Source: Luidia sarsii
Taxonomy: Eukaryota > Echinodermata > Asteroidea > Paxillosida > Luidiidae
Assembly: GCA_949987565.1 (NCBI GenBank)
Contig: OX465111.1
Location: 124,001-188,000 of the forward strand
DNA length: 64,000 nt
Reading direction: 5' to 3'
Shown: positions 1 through 64,000 of the stretch, one piece after another
How positions within the stretch are numbered: position 1 is the stretch's first letter
Layout of the letters: each line of letters opens with the position of its first letter
The notes under the pieces: generated by a model
Seen by the model: only the letters and a program-made list of their open reading frames with translations
The model's database searches: none
What the model was told of the DNA's origin: nothing
Position numbers and translations under genes: made by a program

Positions 1-2534
1 CTCTGTCCATGACCAACTCTGTCCATAACCAACTCTGTCCATGACCAACTCTGTCCATAACCAACTCTGCCCATAACCAACTCGGTCCATGACCAACTCT
101 GTCCATAACCAACTCTGTCCATAACCAACTCTGCCCATAACCAACTCGGTCCATGACCAACTCTGTCCATTACCAACTCTGTCCATAACCAACTCTGTCC
201 ATGACCAACTCTGTCCATAACCAACTCTGTCCATGACCAACTCTGTCCATAAACTACTCTGTCCATGAACAACTCTGTCCATAACCAAATCTGTCCATGA
301 CCAGCTCTGTCCATAACAAACTCTGTCCATAACCAACTCTGTCCATGACCAACTCTGTCCATGACCAACTCTGTCCATGACCAACTCGCTCCGAGACCAA
401 CTCTGTCCATGACCAACTCTGTCCATAACCAACTCTGCCCATAACCAACTCTGTCCATGACCAACTCTGTCCATAACCAACTCTGTCCATAACCAACTCT
501 GCCCATAACCAACTCGGTCCATGACCAACTCTGTCCATTACCAACTCTGTCCATAACCAACTCTGTCCATGACCAACTCTGTCCATGACCAACTCTGTCC
601 ATGACCAACTCTGTCCATTACCAACTCTGTCCATAACCAACTCTGTCCATAACAAGCTCTGTCCATAACAAACTCTGTCCATAACCAACTCTGTCCATGA
701 CCAACTCTGTCCATGACCAACTCTGTCCATGACCAACTCGCTCCGAGACCAACTCTGTCCATGACCAACTCTGTCCATAACCAACTCTGCCCATAACCAA
801 CTCTGTCCATGACCAACTCTGTCCATAACCAACTCTGTCCATAACCAACTCTGCCCATAACCAACTCGGTCCATGACCAACTCTGTCCATTACCAACTCT
901 GTCCATAACCAACTCTGTCCATGACCAACTCTGTCCATGACCAACTCTGTCCATAACCAACTCGGTCCATGACCAACTCTGTCCATGACCAACTCTGTCC
1001 ATGACCAACTCGCTCCATGACCAACTCGCTCCATGACCAACTCTGTCCATAACCAACTCTGTCCATACCCATTTCTGTCCATGACCAACTCTGTCCATGA
1101 CCAACTCTGTCCATGACCAACTCTGTCCATGACCAACTCTGTCCATGACCAACTCTGTCCATGACCAACTCTGTCCATGACCAACTCTGTCCATGACCAA
1201 CTCTGTCCATGACCAACTCTGTCCATGACCAACTCTGTCCATGACCAACTCTGTCCATGACCAACTCTGTCCATGACCAACTCTGTCCATGACCAACTCT
1301 GTCCATGACCAACTCTGTCCATGACCAACTCTGTCCATGACCAACTCTGTCCATGACCAACTCTGTCCATGACCAACTCTGTCCATGACCAACTCTGTCC
1401 ATGACCAACTCTGTCCATGACCAACTCTGTCCATGACCAACTCTGTCCATGACCAACTCTGTCCATGACCAACTCTGTCCATGACCAACTCTGTCCATGA
1501 CCAACTCTGTCCATGACCAACTCTGTCCATGACCAACTCTGTCCATGACCAACTCTGTCCATGACCAACTCTGTCCATGACCAACTCTGTCCATGACCAA
1601 CTCTGTCCATGACCAACTCTGTCCATGACCAACTCTGTCCATGACCAACTCTGTCCATGACCAACTCTGTCCATGACCAACTCTGTCCATGACCAACTCT
1701 GTCCATGACCAACTCTGTCCATGACCAACTCTGTCCATGACCAACTCTGTCCATGACCAACTCTGTCCATGACCAACTCTGTCCATGACCAACTCTGTCC
1801 ATGACCAACTCTGTCCATGACCAACTCTGTCCATGACCAACTCTGTCCATGACCAACTCTGTCCATGACCAACTCTGTCCATGACCAACTCTGTCCATGA
1901 CCAACTCTGTCCATGACCAACTCTGTCCATGACCAACTCTGTCCATGACCAACTCTGTCCATGACCAACTCTGTCCATGACCAACTCTGTCCATGACCAA
2001 CTCTGTCCATGACCAACTCTGTCCATGACCAACTCTGTCCATGACCAACTCTGTCCATGACCAACTCTGTCCATGACCAACTCTGTCCATGACCAACTCT
2101 GTCCATGACCAACTCTGTCCATGACCAACTCTGTCCATGACCAACTCTGTCCATGACCAACTCTGTCCATGACCAACTCTGTCCATGACCAACTCTGTCC
2201 ATGACCAACTCTGTCCATGACCAACTCTGTCCATGACCAACTCGGTCCATGACCAACTCGGTCCATGACCAACTCGGTCCATGACCAACTCGGTCCATGA
2301 CCAACTCGGTCCATGACCAACTCGGTCCATGACCAACTCGGTCCATGACCAACTCGGTCCATGACCAACTCGGTCCATGACCAACTCGGTCCATGACCAA
2401 CTCGGTCCATGACCAACTCGGTCCATGACCAACTCGGTCCATGACCAACTCGGTCCATGACCAACTCTGTCCATAACCAACTCTGTCCATGACCAACTCT
2501 GTCCATGACCAACTCGGTCCATGACCAACTCGGT
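1..2534. repeat. 16-bp minisatellite, about 158 copies
   Basis: The unit is CTCTGTCCATGACCAA. From about 1077 to 2240 it is almost perfectly homogeneous; from 2241 to about 2464 about 14 units carry CTCGGT in place of CTCTGT. The left 1 kb is a mosaic of variants (CCATAACC, CCCATAACC, CTCGCTCCGAG) with a higher-order period: the rare CTCGCTCCGAG variant occurs at 385 and 737, exactly 352 bp (22 units) apart. Because 16 is not divisible by three and the minus strand of the unit has no stop codon, all three minus frames stay open. I see no reason to call these proteins. The array runs off the left edge. Confidence 0.97.
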
Positions 2535-2645
2535 CCGAGTTGGTCATCGACCGAGTTGGTCATGGACCGAGTTGGTCATGGACAGAGTTGGTTATGGACA
2601 GAGTTGGTTATGGACCTAGTTGGTCATGGACAGAGTTGGTCATAG
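2521..2645. repeat. Inverted end of the 16-bp array with foldback junction
   Basis: At 2521-2547 the array turns round on itself: ATGACCAACTCGG, one T, then CCGAGTTGGTCAT, a perfect 13-bp inverted repeat with a one-base centre. To the right about seven units continue in the opposite orientation (GAGTTGGTCATGGACC) to 2645. The array is therefore a head-to-head inverted minisatellite able to form a long hairpin. Confidence 0.95.
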
Positions 2646-2948
2646 TTGGACGTAGAACCCCACAGTTCTGGGGGTAAGTACACCGTGAGTGTGAGTGCTC
2701 CGGTGCCGGTGAGGCCGGTTGTCGCAACTACTGAACTAGACAAAATCGGCTTCAAAAATCTAGATAAAGCCATGAAATATAAGTCAAAAACTCACATGAA
2801 TGTGCTCCTGGATGGGTACTCAAACAGTAGTGTGGATTATAGCAACATGAGTGAGTTTATTAAGGAGGTAAACATCAAACTGTAGTACTAACGTCGAGTT
2901 CAGCAAAATTGAAAATGGCCGCCTGTCTGATCAAAAACAAACTCAATA
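2646..2948 (+). other. Spacer with an unrecognised 79-codon ORF
   Basis: Single-copy-looking sequence between two tandem arrays. It holds an open frame at 2646-2885 (79 codons) rich in Val, Ser and Lys with no motif I recognise. GGGGGTAAGT near 2670 resembles a splice donor, so part could be an exon. Coding status is unsupported. Confidence 0.2.
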
Positions 2949-3162
2949 GCGCCACCAATAGTTGGGAAGACGTCAGTCAGGCAGACTGTAAGTTGTAAAG
3001 AGCGCCACCAACGGTTGGGAAGTCGTCATCAGGCAGACTGTAAAGTAAAGAGCGCCACCAACGTTTGGGAAGTCGTCATCAGGCAGACTGTTAATTGTAA
3101 AGAGCGCCACCAACGGTTGGGAAGTCGTCATCATGCAGACTGTTAATTGTAAAGAGCGCCAC
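2949..3162. repeat. 52-bp tandem repeat, about 4 copies
   Basis: Units begin GCGCCACCAACGGTTGGGAA and recur at about 2949, 3002, 3052, 3104 and 3156. The last copy is cut short at the edge of the foldback element, so the element inserted at or in this small array. Confidence 0.9.
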
Positions 3163-3170
3163 CAAGAAAG
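3163..3170. repeat. Left target-site duplication of the foldback element
   Basis: CAAGAAAG lies directly outside the left inverted repeat; the identical octamer lies directly outside the right one at 14544-14551. Confidence 0.85.
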
Positions 3171-3440
3171 ACCAAACTGAACCTGGCCCTAAATTTGGGC
3201 CTGAATTTCGGCTGGCCTGCCCGTAAAGCGCTACGGTGTCCCATACATGACACACAATATTTGAATTGAGTTTTTGATAGTTTAAAAATAAAAATAGGAC
3301 AGAAATTTTACTGCAACGTTGTGATAACATGCTTCTATACACAATCAGCTTGAATACTTGTTTTTTTTTAACAAAAACCTATATTTTCCAGAAAAAATGA
3401 ATCTCCAGGATTTGACTTCAAAATAAAACGAATCTGGAAT
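3171..3440 (+). repeat. Left outer inverted repeat of the foldback element
   Basis: It matches 14275-14543 in reverse complement over essentially its whole length, with scattered substitutions and small indels. Shared blocks include CCCTAAATTTGGGCCTGAAT and TGTCCCATACATGACACACA. It passes directly into the first satellite unit. Confidence 0.9.
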
Positions 3441-6400
3441 ACTCCTCTTTTGGAGAAGTGAGTGTACCCTACGCATTCCACTTAAACCTAATAAATTGGA
3501 TATCATCTGAAAGAGTACAAAATTCTACAGAGGATGTAGGCGTTCCCGATTTAATTGATGCAACCGATCATTCAGCCTAACAAATTTAACCTTGACCAAA
3601 ATCCACTTTCGGTCATAATCTCGCTATACGCTAATATGCATTTTGCTGAGAAATCCAAATACTCCTCTTTTGGAAAAGTGAGTGTACCCTACGCATTCCA
3701 TCTAAACCTATAAAATTGGGTATCATCTGAAAGAGTACAAGATTCTACAGAGGATGTAGGCGTTCCCAATTTAATTGTTGCAACCGATCATTCAGCCTAA
3801 CAAATTTAACAATGACCGAAATCAACTTTCGGTCATAATCTCGCTACACGCTAATATACATTTTGCTGAGAGTTCCAAATACTCCTCTTTTGGAAAAGTG
3901 AGTGTACCCTTCGCATTTCACTAAAACCTAATAAATTGGATATCATCTGAAAGAGTACGAAATTCTACAGAGGATGTAGGCGTTCCCGAGTTCATTGGTG
4001 CAACCATACTTTCAGCCTAACAAATTTAACCTTGACCAAAATCCACTTTCGGTCATAATCTCGCTATACGCTAATATGCATTTTGCTGAGAGTTCCAAAT
4101 ACTCCTCTTTTGGAAAAGTGAGTGTACCCTTCGCATTTCACTAAAACCTAATAAATTGGATACCATCTGAAAGAGTACAAAAATCTACAGAGGATGTAGG
4201 CGTTCCCAATTTAATTTTTGCAACCGATTATTCAGCTTAACAAATTTAACCTTGACCAAAATCCACTTTCGGTCATAATCTCGCTGTACGCTAATATACA
4301 TTTTGCTGAGAGTTCCAAATACTCCTCTTTTGGAAAAGTGAGTGTACCCTACGCATTCCACTTAAACCTAATAAATTGGATATCATCTGAAAGAGTACAA
4401 GATTCTACAGAGGATGTAGGCGTTCCCGATTTAATTGATGCAACCAATCATTCAGCCTTACAAATTTAACCTTGACCAAAATCCACTTTCGGTCAGAAAC
4501 TCGCTATACGCTAATATACATTTTGCTGAGAACTAGAAATACTCCTCTTTTGGAAAAGTGAGTGTACCCTACGCATTCCACTTAAACCTATTAAATTGGA
4601 TATCATCTGAAAGAGTACAAGATTCTACAGAGGATGTAGGCGTTCCCGATTTAATTGGTGCAACCATACTTTCAGCCTAACAAATTTAACCTTGACCAAA
4701 ATCCACTTTCGGTCATAATCTCGCTATACGCTATATAATATTATGCATTTTGCTGAGAGTTCCAAATACTCCTCTTTTGGAAAAGTGAGTGTACCCTTCG
4801 CATTTCACTAAAACCTAATAAATTGGATATCATCTGAACGAGTACGAAATTCTACAGAGGATGTAGGCGTTCCCGATTTAATTGATGCAACCGATCATTC
4901 AGCCTAACAAATTTAACCTTGACAAAAATCCACTTTCAGTCATAATCTCGCTATACGCTAATATGCATTTTGCTGAAAGTTCCAAATACTCCTCTTTTGG
5001 AAAAGTGAGTGTACCCTTCGCATTTCACTAAAACCTATTAAATTGGATATCATCTGAAAGAGTACAAAATTCTACAGAGGATGTAGGCGTTCCGAATTTA
5101 ATTGTTGCAACCGATCATTCAGCCTAACAAATTTAACAATGACCGAAATCAACTTTCGGTCATAATCTCGCTACACGCTAATATACATTTTGCTGACAGT
5201 TCCAAATACTCCTCTTTTGGAAAAGTGAGTGTACCCTTCGCATTTCACTAAAACCTATTAAATTGGATATCATCTGAAAGAGTACAAGATTCTACAGAGG
5301 ATGTAGGCGTTCCCGATTTAATTGATGCAACCGATCATTCAGCCTAACAAATTTAACCTTGACCAAAATCCACTTTCGGTCATAATCTCGCTATACGCTA
5401 ATATACATTTTGCTGAGAGGTCCAAATACTCCTCTTTTGGAAAAGTGAGTGTACCCTTCGCATTTCACTAAAACCTAATAAATTGGATATCATCTGAACG
5501 AGTACGAAATTCTACAGAGGCTGTAGGCGTTCCCGAATTCATTGGTGCAACCATACTTTCAGCCTAACAAATTTAACCTTGACCAAAATCCACTTTCGGT
5601 CATAATCTCGCTATACGCTATATAATTATTATGCATTTTGCTGAGAGTTCCAAATACTCCTCTTTTGGAAAAGTGAGTGTACCCTTCGCATTTCACTAAA
5701 ACCTAATAAATTGGATATCATCTGAACGAGTACGAAATTCTACAGAGGATGTAGGCGTTCCCGATTTAATTGATGCAACCGATCATTCAGCCTAACAAAT
5801 TTAACCTTGACAAAAATCCACTTTCAGTCATAATCTCGCTATACGCTAATATGCATTTTGCTGAAAGTTCCAAATACTCCTCTTTTGGAAAAGTGAGTGT
5901 ACCCTTCGCATTTCACTAAAACCTATTAAATTGGATATCATCTGAAAGAGTACAAAATTCTACAGAGGATGTAGGCGTTCCGAATTTAATTGTTGCAACC
6001 GATCATTCAGCCTAACAAATTTAACAATGACCGAAATCAACTTTCGGTCATAATCTCGCTACACGCTAATATACATTTTGCTGAGAATTCTAAATACTCC
6101 TCTTTTGGAAAAGTGAGTGTACCCTTCGCATTTCGCTAAAACCTATTAAATTGGATATCATCTGAAAGAGTACAAAATTCTACAGAGGATGTAGGCGTTC
6201 CCAATTTAATTGTTGCAACCGATCATTCAGCCTAACAAATTTAACAATGACCGAAATCAACTTTCGGTCATAATCTCGCTATACGCTAATATGCATTTTG
6301 CTGAGAACTAGAAATACTCCTCTTTTGGAAAAGTGAGTGTACCCTACGCATTCCACCTAAACCTAATAAATTGGATATCATCTGAAAGAGTACAAAATTC

Positions 6401-6470
6401 TACAGAGGATGTAGGCGTTTCCGAGTTCATTGGTGCAACCATACTTTCAGCCTAACAAATTTAACCTTGA
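3441..6470 (+). repeat. Left arm: 220-bp satellite, about 14 units
   Basis: CAAATTTAAC marks successive units at 3581, 3801, 4021, 4241, 4461, 4681, 4908, 5128, 5348 and 5568, giving a 220-bp period apart from small indels. Each unit carries TACTCCTCTTTTGGAAAAGT and a short hairpin of the form GACCGAAA/TTTCGGTC. Units from 4681 and from 5568 share rare variants (TATATAAT insertion, then GACAAAAATCCACTTTCAGTC in the next unit), indicating an internal duplication of about 887 bp. The roughly 80-codon frames (for example 4218-4469) read once round the unit and stop; they are not convincing genes. Confidence 0.95.
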
Positions 6471-7154
6471 CCATCATCCTTTTAAGATAATACCGGCAGA
6501 AACTTCAGGATACTTCTTCTGTAGAGCTGTATTCAAACCTATACACAACTGGTACCATGTCTGAACGTGTATAAAGTCCAATGAATTCCAGGGTTATAAC
6601 ACAGAGTACATTTTTATGCCTACACCAATATTATTCGGGGCCTTCATTTCACTATATACGGAGAGGGTCTCTGAGATTTGTTAGGATTTGGCGGGTGAAG
6701 TTGAAGAAAAATGACACCTGGACGTCTATCAGACGCCCCCCCCCCCCCCCCTCCATTTCCCTGTTGGTAGCTCGTCTTTGGGATTAAGACGTTGGTGCCT
6801 GCCAATAATTAAGGCGGGTTTGCGGATTCCGTCACAAGCTGTTTATTGCGCAGGGCCTATATATTATTCCTCCATGATTATACCTGCCACGTGTGTTGTT
6901 GGTAGAGCCGTGAGAATAAACAATATATTAGTCAAGTGGGATTATTGTTTGAGAGTGGACCCATGCGGAAACCTTCGACCCATCGGATGAAATTCGCAAG
7001 GTTGTGCGTGTTCAATTGCCTAACAATAAATTCTCTGTAACACAATGCTGATCACACTCCTCTGGCTGTTTGGCTGTTTTTGGATTATTTTTGGGAAAAA
7101 AAGTATAGGCCTAAAATGCCATGAGAAAACATGTTGTCTATTGGTTGACAGATG
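6471..7154. other. Centre of the foldback element
   Basis: Non-satellite sequence between the two opposed arms. The first 110 bases look like a very diverged satellite unit (AAACCTATACACAACTGGTA against AAACCTAATAAATTGGATAT). The rest includes a C tract at about 6737-6751 and short frames (6581-6787, 6778-6990) with no recognisable product. This is where an internal gene would sit, but I see none. Confidence 0.7.
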
Positions 7155-10100
7155 ATATCTAATTTAATAGGTTTAAGTGGAATGCGTAGGGTACACTCAC
7201 TTTTCCAAAAGAGGAGTACATGTATTTCGAACTCTCAGCAAAATGCATATTAGTGTATAGCGAGTTTCTGAACGAGTGGATTTCGGTCATTGTTAAATTT
7301 GTTAGGCTGAATGATCGGTTGCAACAATTAAATTGGGAACGCCTACATCCTCTGTAGAATCTTGTATTCTTTCAGATGATACCCAATTTAATAGGTTTAG
7401 GTGGAATGCGTAGGGTACACTCACTTTTCCAAAAGAGGAGTATTTGGAACTCTCAGCAAAATGCATATTAGCGTATAGCGAGATTTCGACCGAAAGTGGA
7501 TTTTGGTCAAGGTTAAATTTGTTAGGCTGAAAGTATGGTTGCACCAATGAACTCGGGAACGCCTACAGCCTCTGTACAATTTCGTACTCTTTCAGATGAT
7601 ATCCAATTTATTAGGTTTTAGTGAAATGCGAAGGGTACACTCACTTTTCCAAAAGAGGAGTATTTGGAACTCTCAGCAAAATGCATAATATATAGCGTAT
7701 AGCGAGATTATGACCGAAAGTGGATTTCGGTCACTGTTAAATTTGTTAGGCTGAAAGTATGTTTGCACCAATGAACCCGGGAACGCCTACATCCTCTGTA
7801 GAATTTTGTACTCTTTCAGTTGATATCCAATTTATTAGGTTTAGGTGGAATGCGTAGGGTACACTCACTTTTCCAAAAGAGGAGTATTTCTAGTTCTCAG
7901 CAAAATGCATATTAGTGTATAGCGAGTTTCTGAACGAAAGTGGATTTCGGTCATTGTTAAATTTGTTAGGCTGAATGATCGGTTGCATCAATTAAATCGG
8001 GAACGCCTACATCCTCTGTAGAATCTTGTATTCTTTCAGATGATATCCAATTTATTAGGTTTAAGTGGAATGCGTAGGGTACACTCACTTTTCCAAAAGA
8101 GGAGTATTTGGAACTCTCAGCAAAATGTATATTAGCGTATAGCGAGATTATGACCGAAAGTGGATTTTGGTCAAGGTTACATTTGTTAAGCTGAATGATC
8201 GGTTGCAAAAATTAAATTGGGAACGCCTACATCCTCTGTAGATTTTTGTACTCTTTCAGATGATATCCAATTTATTAGGTTTTAGTGAAATGCGAAGGGT
8301 ACACTCACTTTTCCAAAAGAGGAGTATTTGGAACTCTCAGCAAAATGCATAATAGCGTATAGCGAGATTATGACCGAAAGTGGATTTTGGTCAAGGTTAA
8401 ATTTGTTAGGCTGAAAGTATGGTTGCACCAATGAACTCGGGAACGCCTACAGCCTCTATAGAATTTCGTACTCTTTCAGATGATATCCGATTTATTAGGT
8501 TTTAGTGAAATGCGAAGGGTACACTCACTTTTCCAAAAGAGGAGTATTTGGAACTCTCAGCAAAATGTATATTAGCGTGTAGCGAGATTATGACCGAAAG
8601 TTGATTTCGGTCATTGTTAAATTTGTTAGGCTGAATGATCGGTTGCAACAATTAAATTGGGAACGCCTACATCCTCTGTAGAATTTTGTACTCTTTCAGA
8701 TGATATCCAATTTATTAGGTTTTAGTGAAATGCGAAGGGTACACTCACTTTTCCAAAAGAGGAGTATTTGGAACTCTCAGCAAAATGCATAATAGCGTAT
8801 AGCGAGATTATGACCGAAAGTGGATTTTGGTCAAGGTTAAATTTGTTAGGCTGAAAGTATGGTTGCACCAATGAACTCGGGAACGCCTACATCCTCTGTA
8901 GAATTTTGTACTCTTTCAGATGATATCCCATTTATTAGGTTTTAGTGAAATGCGAAGGGTACACTCACTTTTCCAAAAGAGGAGTATTTGGAACTCTCAG
9001 CAAAATGTATATTAGCGTGTAGCGAGATTATGACCGAAAGTTGATTTCGGTCATTGTTAAATTTGTTAGGCTGAATGATCGGTTGCAACAATTAAATTGG
9101 GAACGCCTACATCCTCTGTAGAATTTTGTACTCTTTCAGATGATATCCAATTTATTAGGTTTTAGTGAAATGCGAAGGGTACACTCACTTTTCCAAAAGA
9201 GGAGTATTTGGAACTCTCAGCAAAATGTATATTAGCGTGTAGCGAGATTATGACCGAAAGTGGATTTTGGTCAAGGTTAAATTTGTTAGGCTGAATGATC
9301 GGTTGCATCAATTAAATCGGGAACGCCTACATCCTCTGTAGAATTTTGTACTCTTTCAGATGATATCCAATTTATTAGGTTTAAGTGGAATGCGTAGGGT
9401 ACACTCACTTTTCCAAAAGAGGAGTATTTGGAACTCTCAGCAAAATGTATATTAGCGTATAGCGAGATTATGACCGAAAGTGGATTTCGGTCACTGTTAA
9501 ATTTGTTAGGCTGAAAGTATGGTTGCACCAATGAACCCGGGAACGCCTACATCCTCTGTAGAATTTTGTACTCTTTCAGTTGATATCCAATTTATTAGGT
9601 TTAGGTGGAATGCGTAGGGTACACTCACTTTTCCAAAAGAGGAGTATTTCTAGTTCTCAGCAAAATGAATATTAGCGTATAGCGAGTTTCTGACCGAAAG
9701 TGGATTTTGGTCATTGTTAAATTTGTTAGGCTGAATGATCGGTTGCAACAATTAAATTGGGAACGCCTACATCCTCTGTAGAATTTTGTACTCTTTCAGA
9801 TGATATCCAATTTTTTTAGGTTTTAGTGAAATGCGAAGGGTACACTCACTTTTCCAAAAGAGGAGTATTTGGAACTCTCAGCAAAATGTATATTAGCGTA
9901 TAGCGAGATTATGACCGAAAGTGGATTTCGGTCACTGTTAAATTTGTTAGGCTGAAAGTATGGTTGCACCAATGAACCCGAGAACGCCTACATCCTCTGT
10001 AGAATTTTGTACTCTTTCAGTTGATATCCAATTTATTAGGTTTAGGTGGAATGCGTAGGGTACACTCACTTTTCCAAAAGAGGAGTATTTCTAGTTCTCA

Positions 10101-13100
10101 GCAAAATGCATATTAGTGTATAGCGAGTTTCTGAACGAAAGTGGATTTCGGTCATTGTTAAATTTGTTAGGCTGAATGATCGGTTGCATCAATTAAATCG
10201 GGAACGCCTACATCCTCTGTAGAATCTTGTATTCTTTCAGATGATATCCAATTTATTAGGTTTAAGTGGAATGCGTAGGGTACACTCACTTTTCCAAAAG
10301 AGGAGTATTTGGAACTCTCAGCAAAATGTATATTAGCGTATAGCGAGATTATGACCGAAAGTGGATTTTGGTCAAGGTTAAATTTGTTAGGCTGAATGAT
10401 CGGTTGCATCAATTAAATCGGGAACGCCTACATCCTCTGTAGAATCTTGTACTCTTTCAGATGATATCCAATTTAATAGGTTTTAGTGAAATGCGAAGGG
10501 TACACTCACTTTTCCAAAAGAGGAGTATTTGGAACTGTCAGCAAAATGTATATTAGCGTGTAGCGAGATTATGACCGAAAGTTGATTTCGGTCATTGTTA
10601 AATTTGTTAGGCTGAATGATCGGTTGCAACAATTAAATTCGGAACGCCTACATCCTCTGTAGAATTTTGTACTCTTTCAGATGATATCCAATTTAATAGG
10701 TTTTAGTGAAATGCGAAGGGTACACTCACTTTTCCAAAAGAGGAGTATTTGGAACTTTCAGCAAAATGCATATTAGCGTATAGCGAGATTATGACTGAAA
10801 GTGGATTTTTGTCAAGGTTAAATTTGTTAGGCTGAATGATCGGTTGCATCAATTAAATCGGGAACGCCTACATCCTCTGTAGAATTTCGTACTCGTTCAG
10901 ATGATATCCAATTTATTAGGTTTTAGTGAAATGCGAAGGGTACACTCACTTTTCCAAAAGAGGAGTATTTGGAACTCTCAGCAAAATGCATAATATTATA
11001 TAGCGTATAGCGAGATTATGACCGAAAGTGGATTTTGGTCAAGGTTAAATTTGTTAGGCTGAAAGTATGGTTGCACCAATTAAATCGGGAACGCCTACAT
11101 CCTCTGTAGAATCTTGTACTCTTTCAGATGATATCCAATTTAATAGGTTTAAGTGGAATGCGTAGGGTACACTCACTTTTCCAAAAGAGGAGTATTTCTA
11201 GTTCTCAGCAAAATGTATATTAGCGTATAGCGAGTTTCTGACCGAAAGTGGATTTTGGTCAAGGTTAAATTTGTAAGGCTGAATGATTGGTTGCATCAAT
11301 TAAATCGGGAACGCCTACATCCTCTGTAGAATCTTGTACTCTTTCAGATGATATCCAATTTATTAGGTTTAAGTGGAATGCGTAGGGTACACTCACTTTT
11401 CCAAAAGAGGAGTATTTGGAACTCTCAGCAAAATGTATATTAGCGTACAGCGAGATTATGACCGAAAGTGGATTTTGGTCAAGGTTAAATTTGTTAAGCT
11501 GAATAATCGGTTGCAAAAATTAAATTGGGAACGCCTACATCCTCTGTAGATTTTTGTACTCTTTCAGATGGTATCCAATTTATTAGGTTTTAGTGAAATG
11601 CGAAGGGTACACTCACTTTTCCAAAAGAGGAGTATTTGGAACTCTCAGCAAAATGCATATTAGCGTATAGCGAGATTATGACCGAAAGTGGATTTTGGTC
11701 AAGGTTAAATTTGTTAGGCTGAAAGTATGGTTGCACCAATGAACTCGGGAACGCCTACATCCTCTGTAGAATTTCGTACTCTTTCAGATGATATCCAATT
11801 TATTAGGTTTTAGTGAAATGCGAAGGGTACACTCACTTTTCCAAAAGAGGAGTATTTGGAACTCTCAGCAAAATGTATATTAGCGTGTAGCGAGATTATG
11901 ACCGAAAGTTGATTTCGGTCATTGTTAAATTTGTTAGGCTGAATGATCGGTTGCAACAATTAAATTGGGAACGCCTACATCCTCTGTAGAATCTTGTACT
12001 CTTTCAGATGATACCCAATTTTATAGGTTTAGATGGAATGCGTAGGGTACACTCACTTTTCCAAAAGAGGAGTATTTGGATTTCTCAGCAAAATGCATAT
12101 TAGCGTATAGCGAGATTATGACCGAAAGTGGATTTTGGTCAAGGTTAAATTTGTTAGGCTGAATGATCGGTTGCATCAATTAAATCGGGAACGCCTACAT
12201 CCTCTGTAGAATCTTGTACTCTTTCAGATGATATCCAATTTATTAGGTTTAAGTGGAATGCGTAGGGTACACTCACTTTTCCAAAAGAGGAGTATTTGGA
12301 ACTCTCAGCAAAATGTATATTAGCGTATAGCGAGATTATGACCGAAAGTGGATTTCGGTCACTGTTAAATTTGTTAGGCTGAAAGTATGGTTGCACCAAT
12401 GAACCCGGGAACGCCTACAGCCTCTGTAGAATTTCGTACTCTTTCAGTTGATATCCAATTTATTAGGTTTAGGTGGAATGCGTAGGGTACACTCACTTTT
12501 CCAAAAGAGGAGTATTTCTAGTTCTCAGCAAAATGCATATTAGCGTATAGCGAGTTTCTGACCGAAAGTGGATTTTGGTCAAGGTTAAATTTGTTAGGCT
12601 GAATGATCGGTTGCATCAATTAAATCGGGAACGCCTACATCCTCTGTAGAATCTTGTATTCTTTCAGATGATATCCAATTTATTAGGTTTAAGTGGAATG
12701 CGTAGGGTACACTCACTTTTCCAAAAGAGGAGTATTTGGAACTCTCAGCAAAATGTATATTAGCGTATAGCGAGATTATGACCGAAAGTGGATTTTGGTC
12801 AAGGTTACATTTGTTAAGCTGAATGATCGGTTGCAAAAATTAAATTGGGAACGCCTACATCCTCTGTAGATTTTTGTACTCTTTCAGATGATATCCAATT
12901 TATTAGGTTTTAGTGAAATGCGAAGGGTACACTCACTTTTCCAAAAGAGGAGTATTTGGAACTCTCAGCAAAATGTATAATAGCGTATAGCGAGATTATG
13001 ACCGAAAGTGGATTTTGGTCAAGGTTAAATTTGTTAGGCTGAAAGTATGGTTGCACCAATGAACTCGGGAACGCCTACAGCCTCTGTAGAATTTCGTACT

Positions 13101-14274
13101 CTTTCAGATGATATCCCATTTATTAGGTTTTAGTGAAATGCGAAGGGTACACTCACTTTTCCAAAAGAGGAGTATTTGGAACTCTCAGCAAAATGTATAT
13201 TAGCGTGTAGCGAGATTATGACCGAAAGTTGATTTCGGTCATTGTTAAATTTGTTAGGCTGAATGATCGGTTGCAACAATTAAATTGGGAACGCCTACAT
13301 CCTCTGTAGAATTTTGTACTCTTTCAGATGATATCCAATTTATTAGGTTTTAGTGAAATGCGAAGGGTACACTCACTTTTCCAAAAGAGGAGTATTTGGA
13401 ACTCTCAGCAAAATGTATATTAGCGTATAGCGAGATTATGACCGAAAGTGGATTTTGGTCAAGGTTAAATTTGTTAGGCTGAATGATCGGTTGCATCAAT
13501 TAAATCGGGAACGCCTACATCCTCTGTAGAATTTCGTACTCTTTCAGATGATATCCAATTTATTAGGTTTTAGTGAAATGCGAAGGGTACACTCACTTTT
13601 CCAAAAGAGGAGTATTTGGAACTCTCAGCAAAATGCATAATAGCGTATAGCGAGATTATGACCGAAAGTGGATTTTGGTCAAGGTTAAATTTGTTAGGCT
13701 GAAAGTATGGTTGCACCAATGAACTCGGGAACGCCTACAGCCTCTGTAGAATTTCGTACTCGTTCAGATGATATCCAATTTATTAGGTTTTAGTGAAATG
13801 CGAAGGGTACACTCACTTTTCCAAAAGAGGAGTATTTGGAACTCTCAGCAAAATGTATATTAGCGTGTAGCGAGATTATGACCGAAAGTGGATTTCGGTC
13901 ACTGTTAAATTTGTTAGGCTGAAAGTATGGTTGCACCAATGAACCCGGGAACGCCTACAGCCTCTGTAGAATTTCGTACTCTTTCAGTTGATATCCAATT
14001 TATTAGGTTTAGGTGGAATGCGTAGGGTACACTCACTTTTCCAAAAGAGGAGTATTTCTAGTTCTCAGCAAAATGCATATTAGCGTATAGCGAGATTTCG
14101 ACCGAAAGTTGATTTTGGTCATTGTTAAATTTGTTAGGCTGAATGATCGGTTGCATCAATTAAATCGGGAACGCCTACATCCTCTGCAGAATCTTGTACT
14201 CTTTCAGATGATATGCAATTTATTAGGTTCAGGTGGAATGCGTAGGGTACACTCACTTTTCCAAAAGAGGAGTA
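7155..14274 (-). repeat. Right arm: 220-bp satellite, about 32 units, inverted
   Basis: The same 220-bp unit as the left arm, in reverse complement, continuing to about 14274 and more than twice as long. Variants occur in mirror order relative to the left arm: for example GACAGTTCC at about 5195 pairs with GGAACTGTC at about 10532, and GAGAAATCC at about 3650 pairs with GGATTTCTC at about 12077. Repeated blocks inside the arm (about 7966-8460 against 12594-13090) show further internal duplication. Minus-strand frames of 80-83 codons recur at unit spacing and are satellite translations. Confidence 0.95.
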
Positions 14275-14543
14275 TTCCAGATTCGTTTTATTTTGAAGTC
14301 AAATCCTGGATATAAATTTTTTCTGGAAAATATTGGTTTTTGGAAAGAAAAACCAAGTATTCAAGCTGATTGTGTATAGAATCATGTTATCACAACGTTG
14401 CAGTACAATTTCTCTCTTATTTTTATTTTTAATCTATCAAAAACTCAAGTCAAATATTGTGTGTCATGTATGGGACACCGTAGCGCTTCACGGGCAGGCC
14501 AGCCGAAATTCAGGCCCAAATTTAGGGCCAGGTTCAGTTTGGT
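14275..14543 (-). repeat. Right outer inverted repeat of the foldback element
   Basis: Reverse complement of 3171-3440, ending GGTTCAGTTTGGT immediately before the target duplication. A plus-strand frame at 14333-14563 is the mirror of a minus frame at 3091-3342 in the left repeat; both are incidental. Confidence 0.9.
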
Positions 14544-14551
14544 CAAGAAAG
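14544..14551. repeat. Right target-site duplication of the foldback element
   Basis: CAAGAAAG, identical to 3163-3170. The pre-insertion site would read through the 52-bp array directly into GGCAGTGAATAG. Confidence 0.85.
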
Positions 14552-16221
14552 GGCAGTGAATAGTAGCGGATCCTTTTTGTGCTCATTTTGCACGCATTGG
14601 TTCCTACGAGACGCCCGTTTGCACCCATTCTGAAAACGAATAAATTAAACAACCCAAACTTTATCGTGAATTATTAAGTTGGCTTTCTTGAAGCTTCAGA
14701 TGTCACTTAGGCCTATACATGTTCATTATAATGAAATCCTTTGTGCAATTTTCCAAAAATTGGTTCAAAAGTTAATTTGCATGGCTTTCCTTTATTTATT
14801 TATCTTAAATTGAGAAAGTTGCATCACTCTGAATAAGATCCCGAGATTTGCAACAATTGTTTGTTCATAATCTGAATGAAAACATGGGCCCGTGCTCCCT
14901 GGAGATATTCAGATGGTAAGAGAGTGGTTCGCAAAACCAGACAGTTTTCTTCAGCTTAGCTATAATATTCATAAATACAACCCAATAATTATGGCAGAAA
15001 TATCACATCTTTACACGTACACCTATTTTTCAACTCGACTTAACGGATGTGACTATAGTGCTGTTGATTCCTTTGAATAGCCACCAGACAGGGTAATGTG
15101 GGTTACCAATTGTGTATAAAAGTTTATGAATTAATACAATAAATTATGGTCAAAGTGCCTCCAAAATCATCTCAGAATGAACTACTACTTTAAGCACTTC
15201 AATTATTTCAAAACAAACAAATCAAATGACCCCAAAAAGGTGGAGATTAAAATATCAGTTTCAAATTTTTCAATTTCTTTATTGTGAATTAAGTTGGCTT
15301 TGTTAGAGCTTCAGTTATCACTTATACATCATAATGAAATCCTTTATACATTCAATAGCTCCCAGCAGTATAATAAAGGGCGCCATCTTTGACCTGGGAA
15401 AGGCGAAAAACAGATCAAACATTCAAAGCAAAAATAATAATCTGAAAATTCCTTTCCGACCCTCCTGAGAGCGATCAAGCATTACAGCTCCAGGTCAAAG
15501 GGGCTTCTTACTACATCAACAGTACTGTTTACATAATGAATATTCATCAATATTACTAATAACTTAAAATGAACATTTGACAATCTCAATTTTAATATTC
15601 TGTACAGAACATATTGTGATATGTTATAATCATCATAGCTTAGAACAGCTGATGAGAGAAGATACTTCTTTTGGCCAATTGACTGATTTTATTAAATACA
15701 TATAATTACCACATTAATTAACACTAATTATTTAAATTCTATTACCATAATTACAACAATACCATAATTATTAACCATAAACAAGTTTCTCTGTGGTACA
15801 CACATTTGTTTGATTGCTCAAAGTACTTCAGTTTTTCTTTTGCTTTGGAGATGATCATTTCAGAATATCATCCCATCAATCTATGACCAAGCAGGCTTTG
15901 TTTCTTCTATGCATTGAGGATGACAGTGCAAGAGTGCAATTGGAGGGAGAGAGTAGAGAGAAAGAAGTAGGTGCAAAAAAAATGAAAGAGATAGGTCAAT
16001 GATTGACCTGGCTGAGAGAAGATATGGGTGCAAAGATAGGAGAGAGAAGAAACAATGTCTGCGGTTGGAGGATGTAATTTGGATAAGTGTTGAAAACTAG
16101 TTTTCAAAAACCACAGAGAAACTCTTCTATTTTTATTATACAATGAACTACTTGAATTAATTTTAATAAAACAATATTAATAAGGATAATCTAAAGTTAT
16201 ATCCAAGATCCAATCTAATTT
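14552..16221. other. Intergenic stretch, nothing recognised
   Basis: AT-rich sequence with short frames only (14892-15080, 15814-16002, 15907-16143), none with a recognisable motif or plausible splice context. I see no repeats of note. Confidence 0.6.
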
Positions 16222-16323
16222 TCAAGAAGTGGTCGTGGCTGCCGTCCAGTTGAAGTCCCTCTCCACTGCCTCTGATGAAAAGCTGATATCTGGCTGCACC
16301 TGGGTGTCCATAGGTTGTCCATT
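16222..16323 (-). CDS. Candidate terminal coding exon, unknown product
   Basis: On the minus strand a pyrimidine tract and TCTCAG acceptor precede a 102-base frame of 33 codons ending in TGA. The peptide starts NGQPMDTQVQPD and ends NWTAATTTS, with one NWT glycosylation-type site. It lies downstream, in the same orientation, of the exon-like cassettes at 16.7-27.6 kb and could be their last exon, but the neighbouring exon-like block (16741-16845) has stops in all frames, so the join is uncertain. I do not recognise the protein. Confidence 0.35.
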   Translation of the reverse strand, partial: NGQPMDTQVQPDISFSSEAVERDFNWTAATTTS

Positions 16324-16740
16324 CTGAGACAAAAGAAAAGTATGAATAAATGTCTTAGTCATTGTATTCCTTAAAGTTCAGAGTACAGGAAAGATCAGAG
16401 TACAGGAAATTTCTAAGGATGTGAGACTTACTATGTTGGGATGGATTTCTTAGTTTGAGTTTTGATCAGCATTCGGGCAAAATGGCAAGTGGATATGAGT
16501 GAAAAGTACCCATATATAGACACTACTGCTATGAAAAGAGAGGAAGTGCCAGATTTGGTGATTTAGTCCAGGTTTTGGTTGAAGATTTTTAAACTAACGG
16601 AAGATGTAAACATTCAGTTACATACATGTAGGGCTAGTCAGAACATTGACAAAAAAGTCCCAAAGCAGGATACATTTGAAGTCTCTGGAGCAGTACGGAA
16701 TGAGTAGATGACAAGTCATTCCTACAAGGCACAAACTCAC

Positions 16741-16845
16741 CTCAATATGACCTCAGGAGCATCTTCAGTCACTGCAGTTTTCCTCAATCACAATTTCCAC
16801 AAACCAGCCTCTTCCTGGGCCCTTCTCAGAATCCAGGCTGCACCA
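16741..16845 (-). other. Exon-like block, family A, diverged copy
   Basis: Bounded by TATTCAG on the acceptor side and GTGAGT on the donor side. One frame reads QWCSLDSEKGPGRGWF and continues 11 codons before TGA; the other frames also stop. It is homologous to the A blocks farther right (QWCQQDSDQSPRR) and its 3' part to the 27452-27564 block. It may be an untranslated exon or a decayed coding one. Confidence 0.4.
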
Positions 16846-16978
16846 CTGAATAGGAAGGAATTAAGACAAGGAATGACAGCATGATAAATGTGAGGCAATC
16901 AAGGGGGTGACCACTGAATAGGAAGGAATTAAGACAAGGAATGACAGCATGATAAATGTGAGGCAATCAAGGGGGTGG
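16843..16978. repeat. 68-bp tandem duplication
   Basis: CCACTGAATAGGAAGGAATT begins at 16843 and again at 16911, with the whole 68 bp repeated essentially without change. The first copy overlaps the acceptor of the exon-like block at 16741-16845, so the acceptor is duplicated. Confidence 0.95.
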
Positions 16979-17110
16979 GGCATGACAACATTCTGAAATA
17001 AGAGTTACATCAGAACTTAAGAAACCGTTTTGTCTGGGACCTACCTCTAGTGATCAGTATGATCTGCAATGGTGAGCTCCTTAAACATCTCAAGTATGGT
17101 TGCCATTGCA

Positions 17111-18790
17111 GGAGTTGACGGTAGGCAGTTTCATTTAGAGGGTTGCCGTCGCAGGAGTTGATAGACTGCAGCTTCGTTAGTAGGGTTGACATCTCAAGGG
17201 TTGACATCTCAAAGGTTGACGGAAAGCAGTTTCATTTGCAGGGTTGCTGATGAAGGAGTCGAAGGACGGCAGTTTGGTTTGCAGGGTTGCCGTCGCAGAA
17301 GTTGACGGACGGCAGTTTCATTAGCAGGGTGATCCTCACAGGAGTTGACGGACGGCAGTTTCGATTGCAGGGTGGCCGTAGCAGGAGTCGACAGACGGCA
17401 GTTTCATTTGTAGGGTGGCCGTCGCAGGAGTTGACGGATGGCAGCTTGGTTTGCAGGGTGGCCGTAGCAGGAGTTGACGGATGGCAGTTTCATTTGCAGG
17501 GTTGCTGATGAAGGAGTCGATAGACGGCTGTTTGGTTTGCAGGGTTGCCGTCGCAGGAGTTGACAGACGGCAGTTTTGTTTGGAGGGTTGCAGTTGCAGA
17601 AGTTGGCAGACGACAGTTTCGTTTGGAGGGTTGCCGTTGCAGGAGTTGACGGACGGCAGTTTCGTTTGCAGGTTTGCCGTTGCGGGAGTTGACGGACGGC
17701 AGTTTCATTTTTCATTTGAAGTTGACAGACGGCAGTTTCGTTTGTAGGGTTGCCGTCGCAGGAGTTGACAGACGGCAGTTTTGTTTGCAGGGTAGCAGTA
17801 GCAGGAATTGACAGACGGCAGTTTCATTTGGAGCGTTGTCGTCGCAGGAGTTGACAGACGGCAGTTTTGTTTGGAGGGTGGCCGTCGCAGGAGTTGACAG
17901 ACGGCAGTTTCATTTGGAGGGTGGCAGTCGCAGGAGTTGACAGACGGCAGTTTTGTTTGGAGGGTGGCAGTCGCAGGAGTTGACAGACGGCAGTTTGGTT
18001 TGGAGGGTGGCAGTCGCATGAGTTGACAGACGGCAGTTTCGTTTGCAGGGTGGCAGTTGCAGGAGTTGACAGACGGCAGTTTCGTTTGGAGGGTGGCAGT
18101 CGCAGGAGTTGACAGACGGCAGTTTTGTTTGGAGGGTGGCAGTCGCAGGAGTTGACAGACGGCAGTTTCGTTTGCAGGGTGGCAGTTGCAGGAGTTGACA
18201 GACGGCAGTTTCGTTTGGAGGGTGGCAGTCGCAGGAGTTGACAGACGGCAGTTTCGTTTGGAGGGTGGCAGTCGCAGGAGTTGAGAGAAGGCAGTTTCGT
18301 TTGGAGGGTGGCAGTCGCAGGAGTTGACAGACGGCAGTTTTGTTTGCAGGGTTGCCGTTGCAGGAGTTGACAGAAGGCAGTTTCGTTTGGAGGGTTGCCG
18401 TCTCAGGAGTTGACAGACGGCAGTTTTGTTTGGAGAGTTGCTGTCGCAGGAGTTGACAGACGGCAGTTTCGTTTGGAGGGTTGCCGTCGCAGGAGTTGAC
18501 AGACGGCAGTTTTGTTTGGAGGGTTGCCGTCGCAGGATTTGACAGACGGCATTTTTATTTGGAGGGTTGCCGTCGCAGGAGTTGACAGACGGCAGTTTTG
18601 TTTGCAGGGTTGCTGTTGCAGGAGTTGACAGACGGCAGTTTTGTTTGCAGGGTTGCCGTCGCAGGAGTTGACAGACGGCAGCTTTGTTTGCAGGGTTGCC
18701 GTCGCAGGAGTTGACAGACGGCAGTTTTGTTTGCAGGGTTGCCATTGCAGGAGTTGACAGAAGGTAGTTTCGTTCGTAGGGTGGCTGTTG
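17111..18790. repeat. 43-bp minisatellite, about 38 copies
   Basis: The unit reads GGAGTTGACAGACGGCAGTT followed by TCGTTTGGAGGGTGGCAGTCGCA. From 17761 to 18750 there are exactly 23 units with no net indel; the left part (17111-17760) is less regular, with insertions near 17180 and 17705. Minus-strand frames (largest 386 codons, 17705-18865) stay open because 43 is not divisible by three and the unit lacks stops. The left edge merges into a D-family exon-like block (17050-17110) and the right edge into an A-family block whose acceptor reads CAA rather than CAG. Confidence 0.95.
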
Positions 18791-21700
18791 ATGGCACCAT
18801 TGAATAATGGCAGGGAAGAGCTGAAGTAAAGGAAAAAAGAACAAAACATGCTCTTTAGGTTTCATTTATTAGATACAATTCTCAATGGCAAAAAGCATTT
18901 TAAATAAGAATTGCTTTAGAACTTGAGGAATTGTTGAGATTATTACACACCTCTAGTTAATCTCATCTGCAATAATGAACTCCTCAAGGAGGTGCTATCA
19001 GCAATCCTGCAGAATAAGAAACAAAAAAGAAGGAAAATCATTCAATACAATTTCAAGAACTGATCAAACTCTTTGGGAACAATCTCTCTAACCAAGAATC
19101 TGAAACTCAACAGCAACAGCAGTTGCAATAGCAACATATTTTCATCTGATTCAATGTTCATTAGATGCAGACATTTTCTTCCTTAAATTTGTGGCTTGGA
19201 CTTCAGCCCTCCATCCAAATAATCTTCCTTTATCCTTAGCAAATGAAATGATCGATGGGACTAAATGTTGTTTGATACAAACCAGATGGATTTGCTGTGA
19301 TGTACTCCTCAAAAACAGGGTCATCCTAGTCACCCTCCTCCCTCCGTCTCTGTAGTATCTTCCAGGATGGAGGACAAGGCATCCTCTTGGCTGGTCACTC
19401 CATGGACTGCTCACATATCTGCAGAAAAAAGGGAAGAAAAGAAAAACAACTTGCCCCCGACAAAGCTGGGCATCATTAGTCCAACATTCAAATGCAAAAC
19501 AAACTTCTACTCTACTCTAGCACACCAACTCTCACACTCACACCACCCTACAGATCTTACCAAATTAGGCCTGGCTAAAACTTTACATTACGCCTGATCT
19601 ATACAATCTTACTTCTGTCCCAAGAATTGAGCATCCTCTGCGATGGTCGTCTTAAGGAGCTTCCACTGGAATCTGAAGAAGACAAAAATCCTAGCTGTTT
19701 AGATTTCATTGGTAATGTCCAATATTTTCAAAGTGTACCATGACAATATTAATCATGTTAAATTAGAACCATGGATAGCAAAAGCTTTGTAACGAACTCA
19801 CCGAAGACTCGTCGCATTTCTAGTCAGTCTCTTCTCTTCTTGGGCTCTGGTCAGAATCCTGTCGGCACCACTGGATAATGGCAGGTAAGAGCTGAAGTAA
19901 AGGAGAAAGAACAAAACTTGCTCTTCAGGTTATATTCATCAGATACAATTCTCAATAGCAAACAAATATTAGTGATTAAGAATTGAGAACTTGAGGGATT
20001 GTTGAGTCTATTACACACCTCTAGTTAGTTTCATCTGCAATGTTGAGCTTCTTAAACTCCTCAAGGAGGTGCTATTAGCAATCCTGCAGAATGAGAAACA
20101 CAAAAGAAAGAAAATCATTCAATACAATTTCATCAACTGACAAAACTCTCTGGGACCAATCTCTCTAACCAAGAATCTGAAACTCAACAGCAACAGCAGT
20201 TGTTATAGCGACAGATTCTCATCTGATTCAATGTTTATCAGATGCAGACATTTTTTTTCTTTAAATTTGTGGCTTTGACTTCAGCCCTCCATCCAAATAA
20301 ACTTTCTCAATCATTACAAATTAAAATGATTGATGGAACTAATTAAATTTTATTTGATACAAACCTGATGGATTTGCTGTGATGTACTCCTCAAAAACAG
20401 GGTCATCCTAGTCACCCTCCTCCCCTCCGTCCCTGCAGTATCTTCCAGGATGGAGGACAAAGCATCCTCTTGGCTGGTCACTCCATGGACTGCTCACATA
20501 TCTGCAGAAAAAAAGGGAAGAAAAAAGAGAAAACTTGCCCCCGACAAAGCTGGGCATCATTAGTCCAACATTCAAATGCAAAACAAACTTCTACTCTACT
20601 CTAGCACACCAACTCTCACACTCACACCACCCTAGAGATCTTACCAAATTAGCCCTGGCTAAAACGTTACATTACGTTTGATCTATACAATCTTACTTCT
20701 GTCCCAAGAATTGAGCATCCTCTGCGATGGTCGTCTTCAGGAGCTTCCACTGGAATCTGAAGAGAAAAAAAATCTGTGCTTTTAAGATTTCATTGATGAT
20801 GTCAAATATTTTCAAAGTGTACCATGACAATATTAATCATGTTAAATTAGAACCATGGATAGCAAAAGCTTTGTGATGAACTCACCGAAGAGTCGTGGCA
20901 TTTTTTAATCAGTTTTTTCTTCTTGGGCTCTGGTCAGAATCCTGTTGGCACCACTGGATAAGGGCAGGTAAGAGCTGAAGTAAAAGAAAAAGAACAAAAC
21001 TTGCTCTTCGGGTTTTATTGATTAGATACAATTCTCAATGGCAAAAAGCATTTTAAATAAGAATTGCTTTACAACTTGAGGGATTGTTGAGTCTATTACA
21101 CACCTCTAGTTAGTCTCATCTGCAATATTGAGCTTCTTAAACTCCTCAAGGAGGTGCTTTCAGCAATCCTGCAGAATGAGAAACAAAAAAGAAAGAAAAT
21201 TATTTAATACAATTTCAAGAACTGATAAAACTCTTTGGGAACAATCTCTCTAACAAGAATCTGAAACCGAACAGCAACAGCAGTTGCCATAGCGACAGAT
21301 TCTCATCTGATTCAATATTTATCACATGCAGAAATGTCTTCCTTAAATTTGGGGCTTCGACTTCAGCCCCCCATCCAAATAATATTTTCTTTATCCTTAG
21401 AAGTTGAAATGATCGATAGGACTAAATGTTGTTTGACACAAACCTAATGGATTTGCTGTGATGTACTCCTGAAAAACAGGGTCATCCTAGTCACCCCTCC
21501 TCCCTCCGTCCCTGCAGTATCTTCCAGGATGGAGGACAAAGCATCCTCTTGGCTGGTCACTCCATGGACTGCTCACATATCTGCAGAAAAAAAGGGAAGA
21601 CAAAAGAGAAAACTTGCCCCCGACAAAGCTGGGCATCATTAGTCCAACATTCAAATGCAAAACAAACTTCTACTCTACTCTAGCACACCAACTCTCACAC

Positions 21701-22870
21701 TCACACCACCCTAGAGATCTTACCAAATTAGCCCTGGCTAAAACGTTACATTACGTTTGATCTATACAATCTTACTTCTGTCCCAAGAATTGAGCATCCT
21801 CTGCGATGGTCGTCTTCAGGAGCTTCCACTGGAATCTGAAGAGAAAAAAAATCTGTGCTTTTAAGATTTCATTGATGATGTCAAATATTTTCAAAGTGTA
21901 CCATGACAATATTAATCATGTTAAATTAGAACCATGGATAGCAAAAGCTTTGTGATGAACTCACCGAAGAGTCGTGGCATTTTTTAATCAGTTTTTTCTT
22001 CTTGGGCTCTGGTCAGAATCCTGTTGGCACCACTGGATAAGGGCAGGTAAGAGCTGAAGTAAAAGAAAAAGAACAAAACTTGCTCTTCGGGTTTTATTGA
22101 TTAGATACAATTCTCAATGGCAAAAAGCATTTTAAATAAGAATTGCTTTACAACTTGAGGGATTGTTGAGTCTATTACACACCTCTAGTTAGTCTCATCT
22201 GCAATATTGAGCTTCTTAAACTCCTCAAGGAGGTGCTTTCAGCAATCCTGCAGAATGAGAAACAAAAAAGAAAGAAAATTATTTAATACAATTTCAAGAA
22301 CTGATAAAACTCTTTGGGAACAATCTCTCTAACAAGAATCTGAAACCGAACAGCAACAGCAGTTGCCATAGCGACAGATTCTCATCTGATTCAATATTTA
22401 TCACATGCAGAAATGTCTTCCTTAAATTTGGGGCTTTGACTTCAGCCCCCCATCCAAATAATATTTTCTTTATCCTTAGAAGTTGAAATGATCGATAGGA
22501 CTAAATGTTGTTTGACACAAACCTAATGGATTTGCTGTGATGTACTCCTGAAAAACAGGGTCATCCTAGTCACCCCTCCTCCCTCCGTCCCTGCAGTATC
22601 TTCCAGGATGGAGGACAAGGCATCCTCTTGGCTGGTCACTCCATGGACTGCTCACATATCTGCAGAAAAAAAGGGAAGAAAAGAGAAACTTGCCCCAGAC
22701 TAAGCTGGGTTAGTCCTACATTCAAATGCAAAACAGAAATTCCACTCAAGCTCACCAACATTCAAGCATCCCCAGTACCTTCTGTATCTTCAAGCACACC
22801 ACCATTCACACTCACACCAATCTGAGATTGACTAGTAAGGTCCAGCAAGAGCTGGGCCTTCTTCTCATCA
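18780..22870 (-). repeat. Tandem array of ~1.08-kb exon-like cassettes
   Basis: Cassettes repeat the order A-B-C-D on the minus strand. The anchor TGGGCTCTGGTCAGAATCCT occurs at 19841, 20924 and 22003 (spacings 1083 and 1079), with a further partial copy at 24898. In the 22.0-kb cassette the blocks are A 21965-22032, B 21776-21835, C 21444-21580 and D 21104-21168, each with AG on its 5' side and GT on its 3' side. Copies from about 20440 to 21520 and 21520 to 22600 are nearly identical, so that duplication is very recent (or an assembly artefact). The sequence between blocks is also conserved, as expected if whole genomic segments were duplicated. Confidence 0.8.
18951..19870 (-). other. Cassette 1: A-B-C blocks joined in one open frame
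   Basis: If the splice-like borders are used, A (19802-19870), B (19613-19672) and C (19283-19418) join into an uninterrupted frame of about 88 codons, then D (18951-19006) adds two codons and a stop. The B block encodes FQWKLLKTTIAEDAQFLGQ and C begins YVSSPWSDQPRGCLVLHPGR. In the younger cassettes A has a stop in every frame and C carries an extra G that shifts the frame. I do not recognise the peptide. It could be an ancestral coding cassette whose duplicates decayed, or spliced non-coding RNA with a chance frame. Confidence 0.35.
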
Positions 22871-23214
22871 AAGACCTCAATAAGTGAGACTGAGAAATTG
22901 TCCTCTACAGTCCAACTAACTCAGCCTCATCTTATTGTGTCTTTGAAATGACCTTCTCCTTTTGTTTCAAACAAATTTTAAAAGAATCAGTATATTAGTC
23001 AATTCCTTTTTATGAACCCTGAACTACATTTATTGAGTCTGAAAACTAACATTTGTTTAATACAAGGAGTCTTACACTGCTTTGATAAGCAGGGTGTGTG
23101 TGTAGCCACGGCAGCTCAGAAATCTTCTGAGCAGTTCTTGAATGAGAAGTAATTGTTTATACAAGATCCTTGATGTATGGATGAGGCTGGAGATCCTTCC
23201 TTACACTGTGAAGC

Positions 23215-24370
23215 AAAAAATAACAAAAACAAATTTAATTTGACAGTCACATTGACTGCACAACCATGGGGTTGGTTTACAGGATATTCTTTCAATTTGT
23301 AGATTATCATTTTGTTACTTTAAATTCACCATTTCTGGCATTTTTTAAAGTATTTTTTGCCAATGTAGGCACAGAATCATTTGAATATTTTTCATTTAGG
23401 AGATCCATGCTTACAGTGAAGAAAAAAAATCACAAACACAAATTTAATTTGACAGTCGAGTTGACTGCACAACCACAGGGTTGGTTTACAGAATATTCTT
23501 TCATTTTGTAGATTATAATTTTTTGGTTACTTTGGTTTCACCATATCTGGCATTTGTGTTACTCATTTTTGGCAAAATGTAGACACAGAATCATTGAAAC
23601 CTTTGTCATTTAAGAGATTCTTGCTTACACACAGTGAAGAAAAACATCACAAACACAACGTTAATTAGACAGTCACTTGACTGCACAACCACTGGGTTGG
23701 TTTACAAATCCTTTAAACTTCACTGGTCCAATCCTCTGATTCACAGCAGCTCAAAGCAAAAGCCATTGGCCTTAGAAAACAAATGGTTGAAAGCTAGCAT
23801 CACACCCCTCCCCTCACCCATCCCCCCCCCCCCCCCCGTATCCCCATCACACTTGAGGAGTGCGGTAGAGGTACCCACAATACATGACCTAGTCTGAAAG
23901 CATCTTACATTGTAAGACTCATACAGACAGTGTTCAGAGAACCACTTGGTCAAGGATGGGGTCATCTGCAGTTTCTATGTACCTCTACTACCCCCATAGG
24001 CATATGTATGCCACTCTGATGATTTACAGGAACAATTTGTTAGTCCTTTTTTTGCTCAAGATGGGCACAGAATCATTTAAACTTTGTTTTATTTAGGAGA
24101 TCCTGATCCTTACACACGTAGTGAAAAAAAAATTACAACACAAATCTAATTTGACAGTCACCTTGACTGCACAACCACGGGGTAAATTTTGCACAATATT
24201 CTTTCATTTTGTAGATTATCATTTGGTTACTTTGAATTCACCATTTCTGGCATTTTTGTTACTAATTTTTGCCGAGGTAGGCGCAGAATCATTTTACATT
24301 TTTTCATTTAAGAGATCCGATCCATGCTCACACGCGTAGTGAAGAAAAACATCACAAACACAAATTTAAA
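23215..24370. repeat. ~215-bp direct repeats (TTGACAGTC family)
   Basis: Blocks opening CACAAACACAAATTTAATTT and containing TGACTGCACAACCA recur at about 23222, 23430, 23646 and 24130, followed each time by TAGATTATCATTT and AGGAGATCC. Copies are diverged. No gene is visible. Confidence 0.8.
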
Positions 24371-24765
24371 TCCTTTAAACCTCACTGGTCCAATCCTCTG
24401 ATTCACAGCAGCTCAAAGCAAAAGCCATTGGCCTTAGAAAACACAAGTTGTCTGCCCCCATCACACCCCTCCCACTCACCCATCCCCCCTCACCCATCAC
24501 ACCCCTCCCCTCACCCATCACACCCCTCCCCTCACCCATCACACCCCCCTCACCCATCACCACCCCCCTCACCCATCACCAACCCCCTGTATCCCCATCA
24601 CACTTGAGGAGTGCGGTAGAAGTACCAACAATACATGACCTAGTTTGAAAGTAAGACTCATACAGACCGTGTTCAGAGAACCACTTTGTTAAGGATGGGG
24701 TAATCTGCAGTTTCTATGTACTTATACTACCCCCAGAGGCATACTGGTATGTATGCCACTTTCTG
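23700..24765. repeat. Direct duplication with C-rich microsatellite core
   Basis: ATCCTTTAAACTTCACTGGT through AAGCAAAAGCCATTGGCCTT at about 23707 recurs at about 24369. Each copy is followed by a C-rich tract (23806-23838, a C run; 24458-24590, CACCCCTCCCCTCACCCAT repeats) and then CCCATCACACTTGAGGAGTG. The duplicated unit spans about 660 bp. Confidence 0.85.
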
Positions 24766-24889
24766 ATGATTTACAAAGAATCAATGTTACACAGTGTCGA
24801 ATGGTCTTTGTTGTAGTTTACAATGCTCTTCAGCATTGCAATATTTTTCAATCTTCATTTTGAATCCTGAGAAGAAATGACGAGTCACT

Positions 24890-25297
24890 TCCATTCTTGG
24901 GCTCTGGTCAGAATCCTGTTGGCACTACTGGATAATGACAAGTAAGAGCTGAAGTAAAGGAAAAAGAACAAAACTTGCTCTTCAGGTTTTATTTATTAGA
25001 TACAATTCTAAATGGCAAAAAAACATTTTTAGATAATAATTGTTTTACACCTTGAGGGATTGTTGAGTCTATTACACACCTCTATTAGTCTCATCTGCAA
25101 TGTTGAGCTTCTTAAACTCCTCAAGGAGGTGCTATCAGCAATCCTGCAGAATGAGAAACAAAAAAGAAAGAAAATCATTCAATACAATTTCAAGAACTGA
25201 CAAAACTCTCTGGAAAAATGTCTCTAACAAGAATCTGAAACCAAACAGCAACAGCAGTTGCCATAGCAACAGATTCTCATCTGATTCAATGTTTATA
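24890..25297 (-). repeat. Partial cassette copy (A and D blocks)
   Basis: A diverged copy of the 1.08-kb cassette: the A block anchor lies at 24898 and the D block at about 25078-25145, followed by the shared intron-like sequence to GATTCAATGTTTAT at 25283. It is cut off exactly where the inverted-repeat element begins at 25298. Confidence 0.8.
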
Positions 25298-27122
25298 ATT
25301 CTGTGACAATTCAACACGCTTTTGTAGTTGACCGTCACAGATTGGAACGAAATTCGCTGTGCTGATTGGACTCCTTGAGAAACCCCAGAACCCAGAAATT
25401 GTATGTAAATCGGTCAAATAGTTTTTGAGATACGGGTTAACAAATGTTTGACTAATTAGCATTTGAAAGCTCTTGAATTTGCCTTCATTTCAAAATATTA
25501 AACCAAATTTCTACAATGTACCGCATTTTTAAAATGCGTAATTTTTTTTTTAATTTTTTTTTTCAAAGCTGAAAGAATTGGGATGGGCACTTTTATGGTT
25601 TTGGAGTTATGATTTTTGTAACACTCGTTAGTAAGGAGAAAAACATTTTGTGCATTGTACAGTACATGTACAGTGCATGTATACAGTACATGTACAGTGC
25701 ATGTACATTTGTACAGTACATTATTATGTACAGTGCATGTACAGTACAGTACATGATATGCAGTACATGTACTTAAAAACCATGCCATTTCCTGGCAGTG
25801 TAGAGTAGAATCTATGATGACACTACTGATGAGAAATTAACTGACATATGAAGTCGAAATGGCTATTAATGACTTAATTGTTTAAAGCAATGTTTTATAG
25901 TTGTTTACTTTACACTAACGAGGAAAGGAATTTGATAGCCTGGTGGACAGCTAGCTGGGGTTCAATAATTATGAGAAAGATTTGGGAATGCAGCCTAGTA
26001 AGGTTTGAGGTGAAACATGCAACTTGTGATCGCTCCTCTCTACTCACCTATCCCTCTCAAACCATAGGAAGTACATGTACTGTAATCAATAATCATGTAC
26101 ACCTCATCATCTTTCTTGCCTCAAATGGTTCACTCCATCAGATTTTGGTTGCAGATTTCATTTCATGGGCAGACAACTTGTATACATACCCTATATATCT
26201 GTTACAGGTTCTACAGGTGTTAGGACATCCTGGCAGTGCATGACAAGTGTATCTGGGTGATAGGGGAACTTGAATGATGGAGATGGTCCATGGGGATGAA
26301 GGAATCTCAGTGCCAATTCTTGAGATGCTGGGAGGGGCTCCATGACACATGCAAGCCACCAATACTTGTCATAATTAGCCACTATGACATGACCCTTAAT
26401 TTCTGCCAGTGTGATTGTTGGACTACATGTACCTAGCTGGGTATGTTCATGTGGGCCTACGTACTTGTTCCACCCTGGTTTGAGGGGGGGGGGGGTAGGT
26501 GGGCAGAGAGGAGCGATCACAAGTTGCATGTTTCACCTCTACAAACAGTTAGGCTGCATTCCCAAATCTTTCTCATAATTGTTCAACCCCAGCTATCTGT
26601 CCATCAGGCTATCAAAAACCTTTTGCCTCGTTAATGTAAACAAATAAACATTGCTGTAAACAAGTCATTAACAGCCATTTGACTTTGTATGTCAGTTAAT
26701 TTCTCATCAGTAGTATATTCTACTCCACACCACCAGGATGGCATTTTGTTATGTGCATGTACTGCATTTATATATTGTACTGTACATGTACATGCACTGT
26801 ACATATACAGTGCACTTGTATATTGCACAAAATGGAGTTTTTCCTCTTACTAGTGAGTTTTACAAAAGTCATAAAACCAAAACAGTAAGAGTACCCAGCC
26901 CAAATCTTTCTGTAGTTGCCTTTCTTTTCAAGATAGATTTGTCCAAACACAGCTGGTAATTGTGATTAGTCAAAAGTTCGTTAAACCGTATCTCAAAAAC
27001 TACTTGAATGATTTACATACATTTTAAGTTCTGGGGGTTTCTCAAGGAGTCCAATCAGCACAGCGAATTTTGTTCCAATCTGTGATGGTCAGGTCCAAAA
27101 GCGGGTTGAATTGACACAGAAT
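25298..27122. mobile_element. Inverted-repeat element, 1.8 kb, decayed
   Basis: The left end ATTCTGTGACAATTCAAC is mirrored at the right end (GTTGAATTGACACAGAAT at 27105-27122). The arms pair over 25298 to about 26075 and about 26480 to 27122 with many differences; both include TTGAGAAACCCCCAGAA-type sequence, TGTACAGTGCATGTA runs and AACTTGTGATCGCTCCTCTC. The centre (26076-26480) carries a coding remnant. No clean target duplication is seen. It sits inside a cassette copy on its left. Confidence 0.75.
26191..26529 (-). pseudogene. Remnant of a transposon-encoded C-terminal domain
   Basis: A 112-codon minus frame in the centre of the inverted-repeat element. Its middle reads HVIVANYDKYWWLACVMEPL and then LRFLHPHGPSPSFKFP, a pattern I associate with a C-terminal Tudor/SH3-like module in many uncharacterised invertebrate proteins, often linked to mobile elements. 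The frame lacks an N-terminal partner, so it is probably an element fragment. Family name uncertain. Confidence 0.45.
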
Positions 27123-27910
27123 GAATGTGCAAGGAACATTGAGAATATAATTGCAAGGTTGACAATTTAGGGATGGATTTCATAGTTTGGGTTTTGATAA
27201 GCATTGGGCAAAATGGCAAATGGATAAAAATATCCACAGACACTACTGTTATGGAATGGGTTTGTCAGGTAATTGTTCTACGGCAGGGACAGAGGAAGTG
27301 GAACACACTGATCCTGGATGTAAAATTGTACATTCAACTCCATAGACCCCACTGGATAGGACTAGTCAGTAAATTAAATGAAACAAAAACAAAGCAGGAT
27401 AAATTTGAATTTGAAGAAGATGACAAAAAGTCACAAAAAGCACAAACTTACCTCTATTTGAGTTTGTTTGACCTCAGGAGCATCTTAATTCACTGCAATT
27501 TTCCTCACTCCAAGTTCCTTGAGCATCGTCTGTGATGGTTGTCTGTAGAACCTTCAAGGGGATGCTAAAATAAAAACAAACAAATTCTATCACTGCATAA
27601 TTTATCAAGCATTGCATTTTAGATACATGTGCATCTAATGGCCAATTGTTTGTATTTGTTGTATTTATTGTGTGCATTAATTTACTCATTTCTAACCTTA
27701 TTTGACGTTAACCACGAAGCCTTACCCATTAGAGAAAGCATGTCAATACATGCATGGCATATCCCTTGGTTCAACTCAAGGGGGAACATATAATTATTCC
27801 GTCAAAATAGAAAAGAAAAAAAAGGACAAAATAAAAACATTCAGGCCAGCCCTCCTAGGACATCCTCAGCAATGGTGTCTGTATACGTTTGATTGGGTTA
27901 GACTAGCTAG
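27123..27910 (-). other. Diverged exon-like cassette
   Basis: GGATGGATTTCATAGTTTGG at about 27172 through the block at 27452-27564 is homologous to 16440-16800. The 27452-27564 block has TTTTAG before it and GTAAGT after it, and one frame reads PLKVLQTTITDDAQGTW, matching the B-block motif KTTIAEDAQ. At about 27843-27888 another minus block reads YTDTIAEDVLGGLA then stop. Together they extend the exon-like family to 27.9 kb. Confidence 0.45.
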
Positions 27911-28449
27911 GGTAATCTGTCCTTGCCTGACTCCTACCACAGGCACACACCCTGTGTGTTGGCATGGTTGTGGTCACACCAAGGTCACACATGGCCTACC
28001 TCGGTCTAAGGGGTGGGGCACAATAATACCAAATAATGCCCATGCCCATGCAGTGAATGCATACTGGAGTACTGATCGAGCAGGTCATTGCTTGTCTGTG
28101 TGAGAACTATTCAGAGAAGTCCATAAAAGGCATCAGAAGCAATTTACACCCACTGCTAATTAATATGCACTCAATTAATGAGTTGCCTATTATTAATATA
28201 AAGCCTCGATCCGGCCGAGTTCTTTTAGTTTTAATTATTACATTAATAACCCGAGACCAAGGGATGATAAGCTATGTGTGCTGGGTTTTTTCTAGTCTGA
28301 GTAACTTGGACCCGACAAGTGACCTTTTTATCGAATTGGATTTACCCCCTAACCCCCCCCTGAAAAAAAACCCCAAAAACCACCCGTGAAACCGTCCAAC
28401 GCGCTGTGACATGTGTTCAGTGAGAATTGCAGATTCCAACACTGCCCAT

Positions 28450-28985
28450 TTTGTTTTACTCACGTTTGGGGAAACTGGAGAAATTCACCCTCAGGCTCAG
28501 TTGATCGAGAAATATCTCTCCGGCCCGTCCGACGAGCCAATTAAAATGCGGCGGCCATCTTTGATTTCGAACTGCAGACGCAACTGCTACACGCAAATCG
28601 ATGATCGTTCTGACAGGTTGGGGAGCGCAGTGGGTCTGTACTCTGTGAACTGTGTGACATAAGACCGTGACAGGTGTCACGGCAGTCAAATACACTCGTT
28701 TGTGTTCCTAGTGCGCAGACATAGAATGACGTAGTATTATTTGGTCACCCGCGGTCACGGGGCCCAGCCACTGTTTGCTGAACAGTGCAGAGCAACCCAC
28801 ACTGCGCACCCGAACCTGTCAGAACGTCATCGATTTGCGTGTAGCGGTTGCGTGTGCAGTTCGAAATCAAAGATGGCCGCCGCATTTTGGCTGGTCGGAC
28901 GTACGGGAGAGACATCTTCTCGATCAACTGAGGGCGAATTTCTCCTTTTTTCCCAAACGCGAGTTAAACAAATTGACCAGTATTT
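28450..28985. repeat. Inverted duplication, ~210-bp arms
   Basis: 28455-28660 and 28770-28980 are diverged reverse complements. Shared blocks include CGGCGGCCATCTTTGATTTC, GAACTGCA.ACGCAAC.GCTACACGCAAATCGATGA and TTCTGACAGGTT. They are separated by about 110 bp. It could be a foldback MITE or a head-to-head duplicated first-exon/promoter segment. The overlapping short frames are incidental. Confidence 0.8.
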
Positions 28986-29690
28986 GGATTAATGCGATTT
29001 TCACTGAATGCACGGGTGATTTGGGGGTAAATCTGGGGATTTCGGTCGGGGTAGAAAATTCCAGCAGTTAATAGACAGTTCCCTTGGACTGTAACAGTCA
29101 GCCGACCCTCCAAATTCCAAATTTCGATTTAAAAAAGGGTGACTGTCGGGTTCAAGTTAATCGGACTAGGGTTTTTCACCTCTACCAATGAAAACCCGAA
29201 GGAATTTGTTTTCAATTTCCTGACAGTACGCCTTGGATTAAAAGGCCACTTGTCTTCAGAATAGATCTACCAAACAAGAATGAACTCTTTATCTCCGAGG
29301 CTCCTCATTCATCAATTACACAATAGAGGGCGCGTGCCACTCTGGCTAACACTTTTTGATATGCACATTTTTGGGGGGAAAAGCGTTCGGGGTTTCGCCA
29401 CGGAACTTGAAAGAGTCCAGAAAGCCAAAGTTGATTTCAGAAATTTGTCATTTAATTGCTTTCCATTTGAGAAATTACTGTAGGCCCTGAAGCAGCGGTA
29501 CGTCTCCAAAAAAATAGCTTTTCTTCGGCCGCTTTGGGTTTAATTGTGGGGGTACATTTTCAGCGCGCGATTTGAAGATGAAAGGTTCGTGCAGAAATGC
29601 CCACTTACCTTCGTTCCAATGGCTTATCACAGCAGATTCTGTCTTGATTTGCTTGAGAAGTGAAGACGGTTGTCGTAATTCTGCCCAAGA

Positions 29691-30017
29691 CGAAGCTCCA
29701 CTAACAGCAACAGCCTTGGTCCCAGACATCCACTCAGCCAAGGGCCAAAATGGCAACAATCATCAAGTACACACATTTTAGCGTCCAAGCCAACGCCTAA
29801 CTGTGAGCTACTGGCAAAGTTCAGTCCACTGTTCCACGACTTGAAGGCGAAGCTCCACTCACAAAAACAGCCCCGGGCCTAATATTTCTGTCGCCCAAGG
29901 GCCAACAATGGCGGCAAAAGACTGTCCAGATCATACGACAACCGCCATTGAGTGCAGGCACGTTTAGCCTCAAAGCTTGTGCATAACAGTACGCTACTGG
30001 CAAAGTTCAGACCACAG
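29691..30017. repeat. Direct duplication of ~155 bp
   Basis: GCGAAGCTCCACTCACA.. at 29846 repeats GACGAAGCTCCACTAACA at 29691, and both continue through CCAAGGGCCAA.AATGGC to CTACTGGCAAAGTTCAG. Copies are diverged. The rest of 28986-30460 shows nothing I can name. Confidence 0.7.
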
Positions 30018-32170
30018 CGGAACGCGTGGACATGTTGCCTCGTTGACATCTGATGGCTGAGTGAATCGCGCACGTGCATTACACAATGCTCAATGGACAA
30101 TACGCCCAGCCAGTGAAGCGATTCACCTGGGGATGCATTATATTACCAAACATGTAGTCCTCCGACTGCATTTACCGATTTTTATCGCCTTTAAAATGTC
30201 CTCAAATTTTGACAAAAAATATTAGCAAGACAGGTTACTTGAACGTACTGCTAATATTTCCAAAGCAGTTCACTAATAATTGCTTACAAGACCAAAATTA
30301 ATTCTAAGCTGTATTTTCCAACCCGACTGAGCAGATGGCGCTATGATGACGTAATGGTGTTGGTCCCTCTAAATGGTAGATAGTTATAATAGAGAAAACA
30401 CCTGGGTCCACAATTGACGCCTTTTTATTGGTCCGAGCTTCGAGCAGACGATCAATCTCAGGTTATATCAGGCAGGGTGGGGTGGCCAAGAAAATGTGGA
30501 TCAGGATCCGGTTGGGACTGGCCCCAGTCTAACAATAACTGATTAGGCCTATAATTATACATGTAGTGTGTGTTAAATACCAAATTACTACAATGTACAT
30601 GTACTGTACATACGCTGTATATGCAAACTACATAAATAATTGTATACATAGGCCTAGGCCTACATGCACATACACATTGCATAAAACAACTACTTCTTGT
30701 ACCTACAATAAAAAAAACCAAGATGACGGATATGTATTCTTGAATATCCCCGAAGAACCATATTTTGACAGGCTGTTATTTTTGTAAGCCAATAAAGAAG
30801 ACTCAATTTTTGTAGAGAGGATTCTTTGAGTGAATGGGTCATTTCAAGGCTATAACTGTCCATGCATAACGAGATAAGGCGATGCTATAAACTCGACCGT
30901 ACAAAGACCATAAAGGGGTTTGGGGACTAAACAAACTTGAACACTATTGATGTGATGAAAACACCGTGGTGGCGCCCTTCATCGTTGAATTCTGTAAATG
31001 GAAACCTCAGCTTTTGGTTGCTTGGTTTTCCTTAGATTTGACGGGTTAGGTTTGTTTAGTCTGAAATCGTAGTATGGACAGTGTTATCCGAGTTACTTGT
31101 TTATTCAATGCTACATATACTGTACGTGTATGTACAATAATGGGATTGAGACTAATTATTCAAAATACATTTTGGTTAATGATTTGAAGGAGGGGTGCCG
31201 AAGGGGCAGGGCAAGGGGGCATATTAGGAAGGAACAGAAAGAATTGCATCAATATGCAGCACAGTCAATGATGCCCTGTGCACCGGTCATTTGGGAACTA
31301 GTCAGACAAATTCTGATTTCTGAATAAATTCATCCCAGTTTTCCTGATATTACTTAAAATCAATTATTGTCTTGCAGCAGCTGAAACTGAAACCTAAAAA
31401 AATGCTATTTGGGGGAACTGATGTGCATAAGAAAGGTAAACAACCAAACAATAATTCAGGGATCAATAGGAGTAGGTAGTCAGGCATTTTATTTTCAGGA
31501 ACCAGAGACTGAGAGCAAAATGATGGCATTTACAAACATAACATGATTCATTTCATGTAGGCATATTATAATAAATAAATACCAGAACATTGAAAGTTAA
31601 ATACCAATAAAAATTCACCAGACAAAAAAGTCAGCACTCCATGCAGATTGCCAAAATGCAAATAAAATCACAATCAAGTGTCTCTCCTAAATGCTCAAAA
31701 CAAGGAAAGTTCACATTGACTCCAGGTGTAAGACAGTATTCGGGTAAATCACAAATGAAAGAAGATGAAGAGAATCAAAGAGATTCCTTGACACTAGACG
31801 GCAAACTCTCCCACAACCTTTGAAGGGAAACGATTGAAGAGAGAATGGTGTCAAGCAAATTGGACAGTATTGACATGTCTAGTGTTTATTACAATATAAT
31901 TATGGATGTTGATATCATATCATAATAAAAGTCACCTAATTTATATAGAGGAACATTCACCATTTTCAATTAAGGCACAACACCCAATGGAAGAGAGAGA
32001 TTCAATAGTTTGAGTGGATCTGTAAGACTATCACTCGCTAGATTCAGCAACATTGGAGAAATAGTATCTGGCCCAGCTGACTTGTACATAAATGTGTAAC
32101 TTTCTGAAGTTAATTTCAATCTTCACCCACAGTTACTGAAATAATTATCACAGGGAGAAAATTTAGATGA
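30018..32170. other. Intergenic stretch, nothing recognised
   Basis: Scattered short frames and a few TGTACATGTAC palindromes (30590-30610, 31110-31135). No splice-flanked coding block or repeat array seen. Confidence 0.55.
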
Positions 32171-32175
32171 TTGGC

Positions 32176-32260
32176 TACTCGACGTTTCAAACAGCATACA
32201 CTGTTCGTCTTCAGGAGACGAACAGAGTAACAGTTCAAAACGTCAAGTTCCTCCGGTTCT
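32176..32260 (-). repeat. Dispersed hairpin repeat, ribozyme-like
   Basis: On the minus strand: CTGTTCGTCTC, then CTGAAGACGAACAG, a six-base loop, CTGTTTGAAACGTC. The CTGAAGA and GAAAC motifs flank a 7-bp stem as in a hammerhead ribozyme core, but with an extra unpaired base. Such motifs are known from Penelope-like elements. No element body is present here. Confidence 0.4.
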
Positions 32261-33149
32261 TTTCAGAACCACACATACTCACAAGAGAGAATTGTACATG
32301 GTATCACCTAAAACCTATTACTCATGTGATTTAACCTGCTTCATCAACTGTGAAATTACTTTGAAAATCAGAGTTCAAATGATTGTCAAGGGTCTGTGAC
32401 AGTCACTCCATTTGATTTGTGGAAGTTGTTTGTGCAGGTTTTTCAGCGTGGACTATCCACAAAAGACCAGAAGTGTTTCTGAGATGATAAGCAATTTTCA
32501 GAGAGATGCTTCATGAACGATGTATATGACTGGGCTGTAAGGTTCTTAATTTGGTTGCGTAAACTTTTCTATTTTAGTGCACACTCCACAGACAATCACT
32601 GTTTGGATTTCTGTTTTGTGCCTTGAAAGAATGACGTTTTCATTTACTCAGAATAACAAATTCATGGGTAATCCAAAGGTTTTGTCTTTTATCATTCTGC
32701 TTAGCTATTTACTGCAAGTAAGAATTCTTTAAATGTATCTCCAGCATCATTATGTTCTGGCCAAAAGCAGGTGTCCCAAGGGGTTCTATAAAGAGTGTCA
32801 CAGAGGATGTTCCAATCAACCTTGTTGTATTGATAGATATACCGGGTAACAGATTCAGCTTTGTGACAGCCGAGGATACATGAGACACCATTGTCATAAC
32901 TAGATCCTATACATGGTTGAATACATACTGTACTTTACATTAGTAAACAAGTGGAGTCTGTTTGTAAAAATAAGAAGAATTAATGAGCCCTGATTGATAG
33001 CTGAATGTTGATAGCTGAGTTTCAACATTTACTAATGGTTGAAGATCAAGGACATCTGAAGCAGCATGTAAAGACTGTACATTTTAGAAGCAAAGAAATG
33101 ACAGAAAGTTGCTGACTGGCGTAAATGACAAAACTGTGCAAACCTCTGA

Positions 33150-33245
33150 GGGCCTGATATTTTGATCCTAGCAGGACCTTTGTCAAAGGCAGAAATAAAT
33201 CTGCCTTTGAGAAAGGTCCTGCAAGGATGGAAACTTCAGGCCTTT
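33150..33245. repeat. Dispersed hairpin repeat (CCTAGCAGGACC family), full palindrome
   Basis: GATCCTAGCAGGACCTTTGT and CAAAGGCAGAAA are mirrored by TCTGCCTTTGAGAAAGGTCC and TGCAAGGAT, forming a hairpin of about 90 bp. Partial relatives lie at about 42797-42845, 45215-45260, 45870-45950, 51250-51300 and 58970-59020. It lies just downstream of the RING/NHL gene. Confidence 0.75.
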
Positions 33246-33883
33246 CAAACCATGAGTAATACATCCTGTGCAGTGGATAGAACCATTTATAGAGATATAG
33301 AAATAAAGAGATATGATCGGGAAATGTTGGGCATTTTGGCCTTCTGTCCTGAAAAGCATGTTTTTCTTAGTAAACTAATCTCTGGATTTCTTCGTCCAGG
33401 GAAACAGTAATAGGAAGAATAGAAATGTCCTTGGAATGTTCAGACCACAAAGCAGGGTTTGCAGGGATCATGGGAAACCCGGACAGTCACAGAAGCCAAC
33501 TCATGCATTTCCCAGACCTGGAAAGAGATTTGTCATGGAAGGTCAGGGGAATTGCAAAAGTTGATGATTTCTTTGTCTCCCAGAAAAGTAAATATCTGTG
33601 CCTGCTGCGTCTCCTGTTTGCATCGTGGACGTGAGATGACAGAAGTGATGACATTCAAGGTCAATGAAATCTGTAATCCTACAAGTTGGACATTGAGAAT
33701 GTCAAGGTGTGATAAGGCACTGGTGCACTCTTGGACCAAAGTTCTCAAAGGTATCCTGCTTGTTTTGGCATGAAAGTCAATGAATTCTTGCAGGAAAAGT
33801 AATGAAAAGCCATGGAACTGCACAGGAAAATTCACAGACCCTGAAAAGAGACGAGCTTTTGAGAGAAGGTATGGATCAGAAAT

Positions 33884-34168
33884 TCAAAATAATTGAATCC
33901 TGTTATTGTGATAGTCACAGACAACTACCTCATTGCATTTGGTGAAGATTACGCCCTGAGGATGTTTGAAAGGATCTCCTTGGCTGTGTATGCTGTGGAA
34001 GGATTCCCAGTGAGGAGTGAACAGTTGGACACGGTGGTTGCCTTGCTCTACCACGGCCACAAAGCCCATGGAATCGATGGCAATGCCTACTGGCCTGTAC
34101 AGCTGGTTGGGTCCACTGCCTTCTGACCCAAATGTAGCCTGGTAACTGCCTGTTGTACCATCAAACAC
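33884..34168 (-). CDS. Exon 4 (last): final NHL blades and stop
   Basis: 285 bases, acceptor CCTGCAG|GTG. It joins HRIQ of exon 3 to VFDGTTG in phase 0, exactly at an NHL motif, and ends VVVCDYHNNRIQLF-stop. It is separated from exon 3 by a 7.8-kb intron holding the 77-bp minisatellite and a transposon relic. Confidence 0.9.
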   Translation of the reverse strand: MFDGTTGSYQATFGSEGSGPNQLYRPVGIAIDSMGFVAVVEQGNHRVQLFTPHWESFHSIHSQGDPFKHPQGVIFTKCNEVVVCDYHNNRIQLF

Positions 34169-37100
34169 CTGCAGGATATGTGGAAAAGAATATCATTCAA
34201 ATATCAAAATTCTATTATACTATTAGTTTATGATGTGGTTTAATCACATAGAAGTGTGAAGGCACGTCCCTCTGCAGCAAGGGGGCAAGCTCTCCCTCTC
34301 TCTGGGCATGCTGCAGACTGCCGTAGACTGCCACAGAGGCACGTCCCTCTGCAGCAAGGGGGCAAGCTCTCCCTCTCTCTGGGCATGCTGCAAACTGCCG
34401 TAGACTGCCACAGAGGCACGTCCCTCTGCAGCAAGGGGGCAAGCTCTCCCTCTCTCTGGGCATGCTGCAGACTGCCGTAGACTGCCACAGAGGCACGTCC
34501 CTCTGCAGCAAGGGGGCAAGCTCTCCCTCTCTCTGGGCATGCTGCAGACTGCCGTAGACTGCCACAGAGGCAGGTCCCTGAGCAGCAAGGGGGCAAGCTC
34601 TCCCTCTCTCTGGGCATGCTGCAGACTGCCGTAGACTGCCACAGAGGCACGTCCCTCTGCAGCAAGGGGGCACGCTCTCCCTCTCTCTGGGCATGCTGCA
34701 GACTGCCGTAGACTGCCACAGAGGCAGGTCCCTGAGCAGCAAGGGGGCAAGCTCTCCCTCTCTCTGGGCATGCTGCGGACTGCCGTAGACTGCCACAGAG
34801 GCAGGTCCCTCTGCAGCAAGGGGGCAAGCTCTCCCTCTCTCTGGGCATGCTGCAGACTGCCGTAGACTGCCACAGAGGCACGTCCCTCTGCAGCAAGGGG
34901 GCAAGCTTTCCCTCTCTCTGGGCATGCTGCAAACTGCCGTAGACTGCCACAGAGGCACGTCCCTCTGCAGCAAGGGGGCAAGCTCTCCCTCTCTCTGGGC
35001 ATGCTGCAGACTGCCGTAGACTGCCACAGAGGCACGTCCCTCTGCAGCAAGGGGGCAAGCTCTCCCTCTCTCTGGGCATGCTGCAGACTGCCGTAGACTG
35101 CCACAGAGGCAGGTCCCTCTGCAGCAAGGGGGTAAGCTCTCCCTCTCTCTGGGCATGCTGCAGACTGCCGTAGACTGCCACAGAGGCACGTCCCTCTGCA
35201 GCAAGGGGGCAAGCTCTCCCTCTCTCTGGGCATGCTGCAGACTGCCGTAGACTGCCACAGAGGCAGGTCCCTCTGCAGCAAGGGGGCAAGCTCTCCCTCT
35301 CTCTGGGCATGCTGCAGACTGCCGTAGACTGCCACAGAGGCAGGTCCCTGAGCAGCAAGGGGGCAAGCTCTCCCTCTCTCTGGGCATGCTGCAGACTGCC
35401 GTAGACTGCCACAGAGGCACGTCCCTCTGCAGCAAGGGGGCAAGCTCTCCCTCTCTCTGGGCATGCTGCAGACTGCCGTAGACTGCCACAGAGGCACGTC
35501 CCTCTGCAGCAAGGGGGCAAGCTCTCCCTCTCTCTGGGCATGCTGCAGACTGCCGTAGACTGCCACAGAGGCACGTCCCTCTGCAGCAAGGGGGCAAGCT
35601 CTCCCTCTCTCTGGGCATGCTGCAGACTGCCGTAGACTGCCACAGAGGCAGGTCCCTGAGCAGCAAGGGGGCAAGCTCTCCCTCTCTCTGGGCATGCTGC
35701 AGACTGCCGTAGACTGCCACAGAGGCACGTCCCTCTGCAGCAAGGGGGCACGCTCTCCCTCTCTCTGGGCATGCTGCAGACTGCCGTAGACTGCCACAGA
35801 GGCAGGTCCCTGAGCAGCAAGGGGGCAAGCTCTCCCTCTCTCTGGGCATGCTGCAGACTGCCGTAGACTGCCACAGAGGCAGGTCCCTCTGCAGCAAGGG
35901 GGCAAGCTCTCCCTCTCTCTGGGCATGCTGCAGACTGCCGTAGACTGCCACAGAGGCACGTCCCTCTGCAGCAAGGGAGCAAGCTCTCCCTCTCTCTGGG
36001 CATGCTGCAGACTGCCGTAGACTGCCACAGAGGCAGGTCCCTCTGCAGCAAGGGGGCAAGCTCTCCCTCTCTCTGGGCATGCTGCAGACTGCCGTAGACT
36101 GCCACAGAGGCACGTCCCTCTGCAGCAAGGGGGCAAGCTCTCCCTCTCTCTGGGCATGCTGCAGACTGCCGTAGACTGCCACAGAGGCACGTCCCTCTGC
36201 AGCAAGAGGGCAAGCTCTCCCTCTCTCTGGGCATGCTGCAGACTGCCGTAGACTGCCACAGAGGCACGTCCCTCTGCAGCAAGAGGGCAAGCTCTCCCTC
36301 TCTCTGGGCATGCTGCAGACTGCCGTAGACTGCCACAGAGGCACGTCCCTCTGCAGCAAGGGGGCAAGCTCTCCCTCTCTCTGGGCATGCTGCAGACTGC
36401 CGTAGACTGCCACAGAGGCAGGTCCCTCTGCAGCAAGGGGGCAAGCTCTACCTCTCTCTGGGCATGCTGCAGACTGCCGTAGACTGCCACAGAGGCAGGT
36501 CCCTGAGCAGCAAGGGGGCAAGCTCTCCCTCTCTCTGGGCATGCTGCAGACTGCCGTAGACTGCCACAGAGGCACGTCCCTCTGCAGCAAGGGGGCAAGC
36601 TCTCCCTCTCTCTGGGCATGCTGCAGACTGCCGTAGACTGCCACAGAGGCAGGTCCCTCTGCAGCAAGGGGGCAAGCTCTCCCTCTCTCTGGGCATGCTG
36701 CAGACTGCCGTAGACTGCCACAGAGGCAGGTCCCTCTGCAGCAAGGGGGCAAGCTCTCCCTCTCTCTGGGCATGCTGCAGACTGCCGTAGACTGCCACAG
36801 AGGCAGGTCCCTGAGCAGCAAGGGGGCAAGCTCTCCCTCTCTCTGGGCATGCTGCAGACTGCCGTAGACTGCCACAGAGGCAGGTCCCTCTGCAGCAAGG
36901 GGGCAAGCTCTCCCTCTCTCTGGGCATGCTGCAGACTGCCGTAGACTGCCACAGAGGCAGGTCCCTCTGCAGCAAGGGGGCACGCTCTCCCTCTCTCTGG
37001 GCATGCTGCAGACTGCCGTAGACTGCCACAGAGGCAGGTCCCTCTGCAGCAAGAGGGCAAGCTCTCCCTCTCTCTGGGCATGCTGCAGACGGCCGTAGAC

Positions 37101-40100
37101 TGCCACAGAGGCACGTCCCTCTGCAGCAAGGGGGCAAGCTCTCCCTCTCTCTGGGCATGCTGCAGACTGCCGTAGACTGCCACAGAGGCAGGTCCCTCTG
37201 CAGCAAGGGGGCAAGCTCTCCCTCTCTCTGGGCATGCTGCAGACTGCCGTAGACTGCCACAGAGGCAGGTCCCTCTGCAGCAAGGGGGTAAGCTCTCCCT
37301 CTCTCTGGGCATGCTGCAGACTGCCGTAGACTGCCACAGAGGCACGTCCCTCTGCAGCAAGGGGGCAAGCTCTCCCTCTCTCTGGGCATGCTGCAGACTG
37401 CCGTAGACTGCCACAGAGGCAGGTCCCTCTGCAGCAAGGGGGCAAGCTCTCCCTCTCTCTGGGCATTCTGCAGACTGCCGTAGACTGCCACAGAGGCAGG
37501 TCCCTCTGCAGCAAGGGGGCAAGCTCTCCCTCTCTCTGGGCATGCTGCAGACTGCCGTAGACTGCCACAGAGGCAGGTCCCTCTGCAGCAAGGGGGCACG
37601 CTCTCCCTCTCTCTGGGCATGCTGCAGACTGCCGTAGACTGCCACAGAGGCAGGTCCCTCTGCAGCAAGGGGGCAAGCTCTCCCTCTCTCTGGGCATGCT
37701 GCAGACTGCCGCAGACTGCCACAGAGGCAGGTCCCTGAGCAGCAAGGGGGCAAGCTCTCCCTCTCTCTGGGCATGCTGCAGACTGCCGTAGACTGCCACA
37801 GAGGCACGTCCCTCTGCAGCAAGGGGGCAAGCTCTCCCTCTCTCTGGGCATGCTGCAGACTGCCGCAGACTGCCACAGAGGCAGGTCCCTGAGCAGCAAG
37901 GGGGCAAGCTCTCCCTCTCTCTGGGCATGCTGCAGACTGCCGTAGACTGCCACAGAGGCACGTCCCTCTGCAGCAAGGGGGCAAGCTCTCCCTCTCTCTG
38001 GGCATGCTGCAGACTGCCGTAGACTGCCACAGAGGCAGGTCCCTCTGCAGCAAGGGAGCAAGCTCTCCCTCTCTCTGGGCATGCTGCAGACTGCCGTAGA
38101 CTGCCACAGAGGCAGGTCCCTGAGCAGCAAGGGGGCAAGCTCTCCCTCTCTCTGGGCATGCTGCAGACTGCCGTAGACTGCCACAGAGGCAGGTCCCTCT
38201 GCAGCAAGGGGGCAAGCTCTCCCTCTCTCTGGACATGCTGCAGACTGCCGTAGACTGCCACAGAGGCAGGTCCCTGAGCAGCTAGTAGGGACAAGTCCGT
38301 TTGGAAGGAAATATACCGTCCTAGTACTGGCATGTGGTCTAGGCTAGATTCACTCACTAGGGGAATCAGACACTTGACCGATCACAGGTATACCTCATCC
38401 AACAACTAACAAAGCAATACACGAGGGAACCAGTGTTACGTGAATCAAAGCAGGATGTGTTTCATTTCAATCAACACACTTCAACAAGAGAGGGCGCTGT
38501 AGCAACGGATAGCAACCCGAAAAAAGACTACAGGTACATGTACATTGTATATACCAGCATCATCACAGCCAAGCAACACACTATGGGTCTAGTGCAGCAC
38601 CAGGAGACCAGGGTTGGATTTCACAAAGCCTTACAGTGCATGGTGACTCAACTTACGATGGATAACCAATCGTACATGTAAGTTGTGATACTAGGCCATT
38701 ATGGTTCCTGTGCATTGCTCATCTTTTGATAGATTGCAAGTCACAATTGATCTGATGACATCAACCACAGACCCACAACCAGCCTATATAGGGATGCAGC
38801 CCCACACCACTAACAAGGTGCAGGTTACAGCCACAAGCCCCAGCCTCTACGTACGATGCACCACACGGTTATAGCCCTTACACCCCTAGCTAGCACACAA
38901 ACCTCGCAATATGCCAGCACACGCACCAACAAGACATTTGACAGCAACGTACCAGCGCCACGGCCCCTAAGCTCAAAGAACACAGGTCTGCTCAGCTCAC
39001 AGGAGACAGATATCAGGGGCTTTGCCCCCTTGCAACTAATGCTGCAAGGGCCACAGCAGGGAACCCCTACCTCAACTGACCGCACCACACAGGCCCCTCA
39101 GAGGGTCCTATACTGTCTCTGTGCAAACTGTACGGCCCTACTACCAACAAGTGAGGAGTAGTGAGAGTGCAAACCCACCAGGAAGGTCTGCCCGGTGCAG
39201 CCAAAGAAAAGGTCCAACCTGTCCATGGGCTAGCGATACTCACCTTATATAGCCATTGCAGAGCCTCATGCCTGCGCGCTACGTGGGGAGAGCAGTGACC
39301 TGTCTATCCAATCAGCAAGCACTGGGCGGAGCCTAATGCTATGTGACCTATGCTCACTGGTTGTAAGCAATTCCATAAGAGATCTATGTGAATACCTAAA
39401 GCAACATTTCCACTGGACATACTTTGGTCAAAGTAACCAAGACAATGTTTACTCATGTAAAGTCCTGTGGAAACGGACCAGTAAACTTTTCTCTTGGTTA
39501 CTTTCTCCATTGAGCTATAGGTATTACATGTGTAGTTCCATGATTTCACCGAACCCAATGCAATGGTTACAGAACTTTTACCAGCCAACCTCTACCCAGT
39601 AAAAGTGCCCAGGGAAGTTTCACAGAGCATATTAGTCCAGTAGAAATGAACCACTCAGTGAAACTCAACTAGGTACTAAAAATGTGCGGTAATTTTGGGA
39701 ATATAAGCCGAAGCTTAGGCCTATGCGTTCATTTTGGCCAAAAAATGTTACTGAAGCTTATGAGCCAGCCTTGAAGAATAAAATTGATGTGTGTACAGGT
39801 TAATGACCAGAAAAAATAATTAAAATTAATGAAATATCAATTACTACCCAAGGCAAGATATTAACAAAACCGGCACTCCAATAAAACATTGCCCCAAATG
39901 GTAGTCAATTGTACTAGTTCACTTCCTTTTACTGCATACATTCTACACACTAATGCACGGCTGAATACGCAGGTATGGTAGGAAATGATAAGTGCCTTTG
40001 GTACGAAACGAGCAACTACCACCTTGCTGATACTTTGTACATGTACATGATGTGTGAACAGCATCTGCTTACTTCTTTCACACAACCGTACATTGACCAA

Positions 40101-43100
40101 CATCCTTTTCCTATTCCAGAAGTTGTTTTCATATTGGTCACGTGCAACGCCCTCATACATTATATTGCCAGCTCCCTTATTTCAAAGGGGAATGCAACCC
40201 AAGAAATAAAGTTAGCTTATCTGATTGGGTGTTAAAACAACCTACAATTACCTATTAGTCACTCACGTACGTCTTTCATAAAGAGAGAAAATTCATGGCA
40301 TTGTAGGCCGAATTTGCATTCCTGTACATAGAAATCTTTTCAAAAAAGCCGCTGCTGATTGCGTGAATGTGATGTGACGACGGATATCTGCGGTATGACT
40401 ATGAGTATTGAGGTGCCCGGATGTGCCCCCTACTGCGTGCAGTGTGTGTACACTCGCGAGCTAAACGATGGTGTACTACCAGGCTTTTGGCTGTAAAAAT
40501 GCCAGCGGGAAAAAGCTGGAAAACACTTTCCATGCAATACCCAACAGAGCAAGAAACCTGAGTTATCTAGGAAGTGGGCCGCAGCCATCAAAGTGGAGAA
40601 ATTTCTCAAAATTGGCTACCAATACTCAATAGAAATCAAAAGGATGTGAATGTGATTTGTACTGTAGCGATCACTTCACCTCCAAGCTTCACCGAGGAGG
40701 ATTGGGAGGAGGACTTGCGGGCCGAACTCACCAGCTCAAAGCAGAGAAAGGATACTAAAAGAACATGCTGTTCCTTCTCTATATTCCACATCGACCAGCG
40801 GTGGCAACACGTGAATCGACAGCTTCAAGAATTTCCAAATTGTTTTCGTTTCAGTCCCTGCGTGAATGTTTACTTATTCTCCCATGCACGTGCATGTGAG
40901 ATCCTTCTCGGTGAAGACCAGATGGAGTTCAGAAATGAAACTCACACAGAATTTTCGTCTAGATACCAGGAACATTGAGTGGGTAGTTTTGGAGAAATCA
41001 TTGGCAAATCCCTTGGTGACTGAATGGCAAACACAAGGCGTGTATGCAGCTAGCTGCACGCAATGCACGTATTGTGATTGTCATCCAGTCACTGATTTCT
41101 CTGAAACTACCCACTCAACGTTCCGACAAAAAAGATATTTTGTTGCTGGTATCTAGGCAAAAATTCCGTGAGTTTCATTTCTGAACTCCATCTGGTTTTT
41201 GAGAAAAAAAGTCACGAACTTACGTGCTTCGCCATAGATTTGTGTGATAAAAATAAGGCCAGTTTGTCATCTTTTCTATACCCATGATGCTTTGCGAACG
41301 TTTGAAAGGTTTATTGATCAATGGGACGCGGTTGCCGTCATTCCGTCGTGACATCACACCTCCAGCAAACAGCGGCGGCACCTTCAAAAAGATGGCTACG
41401 TACCGGAACGCAAATTTGACCTACAATTCCATGAATTTTCTCTCTTTAGGAAAATCGTACGTGAGTGTCTCATAGCTACATGTAATTATAGGTTGTTTTT
41501 AACACCCAATCAGATAAGCAAACTTTATTTCTTGGGTTGTATTCCCCTTTAACCATCATGTTGGTCAAACTGACCGACTCAAAAAGTGTGAACGACAGCC
41601 AGATTTGACCATTGACATTTAACCATAGATCATCTTAGTTAAATTTGAGTCCAGTGGAAATATGGCTTTAAAAGAAGCTATAAGTATTAACCATTAACTC
41701 TTTTTCCAGGGATTGCACCCTTTTCAGCAGATGGTAAACATAAGTACAATTGGTTGTGAAACAGACTGGAATCTCAGAGATCAAGCAAAATGTGATTCTA
41801 CAGAAACAGAAACGTGTTGCAAACTGCTTTCTCATAAAAATAGCAAAACAAACCTTTAAAAAATAGGTTTCATTTCTTCTAATAATAATAAAGATAGCCC
41901 AAAGAACAATTTGGGAGGATATTAATTTGTAAGAAAAGGGTTTTGACTGGTCTGTGACAACGCACCTGTATTCTATGGTATGCAGTATCTGCCACAAGCA
42001 CCTTGCCATCAGGTGTCACAGCCAGGTCACATGGGTTGCACAGCTTCCCTGGCTCCTCATCCCGGCCTCCAAATCGACGACATTCCTGACCACTCTGATC
42101 AAAGACACGGATGAGATGGTTGTCCCCATCACATACAAACACCTCCCCTTCCTTGTTGCTGGCCAGTCCCCAAGGATCAAAGCCATACTCCAGGGGAGGT
42201 AGACATGTGTTGAAGCTACTCTCCAGTCTGCCTGCTGGTGTAACAACGTGCACAGTCTTCATACCAGGATCACTGATGCAGAGTTTACCATTTGGAGTCA
42301 CACACATTCCTGTTAAACAAATCACATGAAATACAGCTAGCACTGAAAGCTGCTTGGAAAAACAGAAAGAAACTCAGGTAGCGGTGGCTCAGGCGGGCTT
42401 CAAACGATGACTCCTACTTTACTTGGCTTAACCACTTGGCCACCAAGTTGGTCAAGGTCATGTGATGGATTGAAATTGAAAGGAGACAGTTGCGATAGTC
42501 AGTCCCGGGTATTATGTGTACACATGATTCAGTGTCTGTGACTAAGAGTCAGATGTTTTTTCTCTGATGAAATCCCCCACAAGTCTAACTCACTGGGATG
42601 CATCTCAAATTCTCCAAACAGAGAAATTGGAGGATTAATGCTTGTTAAGGTTTTTGACTGCTTTAAATCCGTTTTCCAATAAAAAAAAAAAATGTAAAGC
42701 CACTTCCAGAAAACACAAACAAGGGGAAATAAAGTCAAGCAAACATGTATCCAACTGCTTGATGACTAACATGACCTGAAGGGACCAAAGCTTAGAGGGT
42801 TGGGTGTTTCAATCCTAGCAGGACTTTTCTGAAGGTAGAAACAACATCAGCAGGTGGAGAGCTCACCTGTTATTCCTTGAGATGACATTGGTCTCTTCTG
42901 AGATGGCAGGGCAATAACTCTATTGGTATTCAGCTCAGAATCACAGACTCTGATTTGGGTGCTGTTGTATGAACCAATAGCAATGTAACCGTTAGGAAGC
43001 TGAGCTGCACAGAATGGACAATTGAGGTCGGTGCCTTGCCTGCTGCCAAAGGTACGCATTGCCTTGGTCTTGGCAAGGTAATGTGTAGTCATTGCTGTAA

Positions 43101-45128
43101 TACTGGGTTGCGTCTGTGGGTGGACAGGAGGCACATCATGTATGATGGGTTCTATCTTAACCTCGCCCCAAGACGAGACATCCACTAGAACATTTTCATA
43201 TCTGTCTTCATCAGTGTCCAGTGAAAACTCCTTCATGGGAATCAGGATCTTGTCTTTGAAGTTATCATCGCTGTCCTGATTCTCCTTGACCAACTTGTCA
43301 ATCTTCTCTGGATCAGCCTGATCATGTCCTTGCAAGGCTGCTAACTCCTGGGCCATCTTGCTGCAGAATATCTGAAGGGATTCTTGTCTGGCTTCAAAAT
43401 CTTTCTCCATGGCTGTCAGAGGGGACATGCTTTCTTGGAAGGCGTCTTCTAAGATTTCAAGGAGCTGCTGCTTCCGTTCGGTGGCTGCTCTGACAATCCG
43501 GTCCATGCAATCCTCGATGGTCTGTTTTGCAGATTCCATTGTCTTTAAGAGAGTGTCCTGTCTCCCCTGAGTCTCATTGATAGCCAGCTCCAAAAGCTTT
43601 CCAGAGTGAGAAGCCTCTGCCATCGACTGAGAAGCCCGGTTCATCAAAGCCATGAAGGAGGGAAGGGGTTCTTCAATCTCAGAACCGGAAGTCTGCGATG
43701 CACTCTTTGTCTTCCCACTGGCAGTAGATGCCGAGTCCGACCCATCCAACCTCTGAAAGTACAAAGAACAACCTTCACAGGAATGAGATGTCTTGGTACA
43801 GTTTAAGCTGAGGAGGTGTCTTATTTACCACTTAACGCCGGGACCTCCGAATCCGGAGCTCTATTGGCTTGACTGTGCGACGGGGCCCTCCGAATCCGGG
43901 CACCACTATTGTCCACATTCTAAACAAAGACTCTTTTCAGCTTAGAACAAAGTAATACGAATCAGTACAAAGACCCTTTTTGATGCAAGTTGCCACATGA
44001 ATTGCAAGATTAGCAGCAGTAATTGTGCAATTGTGGGACTTTTACTGTGAAGGATTGAGGGATACCACGCTGCCGCTGAAAGCATGCGGGGACATTGTCT
44101 TTGCATGCCACACAGCCCAACGGTCGTCGGTCTGGCATTGTAATTCCCCCCACATTCTTTACCGTAATCTGTACTCTCGGTTGGGGCCGACCAACTCGAA
44201 GATTTGACTGTCTGGAGTGGAGGCTGGAACACAGCACAATATCTCCCACGTGCTACCAGCCACAGCACGCAATCCCTCGATCATCCACAGTAAAGGTCCC
44301 ACAATAGCGCAATTGTTGCCGCTAATCTTTCCATTCATGTGGCAACTTGCATCAAAATGGGTCTTTGTCATGATTCGTATTGTTTTGTTTTAAGGTGAAA
44401 ATTTAACTGAAAAGAGTCTTTGTTTAAAATGTGCACAATAGTGGTGCCTGGATTTGGAGGGCCCGTCGCATGGTCAAACCAACGGGACTCAGATTTCGGA
44501 GGTCATGGTGCGAAGTGGTTTTTACTGCACAGTATATCTCCAGGGATCAAACCCTTGCTTTCATTCAGATGCAAACAACCAATTGTTGTAAACCTGGCTA
44601 CATCAGCTCGGGGATCACACAAAGTGGATGCAACTTTTTCAATTCAAGTCTTCATGTTTTTGTTTAACTTGTATTGGAAAAAGCCAGGAGGTTCCTTTGC
44701 TTTACAATTCCTATTGCAATATGTATTTTTATTCTAATATGACATGGAAAAATCCATGAAATTATGCCAAGTGAGTTATTTGTAATCCGACTTCTAAAAC
44801 AGTGATTGGATTTTTTCTGATGTCTCACCTGTTTCTGACGTTCTGCCTCCATCTGTTTTTGGTGAGTGTGTTTTATTTCTCGTAGTTTCATTGTCGTGAG
44901 ACAGATTTTTAACTTCTCCACCTTGCTGATGAAATGATCTTTCCGGCATTCAGGACACTTGATGTTGCGCTTGCCTCTATGGTCCCTGGCTAGCTTGCTC
45001 AGACATGCAGTGCAATACACATGCATGCATGGAAGAGAGCGTGGTAGGTTGACTTCACTATAATGCTTCATACAAATACTGCACTCAAGCAGAGCACTAG
45101 TGGATGCCATGTAGTCTGCTGAAGCCAT
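33884..45128 (-). CDS. RING / coiled-coil / NHL protein (TRIM-NHL-like), 4 coding exons, 604 aa
   Basis: Exons at 44829-45128, 42867-43752, 41966-42309 and 33884-34168 join in frame through GT..AG introns into 604 codons plus stop. Residues 16-61 form a C3HC4 RING (C16-C19, C34-x-H36, C39-C42, C58-C61), expected to bind an E2 and act as a ubiquitin ligase. I see no B-box zinc finger after it. About 130-260 is helical and Glu/Gln-rich, a likely coiled coil. From about 345 to the end come NHL beta-propeller blades (PNGKLCISD, GEVFVCDGDNHLIRVFD, GKVLVADTAYHRIQVFD, GNHRVQLF, VVVCDYHNNRIQLF), a protein- or RNA-binding platform. It resembles TRIM2/3/32-type proteins, but orthology cannot be set here. 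All frames are intact, so it looks functional. Confidence 0.9.
34261..38283. repeat. 77-bp minisatellite, 52 units, inside an intron
   Basis: The unit begins GGCACGTCCCTCTGCAGCAA and includes GGGCATGCTGCAGACTGCCG. The first unit starts at 34261 and the 53rd, partial, at 38265, exactly 52 x 77 bp later, so there is no net length change. Variants are substitutions, mainly CACGTCCCTCTGC, CAGGTCCCTCTGC and CAGGTCCCTGAGC. All three minus frames are open (up to 1380 codons), purely because the unit lacks minus-strand stops and 77 is not a multiple of three. It lies in the last intron of the RING/NHL gene, on the gene's own sense strand. Confidence 0.96.
38284..40184. other. Intronic sequence, nothing recognised
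   Basis: Part of the 7.8-kb intron between exons 3 and 4. Short frames only (38433-38681, 38856-39161, 39336-39602, 39861-40160). No extra NHL-like exon found, consistent with exons 3 and 4 joining in frame. Confidence 0.6.
40185..41548. mobile_element. TTAA-flanked inverted-repeat transposon with THAP relic (Kolobok-like)
   Basis: Ends start AGGGGAATGCAACCCAAGAA on the left and the mirror image (AGGGGAATACAACCCAAG) on the right. TTAA flanks the right end (41549-41552) and TTCA, one change from TTAA, the left (40181-40184). Outer arms pair over about 140 bp and an inner pair lies at about 40920-41045 and 41070-41210. TTAA targets plus a THAP DNA-binding domain are characteristic of the Kolobok superfamily; piggyBac also uses TTAA but has no THAP domain. 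Confidence 0.65.
40468..40740 (+). pseudogene. Broken THAP-type zinc finger
   Basis: From ATG at 40468 the frame reads MVYYQAFGCKNASGKK and then TFHAIPN, matching the start of a C2CH THAP domain; a shifted frame continues RKWAAAIKVEKF, and a third gives CDLYCSDHFTSK, matching the second half. Two frameshifts and stops break it. In Kolobok and P-type transposases this domain binds element ends. I infer a dead transposase N-terminus; an independent THAP gene fragment is less likely given the flanking inverted repeats. Confidence 0.6.
41966..42309 (-). CDS. Exon 3: central NHL blades
   Basis: 344 bases, acceptor TTAACAG|GA and donor ACAG|GTGCG. It completes codon 396 (Gly) and encodes residues 397-510 with at least three blades (MCVTPNGKLCISD, EVFVCDGDNHLIRVF, KVLVADTAYHRIQ). 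Ends in phase 0. Confidence 0.92.
42385..42446 (-). repeat. tRNA-like fragment (SINE head or tRNA pseudogene)
   Basis: On the minus strand GGTGGCCAAGTGGTTAAG matches a Leu/Ser-type A box and CGTTTGAAGCCCGCC is a degenerate B box about 35 bases downstream. It lacks a long variable arm and paired acceptor stem, so it is not a functional tRNA. It lies in the intron between exons 2 and 3 of the RING/NHL gene. Confidence 0.4.
42867..43752 (-). CDS. Exon 2: linker, coiled coil, first NHL blade
   Basis: 886 bases, acceptor TTTCAG|AGG and donor ACAG|GTGAGC. Encodes residues 101-395 plus the first base of codon 396. It includes a Ser/Thr-rich linker, the predicted coiled coil (KTMESAKQTIEDCMDRIVRA and neighbours), an acidic stretch, and the start of the propeller (GYIAIGSYN). 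Confidence 0.9.
43827..44519. mobile_element. 693-bp foldback element in intron 1
   Basis: The arms run from ACCACTT at 43827 and AAGTGGT ending at 44519 inward to about 44100/44250, nearly the whole length. Shared blocks include GACCTCCGAA, GGCACCACTATTGT, AAACAAAGACTCTTTT, GATGCAAGTTGCCACATGAA and TTTACTGTG. No coding capacity. It occupies most of the intron between exons 1 and 2 of the RING/NHL gene. Confidence 0.8.
44829..45128 (-). CDS. Exon 1 (coding): RING finger
   Basis: Encodes residues 1-100 from ATG at 45126-45128 (context CACCATGG). It ends in phase 0 at the donor CAG|GTGAGA. A CCTGTTTCAG acceptor lies about 31 bases upstream of the ATG (exon start at 45159), so a non-coding 5' exon probably exists farther upstream; I could not place it or the promoter. 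Confidence 0.9.
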
Positions 45129-45159
45129 GGTGATTGGTGCTACACGTACAATGACTGAC

Positions 45160-46590
45160 CTGAAACAGGTGATGAGAACAGATACTGTATGTAAAGTGAT
45201 AGCTGCAAATCTTTAGAGGGTCTGACGTTTAGATCATAGCAGGAGCTTTCTGCGAACTGAGGACAATAATCAGAATTTATATGAAGCTTGAAATTTCAGT
45301 TCTTGTTGGATATCTGCAGGGCAGATTCATCTCTTATTAGTTTTCTGTCTTCTTTTGTTTCTGACTTTCTTCACATCCAAATGAGACAGTTACTGTTCTA
45401 TTTGAGGCAAACTAATGATAAAATCTACCATGAAAAGGTAATCTGACTGCTACATGGACATGTACATCAGATCTAGTTTTCATTGAATCAAGTGCAATTA
45501 ATGAATTTGATTTGTTCCTAAAAAAGTCAAAGGAAATAAACTTGGAAGTAAACTCAATTATCATCACTGTTGCTGAAAATGCTGAAAATATGTGTACACC
45601 AAGTAAATATAAACAAATACTGTACAACCACAACAATGTAGTCTGGCAGTTTATTTTAACTACATTTAGGCCTTAGACTAATGCTTGCAATCAGTATTTG
45701 TGATATTCGGATCTGTAATGCTAAATTCAAGAACAGTACTGAGCTAAGAAGTTTGCCATTGTTCATACTTGCTTCTCAATGAAGATGGTTAGCATTTTAT
45801 ATTATAAGTCAAATAAAATTGGTGCAGAAAGTTCTGCACGACCAAAGTAAATATAAATGGCCAACATTTCAAGGGGGAGGTTTGGATCCTAGCAGGACCT
45901 TTCTCATCAGCCCAGCTGGGATAGGTCCTACTAGGTTTAAATAGAAACATCAAGCCATGTAGACTCTCAAGGTTAGTCAATTCATTGAACGATGGCTACA
46001 ACTTACAAAGTTATGCACAGAGAACAAGGTGTGTCACTTGAGCTAAGTATACAACCATACATGTACATATTACTGCATTAATTATCCAAACCTGGAAAAT
46101 CCAGATATTAATTATATATGGTCAACTTAGCTCAAATTTCCAGCAAATGTCAAGGGCCACAGGTTAGGCATTGATAAACCTTTTATGAATACAGTGTACT
46201 GATGTAGGTACAGGGAAAGTGCAGACTGTGGTACAGACATGAATACATTCACTGAATGGAATTCAATTCCGCTTGGCAGCACACTGTATTTTGATCACGT
46301 ACGCCCCAAAAAATAGTTGTGCTTCTGATTACACAGCATCTGAAAATAGGGTACAGGCAGGTACATGTAGGAAAACGTTGTTTTTTTAACGCCGTGACAC
46401 TAAAAAGGACATGAGATTTTTAGCCATTCACATAATTATTGTTAAAACTCTGTGAAGTTAAGATTTGTTTTGCATTTCCATCACACAGGATGCACTTACA
46501 TGAATAAGACCATCAACTACAACATCACTAGAAGAAATGAAAATAAATATTATGTTTGTGACAAATATGACATCATATTTTCACTTTAGT
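45160..46590. other. Upstream region of the RING/NHL gene
   Basis: Holds two diverged copies of the CCTAGCAGGACC hairpin family (about 45215-45260 and 45870-45950). In the second, the minus strand reads CTGATGAGAAAGGTCCTGCT then AGGATC. No convincing 5' exon or promoter located. Confidence 0.5.
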
Positions 46591-46591
46591 C

Positions 46592-46720
46592 GTGTGTCCG
46601 CGATGAAAAAAACTCCATGCGTGTTATCAATGAGGCCCCGTCTGGTACCCAGTCTTCGTGTAGTGGTTTGTACGTGGCCTCATTGCTAAAGCGCATGGAG
46701 TGACTTTCCTCGTGGACACG
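46592..46720. repeat. Imperfect ~130-bp palindrome
   Basis: GTGTCCGCGATG..ACTCCATGCG..AATGAGGCC is mirrored by GGCCTCATT..CGCATGGAGT..CGTGGACAC around a centre near 46656. A 128-codon minus frame (46586-46972) runs through it but has no recognisable motif. Confidence 0.7.
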
Positions 46721-47066
46721 AATGGAGTTTTGCAACAACGCGATATGTCCGATGCCGACATAGGAGACATTTTGTCGGATTTGCGGTCCAAAAATACCGC
46801 TGAAATACCGCTGAAGTACCACTTGTTCGTCTGGACATGTGTAGAATCTATCAGGCGCTTTTATTAAATCTTTGGACGCGATTTTGGGTACTTTTAAGGC
46901 CTTCGGTTGAGAATTAGTGTTTTTGTATATATATTCAACGCGGTGGGACGCTAGTGCGACAGACAATCTCAAAACTTGTTTAAGGGGAGCTCCTAGTGGC
47001 CCAGTAAGTGGGACTACTATAAGTAACTAGGTACTAGTAGTACTAGTACTATAGTACTTAGTAGTA

Positions 47067-47858
47067 TAGTTGCGGTAACCGTAACCCTCATCCTCCCGAA
47101 GGTCGGAGACCTGAGGGTTACCTGATAATACGCGTACATGTACAGTACATGTACATGTACTGTACACGTAATATACATTACTGTACATGTACAACAAACA
47201 GTACAGTGTACATGTACATGTACAGTATGAACCCGTACGCTACGTACACACACGTACATGTACAATTGTACATGTACATGTACTGTACATGTACGCGTAT
47301 TATCAAAGAGTATTCTTTGGTACTATGCTTGCACATGTACGGTACATGTACCGTACAATCACATGTACAATGCACGTGTTGTATCCATGGTTGTATACAT
47401 GTATCAGTACCAGTAGGCTCTTCACAGGGCGATGACCTGCGCGCGCACCACGAGTGTGGACTGTTATTGCGAAACAGCAAATAGCCGTCGTGCGGGTATA
47501 CGTCACGAGACTAAGCGCTGATTGGTCGAGGCGCCAGGTTCGGATTCCGAACCTGGCGGAGACGTTGACGGGACATTTACAGACAGTATTTGGGTGAGTT
47601 TCTGCCCGTTTTTCGGAAAAGTATTTTACCCACGATGTTTTGAGTTATTTGATCACATTCAGTATACATTTGGGATCAAGTGCATGTCCTTAGATTGTGT
47701 GTGGCGATTTTCAAAAGGGTGGAAAAAGGGGGCGATCGGGACAGTGGTGTTTCCAAAATGGTAAAAACAAGAACCTCGCATATAATCTTGTACATACGTT
47801 CCCGTAACCCTCAGGTCTCCGACCTTCGGGAGGATGAGGGTTACGGTTACCGCAACTA
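47067..47858. repeat. Inverted repeat with perfect 55-bp arms
   Basis: 47067-47121 and 47804-47858 are perfect reverse complements (one arm opens TAGTTGCGGTAACCGTAACC). Each arm itself contains GTAACCCTCA and TGAGGGTTAC, so it folds alone too. The enclosed 680 bp is dense in TGTACATGTAC palindromes (47138-47360). Both outer flanks are TACTAGTAC-type microsatellite. It may be a small palindromic element. Confidence 0.85.
47440..47620 (+). promoter_or_regulatory. Possible promoter-like GC-rich segment with 27-bp palindrome
   Basis: CpG-rich patch with ACGTCACGAG, an inverted CCAAT box (GATTGG at 47518-47523) and the perfect palindrome CGCCAGGTTCGGA-T-TCCGAACCTGGCG at 47532-47558. GGGTGAGT near 47592 resembles a first-exon donor. 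Whether it serves any gene is unknown. Confidence 0.25.
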
Positions 47859-47864
47859 TTAGTA

Positions 47865-48040
47865 GTAGTACTACTAGTACTAAGTACATGTATGATGTAG
47901 TACTTATAATGAGTATTACCAGTAGTAGGCTTACACTGTGTTACTACTACTAGTAGTACTACTGTACTAGACTAGTACTAGTACTGTAGTACTAGTAGTA
48001 GTAGCAGTAGTACTAGTACTAGTACTAGTAGTGTTACACT
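47865..48040. repeat. TAC/GTA trinucleotide microsatellite
   Basis: Imperfect runs of TACTAG, GTAGTA and TACTAC, most dense at 47940-48035. A related run lies at 47030-47066. Confidence 0.9.
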
Positions 48041-48428
48041 ACGCACTTCCTCCATTCACTACAGACTACAGACTGCAGACTGCAGACTGTAGTACATGTA
48101 CAGTACTCCAGCAGTCAGAACTTGGAGACAGAATTTCACAAGTGAACAAAATGTCACGTTACACTCACACACTGCTGCAGAAAGTTCGGGGCCGAAAGTC
48201 CAGCCAAAACCCTCTTAAAATTCCTGATTAATGTCAGTTCAAGATTCCTATTGTGTAACCTACTTACAGGTGATGCTTGGGAAGACACAGAACAAGGCTT
48301 GCAAATTCCGAAATAGTGGAATACGAGACGAATTCGGAGCTGAAGAGTGAGCAACGTCTGAGATGAAGGAATGTCAACATTGAAACTACAATCAAGAGAG
48401 GGCGCTATACAAAAAGCGTGGACAGGCC

Positions 48429-49385
48429 TAGGGGTGCAGAACACTAAATAGAGCTCCCATTGAACACTGTACAAAAACACTCACTTTCAAAGCCAATTAT
48501 CCCATGCCCAAAAGTCTCTCAGTTCTTGTAGCTATAATTAAAATTGTACTTTGGACCTTCATCTCTCAGATTCTTTTCAATTTTAGTGCCCTTAGCCGAT
48601 TAGATTTTTTGCTAATTACCCCCAGAAAAAACACCCCCAAAATGTCTAGTCGTCCAAGCCGAATTTCTGCAAGGATTTTGAGATGGACCCCTCCAATTCC
48701 GCAGCCAAATAGGACCACATTTAAAGCCAGATATGGTCCAAATTTCATACCAAATTGAAGAGTGAACCCCCAGGTTGTCTTGAGCTTCGCTTGTTCTACA
48801 ATGTATCAGTTAATTAGCCTCCAAAGACCCCTTATTAAAAAAAAGTTGTGGGGTACACACTTTATGATAATCAGCTCGGCGGAGCCATCTTGGATGGATT
48901 TTGTGTGCTGCACCCCTGGGGGTGCAGAACACCAAGCTCCCATTGAACACCGTACAAAAACACTCACTTTCAAAGGCAATTATCCCACACCCAAAAGTTT
49001 CTCAGGTCTTGTAACTATATACTTAGCCAAAAAAGTTTTTTTGCTAATTACCCCCAGATAAAAACACCCCCAAAATGTGAAGCCATCCAAGCCGAATTTC
49101 TGCAAGGGTTTTGGGAGGACCCCTCCACTTCTAAACGAAAATAGGGCCACATTGAAAGCTGAACTAGTTTTAATTACATAGGCCAACCCCCGGGTGAACC
49201 CCCGGGTGAACCCCCGGGTTGTCAAAAGCTTCACTTTTTCTACAATATATCAATTAATTAGCCTCCAAATATCCCTTATTAAAGAAAAGGTTGTGGGTCC
49301 ACTCTTTATAATCAGCTCGGAGTATGCACATTGAATCTTGGATTGAATTAGTGTGATGCAACCCGAGGGTGCAGAAAAGTGGCCC
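48429..49385. repeat. ~470-bp direct repeats, two copies and a stub
   Basis: GGGGTGCAGAACAC followed by CTCCCATTGAACAC begins at about 48430 and 48918, and GGGTGCAGAAAAG restarts a third copy at about 49368. Copies share ACCCCCAGA.AAACACCCCCA and GCCTCCAAAGACCCCTTATT. A short triplication of AACCCCCGGGTG lies at about 49187-49220. Confidence 0.85.
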
Positions 49386-49927
49386 TTTACCAATCCACGG
49401 ATCAGGCTTGGGCTCAGGCTTCGTCTCCTTGACAAAACCTGGACATCCAGATTGTGGGTTTGTCACCGAATTTGAAGGTTTGTTGGCTTGTTAAGTACAG
49501 AATATTCAACAAGACAAACGTTTGTTTCTGGATGCATTAATATGCTCCGATCTCCCAAACATGGCGCATCGTCGCATTTTGAAAATGTACCACTACCAGC
49601 ATCTCAGTAATAAGGCCTGCTTGGCGAGTAGTTTGAAACAGTTGGACGGTAGCTTCGATCTACACCCGCGGTTTCTACCCAGCTCCATGACCACTCAGAA
49701 GCTTGAGCGCCCTCACTTGGCGAAACTCAAGACAGGCCTTTAACAAAAATGCGACGGTCTGACGTGACACCAGGCACGACGCAACGATGCAACTTTGCAA
49801 AGGCACGACGCAACGATGCGCCGTGGACGGCGCTTGGTTGGGAGATCCGAACATTATGTGAAACAGCGCTCTTACCATCTGACCTATACATCCAGTCTGC
49901 AAAACACTTACAACATAATTCAAGATG

Positions 49928-50065
49928 TTATTAATTGGTTTGCGGTGACACCATGTGTATCATCTCTTTTGAGACCGAGTGTGGCTCTGAAAAGGGCTCT
50001 TTTCAGAGCCACACTCAGTCTCAACAGAGATGATACACATGGTGTCACCGCAAACCAATTAATAA
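49928..50065. repeat. 138-bp palindrome with a histone-type stem-loop at its centre
   Basis: The arms (TTATTAATTGGTTTGCGGTG and its mirror ending at 50065) pair over about 66 bp with few mismatches. At the centre the plus strand reads GGCTCTTTTCAGAGCC followed by ACAC, identical to the replication-dependent histone mRNA 3' stem-loop core. No histone coding sequence is nearby. Confidence 0.85.
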
Positions 50066-50189
50066 TTAATGTTTCCACCATGCAAACCTTCAAGTCTTTT
50101 CTATACAAGATGTGTTGTTACACAGGTACAGTCTGTGCAGCCTAACAACTGCCACCAACATCCTGATCCAGCAATCAATTCCAGATAAC

Positions 50190-50440
50190 ATGCTGACATT
50201 GGGCCAACGTTCGTTGGCAATTCGTCGGATTCGTCGGCGTTGGCGTTTGGTTGGTCATTGATGTTGAGCCAACGTTGGCATTATGGTCGGCATGATTTTC
50301 GTTATACGTTGGCATGACGATAACAAGTGATGTTGGCCCAATGTTGGCTAATGATCGTTCAGCCAACATTGGCATAGTGTTGGCGACCGACATTGGGCCA
50401 ATGTTGGATGAATGTCGAAAACCTTCATGCACAGTTACAC
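50190..50440. repeat. Diffuse CCAACGTTGG-type repeats
   Basis: TTGGCATTATGGTCGGCAT, GGCCAACGTTCGTTGGCAAT, CCAACATTGGCATAGTGTTG and similar phrases occur about every 25-40 bases. They are relatives of the arrays at 53.7 and 55.4-56.9 kb. Confidence 0.7.
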
Positions 50441-51717
50441 GTCCTCTTACCTCTATGTACGGTTGCGCAACCATGGACACATACCCATACCCCCACGACG
50501 CATGTAAAATAGTATTGAAGAAACAATGAATTCCACAGATTTCGTCCTGTGCAATGGGAGTTATAGTTTGCTTTCAGCCGTTACGATGAGACACCGTATG
50601 ACGACCAGCGCGCACGATCTGTTTGGGAATGTGTTGTACATGTACACACGATCTGTTTGGGAATCTGCCCATGCAGAGATACACGAATGGGAGAATCAAC
50701 ACCCTCGGACAAGGCATGCAGGACAGTCGGCGTAGGCCAACTTGAATACGTGTAACTGTAAAGCGTTGGGTACATCTCAAGTTTGATTTGCATATAAATC
50801 AGGCGCTTAATATTTAAAATCAAATAAAATGTAAAATAAATATACCGAATCTGATTATAGGGTAATAACATGTAAAGCACTAAAACTAGACATCAATCGG
50901 AAGCTTTTGGTAAATTCTAGATTTTCCATGAACGAGAGTTTCTTGCTTGGTGAAAACGCATGTCGACCAAAAGTAGCTATGGGCATTTTGTCTGTGATTT
51001 TTCATCTACACTAAAAAAAAGGTGGGTTTTTACAATAACTATAACAAATTTCAAACTATGAAGAAGATTATAATGTTATGATTATCCACCCACACATACC
51101 TATCCATTATTACATTGAACAAATATATTTTACAAGATGTTCTGCTAGTTTCTTGAAGTTTTTTAAATGTACAAATTAAAAGTTCTGTAAACTGCTTTTG
51201 GACATGATTACACGACTAAAGGGCAAACCACAAAATGTGCAAAGCCTGAGGTTTTGAATAATCCTAGCAGACCTTTTTCGAAGGGAATTTGGCAGAATCT
51301 GGCACAAAAGACAAAGACACACGTATAATTATAGGCATATAGGATCGAAACGTCAGAACCATATTGTTTGCATTTTCTGAAGTTTCTTCTCGAAGAGAAG
51401 TTGTACTAGCTACTTAGGAGATCGTTGCAGTTTTTAATTATTGAAGATAATGGTGATTAGAAGGATATGGGATTATTTTTGTGATCACGCCTAAACAAAT
51501 AAATCTCCCCTATAATTGTTTCCGTTTATGGTTTCATCAAACAAAAATAACTTTCTAGATTTTTTACATGAAAAACGAATTCACATTAGTTTTTTGAAAG
51601 GTAAGTTGATTTAAGAATTAAATTATTGAAATGTACATGTAAATCATTGCATGAGCTCATTCATATGGTATGATCTCTCCAACGTGAATACAGTTTATAT
51701 CTATTCAAATGGACAAT
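50441..51717. other. Intergenic stretch, nothing recognised
   Basis: AT-rich, with a partial CCTAGCAGACC hairpin-family copy near 51260-51300 and a short direct duplication of GATCTGTTTGGGAAT (50618, 50649). No gene seen. Confidence 0.5.
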
Positions 51718-52205
51718 TTTGTATCAACAGTTTACAGCAGCTTTATTTGAATCACATTTCTTGCGGGAGAAAAAATGCTTTTGGTATGTACGATCAATTA
51801 AAAGAGAATAATCATTCACATGCGGCTTGAGGTTAGCGAGACAGACCGGTGACCGTTGACCGACGTCCAGAGCGCGTGGACGGTAGACCCCATGAAACGC
51901 GATGCGGTCATAGCTGTGTAGCATGTTCATGCATGCGTACTTTGACATTATTGAGCACATTCATGGTACAAAGTGAATACAGTTTATCTATTCAAATAGA
52001 TAGATTTGTATCGACAGTTTACATCATTTCTATTTGAATGACATTTCCTGCAGGGGAGAATCGCTTTTGGTACGTACATGTACGAGTAATAGACAATATA
52101 TGCGGCTTGATGTTAGCGGGACAGACCGGTGACAGTTGGCCGACGTCAAGAGCGAGTGGACGGTAGACCTCATGAAACGCGACGCGCTCATAGCTGTGTA
52201 TAGCA
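51718..52205. repeat. ~290-bp direct duplication
   Basis: TTTGTATC.ACAGTTTACA at 51718 and 52008 begins two copies. Both contain TTGCTTTTGGTA-like sequence, ATGCGGCTTGA, GACAGACCGGTGAC and CATGAAACGCGA.GCG.TCATAGCTGTGTA. Minus-strand frames over each copy (51724-51960, 52019-52261) are similar to each other but show no known motif. Confidence 0.85.
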
Positions 52206-53689
52206 CCCTCGTGCAAAGGGAAAAAGCTACAGTACAACATGTCTAGATTTTCGTCTTTCACCTCTATTGGGGATCAGAAGGGAATGTTATGTATTCCATC
52301 ATCATTATTGTATTTTCTTGTAAGTTCCAACGGCCGGGGTCTAAACACATGAGTATACGCTGATTCGAGGTTCGTATGGGCCGAGATTACCGAAGACTAC
52401 TGACCTTGTTTTCAATATGGATTCTGACAAAGTGAAAACAATGGGAAATAAGTATTTTCTTTCTTCCAGAATTGTTTTACGTGAGAAGAGCGTGCACTTT
52501 CGGCTGCTTAATCTCGAAGAAATGTCAAAAGCTCTTCGATCAATCATTATAACTTATAGGCCTATTATATGGTGAGTGAAATGTTTCTTTTCAGACGTGA
52601 TATATCATTTAGCGTCTTTTCATTGTGTTGACAATTATCCCTTGGACGATTCCATCAAGTTAGGATTTGTCATAATCCTAATTCAGTTTGCCAAGAGCCA
52701 ATTATAAGGCACACCGCGATTGTATCAGCTCTTCCATTCCATTAGTCTTGGTCATTATATGCATACACTCAAAACTCCATAAGTCTCGCATCCCTTTTTC
52801 AAAAACTCCGATATATGGTTTCCTGCTCTCACTCACTGACCTGCTACCACAGTCCTAAATATGCAGTGTCCTGGTATGGTCCAGTAAGTATAGGCCCAAA
52901 ATGAGTGGAGCGCCATGTTGGGGAACAGGGCCCTATTTTTCAAGGAGTTGCCAGCCTACCGCACATTTATAGCCTGTGTAGGCCCATATGTGTGATTATG
53001 CAGATCCTAATGTGCATGTCCTAAAAAGCTACTCAAATAATAATGCCAAGTGTGTATTTTGCAGTATGGAGATTCTTTAATTAAAGTTCGTTTTCAGCTT
53101 GAGCTTTTCCAAAAAGAACTCAAAAGTTGACAGCGAAAAAAGTAAAGAGGATAAGACTTCTTTAGTTTTTGACAAATTCGTTGATGGTTACACCATGGAG
53201 AAATAAGTACTTATTCCTCCATGGTTACACTCACTCTCAGGTCAGGCATATTTTAGCTAGTGTTACTATATAGCTGTATATAAGAAGGATAATTGTTTTA
53301 CTCATGGCACGTGTGAAATGTATTCACCATTTAAATCATAATGGACTTATCCTGACAATCACAGTTTGTTTGTATAGTATGTCAGTATACAATGCTTATA
53401 ACTGTGTGCTATCAAATCTTTGAACTCATAGGTCTATGTGTATGTGCACGCTCAGTTCGGTGGGATGCATAATGTGAAGCAGATTTTCTGATCAGTATAC
53501 AGAGTATTGGCCTAGTTGTACGTATTAGCCTGGTTACCCCCAAAGGAATGCGGCATGTACAGTACATGTACTGTACACTATCAGCACACAAGGCAAGTTG
53601 CCCTTTGCCTTCTCCAGAAGGAACGGTACTACCATGGAGCTCTTAATAAAAAAAAAGGCGGGAATCCTAACGGACCCCTATACAGTGGT
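52206..53689. other. Intergenic stretch, nothing recognised
   Basis: AT-rich sequence with no repeat array, splice-flanked block or known motif. Confidence 0.5.
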
Positions 53690-53945
53690 AAACGTTGGCA
53701 TAATGTTGGCCTATGGGGAAATATAATGAAGAGCCAACGTGCTTCCAGCATTGGCCCAACGTTGGCATAATGTTGGCCTATGGGGAATATAAATGAGGAG
53801 CCAACGTGCTTCCAGCATTGGCCCAACGTTGGCATAATGTTGGCCTATGGGGAATAATGATAGCCAACGTGCTACCAGCATAGGCCCAACGTTACCATAA
53901 TGTTGGCCTATGGGGAATATAATGAGCAGCCAACGTACTACCACT
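53690..53945. repeat. CCAACGTTGGCATAATGTTGG tandem array, left segment
   Basis: About four units of 60-66 bp, each with GCATAATGTTGGCCTATGGG, GAATATAA and GCCAACGTGCT. It stops at 53945, just before the retrotransposon fragment, and resumes at 55430. Confidence 0.9.
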
Positions 53946-53954
53946 TAGTACCAG

Positions 53955-54720
53955 CACTGTGCAATTATCAAATATGCAGATGATACCGTCATCAGTGGAG
54001 TTTTGTAAGATGATGTAGATGCATACTTCAAACAAGTTGGACGGTTTGTCGATTGGTGTGACAGTCATTACTTGGTCCTGAATCTACACAAGACAAAAGA
54101 AATGATTTTTGATTTTCGGCGTTTTCGATCTAGCCATAACTCCTTGGTTATACATGACCAGTGCATTGAGCAGGTCTCTGAATACAAGTATTTGGGTACA
54201 GTACGTGATTGATGAGAAATTGAATTGGAATAGTAATTTACAAGTTGTTGCTAGCAAGGCTAGCCAGAGATTGTACCTTCTTAGGAAACTTAGGGAGTTT
54301 CATATGTAGACAGCATCTATAATTAGCATATACTCTTTTACCAGTCAGTGATACAAAGTGTTTTTACATTCAATTTCCTGTGTACTTTTGGCAATCTCTC
54401 TCGATCAATTGTCAATGTAAAAAAAACCTTGTAAGACCGCACAAAATTGCCCAGAAAATAACCCGATCAAACCTTCCCTCAATAGGTTCTTTGTATGAAA
54501 AACGCATTCTTTTGAAAGTGCACGTACAGCATTATGTCTGACCTAGCTCTCACACCCACGTACTGCACCTTTCTTTGTGTTACAGTCGGTCTGGGGTGAA
54601 CGCTTGTGTGTCCCTCCGCTCCCGGGTTTGGGCAGTCGTTCATCCAAAACGCTATTCACATTTTCAATAGATACTCCAAGCGGTAGATGACTATTATATC
54701 AAGGCTGAGCCTTTTTACCC
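53955..54720 (+). pseudogene. CR1/Rex-like non-LTR reverse transcriptase fragment
   Basis: Translation gives IIKYADDTVISGV (the catalytic YADD motif of reverse transcriptase), then VDWCDSHYLVLNLHKTKEMI, EYKYLGT, DEKLNWNSNL, ASQRLYLLRKLREF and SFYQSVIQSVFTFN, the usual order for the C-terminal half of CR1/Rex1/L2-group proteins. An in-frame stop after SGVL, a frameshift after YLGT and later stops show it is dead. The 5' part (endonuclease and N-terminal RT) is missing, as expected for a 5'-truncated insertion. Confidence 0.85.
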
Positions 54721-54939
54721 TATTGCCACAGACGTTGCGTCTGCGTATGTTAATGCTTTTATGTGACTTTCTGGTGTATCCGTGGGTTTAGTTAGATTGA
54801 TAATTGTATTGGATGTGTAATCTGTGTTTTATTGCATGATTTCTTCCAGTATTTTATATACTTTTATCACGTTTTATTTTGTAAAGTGTTTTTTCCAGTG
54901 GAAGGCAAATCTCTATGTTTTTATGTGGATACTAACTGA

Positions 54940-55024
<85 letters not shown>

Positions 55025-55037
55025 GTCAGTCAGTCAG

Positions 55038-55070
<33 letters not shown>

Positions 55071-55072
55071 GT
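54721..55072 (+). mobile_element. Retroelement 3' UTR and (CAAT)n tail
   Basis: About 215 bases of AT-rich sequence after the reading frame end in (CAAT)n at about 54939-55069, with a CAGT-variant run near 55022-55040. CR1/L2/Rex-group elements end in short tandem repeats rather than poly(A), so I read the microsatellite as the element's tail, grown longer. Confidence 0.7.
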
Positions 55073-55429
55073 CACCGTGGGGTGATCACGGCATACAGTC
55101 ACGTACAGTACCTGTTGGGCATGGAGAGATCCCAATTGAAGCCGTTACAATGAATATTAACAGTAAATGTGACATTCAAGTTTTCCAACGGATGTACTGT
55201 TTCCAGAAGTTTTGTATTCACACCTTGTTGATAAACATGTTGTAGGTCTACATTATATACACGTACAACGCATTGGAGTTTTTTATTTACACTTAATGTT
55301 TTCCCCTAATTCGCGAAATGGTATGGTCCTCCTGTGTTGGTCGTGGGGGCAATTCACCCTGCTGTGTGTGACCGCGGAGTAGGGCTGTGATTTTCTGCGC
55401 GTATGAGTGGCAAAGTTCTCCAAATATGA

Positions 55430-56290
55430 TAATGAGGAGCCAACGTGCTACCAGCAGTGGCCCAACGTTGGCATAATGTTGGCATATGGTGAATAGAAAT
55501 GAGGAGCCAACGTGCTACTAGCATTGAGTGGCCCAACGTTGGCATAATGTTGGCCTATGGGGAATATAAATGAGGAGCCAACGTGCTACCAGCATTGAGT
55601 GGCCCAACGTTGGCATAATGTTGGCATATGGTGAATATAAATGAGGAGCCAACGTGCTACCAGCATTGAGTGGCCCAACGTTGGCATAATGTTGGCATAT
55701 GCATATGGTGAATATAAATGAGGAGCCAACGTGCTACCAGCATTGAGTGGCCCAACGTTGGCATAATGTTGGCATATGGTGAATATAAATGAGGAGCCAA
55801 CGTGCTACCAGCATTGAGTGGCCCAACGTTGGCATAATGTTGGCATATGGTGAATATAAATGAGGAGCCAACGTGCTACCAGCATTGAGTGGCCCAACGT
55901 TGGCATAATGTTGGCATATGGTGAATATAAATGAGGAGCCAACGTGCTACCAGCATTGAGTGGCCCAACGTTGGCATAATGTTGGCATATGGTGAATATA
56001 AATGAGGAGCCAACGTGCTACCAGCATTGAGTGGCCCAACGTTGGCATAATGTTGGCCTATGGGGAATATAAATGAGGAGCCAACGTGCTACCAGCATTG
56101 GCCCAACGTTGGCATAACGTTGGCCTATGGGGAATATATAATGAGGAGCCAACGTGCTACCAGCATTGGCCCAACATTGGCATAATGTTGGCCTATGGGG
56201 AATATAAATGAGGAGCCAACGTGCTATACCAGCAGTGGCCCAACGTTGGCATAATGTTGGCCTATGGGGAATATAATGAGGAGTCAACAT
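55430..56290. repeat. 66/71-bp tandem array with CCAACGTTGG core
   Basis: Units read GAGGAGCCAACGTGCTACCA then GCATTG(AGTGG)CCCAACGTTGGCATAATGTTGGC.TATGG.GAATATAAAT. The 71-bp form carries the extra GAGTG; the flanking 66-bp form lacks it. About 12 units. CCAACGTTGG is itself a perfect palindrome. Confidence 0.95.
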
Positions 56291-56870
56291 GTTACCAACG
56301 TTGGCCAACATTAGGCCAACGTTGGCATTATGTTGGCCCTTGGTGGAGCCAACATGTTACCAACGTTGGCCAACATTAGGCCAACGTTGGCATTATGTTG
56401 GCCCTTGGTGGAGCCAACATGTTACCAACGTTGGCCAAGATTAGGCCAACGTTGGCATTATGTTGGCCCTTGGTGGAGCCAACATGTTACCAACGTTGGC
56501 CAAGATTAGGCCAACGTTGGCATTATGTTGGCCCTTGGTGGAGCCAACATGTTACCAACGTTGGCCAACATTAGGCCAACGTTGGCATTATGTTGGCCCT
56601 TGGTGGAGCCAACATGTTACCAACGTTGGCCAACATTAGGCCAACGTTGGCATTATGTAGGTCATTTTATCCAAGTTACAGTGGGCCGACATTGACCCAA
56701 CGTTGAGCCGATGTTTACATTGGGCCAACGTTGGGCCGACTCTGACGTTCTTTTTGGGCCAACGTAAGCCCGATGAGCAAAAGTACGTTGGGCCAACGTT
56801 GAGAACCGATGTTGGGCCAATGTACCCGCTTACGTTGGCCCAACATTGGCCCATTGTCACCATATTATCT
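56291..56870. repeat. 65-bp tandem array and diffuse relatives
   Basis: GTTACCAACGTTGGCCAACA starts units at 56291, 56356, 56421, 56486, 56551 and 56616, exactly 65 bp apart. From 56660 to 56870 the motif continues irregularly (GGGCCAACGTTGGGCCGA, TTGGCCCAACATTGGCCC). Confidence 0.95.
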
Positions 56871-56904
56871 GGGTAATTATATTTAACCACCTGCAATCCC
56901 TCTC

Positions 56905-56945
<41 letters not shown>

Positions 56946-56975
56946 CACTCACTCTCTCTCTCTCTCTCTCTCCAG
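56905..56975. repeat. (CT)n microsatellite
   Basis: Two CT runs separated by CGCTCACTCA, with an identical CGCTCACTCA before the first run. Confidence 0.95.
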
Positions 56976-57441
56976 GCTCTTGATAGTGATACAGCATTTT
57001 TTTCAAAGTTAAAGATGGAATATGATGCACCACCATACAGTGCACTATTCGACAACTAGAAGAGCGTGAGGTGAAGGGTCACGGAAGTCATTTTATTTAA
57101 ACTTGTGATGTTTTCCCCTTGTCCTATAAGAATGTCCGATCTTTTTGTATTCAAGTGCTTACGTGAATGACACAACAATGAAAAGAAACCACAATTAGAC
57201 ATCATGAATGCGTTGTCATTATTTCAAAGAACTGTGAATATCATTGAACCAAACAATTATGCCACATTGTTGGCCTATCAACCAAACTAAATGTCTAGTG
57301 TTCCAACGCACTCAACATATAGTTCCAACAATTTTGTGTAATCTTCCCAATAGAAGCAGTTTTAGCCACCCCTGTAATTCTCCATTTTTGTACTAAAAAT
57401 ATTCGAAGTAAAAAAATTTAACCTAATCTTCGATTCAGTTC

Positions 57442-57539
57442 ATGCCAGATACGATCATTCCATATCGTTCCGCCATGTTGTTCGCCGTGGCGTACTTGAC
57501 AATCTGCCTCTCTCTAGCTGGAGTTCAAGCAAATAGAAC
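57442..57539 (+). CDS. Candidate first exon with signal peptide
   Basis: From ATG at 57442 (or 57475) a 32-codon frame runs to AGAAC|GTGAGT, a strong donor. After the second Met the peptide reads MLFAVAYLTICLSLAGVQA, a typical signal sequence with a plausible cleavage site after VQA. No downstream exon can be assigned: the following 1 kb is repeat and transposon. The flanking inverted repeats make a chance frame possible. Confidence 0.3.
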
Positions 57540-57890
57540 GTGAGTTCACTTTGTTCCGAGGATTTCATATTTTGCATCTCTCATTCATCCTAATTTATCG
57601 TTATGACATGTTCATCTAAACAAATTAAGGTTATAGAACCCATAGATCAAGTGTGGACTGTAGCTCCGATAAAAAAAGTGGTAATTTCGTTCCACCTATT
57701 GTGCCACTCCCACATGGAAGAACTTTGCCACTCATACGCGCAGAAAATCACAGCCCTACTCCGCGGTCACACACAGCAGGGTGAATTGCCCCCACGACCA
57801 ACACAGAAGGAGGACCATACCATTTCGCGAATTAGGGGAAAACATTAAGTGTAAATAAAAAACTCCAATGCGGTGTACGTGTATAGTATA

Positions 57891-58368
57891 CACTATGAAC
57901 ATCTAAACCGTGAAAAAGGGGTGGAAATGTCATTTTGCCGTGATACTAAAAAGTCACTGTGATTTCACAGTGCATTTTACAATAAATTCACCGTGAAAAT
58001 GCTCGCCTCTCTAACCTGATAAGGACATCTTTTGGTCACTAAAGAGACCGTGAAAAAAGTGAATATCTAGGGTGGCAAGCTCCAGCCTCGAGGGATGGCT
58101 AATTCAATTAAATGTACCAGTAGTGACCACCAGTCCCCATAGATCTAGGTACTGAAGGTGTCCTTGTAACTGTCACTCCCAGATACTTCTAAACTGCCTC
58201 TAGCCATTTACCACCAGGAATGTGGCCTTGGAGACCACTGGTGAAAACACCGTGAAAACTATTGGCTATAACTGTGTGCAATGAAATAGGGGTGAAAACA
58301 CGGTGAATTTTCTTTTCACGGCTAAATGAAATTTTCACCCCATTTTCACGGTTTAGATGTTCATAGTG
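57891..58368. mobile_element. CACTA-type MITE, 478 bp
   Basis: Perfect 26-bp terminal inverted repeats opening CACTATGAACATCTAAACCG, flanked by ATA on both sides (57888-57890, 58369-58371), fit the CACTA/EnSpm superfamily (CACTA ends, 3-bp duplication). Subterminal copies of ACCGTGAAAA occur in both orientations, as expected for transposase-binding repeats. It has no coding capacity. It interrupts the right arm of the 55091-58533 inverted repeat; the left arm at about 55240-55262 is the uninterrupted site. Confidence 0.85.
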
Positions 58369-58533
58369 ATATGTAGACCTACATGTTTATCAACACGGCG
58401 TGAATACAACACTTCTGGAAACAGTACATCCGTTGGAAAACTTGAATGTCACATTTACTGTTAATATTGATTCATTGTAACGGCTTCAATTGGGTTCTCT
58501 TCATGCCCAGCAAGTACTGTACGTGACTGTATG

Positions 58534-59058
58534 TATTGGTGTGTTAATTGTAGCTTTCCTGTGCAATGGAATCCTATAATTATACAATGTTTCCTTAAAA
58601 AATGCACTTCTATCCGTGTTTAAGGCTTTTCGACACATTGCCGAATCAGGGCGGTTCTCAAAAAGCCAGGAATAGTGGACGCCCATCCGTCTGAACTGTA
58701 TGTACGGTTATATGTACGCGCTGCTGGGGGTATTCAACCAATGATACCACATGTCTTCCCATACACCTTCATCGTGCTAGCTCTGCAGTGTTAACACTCA
58801 CAATGGTGATTCTGAAGGCTAGGTTGGCTGATATAGGTGCCGGCAGCCTGGCTAGTGACAGGGTTATTATAACGACGGTGTGACATGGTATTATCACGTA
58901 CGATATCCGAGTGTCAGCATGCATGCAGGCTACCATTTTGTTCACTGTCAATGATGTAAAATGTTAGAGGGCCTGACATTTCGATCCTACCGCGACCTTT
59001 CTCAAAGGCTTCAAATTAACTGAAATAAGTAAATGATTTGCCTACCAGTGCTGAGAGC
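58534..59058. other. Spacer with hairpin-family copy
   Basis: Mostly unremarkable. AGGGCCTGACATTTCGATCC at 58969 belongs to the CCTAGCAGGACC family. Short frames have no motif. Confidence 0.5.
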
Positions 59059-59116
59059 GATCCTATAATTATAACTACCTAAGATATCGATCTTAGGTAG
59101 TTATAATTATAGGATC
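59059..59116. repeat. 58-bp perfect palindrome
   Basis: GATCCTATAATTATAACTAC then CTAAGAT, a four-base centre ATCG, and the exact mirror image ending GGATC. It lies about 75 bp from the 10-bp minisatellite. Confidence 0.95.
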
Positions 59117-59190
59117 ACTAGGGCACTGACCACAATAAACAGTATTGTTGTTGTCTCGCCCCAGCCCATCTGTTGTAAATTGAATGGCAC

Positions 59191-60200
59191 AGCGCCGCAC
59201 AGCGCCGTACAGGGCCGCACAGGGCCGCACAGCGCCGTACAGGGCCGCACAGGGCCGCACAGGGCCGCACAGCGCCGCACATCGCCGCACAGGGCCGCAC
59301 AGGGCCGCACAGGGCCGCAAAGCGCCGCACAGGGCCGCACAGCGCCGCACAGCGCCGCACAGCGCCGCACAGGGCCGCACAGGGCCGCACAGGGCCGCAC
59401 AGCGCCGCACAGGGCCGCACAGGGCCGCACAGGGCCGCACAGGGCCGCACAGCGCCGCACAGCGCCGCACAGCGCCGCACAGGGCCGCACAGCGCCGCAC
59501 AGGGCCGCACAGCGCCGCACAGGGCCGCACAGGGCCGCACAGGGCCGCACAGGGCCGCACAGGGCCGCACAGGGCCGCACAGCGCCGCACATCGCCGCAC
59601 AGGGCCGCACAGCGCCGCACAGGGCCGCACAGGGCCGCACAGGGCCGCACAGGGCCGCACAGGGCCGCACAGGGCCGCACATGGCCGCACAGGGCCGCAC
59701 AGGGCCGCACAGCGCCGCACAGCGCCGCACAGGGCCGCACAGCGCCGCACAGGGCCGCACAGCGCCGCACAGCGCCGCACAGGGCCGCACAGGGCCGCAC
59801 AGGGCCGCACAGGGCCGCACAGGGCCGCACAGGGCCGCACAGGGCCGCACAGGGCCGCACAGGGCCGCACAGGGCCGCACAGGGCCGCACAGCGCCGCAC
59901 AGGGCCGCACAGGGCCGCACAGGGCCGCACAGCGCCGCACAGGGCCGCACAGGGCCGCACAGGGCCGCACAGGGCCGCACAGGGCCGCACAGGGCCGCAC
60001 AGGGCCGCACAGGGCCGCACAGGGCCGCACAGGGCCGCACAGGGCCGCACAGGGCCGCACAGGGCCGCACAGGGCCGCACAGGGCCGCACAGGGCCGCAC
60101 AGCGCCGCACAGGGCCGCACAGGGCCGCACAGGGCCGCACAGGGCCGCACAGGGCCGCACAGGGCCGCACAGGGCCGCACAGCGCCGCACAGGGCCGCAC
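59191..60200. repeat. 10-bp minisatellite, 101 units in perfect register
   Basis: The unit is AGGGCCGCAC, with AGCGCCGCAC as the main variant and rare ATGGCCGCAC, ATCGCCGCAC, AGCGCCGTAC and AGCGCCGCAA-like changes. The block is exactly 1010 bp without an indel. Five long frames on both strands (351-372 codons) are translations of the repeat. The AGC variant is frequent in the left half and rare in the right half. Confidence 0.97.
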
Positions 60201-61130
60201 ATACAGATATGGCCAGGATGTGCAAGTCAGCCTGACGGCTAAAATATGTGAAAATAGATCCCCAGAAAAAATACTCTCAATAGCCTACATGTTTTGTAAA
60301 GATGGATTTGTAAGCAGCTAGGTCCACCCTAAACGAGAATATTATTATTGTTTATACAGTAGCACCCCTCTCATGCCTAATGGAATTGTCCATGCTGTCA
60401 AGGAATCGTAATGTGGGCCGTGCCAAAAATTGCCCGTCAAAAATGTGAGAATAACTTGAAAAACGATCACGTACTAGCCTACCTGCAAAAAGGAATAAAG
60501 AGTGCAACATTTGTGTGCTGTCGTGCAGTAAGTAGTGCTCGTTTTGCTGTCTGGCTTTCTCCTTTTGGGGCCTGGTTAAAGGCACCCGCAATCGAAAGCG
60601 CAAACTTTTGACAGCTCGATGTATGATTCTACTTTCACACGCAACCCAACCACGTGTTATTGCGCAATCTATATATCGTGCAACGTAAATCGCTCCCAAT
60701 TACCGTTGGTATACTCGTTGTTTGGTAACGCTAGCGCTGTCCAAGATTCACTGGTACCCACAGACGAAAAGTTCGTTGACATGAAAAAATGTCCTGCACG
60801 TGCTGCAGGGGCTGCATTGAAACGGGGCAACACATCAACAAGTACCATCTGCCACAGGCCGGAGACTGATTGCAGTAACAGTTACTGTACATGTACAGTA
60901 GTTGTACAACTTCCATGTAAACTGTCTTGTAAGTTGTATATAGTTGTAGCACAGAGCAACGTGTCCTTGCTCTATGCTTGCACCTACTCTACATCATAGT
61001 ATACAGCCTATATGTACATGTACATGTACAATAGGTGCGTGGTCCTGGTGCGTCAGGCGCTCGACTTTCAGTCTTATCTACCGTCAACGATCAAGCTCAC
61101 TAAATTTGTCTTTCCTCCCTCTGGTTTAGA
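60201..61130. other. Spacer upstream of the SLC6 gene
   Basis: Nothing recognised apart from TGTACATGTACA palindromes (60887-60900, 61015-61030). The SLC6 promoter may lie here or to 62.1 kb, but I cannot locate it. Confidence 0.45.
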
Positions 61131-61226
61131 AACCTGTCTTCAAGAAGCGAACGAACACCTAGCTCTGCTTCAGGTATTGCCTCTGGACCAAACAGCAAAC
61201 TCACAAATAGGTGGAGATGGGGAAGG
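61131..61226 (+). other. Candidate 5' exon of the SLC6 gene
   Basis: A TCTGGTTTAG acceptor-like border, 96 bases, then the strong donor GGGGAAG|GTAAGT. Two frames are open. Spliced to the 62112 acceptor it would extend the SLC6 frame upstream only to an ATG about 12 bases inside this exon, because a TAG precedes it, so it could be mostly 5' UTR. Confidence 0.3.
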
Positions 61227-62118
61227 TAAGTCACGAGAAACCATGGGTCTCGCCAAAACTTCCTTCCTGCATGGGATGAATCATCATGAATGTGTTTGGT
61301 GTGAAGTGTGCAGTGAGCCATGGGTATATCATGGAGGTAGAGGGAGTCCTCCATGGGTATGGGCAGTACATACAATAACGTCCTTGCAAGATCACACCAT
61401 GAGGTAACATGATACCTCCATGCTCAGACCGTGTTTAGACTAACTTGTGGTTCTTGCACAGTACTACAGCGCCAAGGGGTAGGATTCATGGACAGTTTCA
61501 TGTGTGTGCATTTTATATCATACATCGTATGGATTATTCGTGCAAAGCTTACCGACTGCGTGGCGAGAATGCCATAATGTATAACATCAGATGACTGGGT
61601 ATGATATGAAGCCGGGAACACATTACATTGGATCATACAAATACTAAGGTACCATGTCAAAAAGATTTTTATCGGCGCGCCGCACAGCGCTGCTCACCAT
61701 CTGATGACATGAAGAAGAAAAAATGTCCTGTTCGTACTGTTGTGCACAGAATGATCAATGTTTAGCGGGCAGTGAGTACAGTACGGTCAAGATTCCATAA
61801 TGTGCTGGCAGCCGGCAGTCTGATCTACTACTCAACTATCCCGCATGACCGGGAGCTGAAGTGTTTTGGAAAGACACTGTCAGCGCAACGTTTGGAAAAT
61901 AAAAAAGTAAATAAACTCTCGGGAACTCGGAATGGCAACAAATCCTCCTTTTCACAAAAAGTTCTGTTACCTGGCCTTATAGATTCCAATATCAATTGCC
62001 CCAAACATACACAGCCAGTAGTCATAACTCATGTCATATGTACATGTACATGTAGATAGATTTTCCCCACAAACTTGGCTCATTTGTGCATTTTGTTTGT
62101 GTTATTCTCAAGGAAACG

Positions 62119-62281
62119 ATGGAAACGTTTGAAAATGAAGACAAGAGTGTCAAGATGTCACCGGATAAAGAGCGACCAGTTTGGCAATCTAAAGCCGAGT
62201 TCTTCCTATCTTGCCTTGGCTATGCTGTTGGATTGGGAAATGTTTGGCGATTTCCCTATCTTTGCTTTGAGAATGGAGGGG
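62119..62281 (+). CDS. SLC6 neurotransmitter/amino-acid transporter, first TM exon (partial gene)
   Basis: Starts at the ATG of [13 protein letters not shown] just inside an AAG acceptor at 62111 and ends NGGG at the donor GGGGG|TAAGT-type border (GTAAGT at 62282). It contains the SLC6 transmembrane-1 signature [14 protein letters not shown], whose unwound centre binds Na+, Cl- and substrate, preceded by [12 protein letters not shown]. The protein should be a 12-TM Na+/Cl- dependent plasma-membrane symporter. Glycine-transporter or amino-acid subfamilies are plausible; substrate cannot be set from this fragment. The frame joins 63292-63423 in phase 1. Confidence 0.92.
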
Positions 62282-63291
62282 GTAAGTGCTTTGGATATCC
62301 TAAAGTGTTGCAGAAACGTATGCAAGACAAGTCTAGGAAACCACTGGCTAGCATCTAATACAGTACTTCCTGAGCTACTCAAGTGATCTTGCACTGTATC
62401 ATCAAAAACAAAATACTTAGGAAGATGTAGTTAATTCACAAAGTGCTTTTAAAGTAAAGTTTCAATGCATTAAAAAGTATGGTTTCTAAGCCAATTTTGA
62501 ACCCACATTGATCCTAATTATGTACACATTCCAATGAGGTTTCTGTTTCTCTGAGAATGGTTGAAAGGTTTTAGCTTATTTGACTTACTTTTTACATTAA
62601 GACCTTGGAATTCTTGCAGTAAAAAGACTTAACAGGATGCTTTTAGAAATTAAGAATCTCATTGACCATTCATGTCAATCTCTTAAATGTTGTCATGGAA
62701 ATCAGTGACTACTGGAAGTAACAGAATGCTTCTTTGGCTGTTGATATCAAATAGTTTTCTCTTTCAATCAAAATAAAATGAGGTGGCCCAACATTGAAGT
62801 TGGATGTTTATTTGCTACTAAAGCATATGTTAAGTTCACAAGCACACAAGTGGGTGAAACTGGGTTGTAGTCTTCAACACAGACTGTGCATCCTATAGAT
62901 ATGTAGCTGGTGCAAGAGATGAACCCGATATGACCCTGTCTAGCGTCTACCCACCGTATTCACATGCACAAATCCTCTCCTCTTTGTTAACACAGCTTTT
63001 CAGTAATTCACAAACAACCCCTGGGGGTTTTCACTTGTCAAGTGCTATAATTCATTACAAGGAATGTCAGCAGATAACCAAATTTTTAACTACCGGTACT
63101 CACTCACTCACAAGTTTTTGTCCTCAGGAAAATTTGACCCCTTTTCAGAGGCAGAAAGTTCAAATAATTCCTCACTGGTAGGTTTGAACAAATTCTTCTA
63201 CATAACAAAAGTAGCTTTGATTGGACATAAATTATGTTAATACCCAGACCCTATTTGCATACTAAATGATGTTGGTTTTGTTTCCTTTTAG
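62282..63291 (+). other. Intron of the SLC6 gene
   Basis: Bounded by GTAAGT and TTTTAG. AT-rich, with no repeat array or additional exon seen. Confidence 0.8.
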
Positions 63292-63423
63292 GTGCGTTTC
63301 TAATCCCGTACTTCTTGGCTTTGTTATTGACTGGATTGCCCACATTCTTTCTGGATATTGCATTTGGCCAGTACAGTAGCCTGGGTGCCATATCAGTCTG
63401 GAGGTGTAGTCCATTCATGAGAG
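63292..63423 (+). CDS. SLC6 transporter, TM2 exon
   Basis: 132 bases between CCTTTTAG and GTAATG. It encodes GAFLIPYFLALLLTGLPTFF then LDIAFGQYSSLGAISVWR, completing the NGGGAFLIPY motif started in the previous exon and giving TM2 and the conserved GQ..S.G...VW segment. An exon of this size and phase is usual in the family. The gene continues beyond the right edge. Confidence 0.92.
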
Positions 63424-63929
63424 GTAATGAATTCCTACTGCATACATATCTCACTCTATTCTCTAATACTCAATCTAATACAAATTCTATAGGCGACACT
63501 CACAGCCAGGTAACACACACTGTGTTTTGTGGAAGTTCTGCATGCATGACCGTCATTATGTAGCCCACAGAATGGCCCCAAAAGCCATGCGACGTATCCA
63601 TTAAGAGAACGATTGGACAAAGGTAGCATCACTTACAGGTACCAGAGCTTTCAGGATTGCTTACAGTTAAAGTCCATCATATTTCTACACATGTTAACCT
63701 CATGGCCAGTAAATTGTCTGAAGGGCTTTGTCAATGACACAACCTAAAATCATTCTAAAGTCATAGTATCGGGAGAACATGTATTCATAATGTAATTTAA
63801 AAATGATAAAGATTTTACCCCTGTAATGAAATGAGGGCATTACTAGTACTATGTATAGGGAAAGGTACACATTTTAAGATTACTTTTGTATTTTATAAAA
63901 GTCAAACAAATTTTGAAAAATGCCAAACA
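63424..63929 (+). other. Start of the next SLC6 intron
   Basis: Begins GTAATG. No coding segment resembling the TM3 exon is visible before the window ends. Confidence 0.65.
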
Positions 63930-64000
63930 AATGTTTGACTGGACCGGGATTTGAACTGAGACCTCTGGTTTTGCATGCATACGATTACCAGCACTCTTAC
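63930..64000 (-). repeat. tRNA-like sequence (SINE head), cut by the window
   Basis: The minus strand holds CAGTTCAAATCCCGGTC, a good B box, preceded at the proper distance by an A-box-like AGTGCTGGTAATCG. The 5' end lies outside the window, so a true tRNA versus a tRNA-derived SINE cannot be decided; the intronic position favours a SINE. Confidence 0.45.

Follow-up and report, generated by a model that had tools for sequence, protein, structure and literature searches.

A foldback transposon with satellite-like 220-bp arms and its candidate coding relative in Luidia sarsii

The foldback element described here very probably belongs to a Rehavkus-like family of DNA transposons, and is non-autonomous and moved by the transposase of a longer coding member. 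It occupies positions 3171-14543 of the window, as we call the whole stretch of 64,000 nucleotides of Luidia sarsii DNA that was analysed. CAAGAAAG lies on either side of it, and the element and its duplications together span 11.4 kb (3163..14551). A transposon family, a candidate transposase frame, large satellite-like arms and recent-looking copies are united in this single genome. The copies are young enough to set array change against point mutation, so that the growth and spread of a satellite could be measured.

Structure of the window element

The left target-site duplication (TSD) at 3163..3170 and the right one at 14544..14551 matched perfectly, and CAAGAAAG was found in the window at 3163 and 14544 and nowhere else. 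The terminus ACCAAACTGAACC (at 3171) and its complement (at 14531-14543) each occur once in the window. The earlier note had given the coordinates 3163..14551, mirrored termini and a perfect 8-bp duplication, all of which proved right. The left outer inverted repeat starts with ACCAAACTGAACC and extends over 3171..3437 on the plus strand, while the right one covers 14277..14543 on the minus strand. Both are 267 bp long (about 270 bp had been estimated) and, with one of them inverted, they share 94.4% identity.

Inside the outer repeats, the left arm (3438..6473, plus strand) holds 13.7 tandem copies of a 220-bp unit and the right arm (7149..14276, minus strand) holds 32.3 copies in the opposed direction, as determined with Tandem Repeats Finder (TRF) and a profile search. 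These values agreed with the opposed arrays of about 14 and 32 copies noticed earlier, and TRF gave 91-92% matches for the arrays. The arms enclose a 675-bp non-coding centre (6474..7148). No stop-to-stop frame of at least 100 aa overlapped the element, the centre of which the earlier note had described as short and non-coding. Frames of at least 60 aa overlapping it numbered 16, the longest of 95 aa (stop-to-stop). A block of 1,898 bp was detected by exact-match search in the left arm at 3522..5419 (plus strand) and, identical and inverted, in the right arm at 10315..12212 (minus strand). When the window was compared with Rfam, a single match was obtained, a histone stem-loop outside the element.

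FB and TU elements have long inverted repeats built of tandem repeats. The window element likewise has the make-up of the foldback class, namely long inverted repeats bearing tandem repeats around a centre, together with a TSD. The ends, the TSDs and the opposed arrays thus support the original reading of the stretch as a foldback transposon with satellite-like 220-bp arms.

The coding member and its candidate transposase

The earlier note had proposed to look for an autonomous relative encoding a transposase, and one copy did contain a long candidate frame. This coding member of 37.5 kb (C15:333644-371139) is flanked by the perfect 9-bp TSD CATCTTGAA. Sampling between 333.9 and 347.1 kb showed plus-strand units at each of five places. 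Farther along, units on the minus strand were present at 368.0 and 369.8 kb, and 361.0 and 365.0 kb had none. Between its opposed arms lies an open frame of 1726 codons (C15:350829-356006, minus strand) which, judged from its sequence, looks like the transposase of the family; the coding evidence comes from this one copy, read in part. The sequence near the beginning of the frame may be intronic or frame-shifted, and the start given here is provisional. Using tblastn, we found no further 1726-codon frame in 16 paired copies searched in full, five short ones, the end loci and the samples.

Three domains were recognised in the frame: a PHD finger (PF00628, E 1.9e-7), a UCH domain (E 5.6e-26) and a Peptidase_C48 (Ulp1-like) domain (E 2e-8). 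On the alignment, D640, D720, E977 and, at position 761, a C-x2-H motif were picked out by eye as resembling a DDE core. A C-x2-H pattern and a characteristic residue spacing belong to MULE-type cores. Cys1116 and His1342, which we take to be the UCH residues, are present, as are His1587, Asp1604 and Cys1668, presumably those of the C48 domain. It is unusual for one frame to join a D-D-E-like core to domains of the UCH and Ulp1 kinds that retain the catalytic residues expected of them, and a search of an open-licence library of papers for transposase, UCH, Ulp1 and PHD together brought up nothing.

The core matched no Pfam family (E<=10 for residues 1-887 and E<=1 for residues 889-1726). Among the related proteins that cover it, two from ENA had 44-47% identity, two from cichlid fishes, which also carry PHD and Macro domains, had 30-31%, one from a rotifer had 26% and one from a whitefly 25%. 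A profile search added another from ENA and one from a loach, the latter with a PHD domain. None of these relatives bears the name Rehavkus. The predicted structure of one relative, P0001, had a mean pLDDT of 37.7 and was too poor for use.

The MULE domain PF10551 had 27 matches in the genome, several of them with long open frames, and an ordinary Mutator-like (MULE) transposase encoded elsewhere might move the family, in which case the 1726-codon frame would be a captured or nested gene. One of these matches, at C15:10050069, is 24.8 kb to the inner side of a family end (C15:10025240), and 9-bp duplications are described as common for MULE-type transposases (PMC3169594). We nevertheless consider this explanation improbable, since the copy that holds the frame between its opposed arms has a perfect TSD, and the non-coding sequence that flanks it on both sides is common to copies without the frame. 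In its aligned D, D, E and C-x2-H the frame itself resembles a DDE transposase, and it has relatives in other animals. No PF10551 match was obtained in residues 1-887, which include D640 and D720 (E<=10), or in residues 889-1726, which include E977 (E<=1), and the candidate was therefore rejected as a canonical MULE. Furthermore, a PHD finger, a 9-bp TSD and tandem repeats next to the terminal repeat make up the printed Rehavkus pattern (PMC6446971).

If the family is Rehavkus-like and depends on its coding member, as we favour, the transposase of that member would recognise the conserved outer ends, and catalysis would be carried out by the D-D-E-like core. The element would then have moved by cut-and-paste, leaving a 9-bp duplication (8-bp in the window copy). 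The protease domains might help the transposon in its host.

The 675-bp centre of the window element was covered in its entirety by inner sequence of the C15 copy, with 96.5-97.8% identity, and the simplest origin of the window element, as read from these alignments, would therefore be internal deletion from such a coding member. Window positions 6468-7003 matched C15:365072-365599 with 97.8% identity over 536 columns. Positions 6722-7149 matched, inverted, C15:347354-347771, which borders the left array on its inner side, with 96.5% identity. The centre of another copy, L055, had 1,536 bp in common with the coding member at 98%, and centres of the second type (see below) matched it in patches at 73-88%.

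Copies of the family across the genome

The genome searched comprised 471 Mb in 227 contigs. With the opening 42 nt of the outer repeat as the query and up to 3 mismatches allowed, 213 matches were recovered genome-wide, and the reversed pattern used as a control gave 0. Among the 30 best-matching of these 213 end loci, 27 had 220-bp units inward within 1.5 kb, and 29 had no units in the outer 1.5 kb; at L011, the one locus that differed, a second set of units lies alongside. We then tested 34 convergent end pairs, picked by proximity among the matches listed. A perfect TSD was present in 20 of the 34 pairs, 19 of them with 9 bp and the window element with 8 bp, and two more pairs had near matches (7/9 and 8/9). 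Other copies with matching termini and duplications, to which the earlier note had looked for confirmation, thus exist. In the control of 1122 mismatched left and right combinations, 0 had a duplication of at least 8 bp and 3 passed the near-match rule.

Each of the 20 perfect duplications was different from the others, and the 60-bp flanks of these pairs had common matches of only 14-19 nt. Since the duplications were perfect and all different and the flanks dissimilar, most of the checked pairs are transposed copies and a minority are rearranged. The 19 nine-base TSDs showed a weak target bias, 11 of them having C as the third base (position 3) and 9 having G as the seventh (position 7). The TSD was absent in 12 of the 34 pairs, which counts against the explanation we prefer.

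These 12 pairs could also be taken to mean that the family spread mainly via segmental or inverted duplication of a host region and not by transposition. The inverted flanks without a direct duplication at L057 and the flanking sequence in common among L078, L079 and L080 point in the same direction. Such an origin is very unlikely in view of the 20 of 34 pairs with perfect duplications and the dissimilarity of their 60-bp flanks. Assembly is difficult where near-identical repeats stand in opposed arrays, yet an assembly artefact of a satellite region is scarcely credible, given that 20 sites have perfect duplications and flanks unlike one another, and that the arms vary by copy in length and unit composition and contain many distinguishable units. 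Some copies had been altered further: L057 carries a Gypsy-like insertion and L048 a BEL/Pao-like insertion (both named by reading of their frames), and the 13-bp terminus is doubled in L071 and L083.

Since a tree of 409 units with midpoint rooting did not split the two types of unit into two clean clades, pairwise identities were used to distinguish them. Window-type units, from the window element and L055, had a mean identity of 92%, and second-type units, from eight copies, had a mean identity of 94%; identity between the two types was 77%. Both types occurred in L047 and L057, and L055 had a few second-type units. A centre of about 1.17 kb was common to seven second-type copies at 96.6-100% identity. 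A tRNA-like stretch noticed by eye in the centre of this second subfamily was rejected after ARAGORN (bacterial code) made no call at five loci.

Turnover of the arms and comparison with known systems

Three copies with identical 1,171-bp centres differed greatly in their arms: the unit matches per arm pair were 12+1 in L040, 13+18 in L044 and 37+17 in L051. When the units were labelled and written as strings, the outer and inner ends of the arms were found in common, with blocks gained or lost between them. The 220-bp arms probably move together with the element and change rapidly: blocks are gained or lost inside an arm, and sequence is copied from one arm to the other.

The 1,898-bp inter-arm block of the window element, which is exact, inverted and shifted by about nine units, may be read as recent arm-to-arm copying. 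Units of the two arms had a mean identity of 93%, in contrast to the exact identity within the block. The longest exact inter-arm block in eight other elements was 118-427 bp, and so far the large block comes from one copy, the window element. Between different elements the longest left-to-right match was 588 bp. In five of the eight (L042, L044, L045, L049 and L055) the left arm was best matched by the right arm of another element, and in L051 the longest matches to its own arm and to other elements were nearly equal. Arm-to-arm copying would take place through pairing of the inverted arms, either as a hairpin or by palindrome-type gene conversion, and the latter would be the simplest route.

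Another very long copy, of 37.4 kb and with a perfect 9-bp TSD, was located at C4:18175715-18213155. It had 220-bp units all along a 10-kb stretch, first in plus and then in minus orientation without a separate centre, and units at all five further sample points. This copy may be almost pure satellite. A tentative proposal, which we regard as rather doubtful, is that the family is a satellite-making transposon, in which self-pairing would let satellite blocks be copied between the arms and so grow the satellite far faster than mutation, up to nearly pure copies of about 37 kb. The transposase would carry these copies to new sites and, fused to deubiquitinase-like and deSUMOylase-like domains, could in that case counter chromatin silencing of the arrays.

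The proposal that satellite DNA is dispersed on transposon arms stood only in the sense that arrays borne by the element are dispersed with it. The idea of a satellite-armed foldback element is not new in kind, as the published descriptions of Tetris (Drosophila virilis) and Rehavkus-1_TC (Tribolium) provide precedents.

Tetris is described as a non-coding foldback element whose inverted repeats contain tandem repeats of about 220 bp (TIR-220), with TSDs of 8-10 bp; its repeats have been linked to satellite arrays, a precedent for satellite release (PMC4079207). A sequence likeness to Tetris TIR-220/TIR-FD was not seen with the four published primers, which matched the window element and L049 with 6-9 mismatches at best, about as well as shuffled primers did, and the equal length of about 220 bp looks coincidental. 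A sharing of 37 bp is reported for Tetris (PMC4079207), whereas the outer repeats and the 220-bp unit here had only matches of 9-11 nt in common. The Tetris account counts three copies as structurally complete and reports no transposase (PMC4079207), compared with 20 perfect-TSD pairs and a coding member in the present family. Tm1, FB and Galileo are, like the window element, foldback elements with tandem repeats in their arms (PMC3169594). According to the same source, Tm1 of root-knot nematodes has mostly 9-bp TSDs, units of 13-15 bp and a FLYWCH/MULE transposase, and Galileo of Drosophila a P-element transposase.

In print, Rehavkus elements have a 9-bp TSD, a PHD finger and terminal repeats 26-400 bp in length, the 3' one preceded by a minisatellite, and the printed hosts are arthropods and annelids (PMC6446971). 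On these printed features the present family fits the Rehavkus group, being likened by description and not by protein sequence. A 9-bp TSD was found in 19 of the 34 pairs (8 bp in the window copy); the frame of the 37.5-kb copy, with its provisional start, encodes a PHD finger (PF00628, 1.9e-7); and the terminal repeats of 267 bp are adjoined by 220-bp arrays. The printed minisatellite stands before the 3' repeat only (PMC6446971), whereas the window element has arrays at both ends. Rehavkus-1_TC of Tribolium has the 164-bp satellite TCsat23 in its inverted termini (PMC10218199), compared with a unit of 220 bp here; TCsat23 is given as 'mostly five and eight' copies, whereas there are tens per arm here. 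Copies of up to 37.5 kb and the UCH and Ulp1-like domains distinguish the present family from Rehavkus as far as the passages on that group extend. The kind of element is thus known, and what is new is its scale, the protease-bearing frame and the 1,898-bp arm-to-arm block.

Rearranged copies and the centre of the second type

Among the genome-wide copies that share their ends with the foldback element of the window, the locus L057 (C19:4793245-4808248) carried the family ends between two flanks that were inverted copies of each other, and it is therefore probably an inverted duplication of the element together with its flank. The same locus also held a Gypsy-like insertion. In two further family loci, L071 and L083, one end was found with the 13-bp terminus doubled, and no target duplication was found at either. 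A tRNA-like stretch was recognized by eye at 7531-7598 of L049, in the centre of the copies built on the second type of 220-bp unit; ARAGORN, run with the bacterial code on five loci, called no tRNA there.

MULE-domain matches elsewhere in the genome

In the same genome (G000), C12:10767055-10798641 gave six matches to the MULE transposase domain PF10551, which were of equal score, on one strand and approximately 6.25 kb apart. The six look like MULE genes, or MULE elements, repeated in tandem.

Tandem arrays and possible host-gene features in the window

The window opened, from its first base, with a 16-bp tandem array of approximately 158 copies. Another short array, also with a 16-bp unit, came next, and its consensus included the first array's unit in complementary form (1-2643 for both). 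A 52-bp tandem repeat (2948-3165) ended inside the left target duplication of the foldback element. Further along, 52 copies of a 77-bp tandem unit with 97% matches occupied 34260-38282, where several minus-strand frames were open, and the 10-bp unit GCACAGGGCC was repeated approximately 100 times at 59187-60201, with several frames open on both strands. A histone 3' UTR stem-loop scored above its gathering score at 32250-32295. Exon-like frames were present on the minus strand at 41879-45128, and as read from these frames they resemble a RING-plus-NHL (TRIM-like) host gene.
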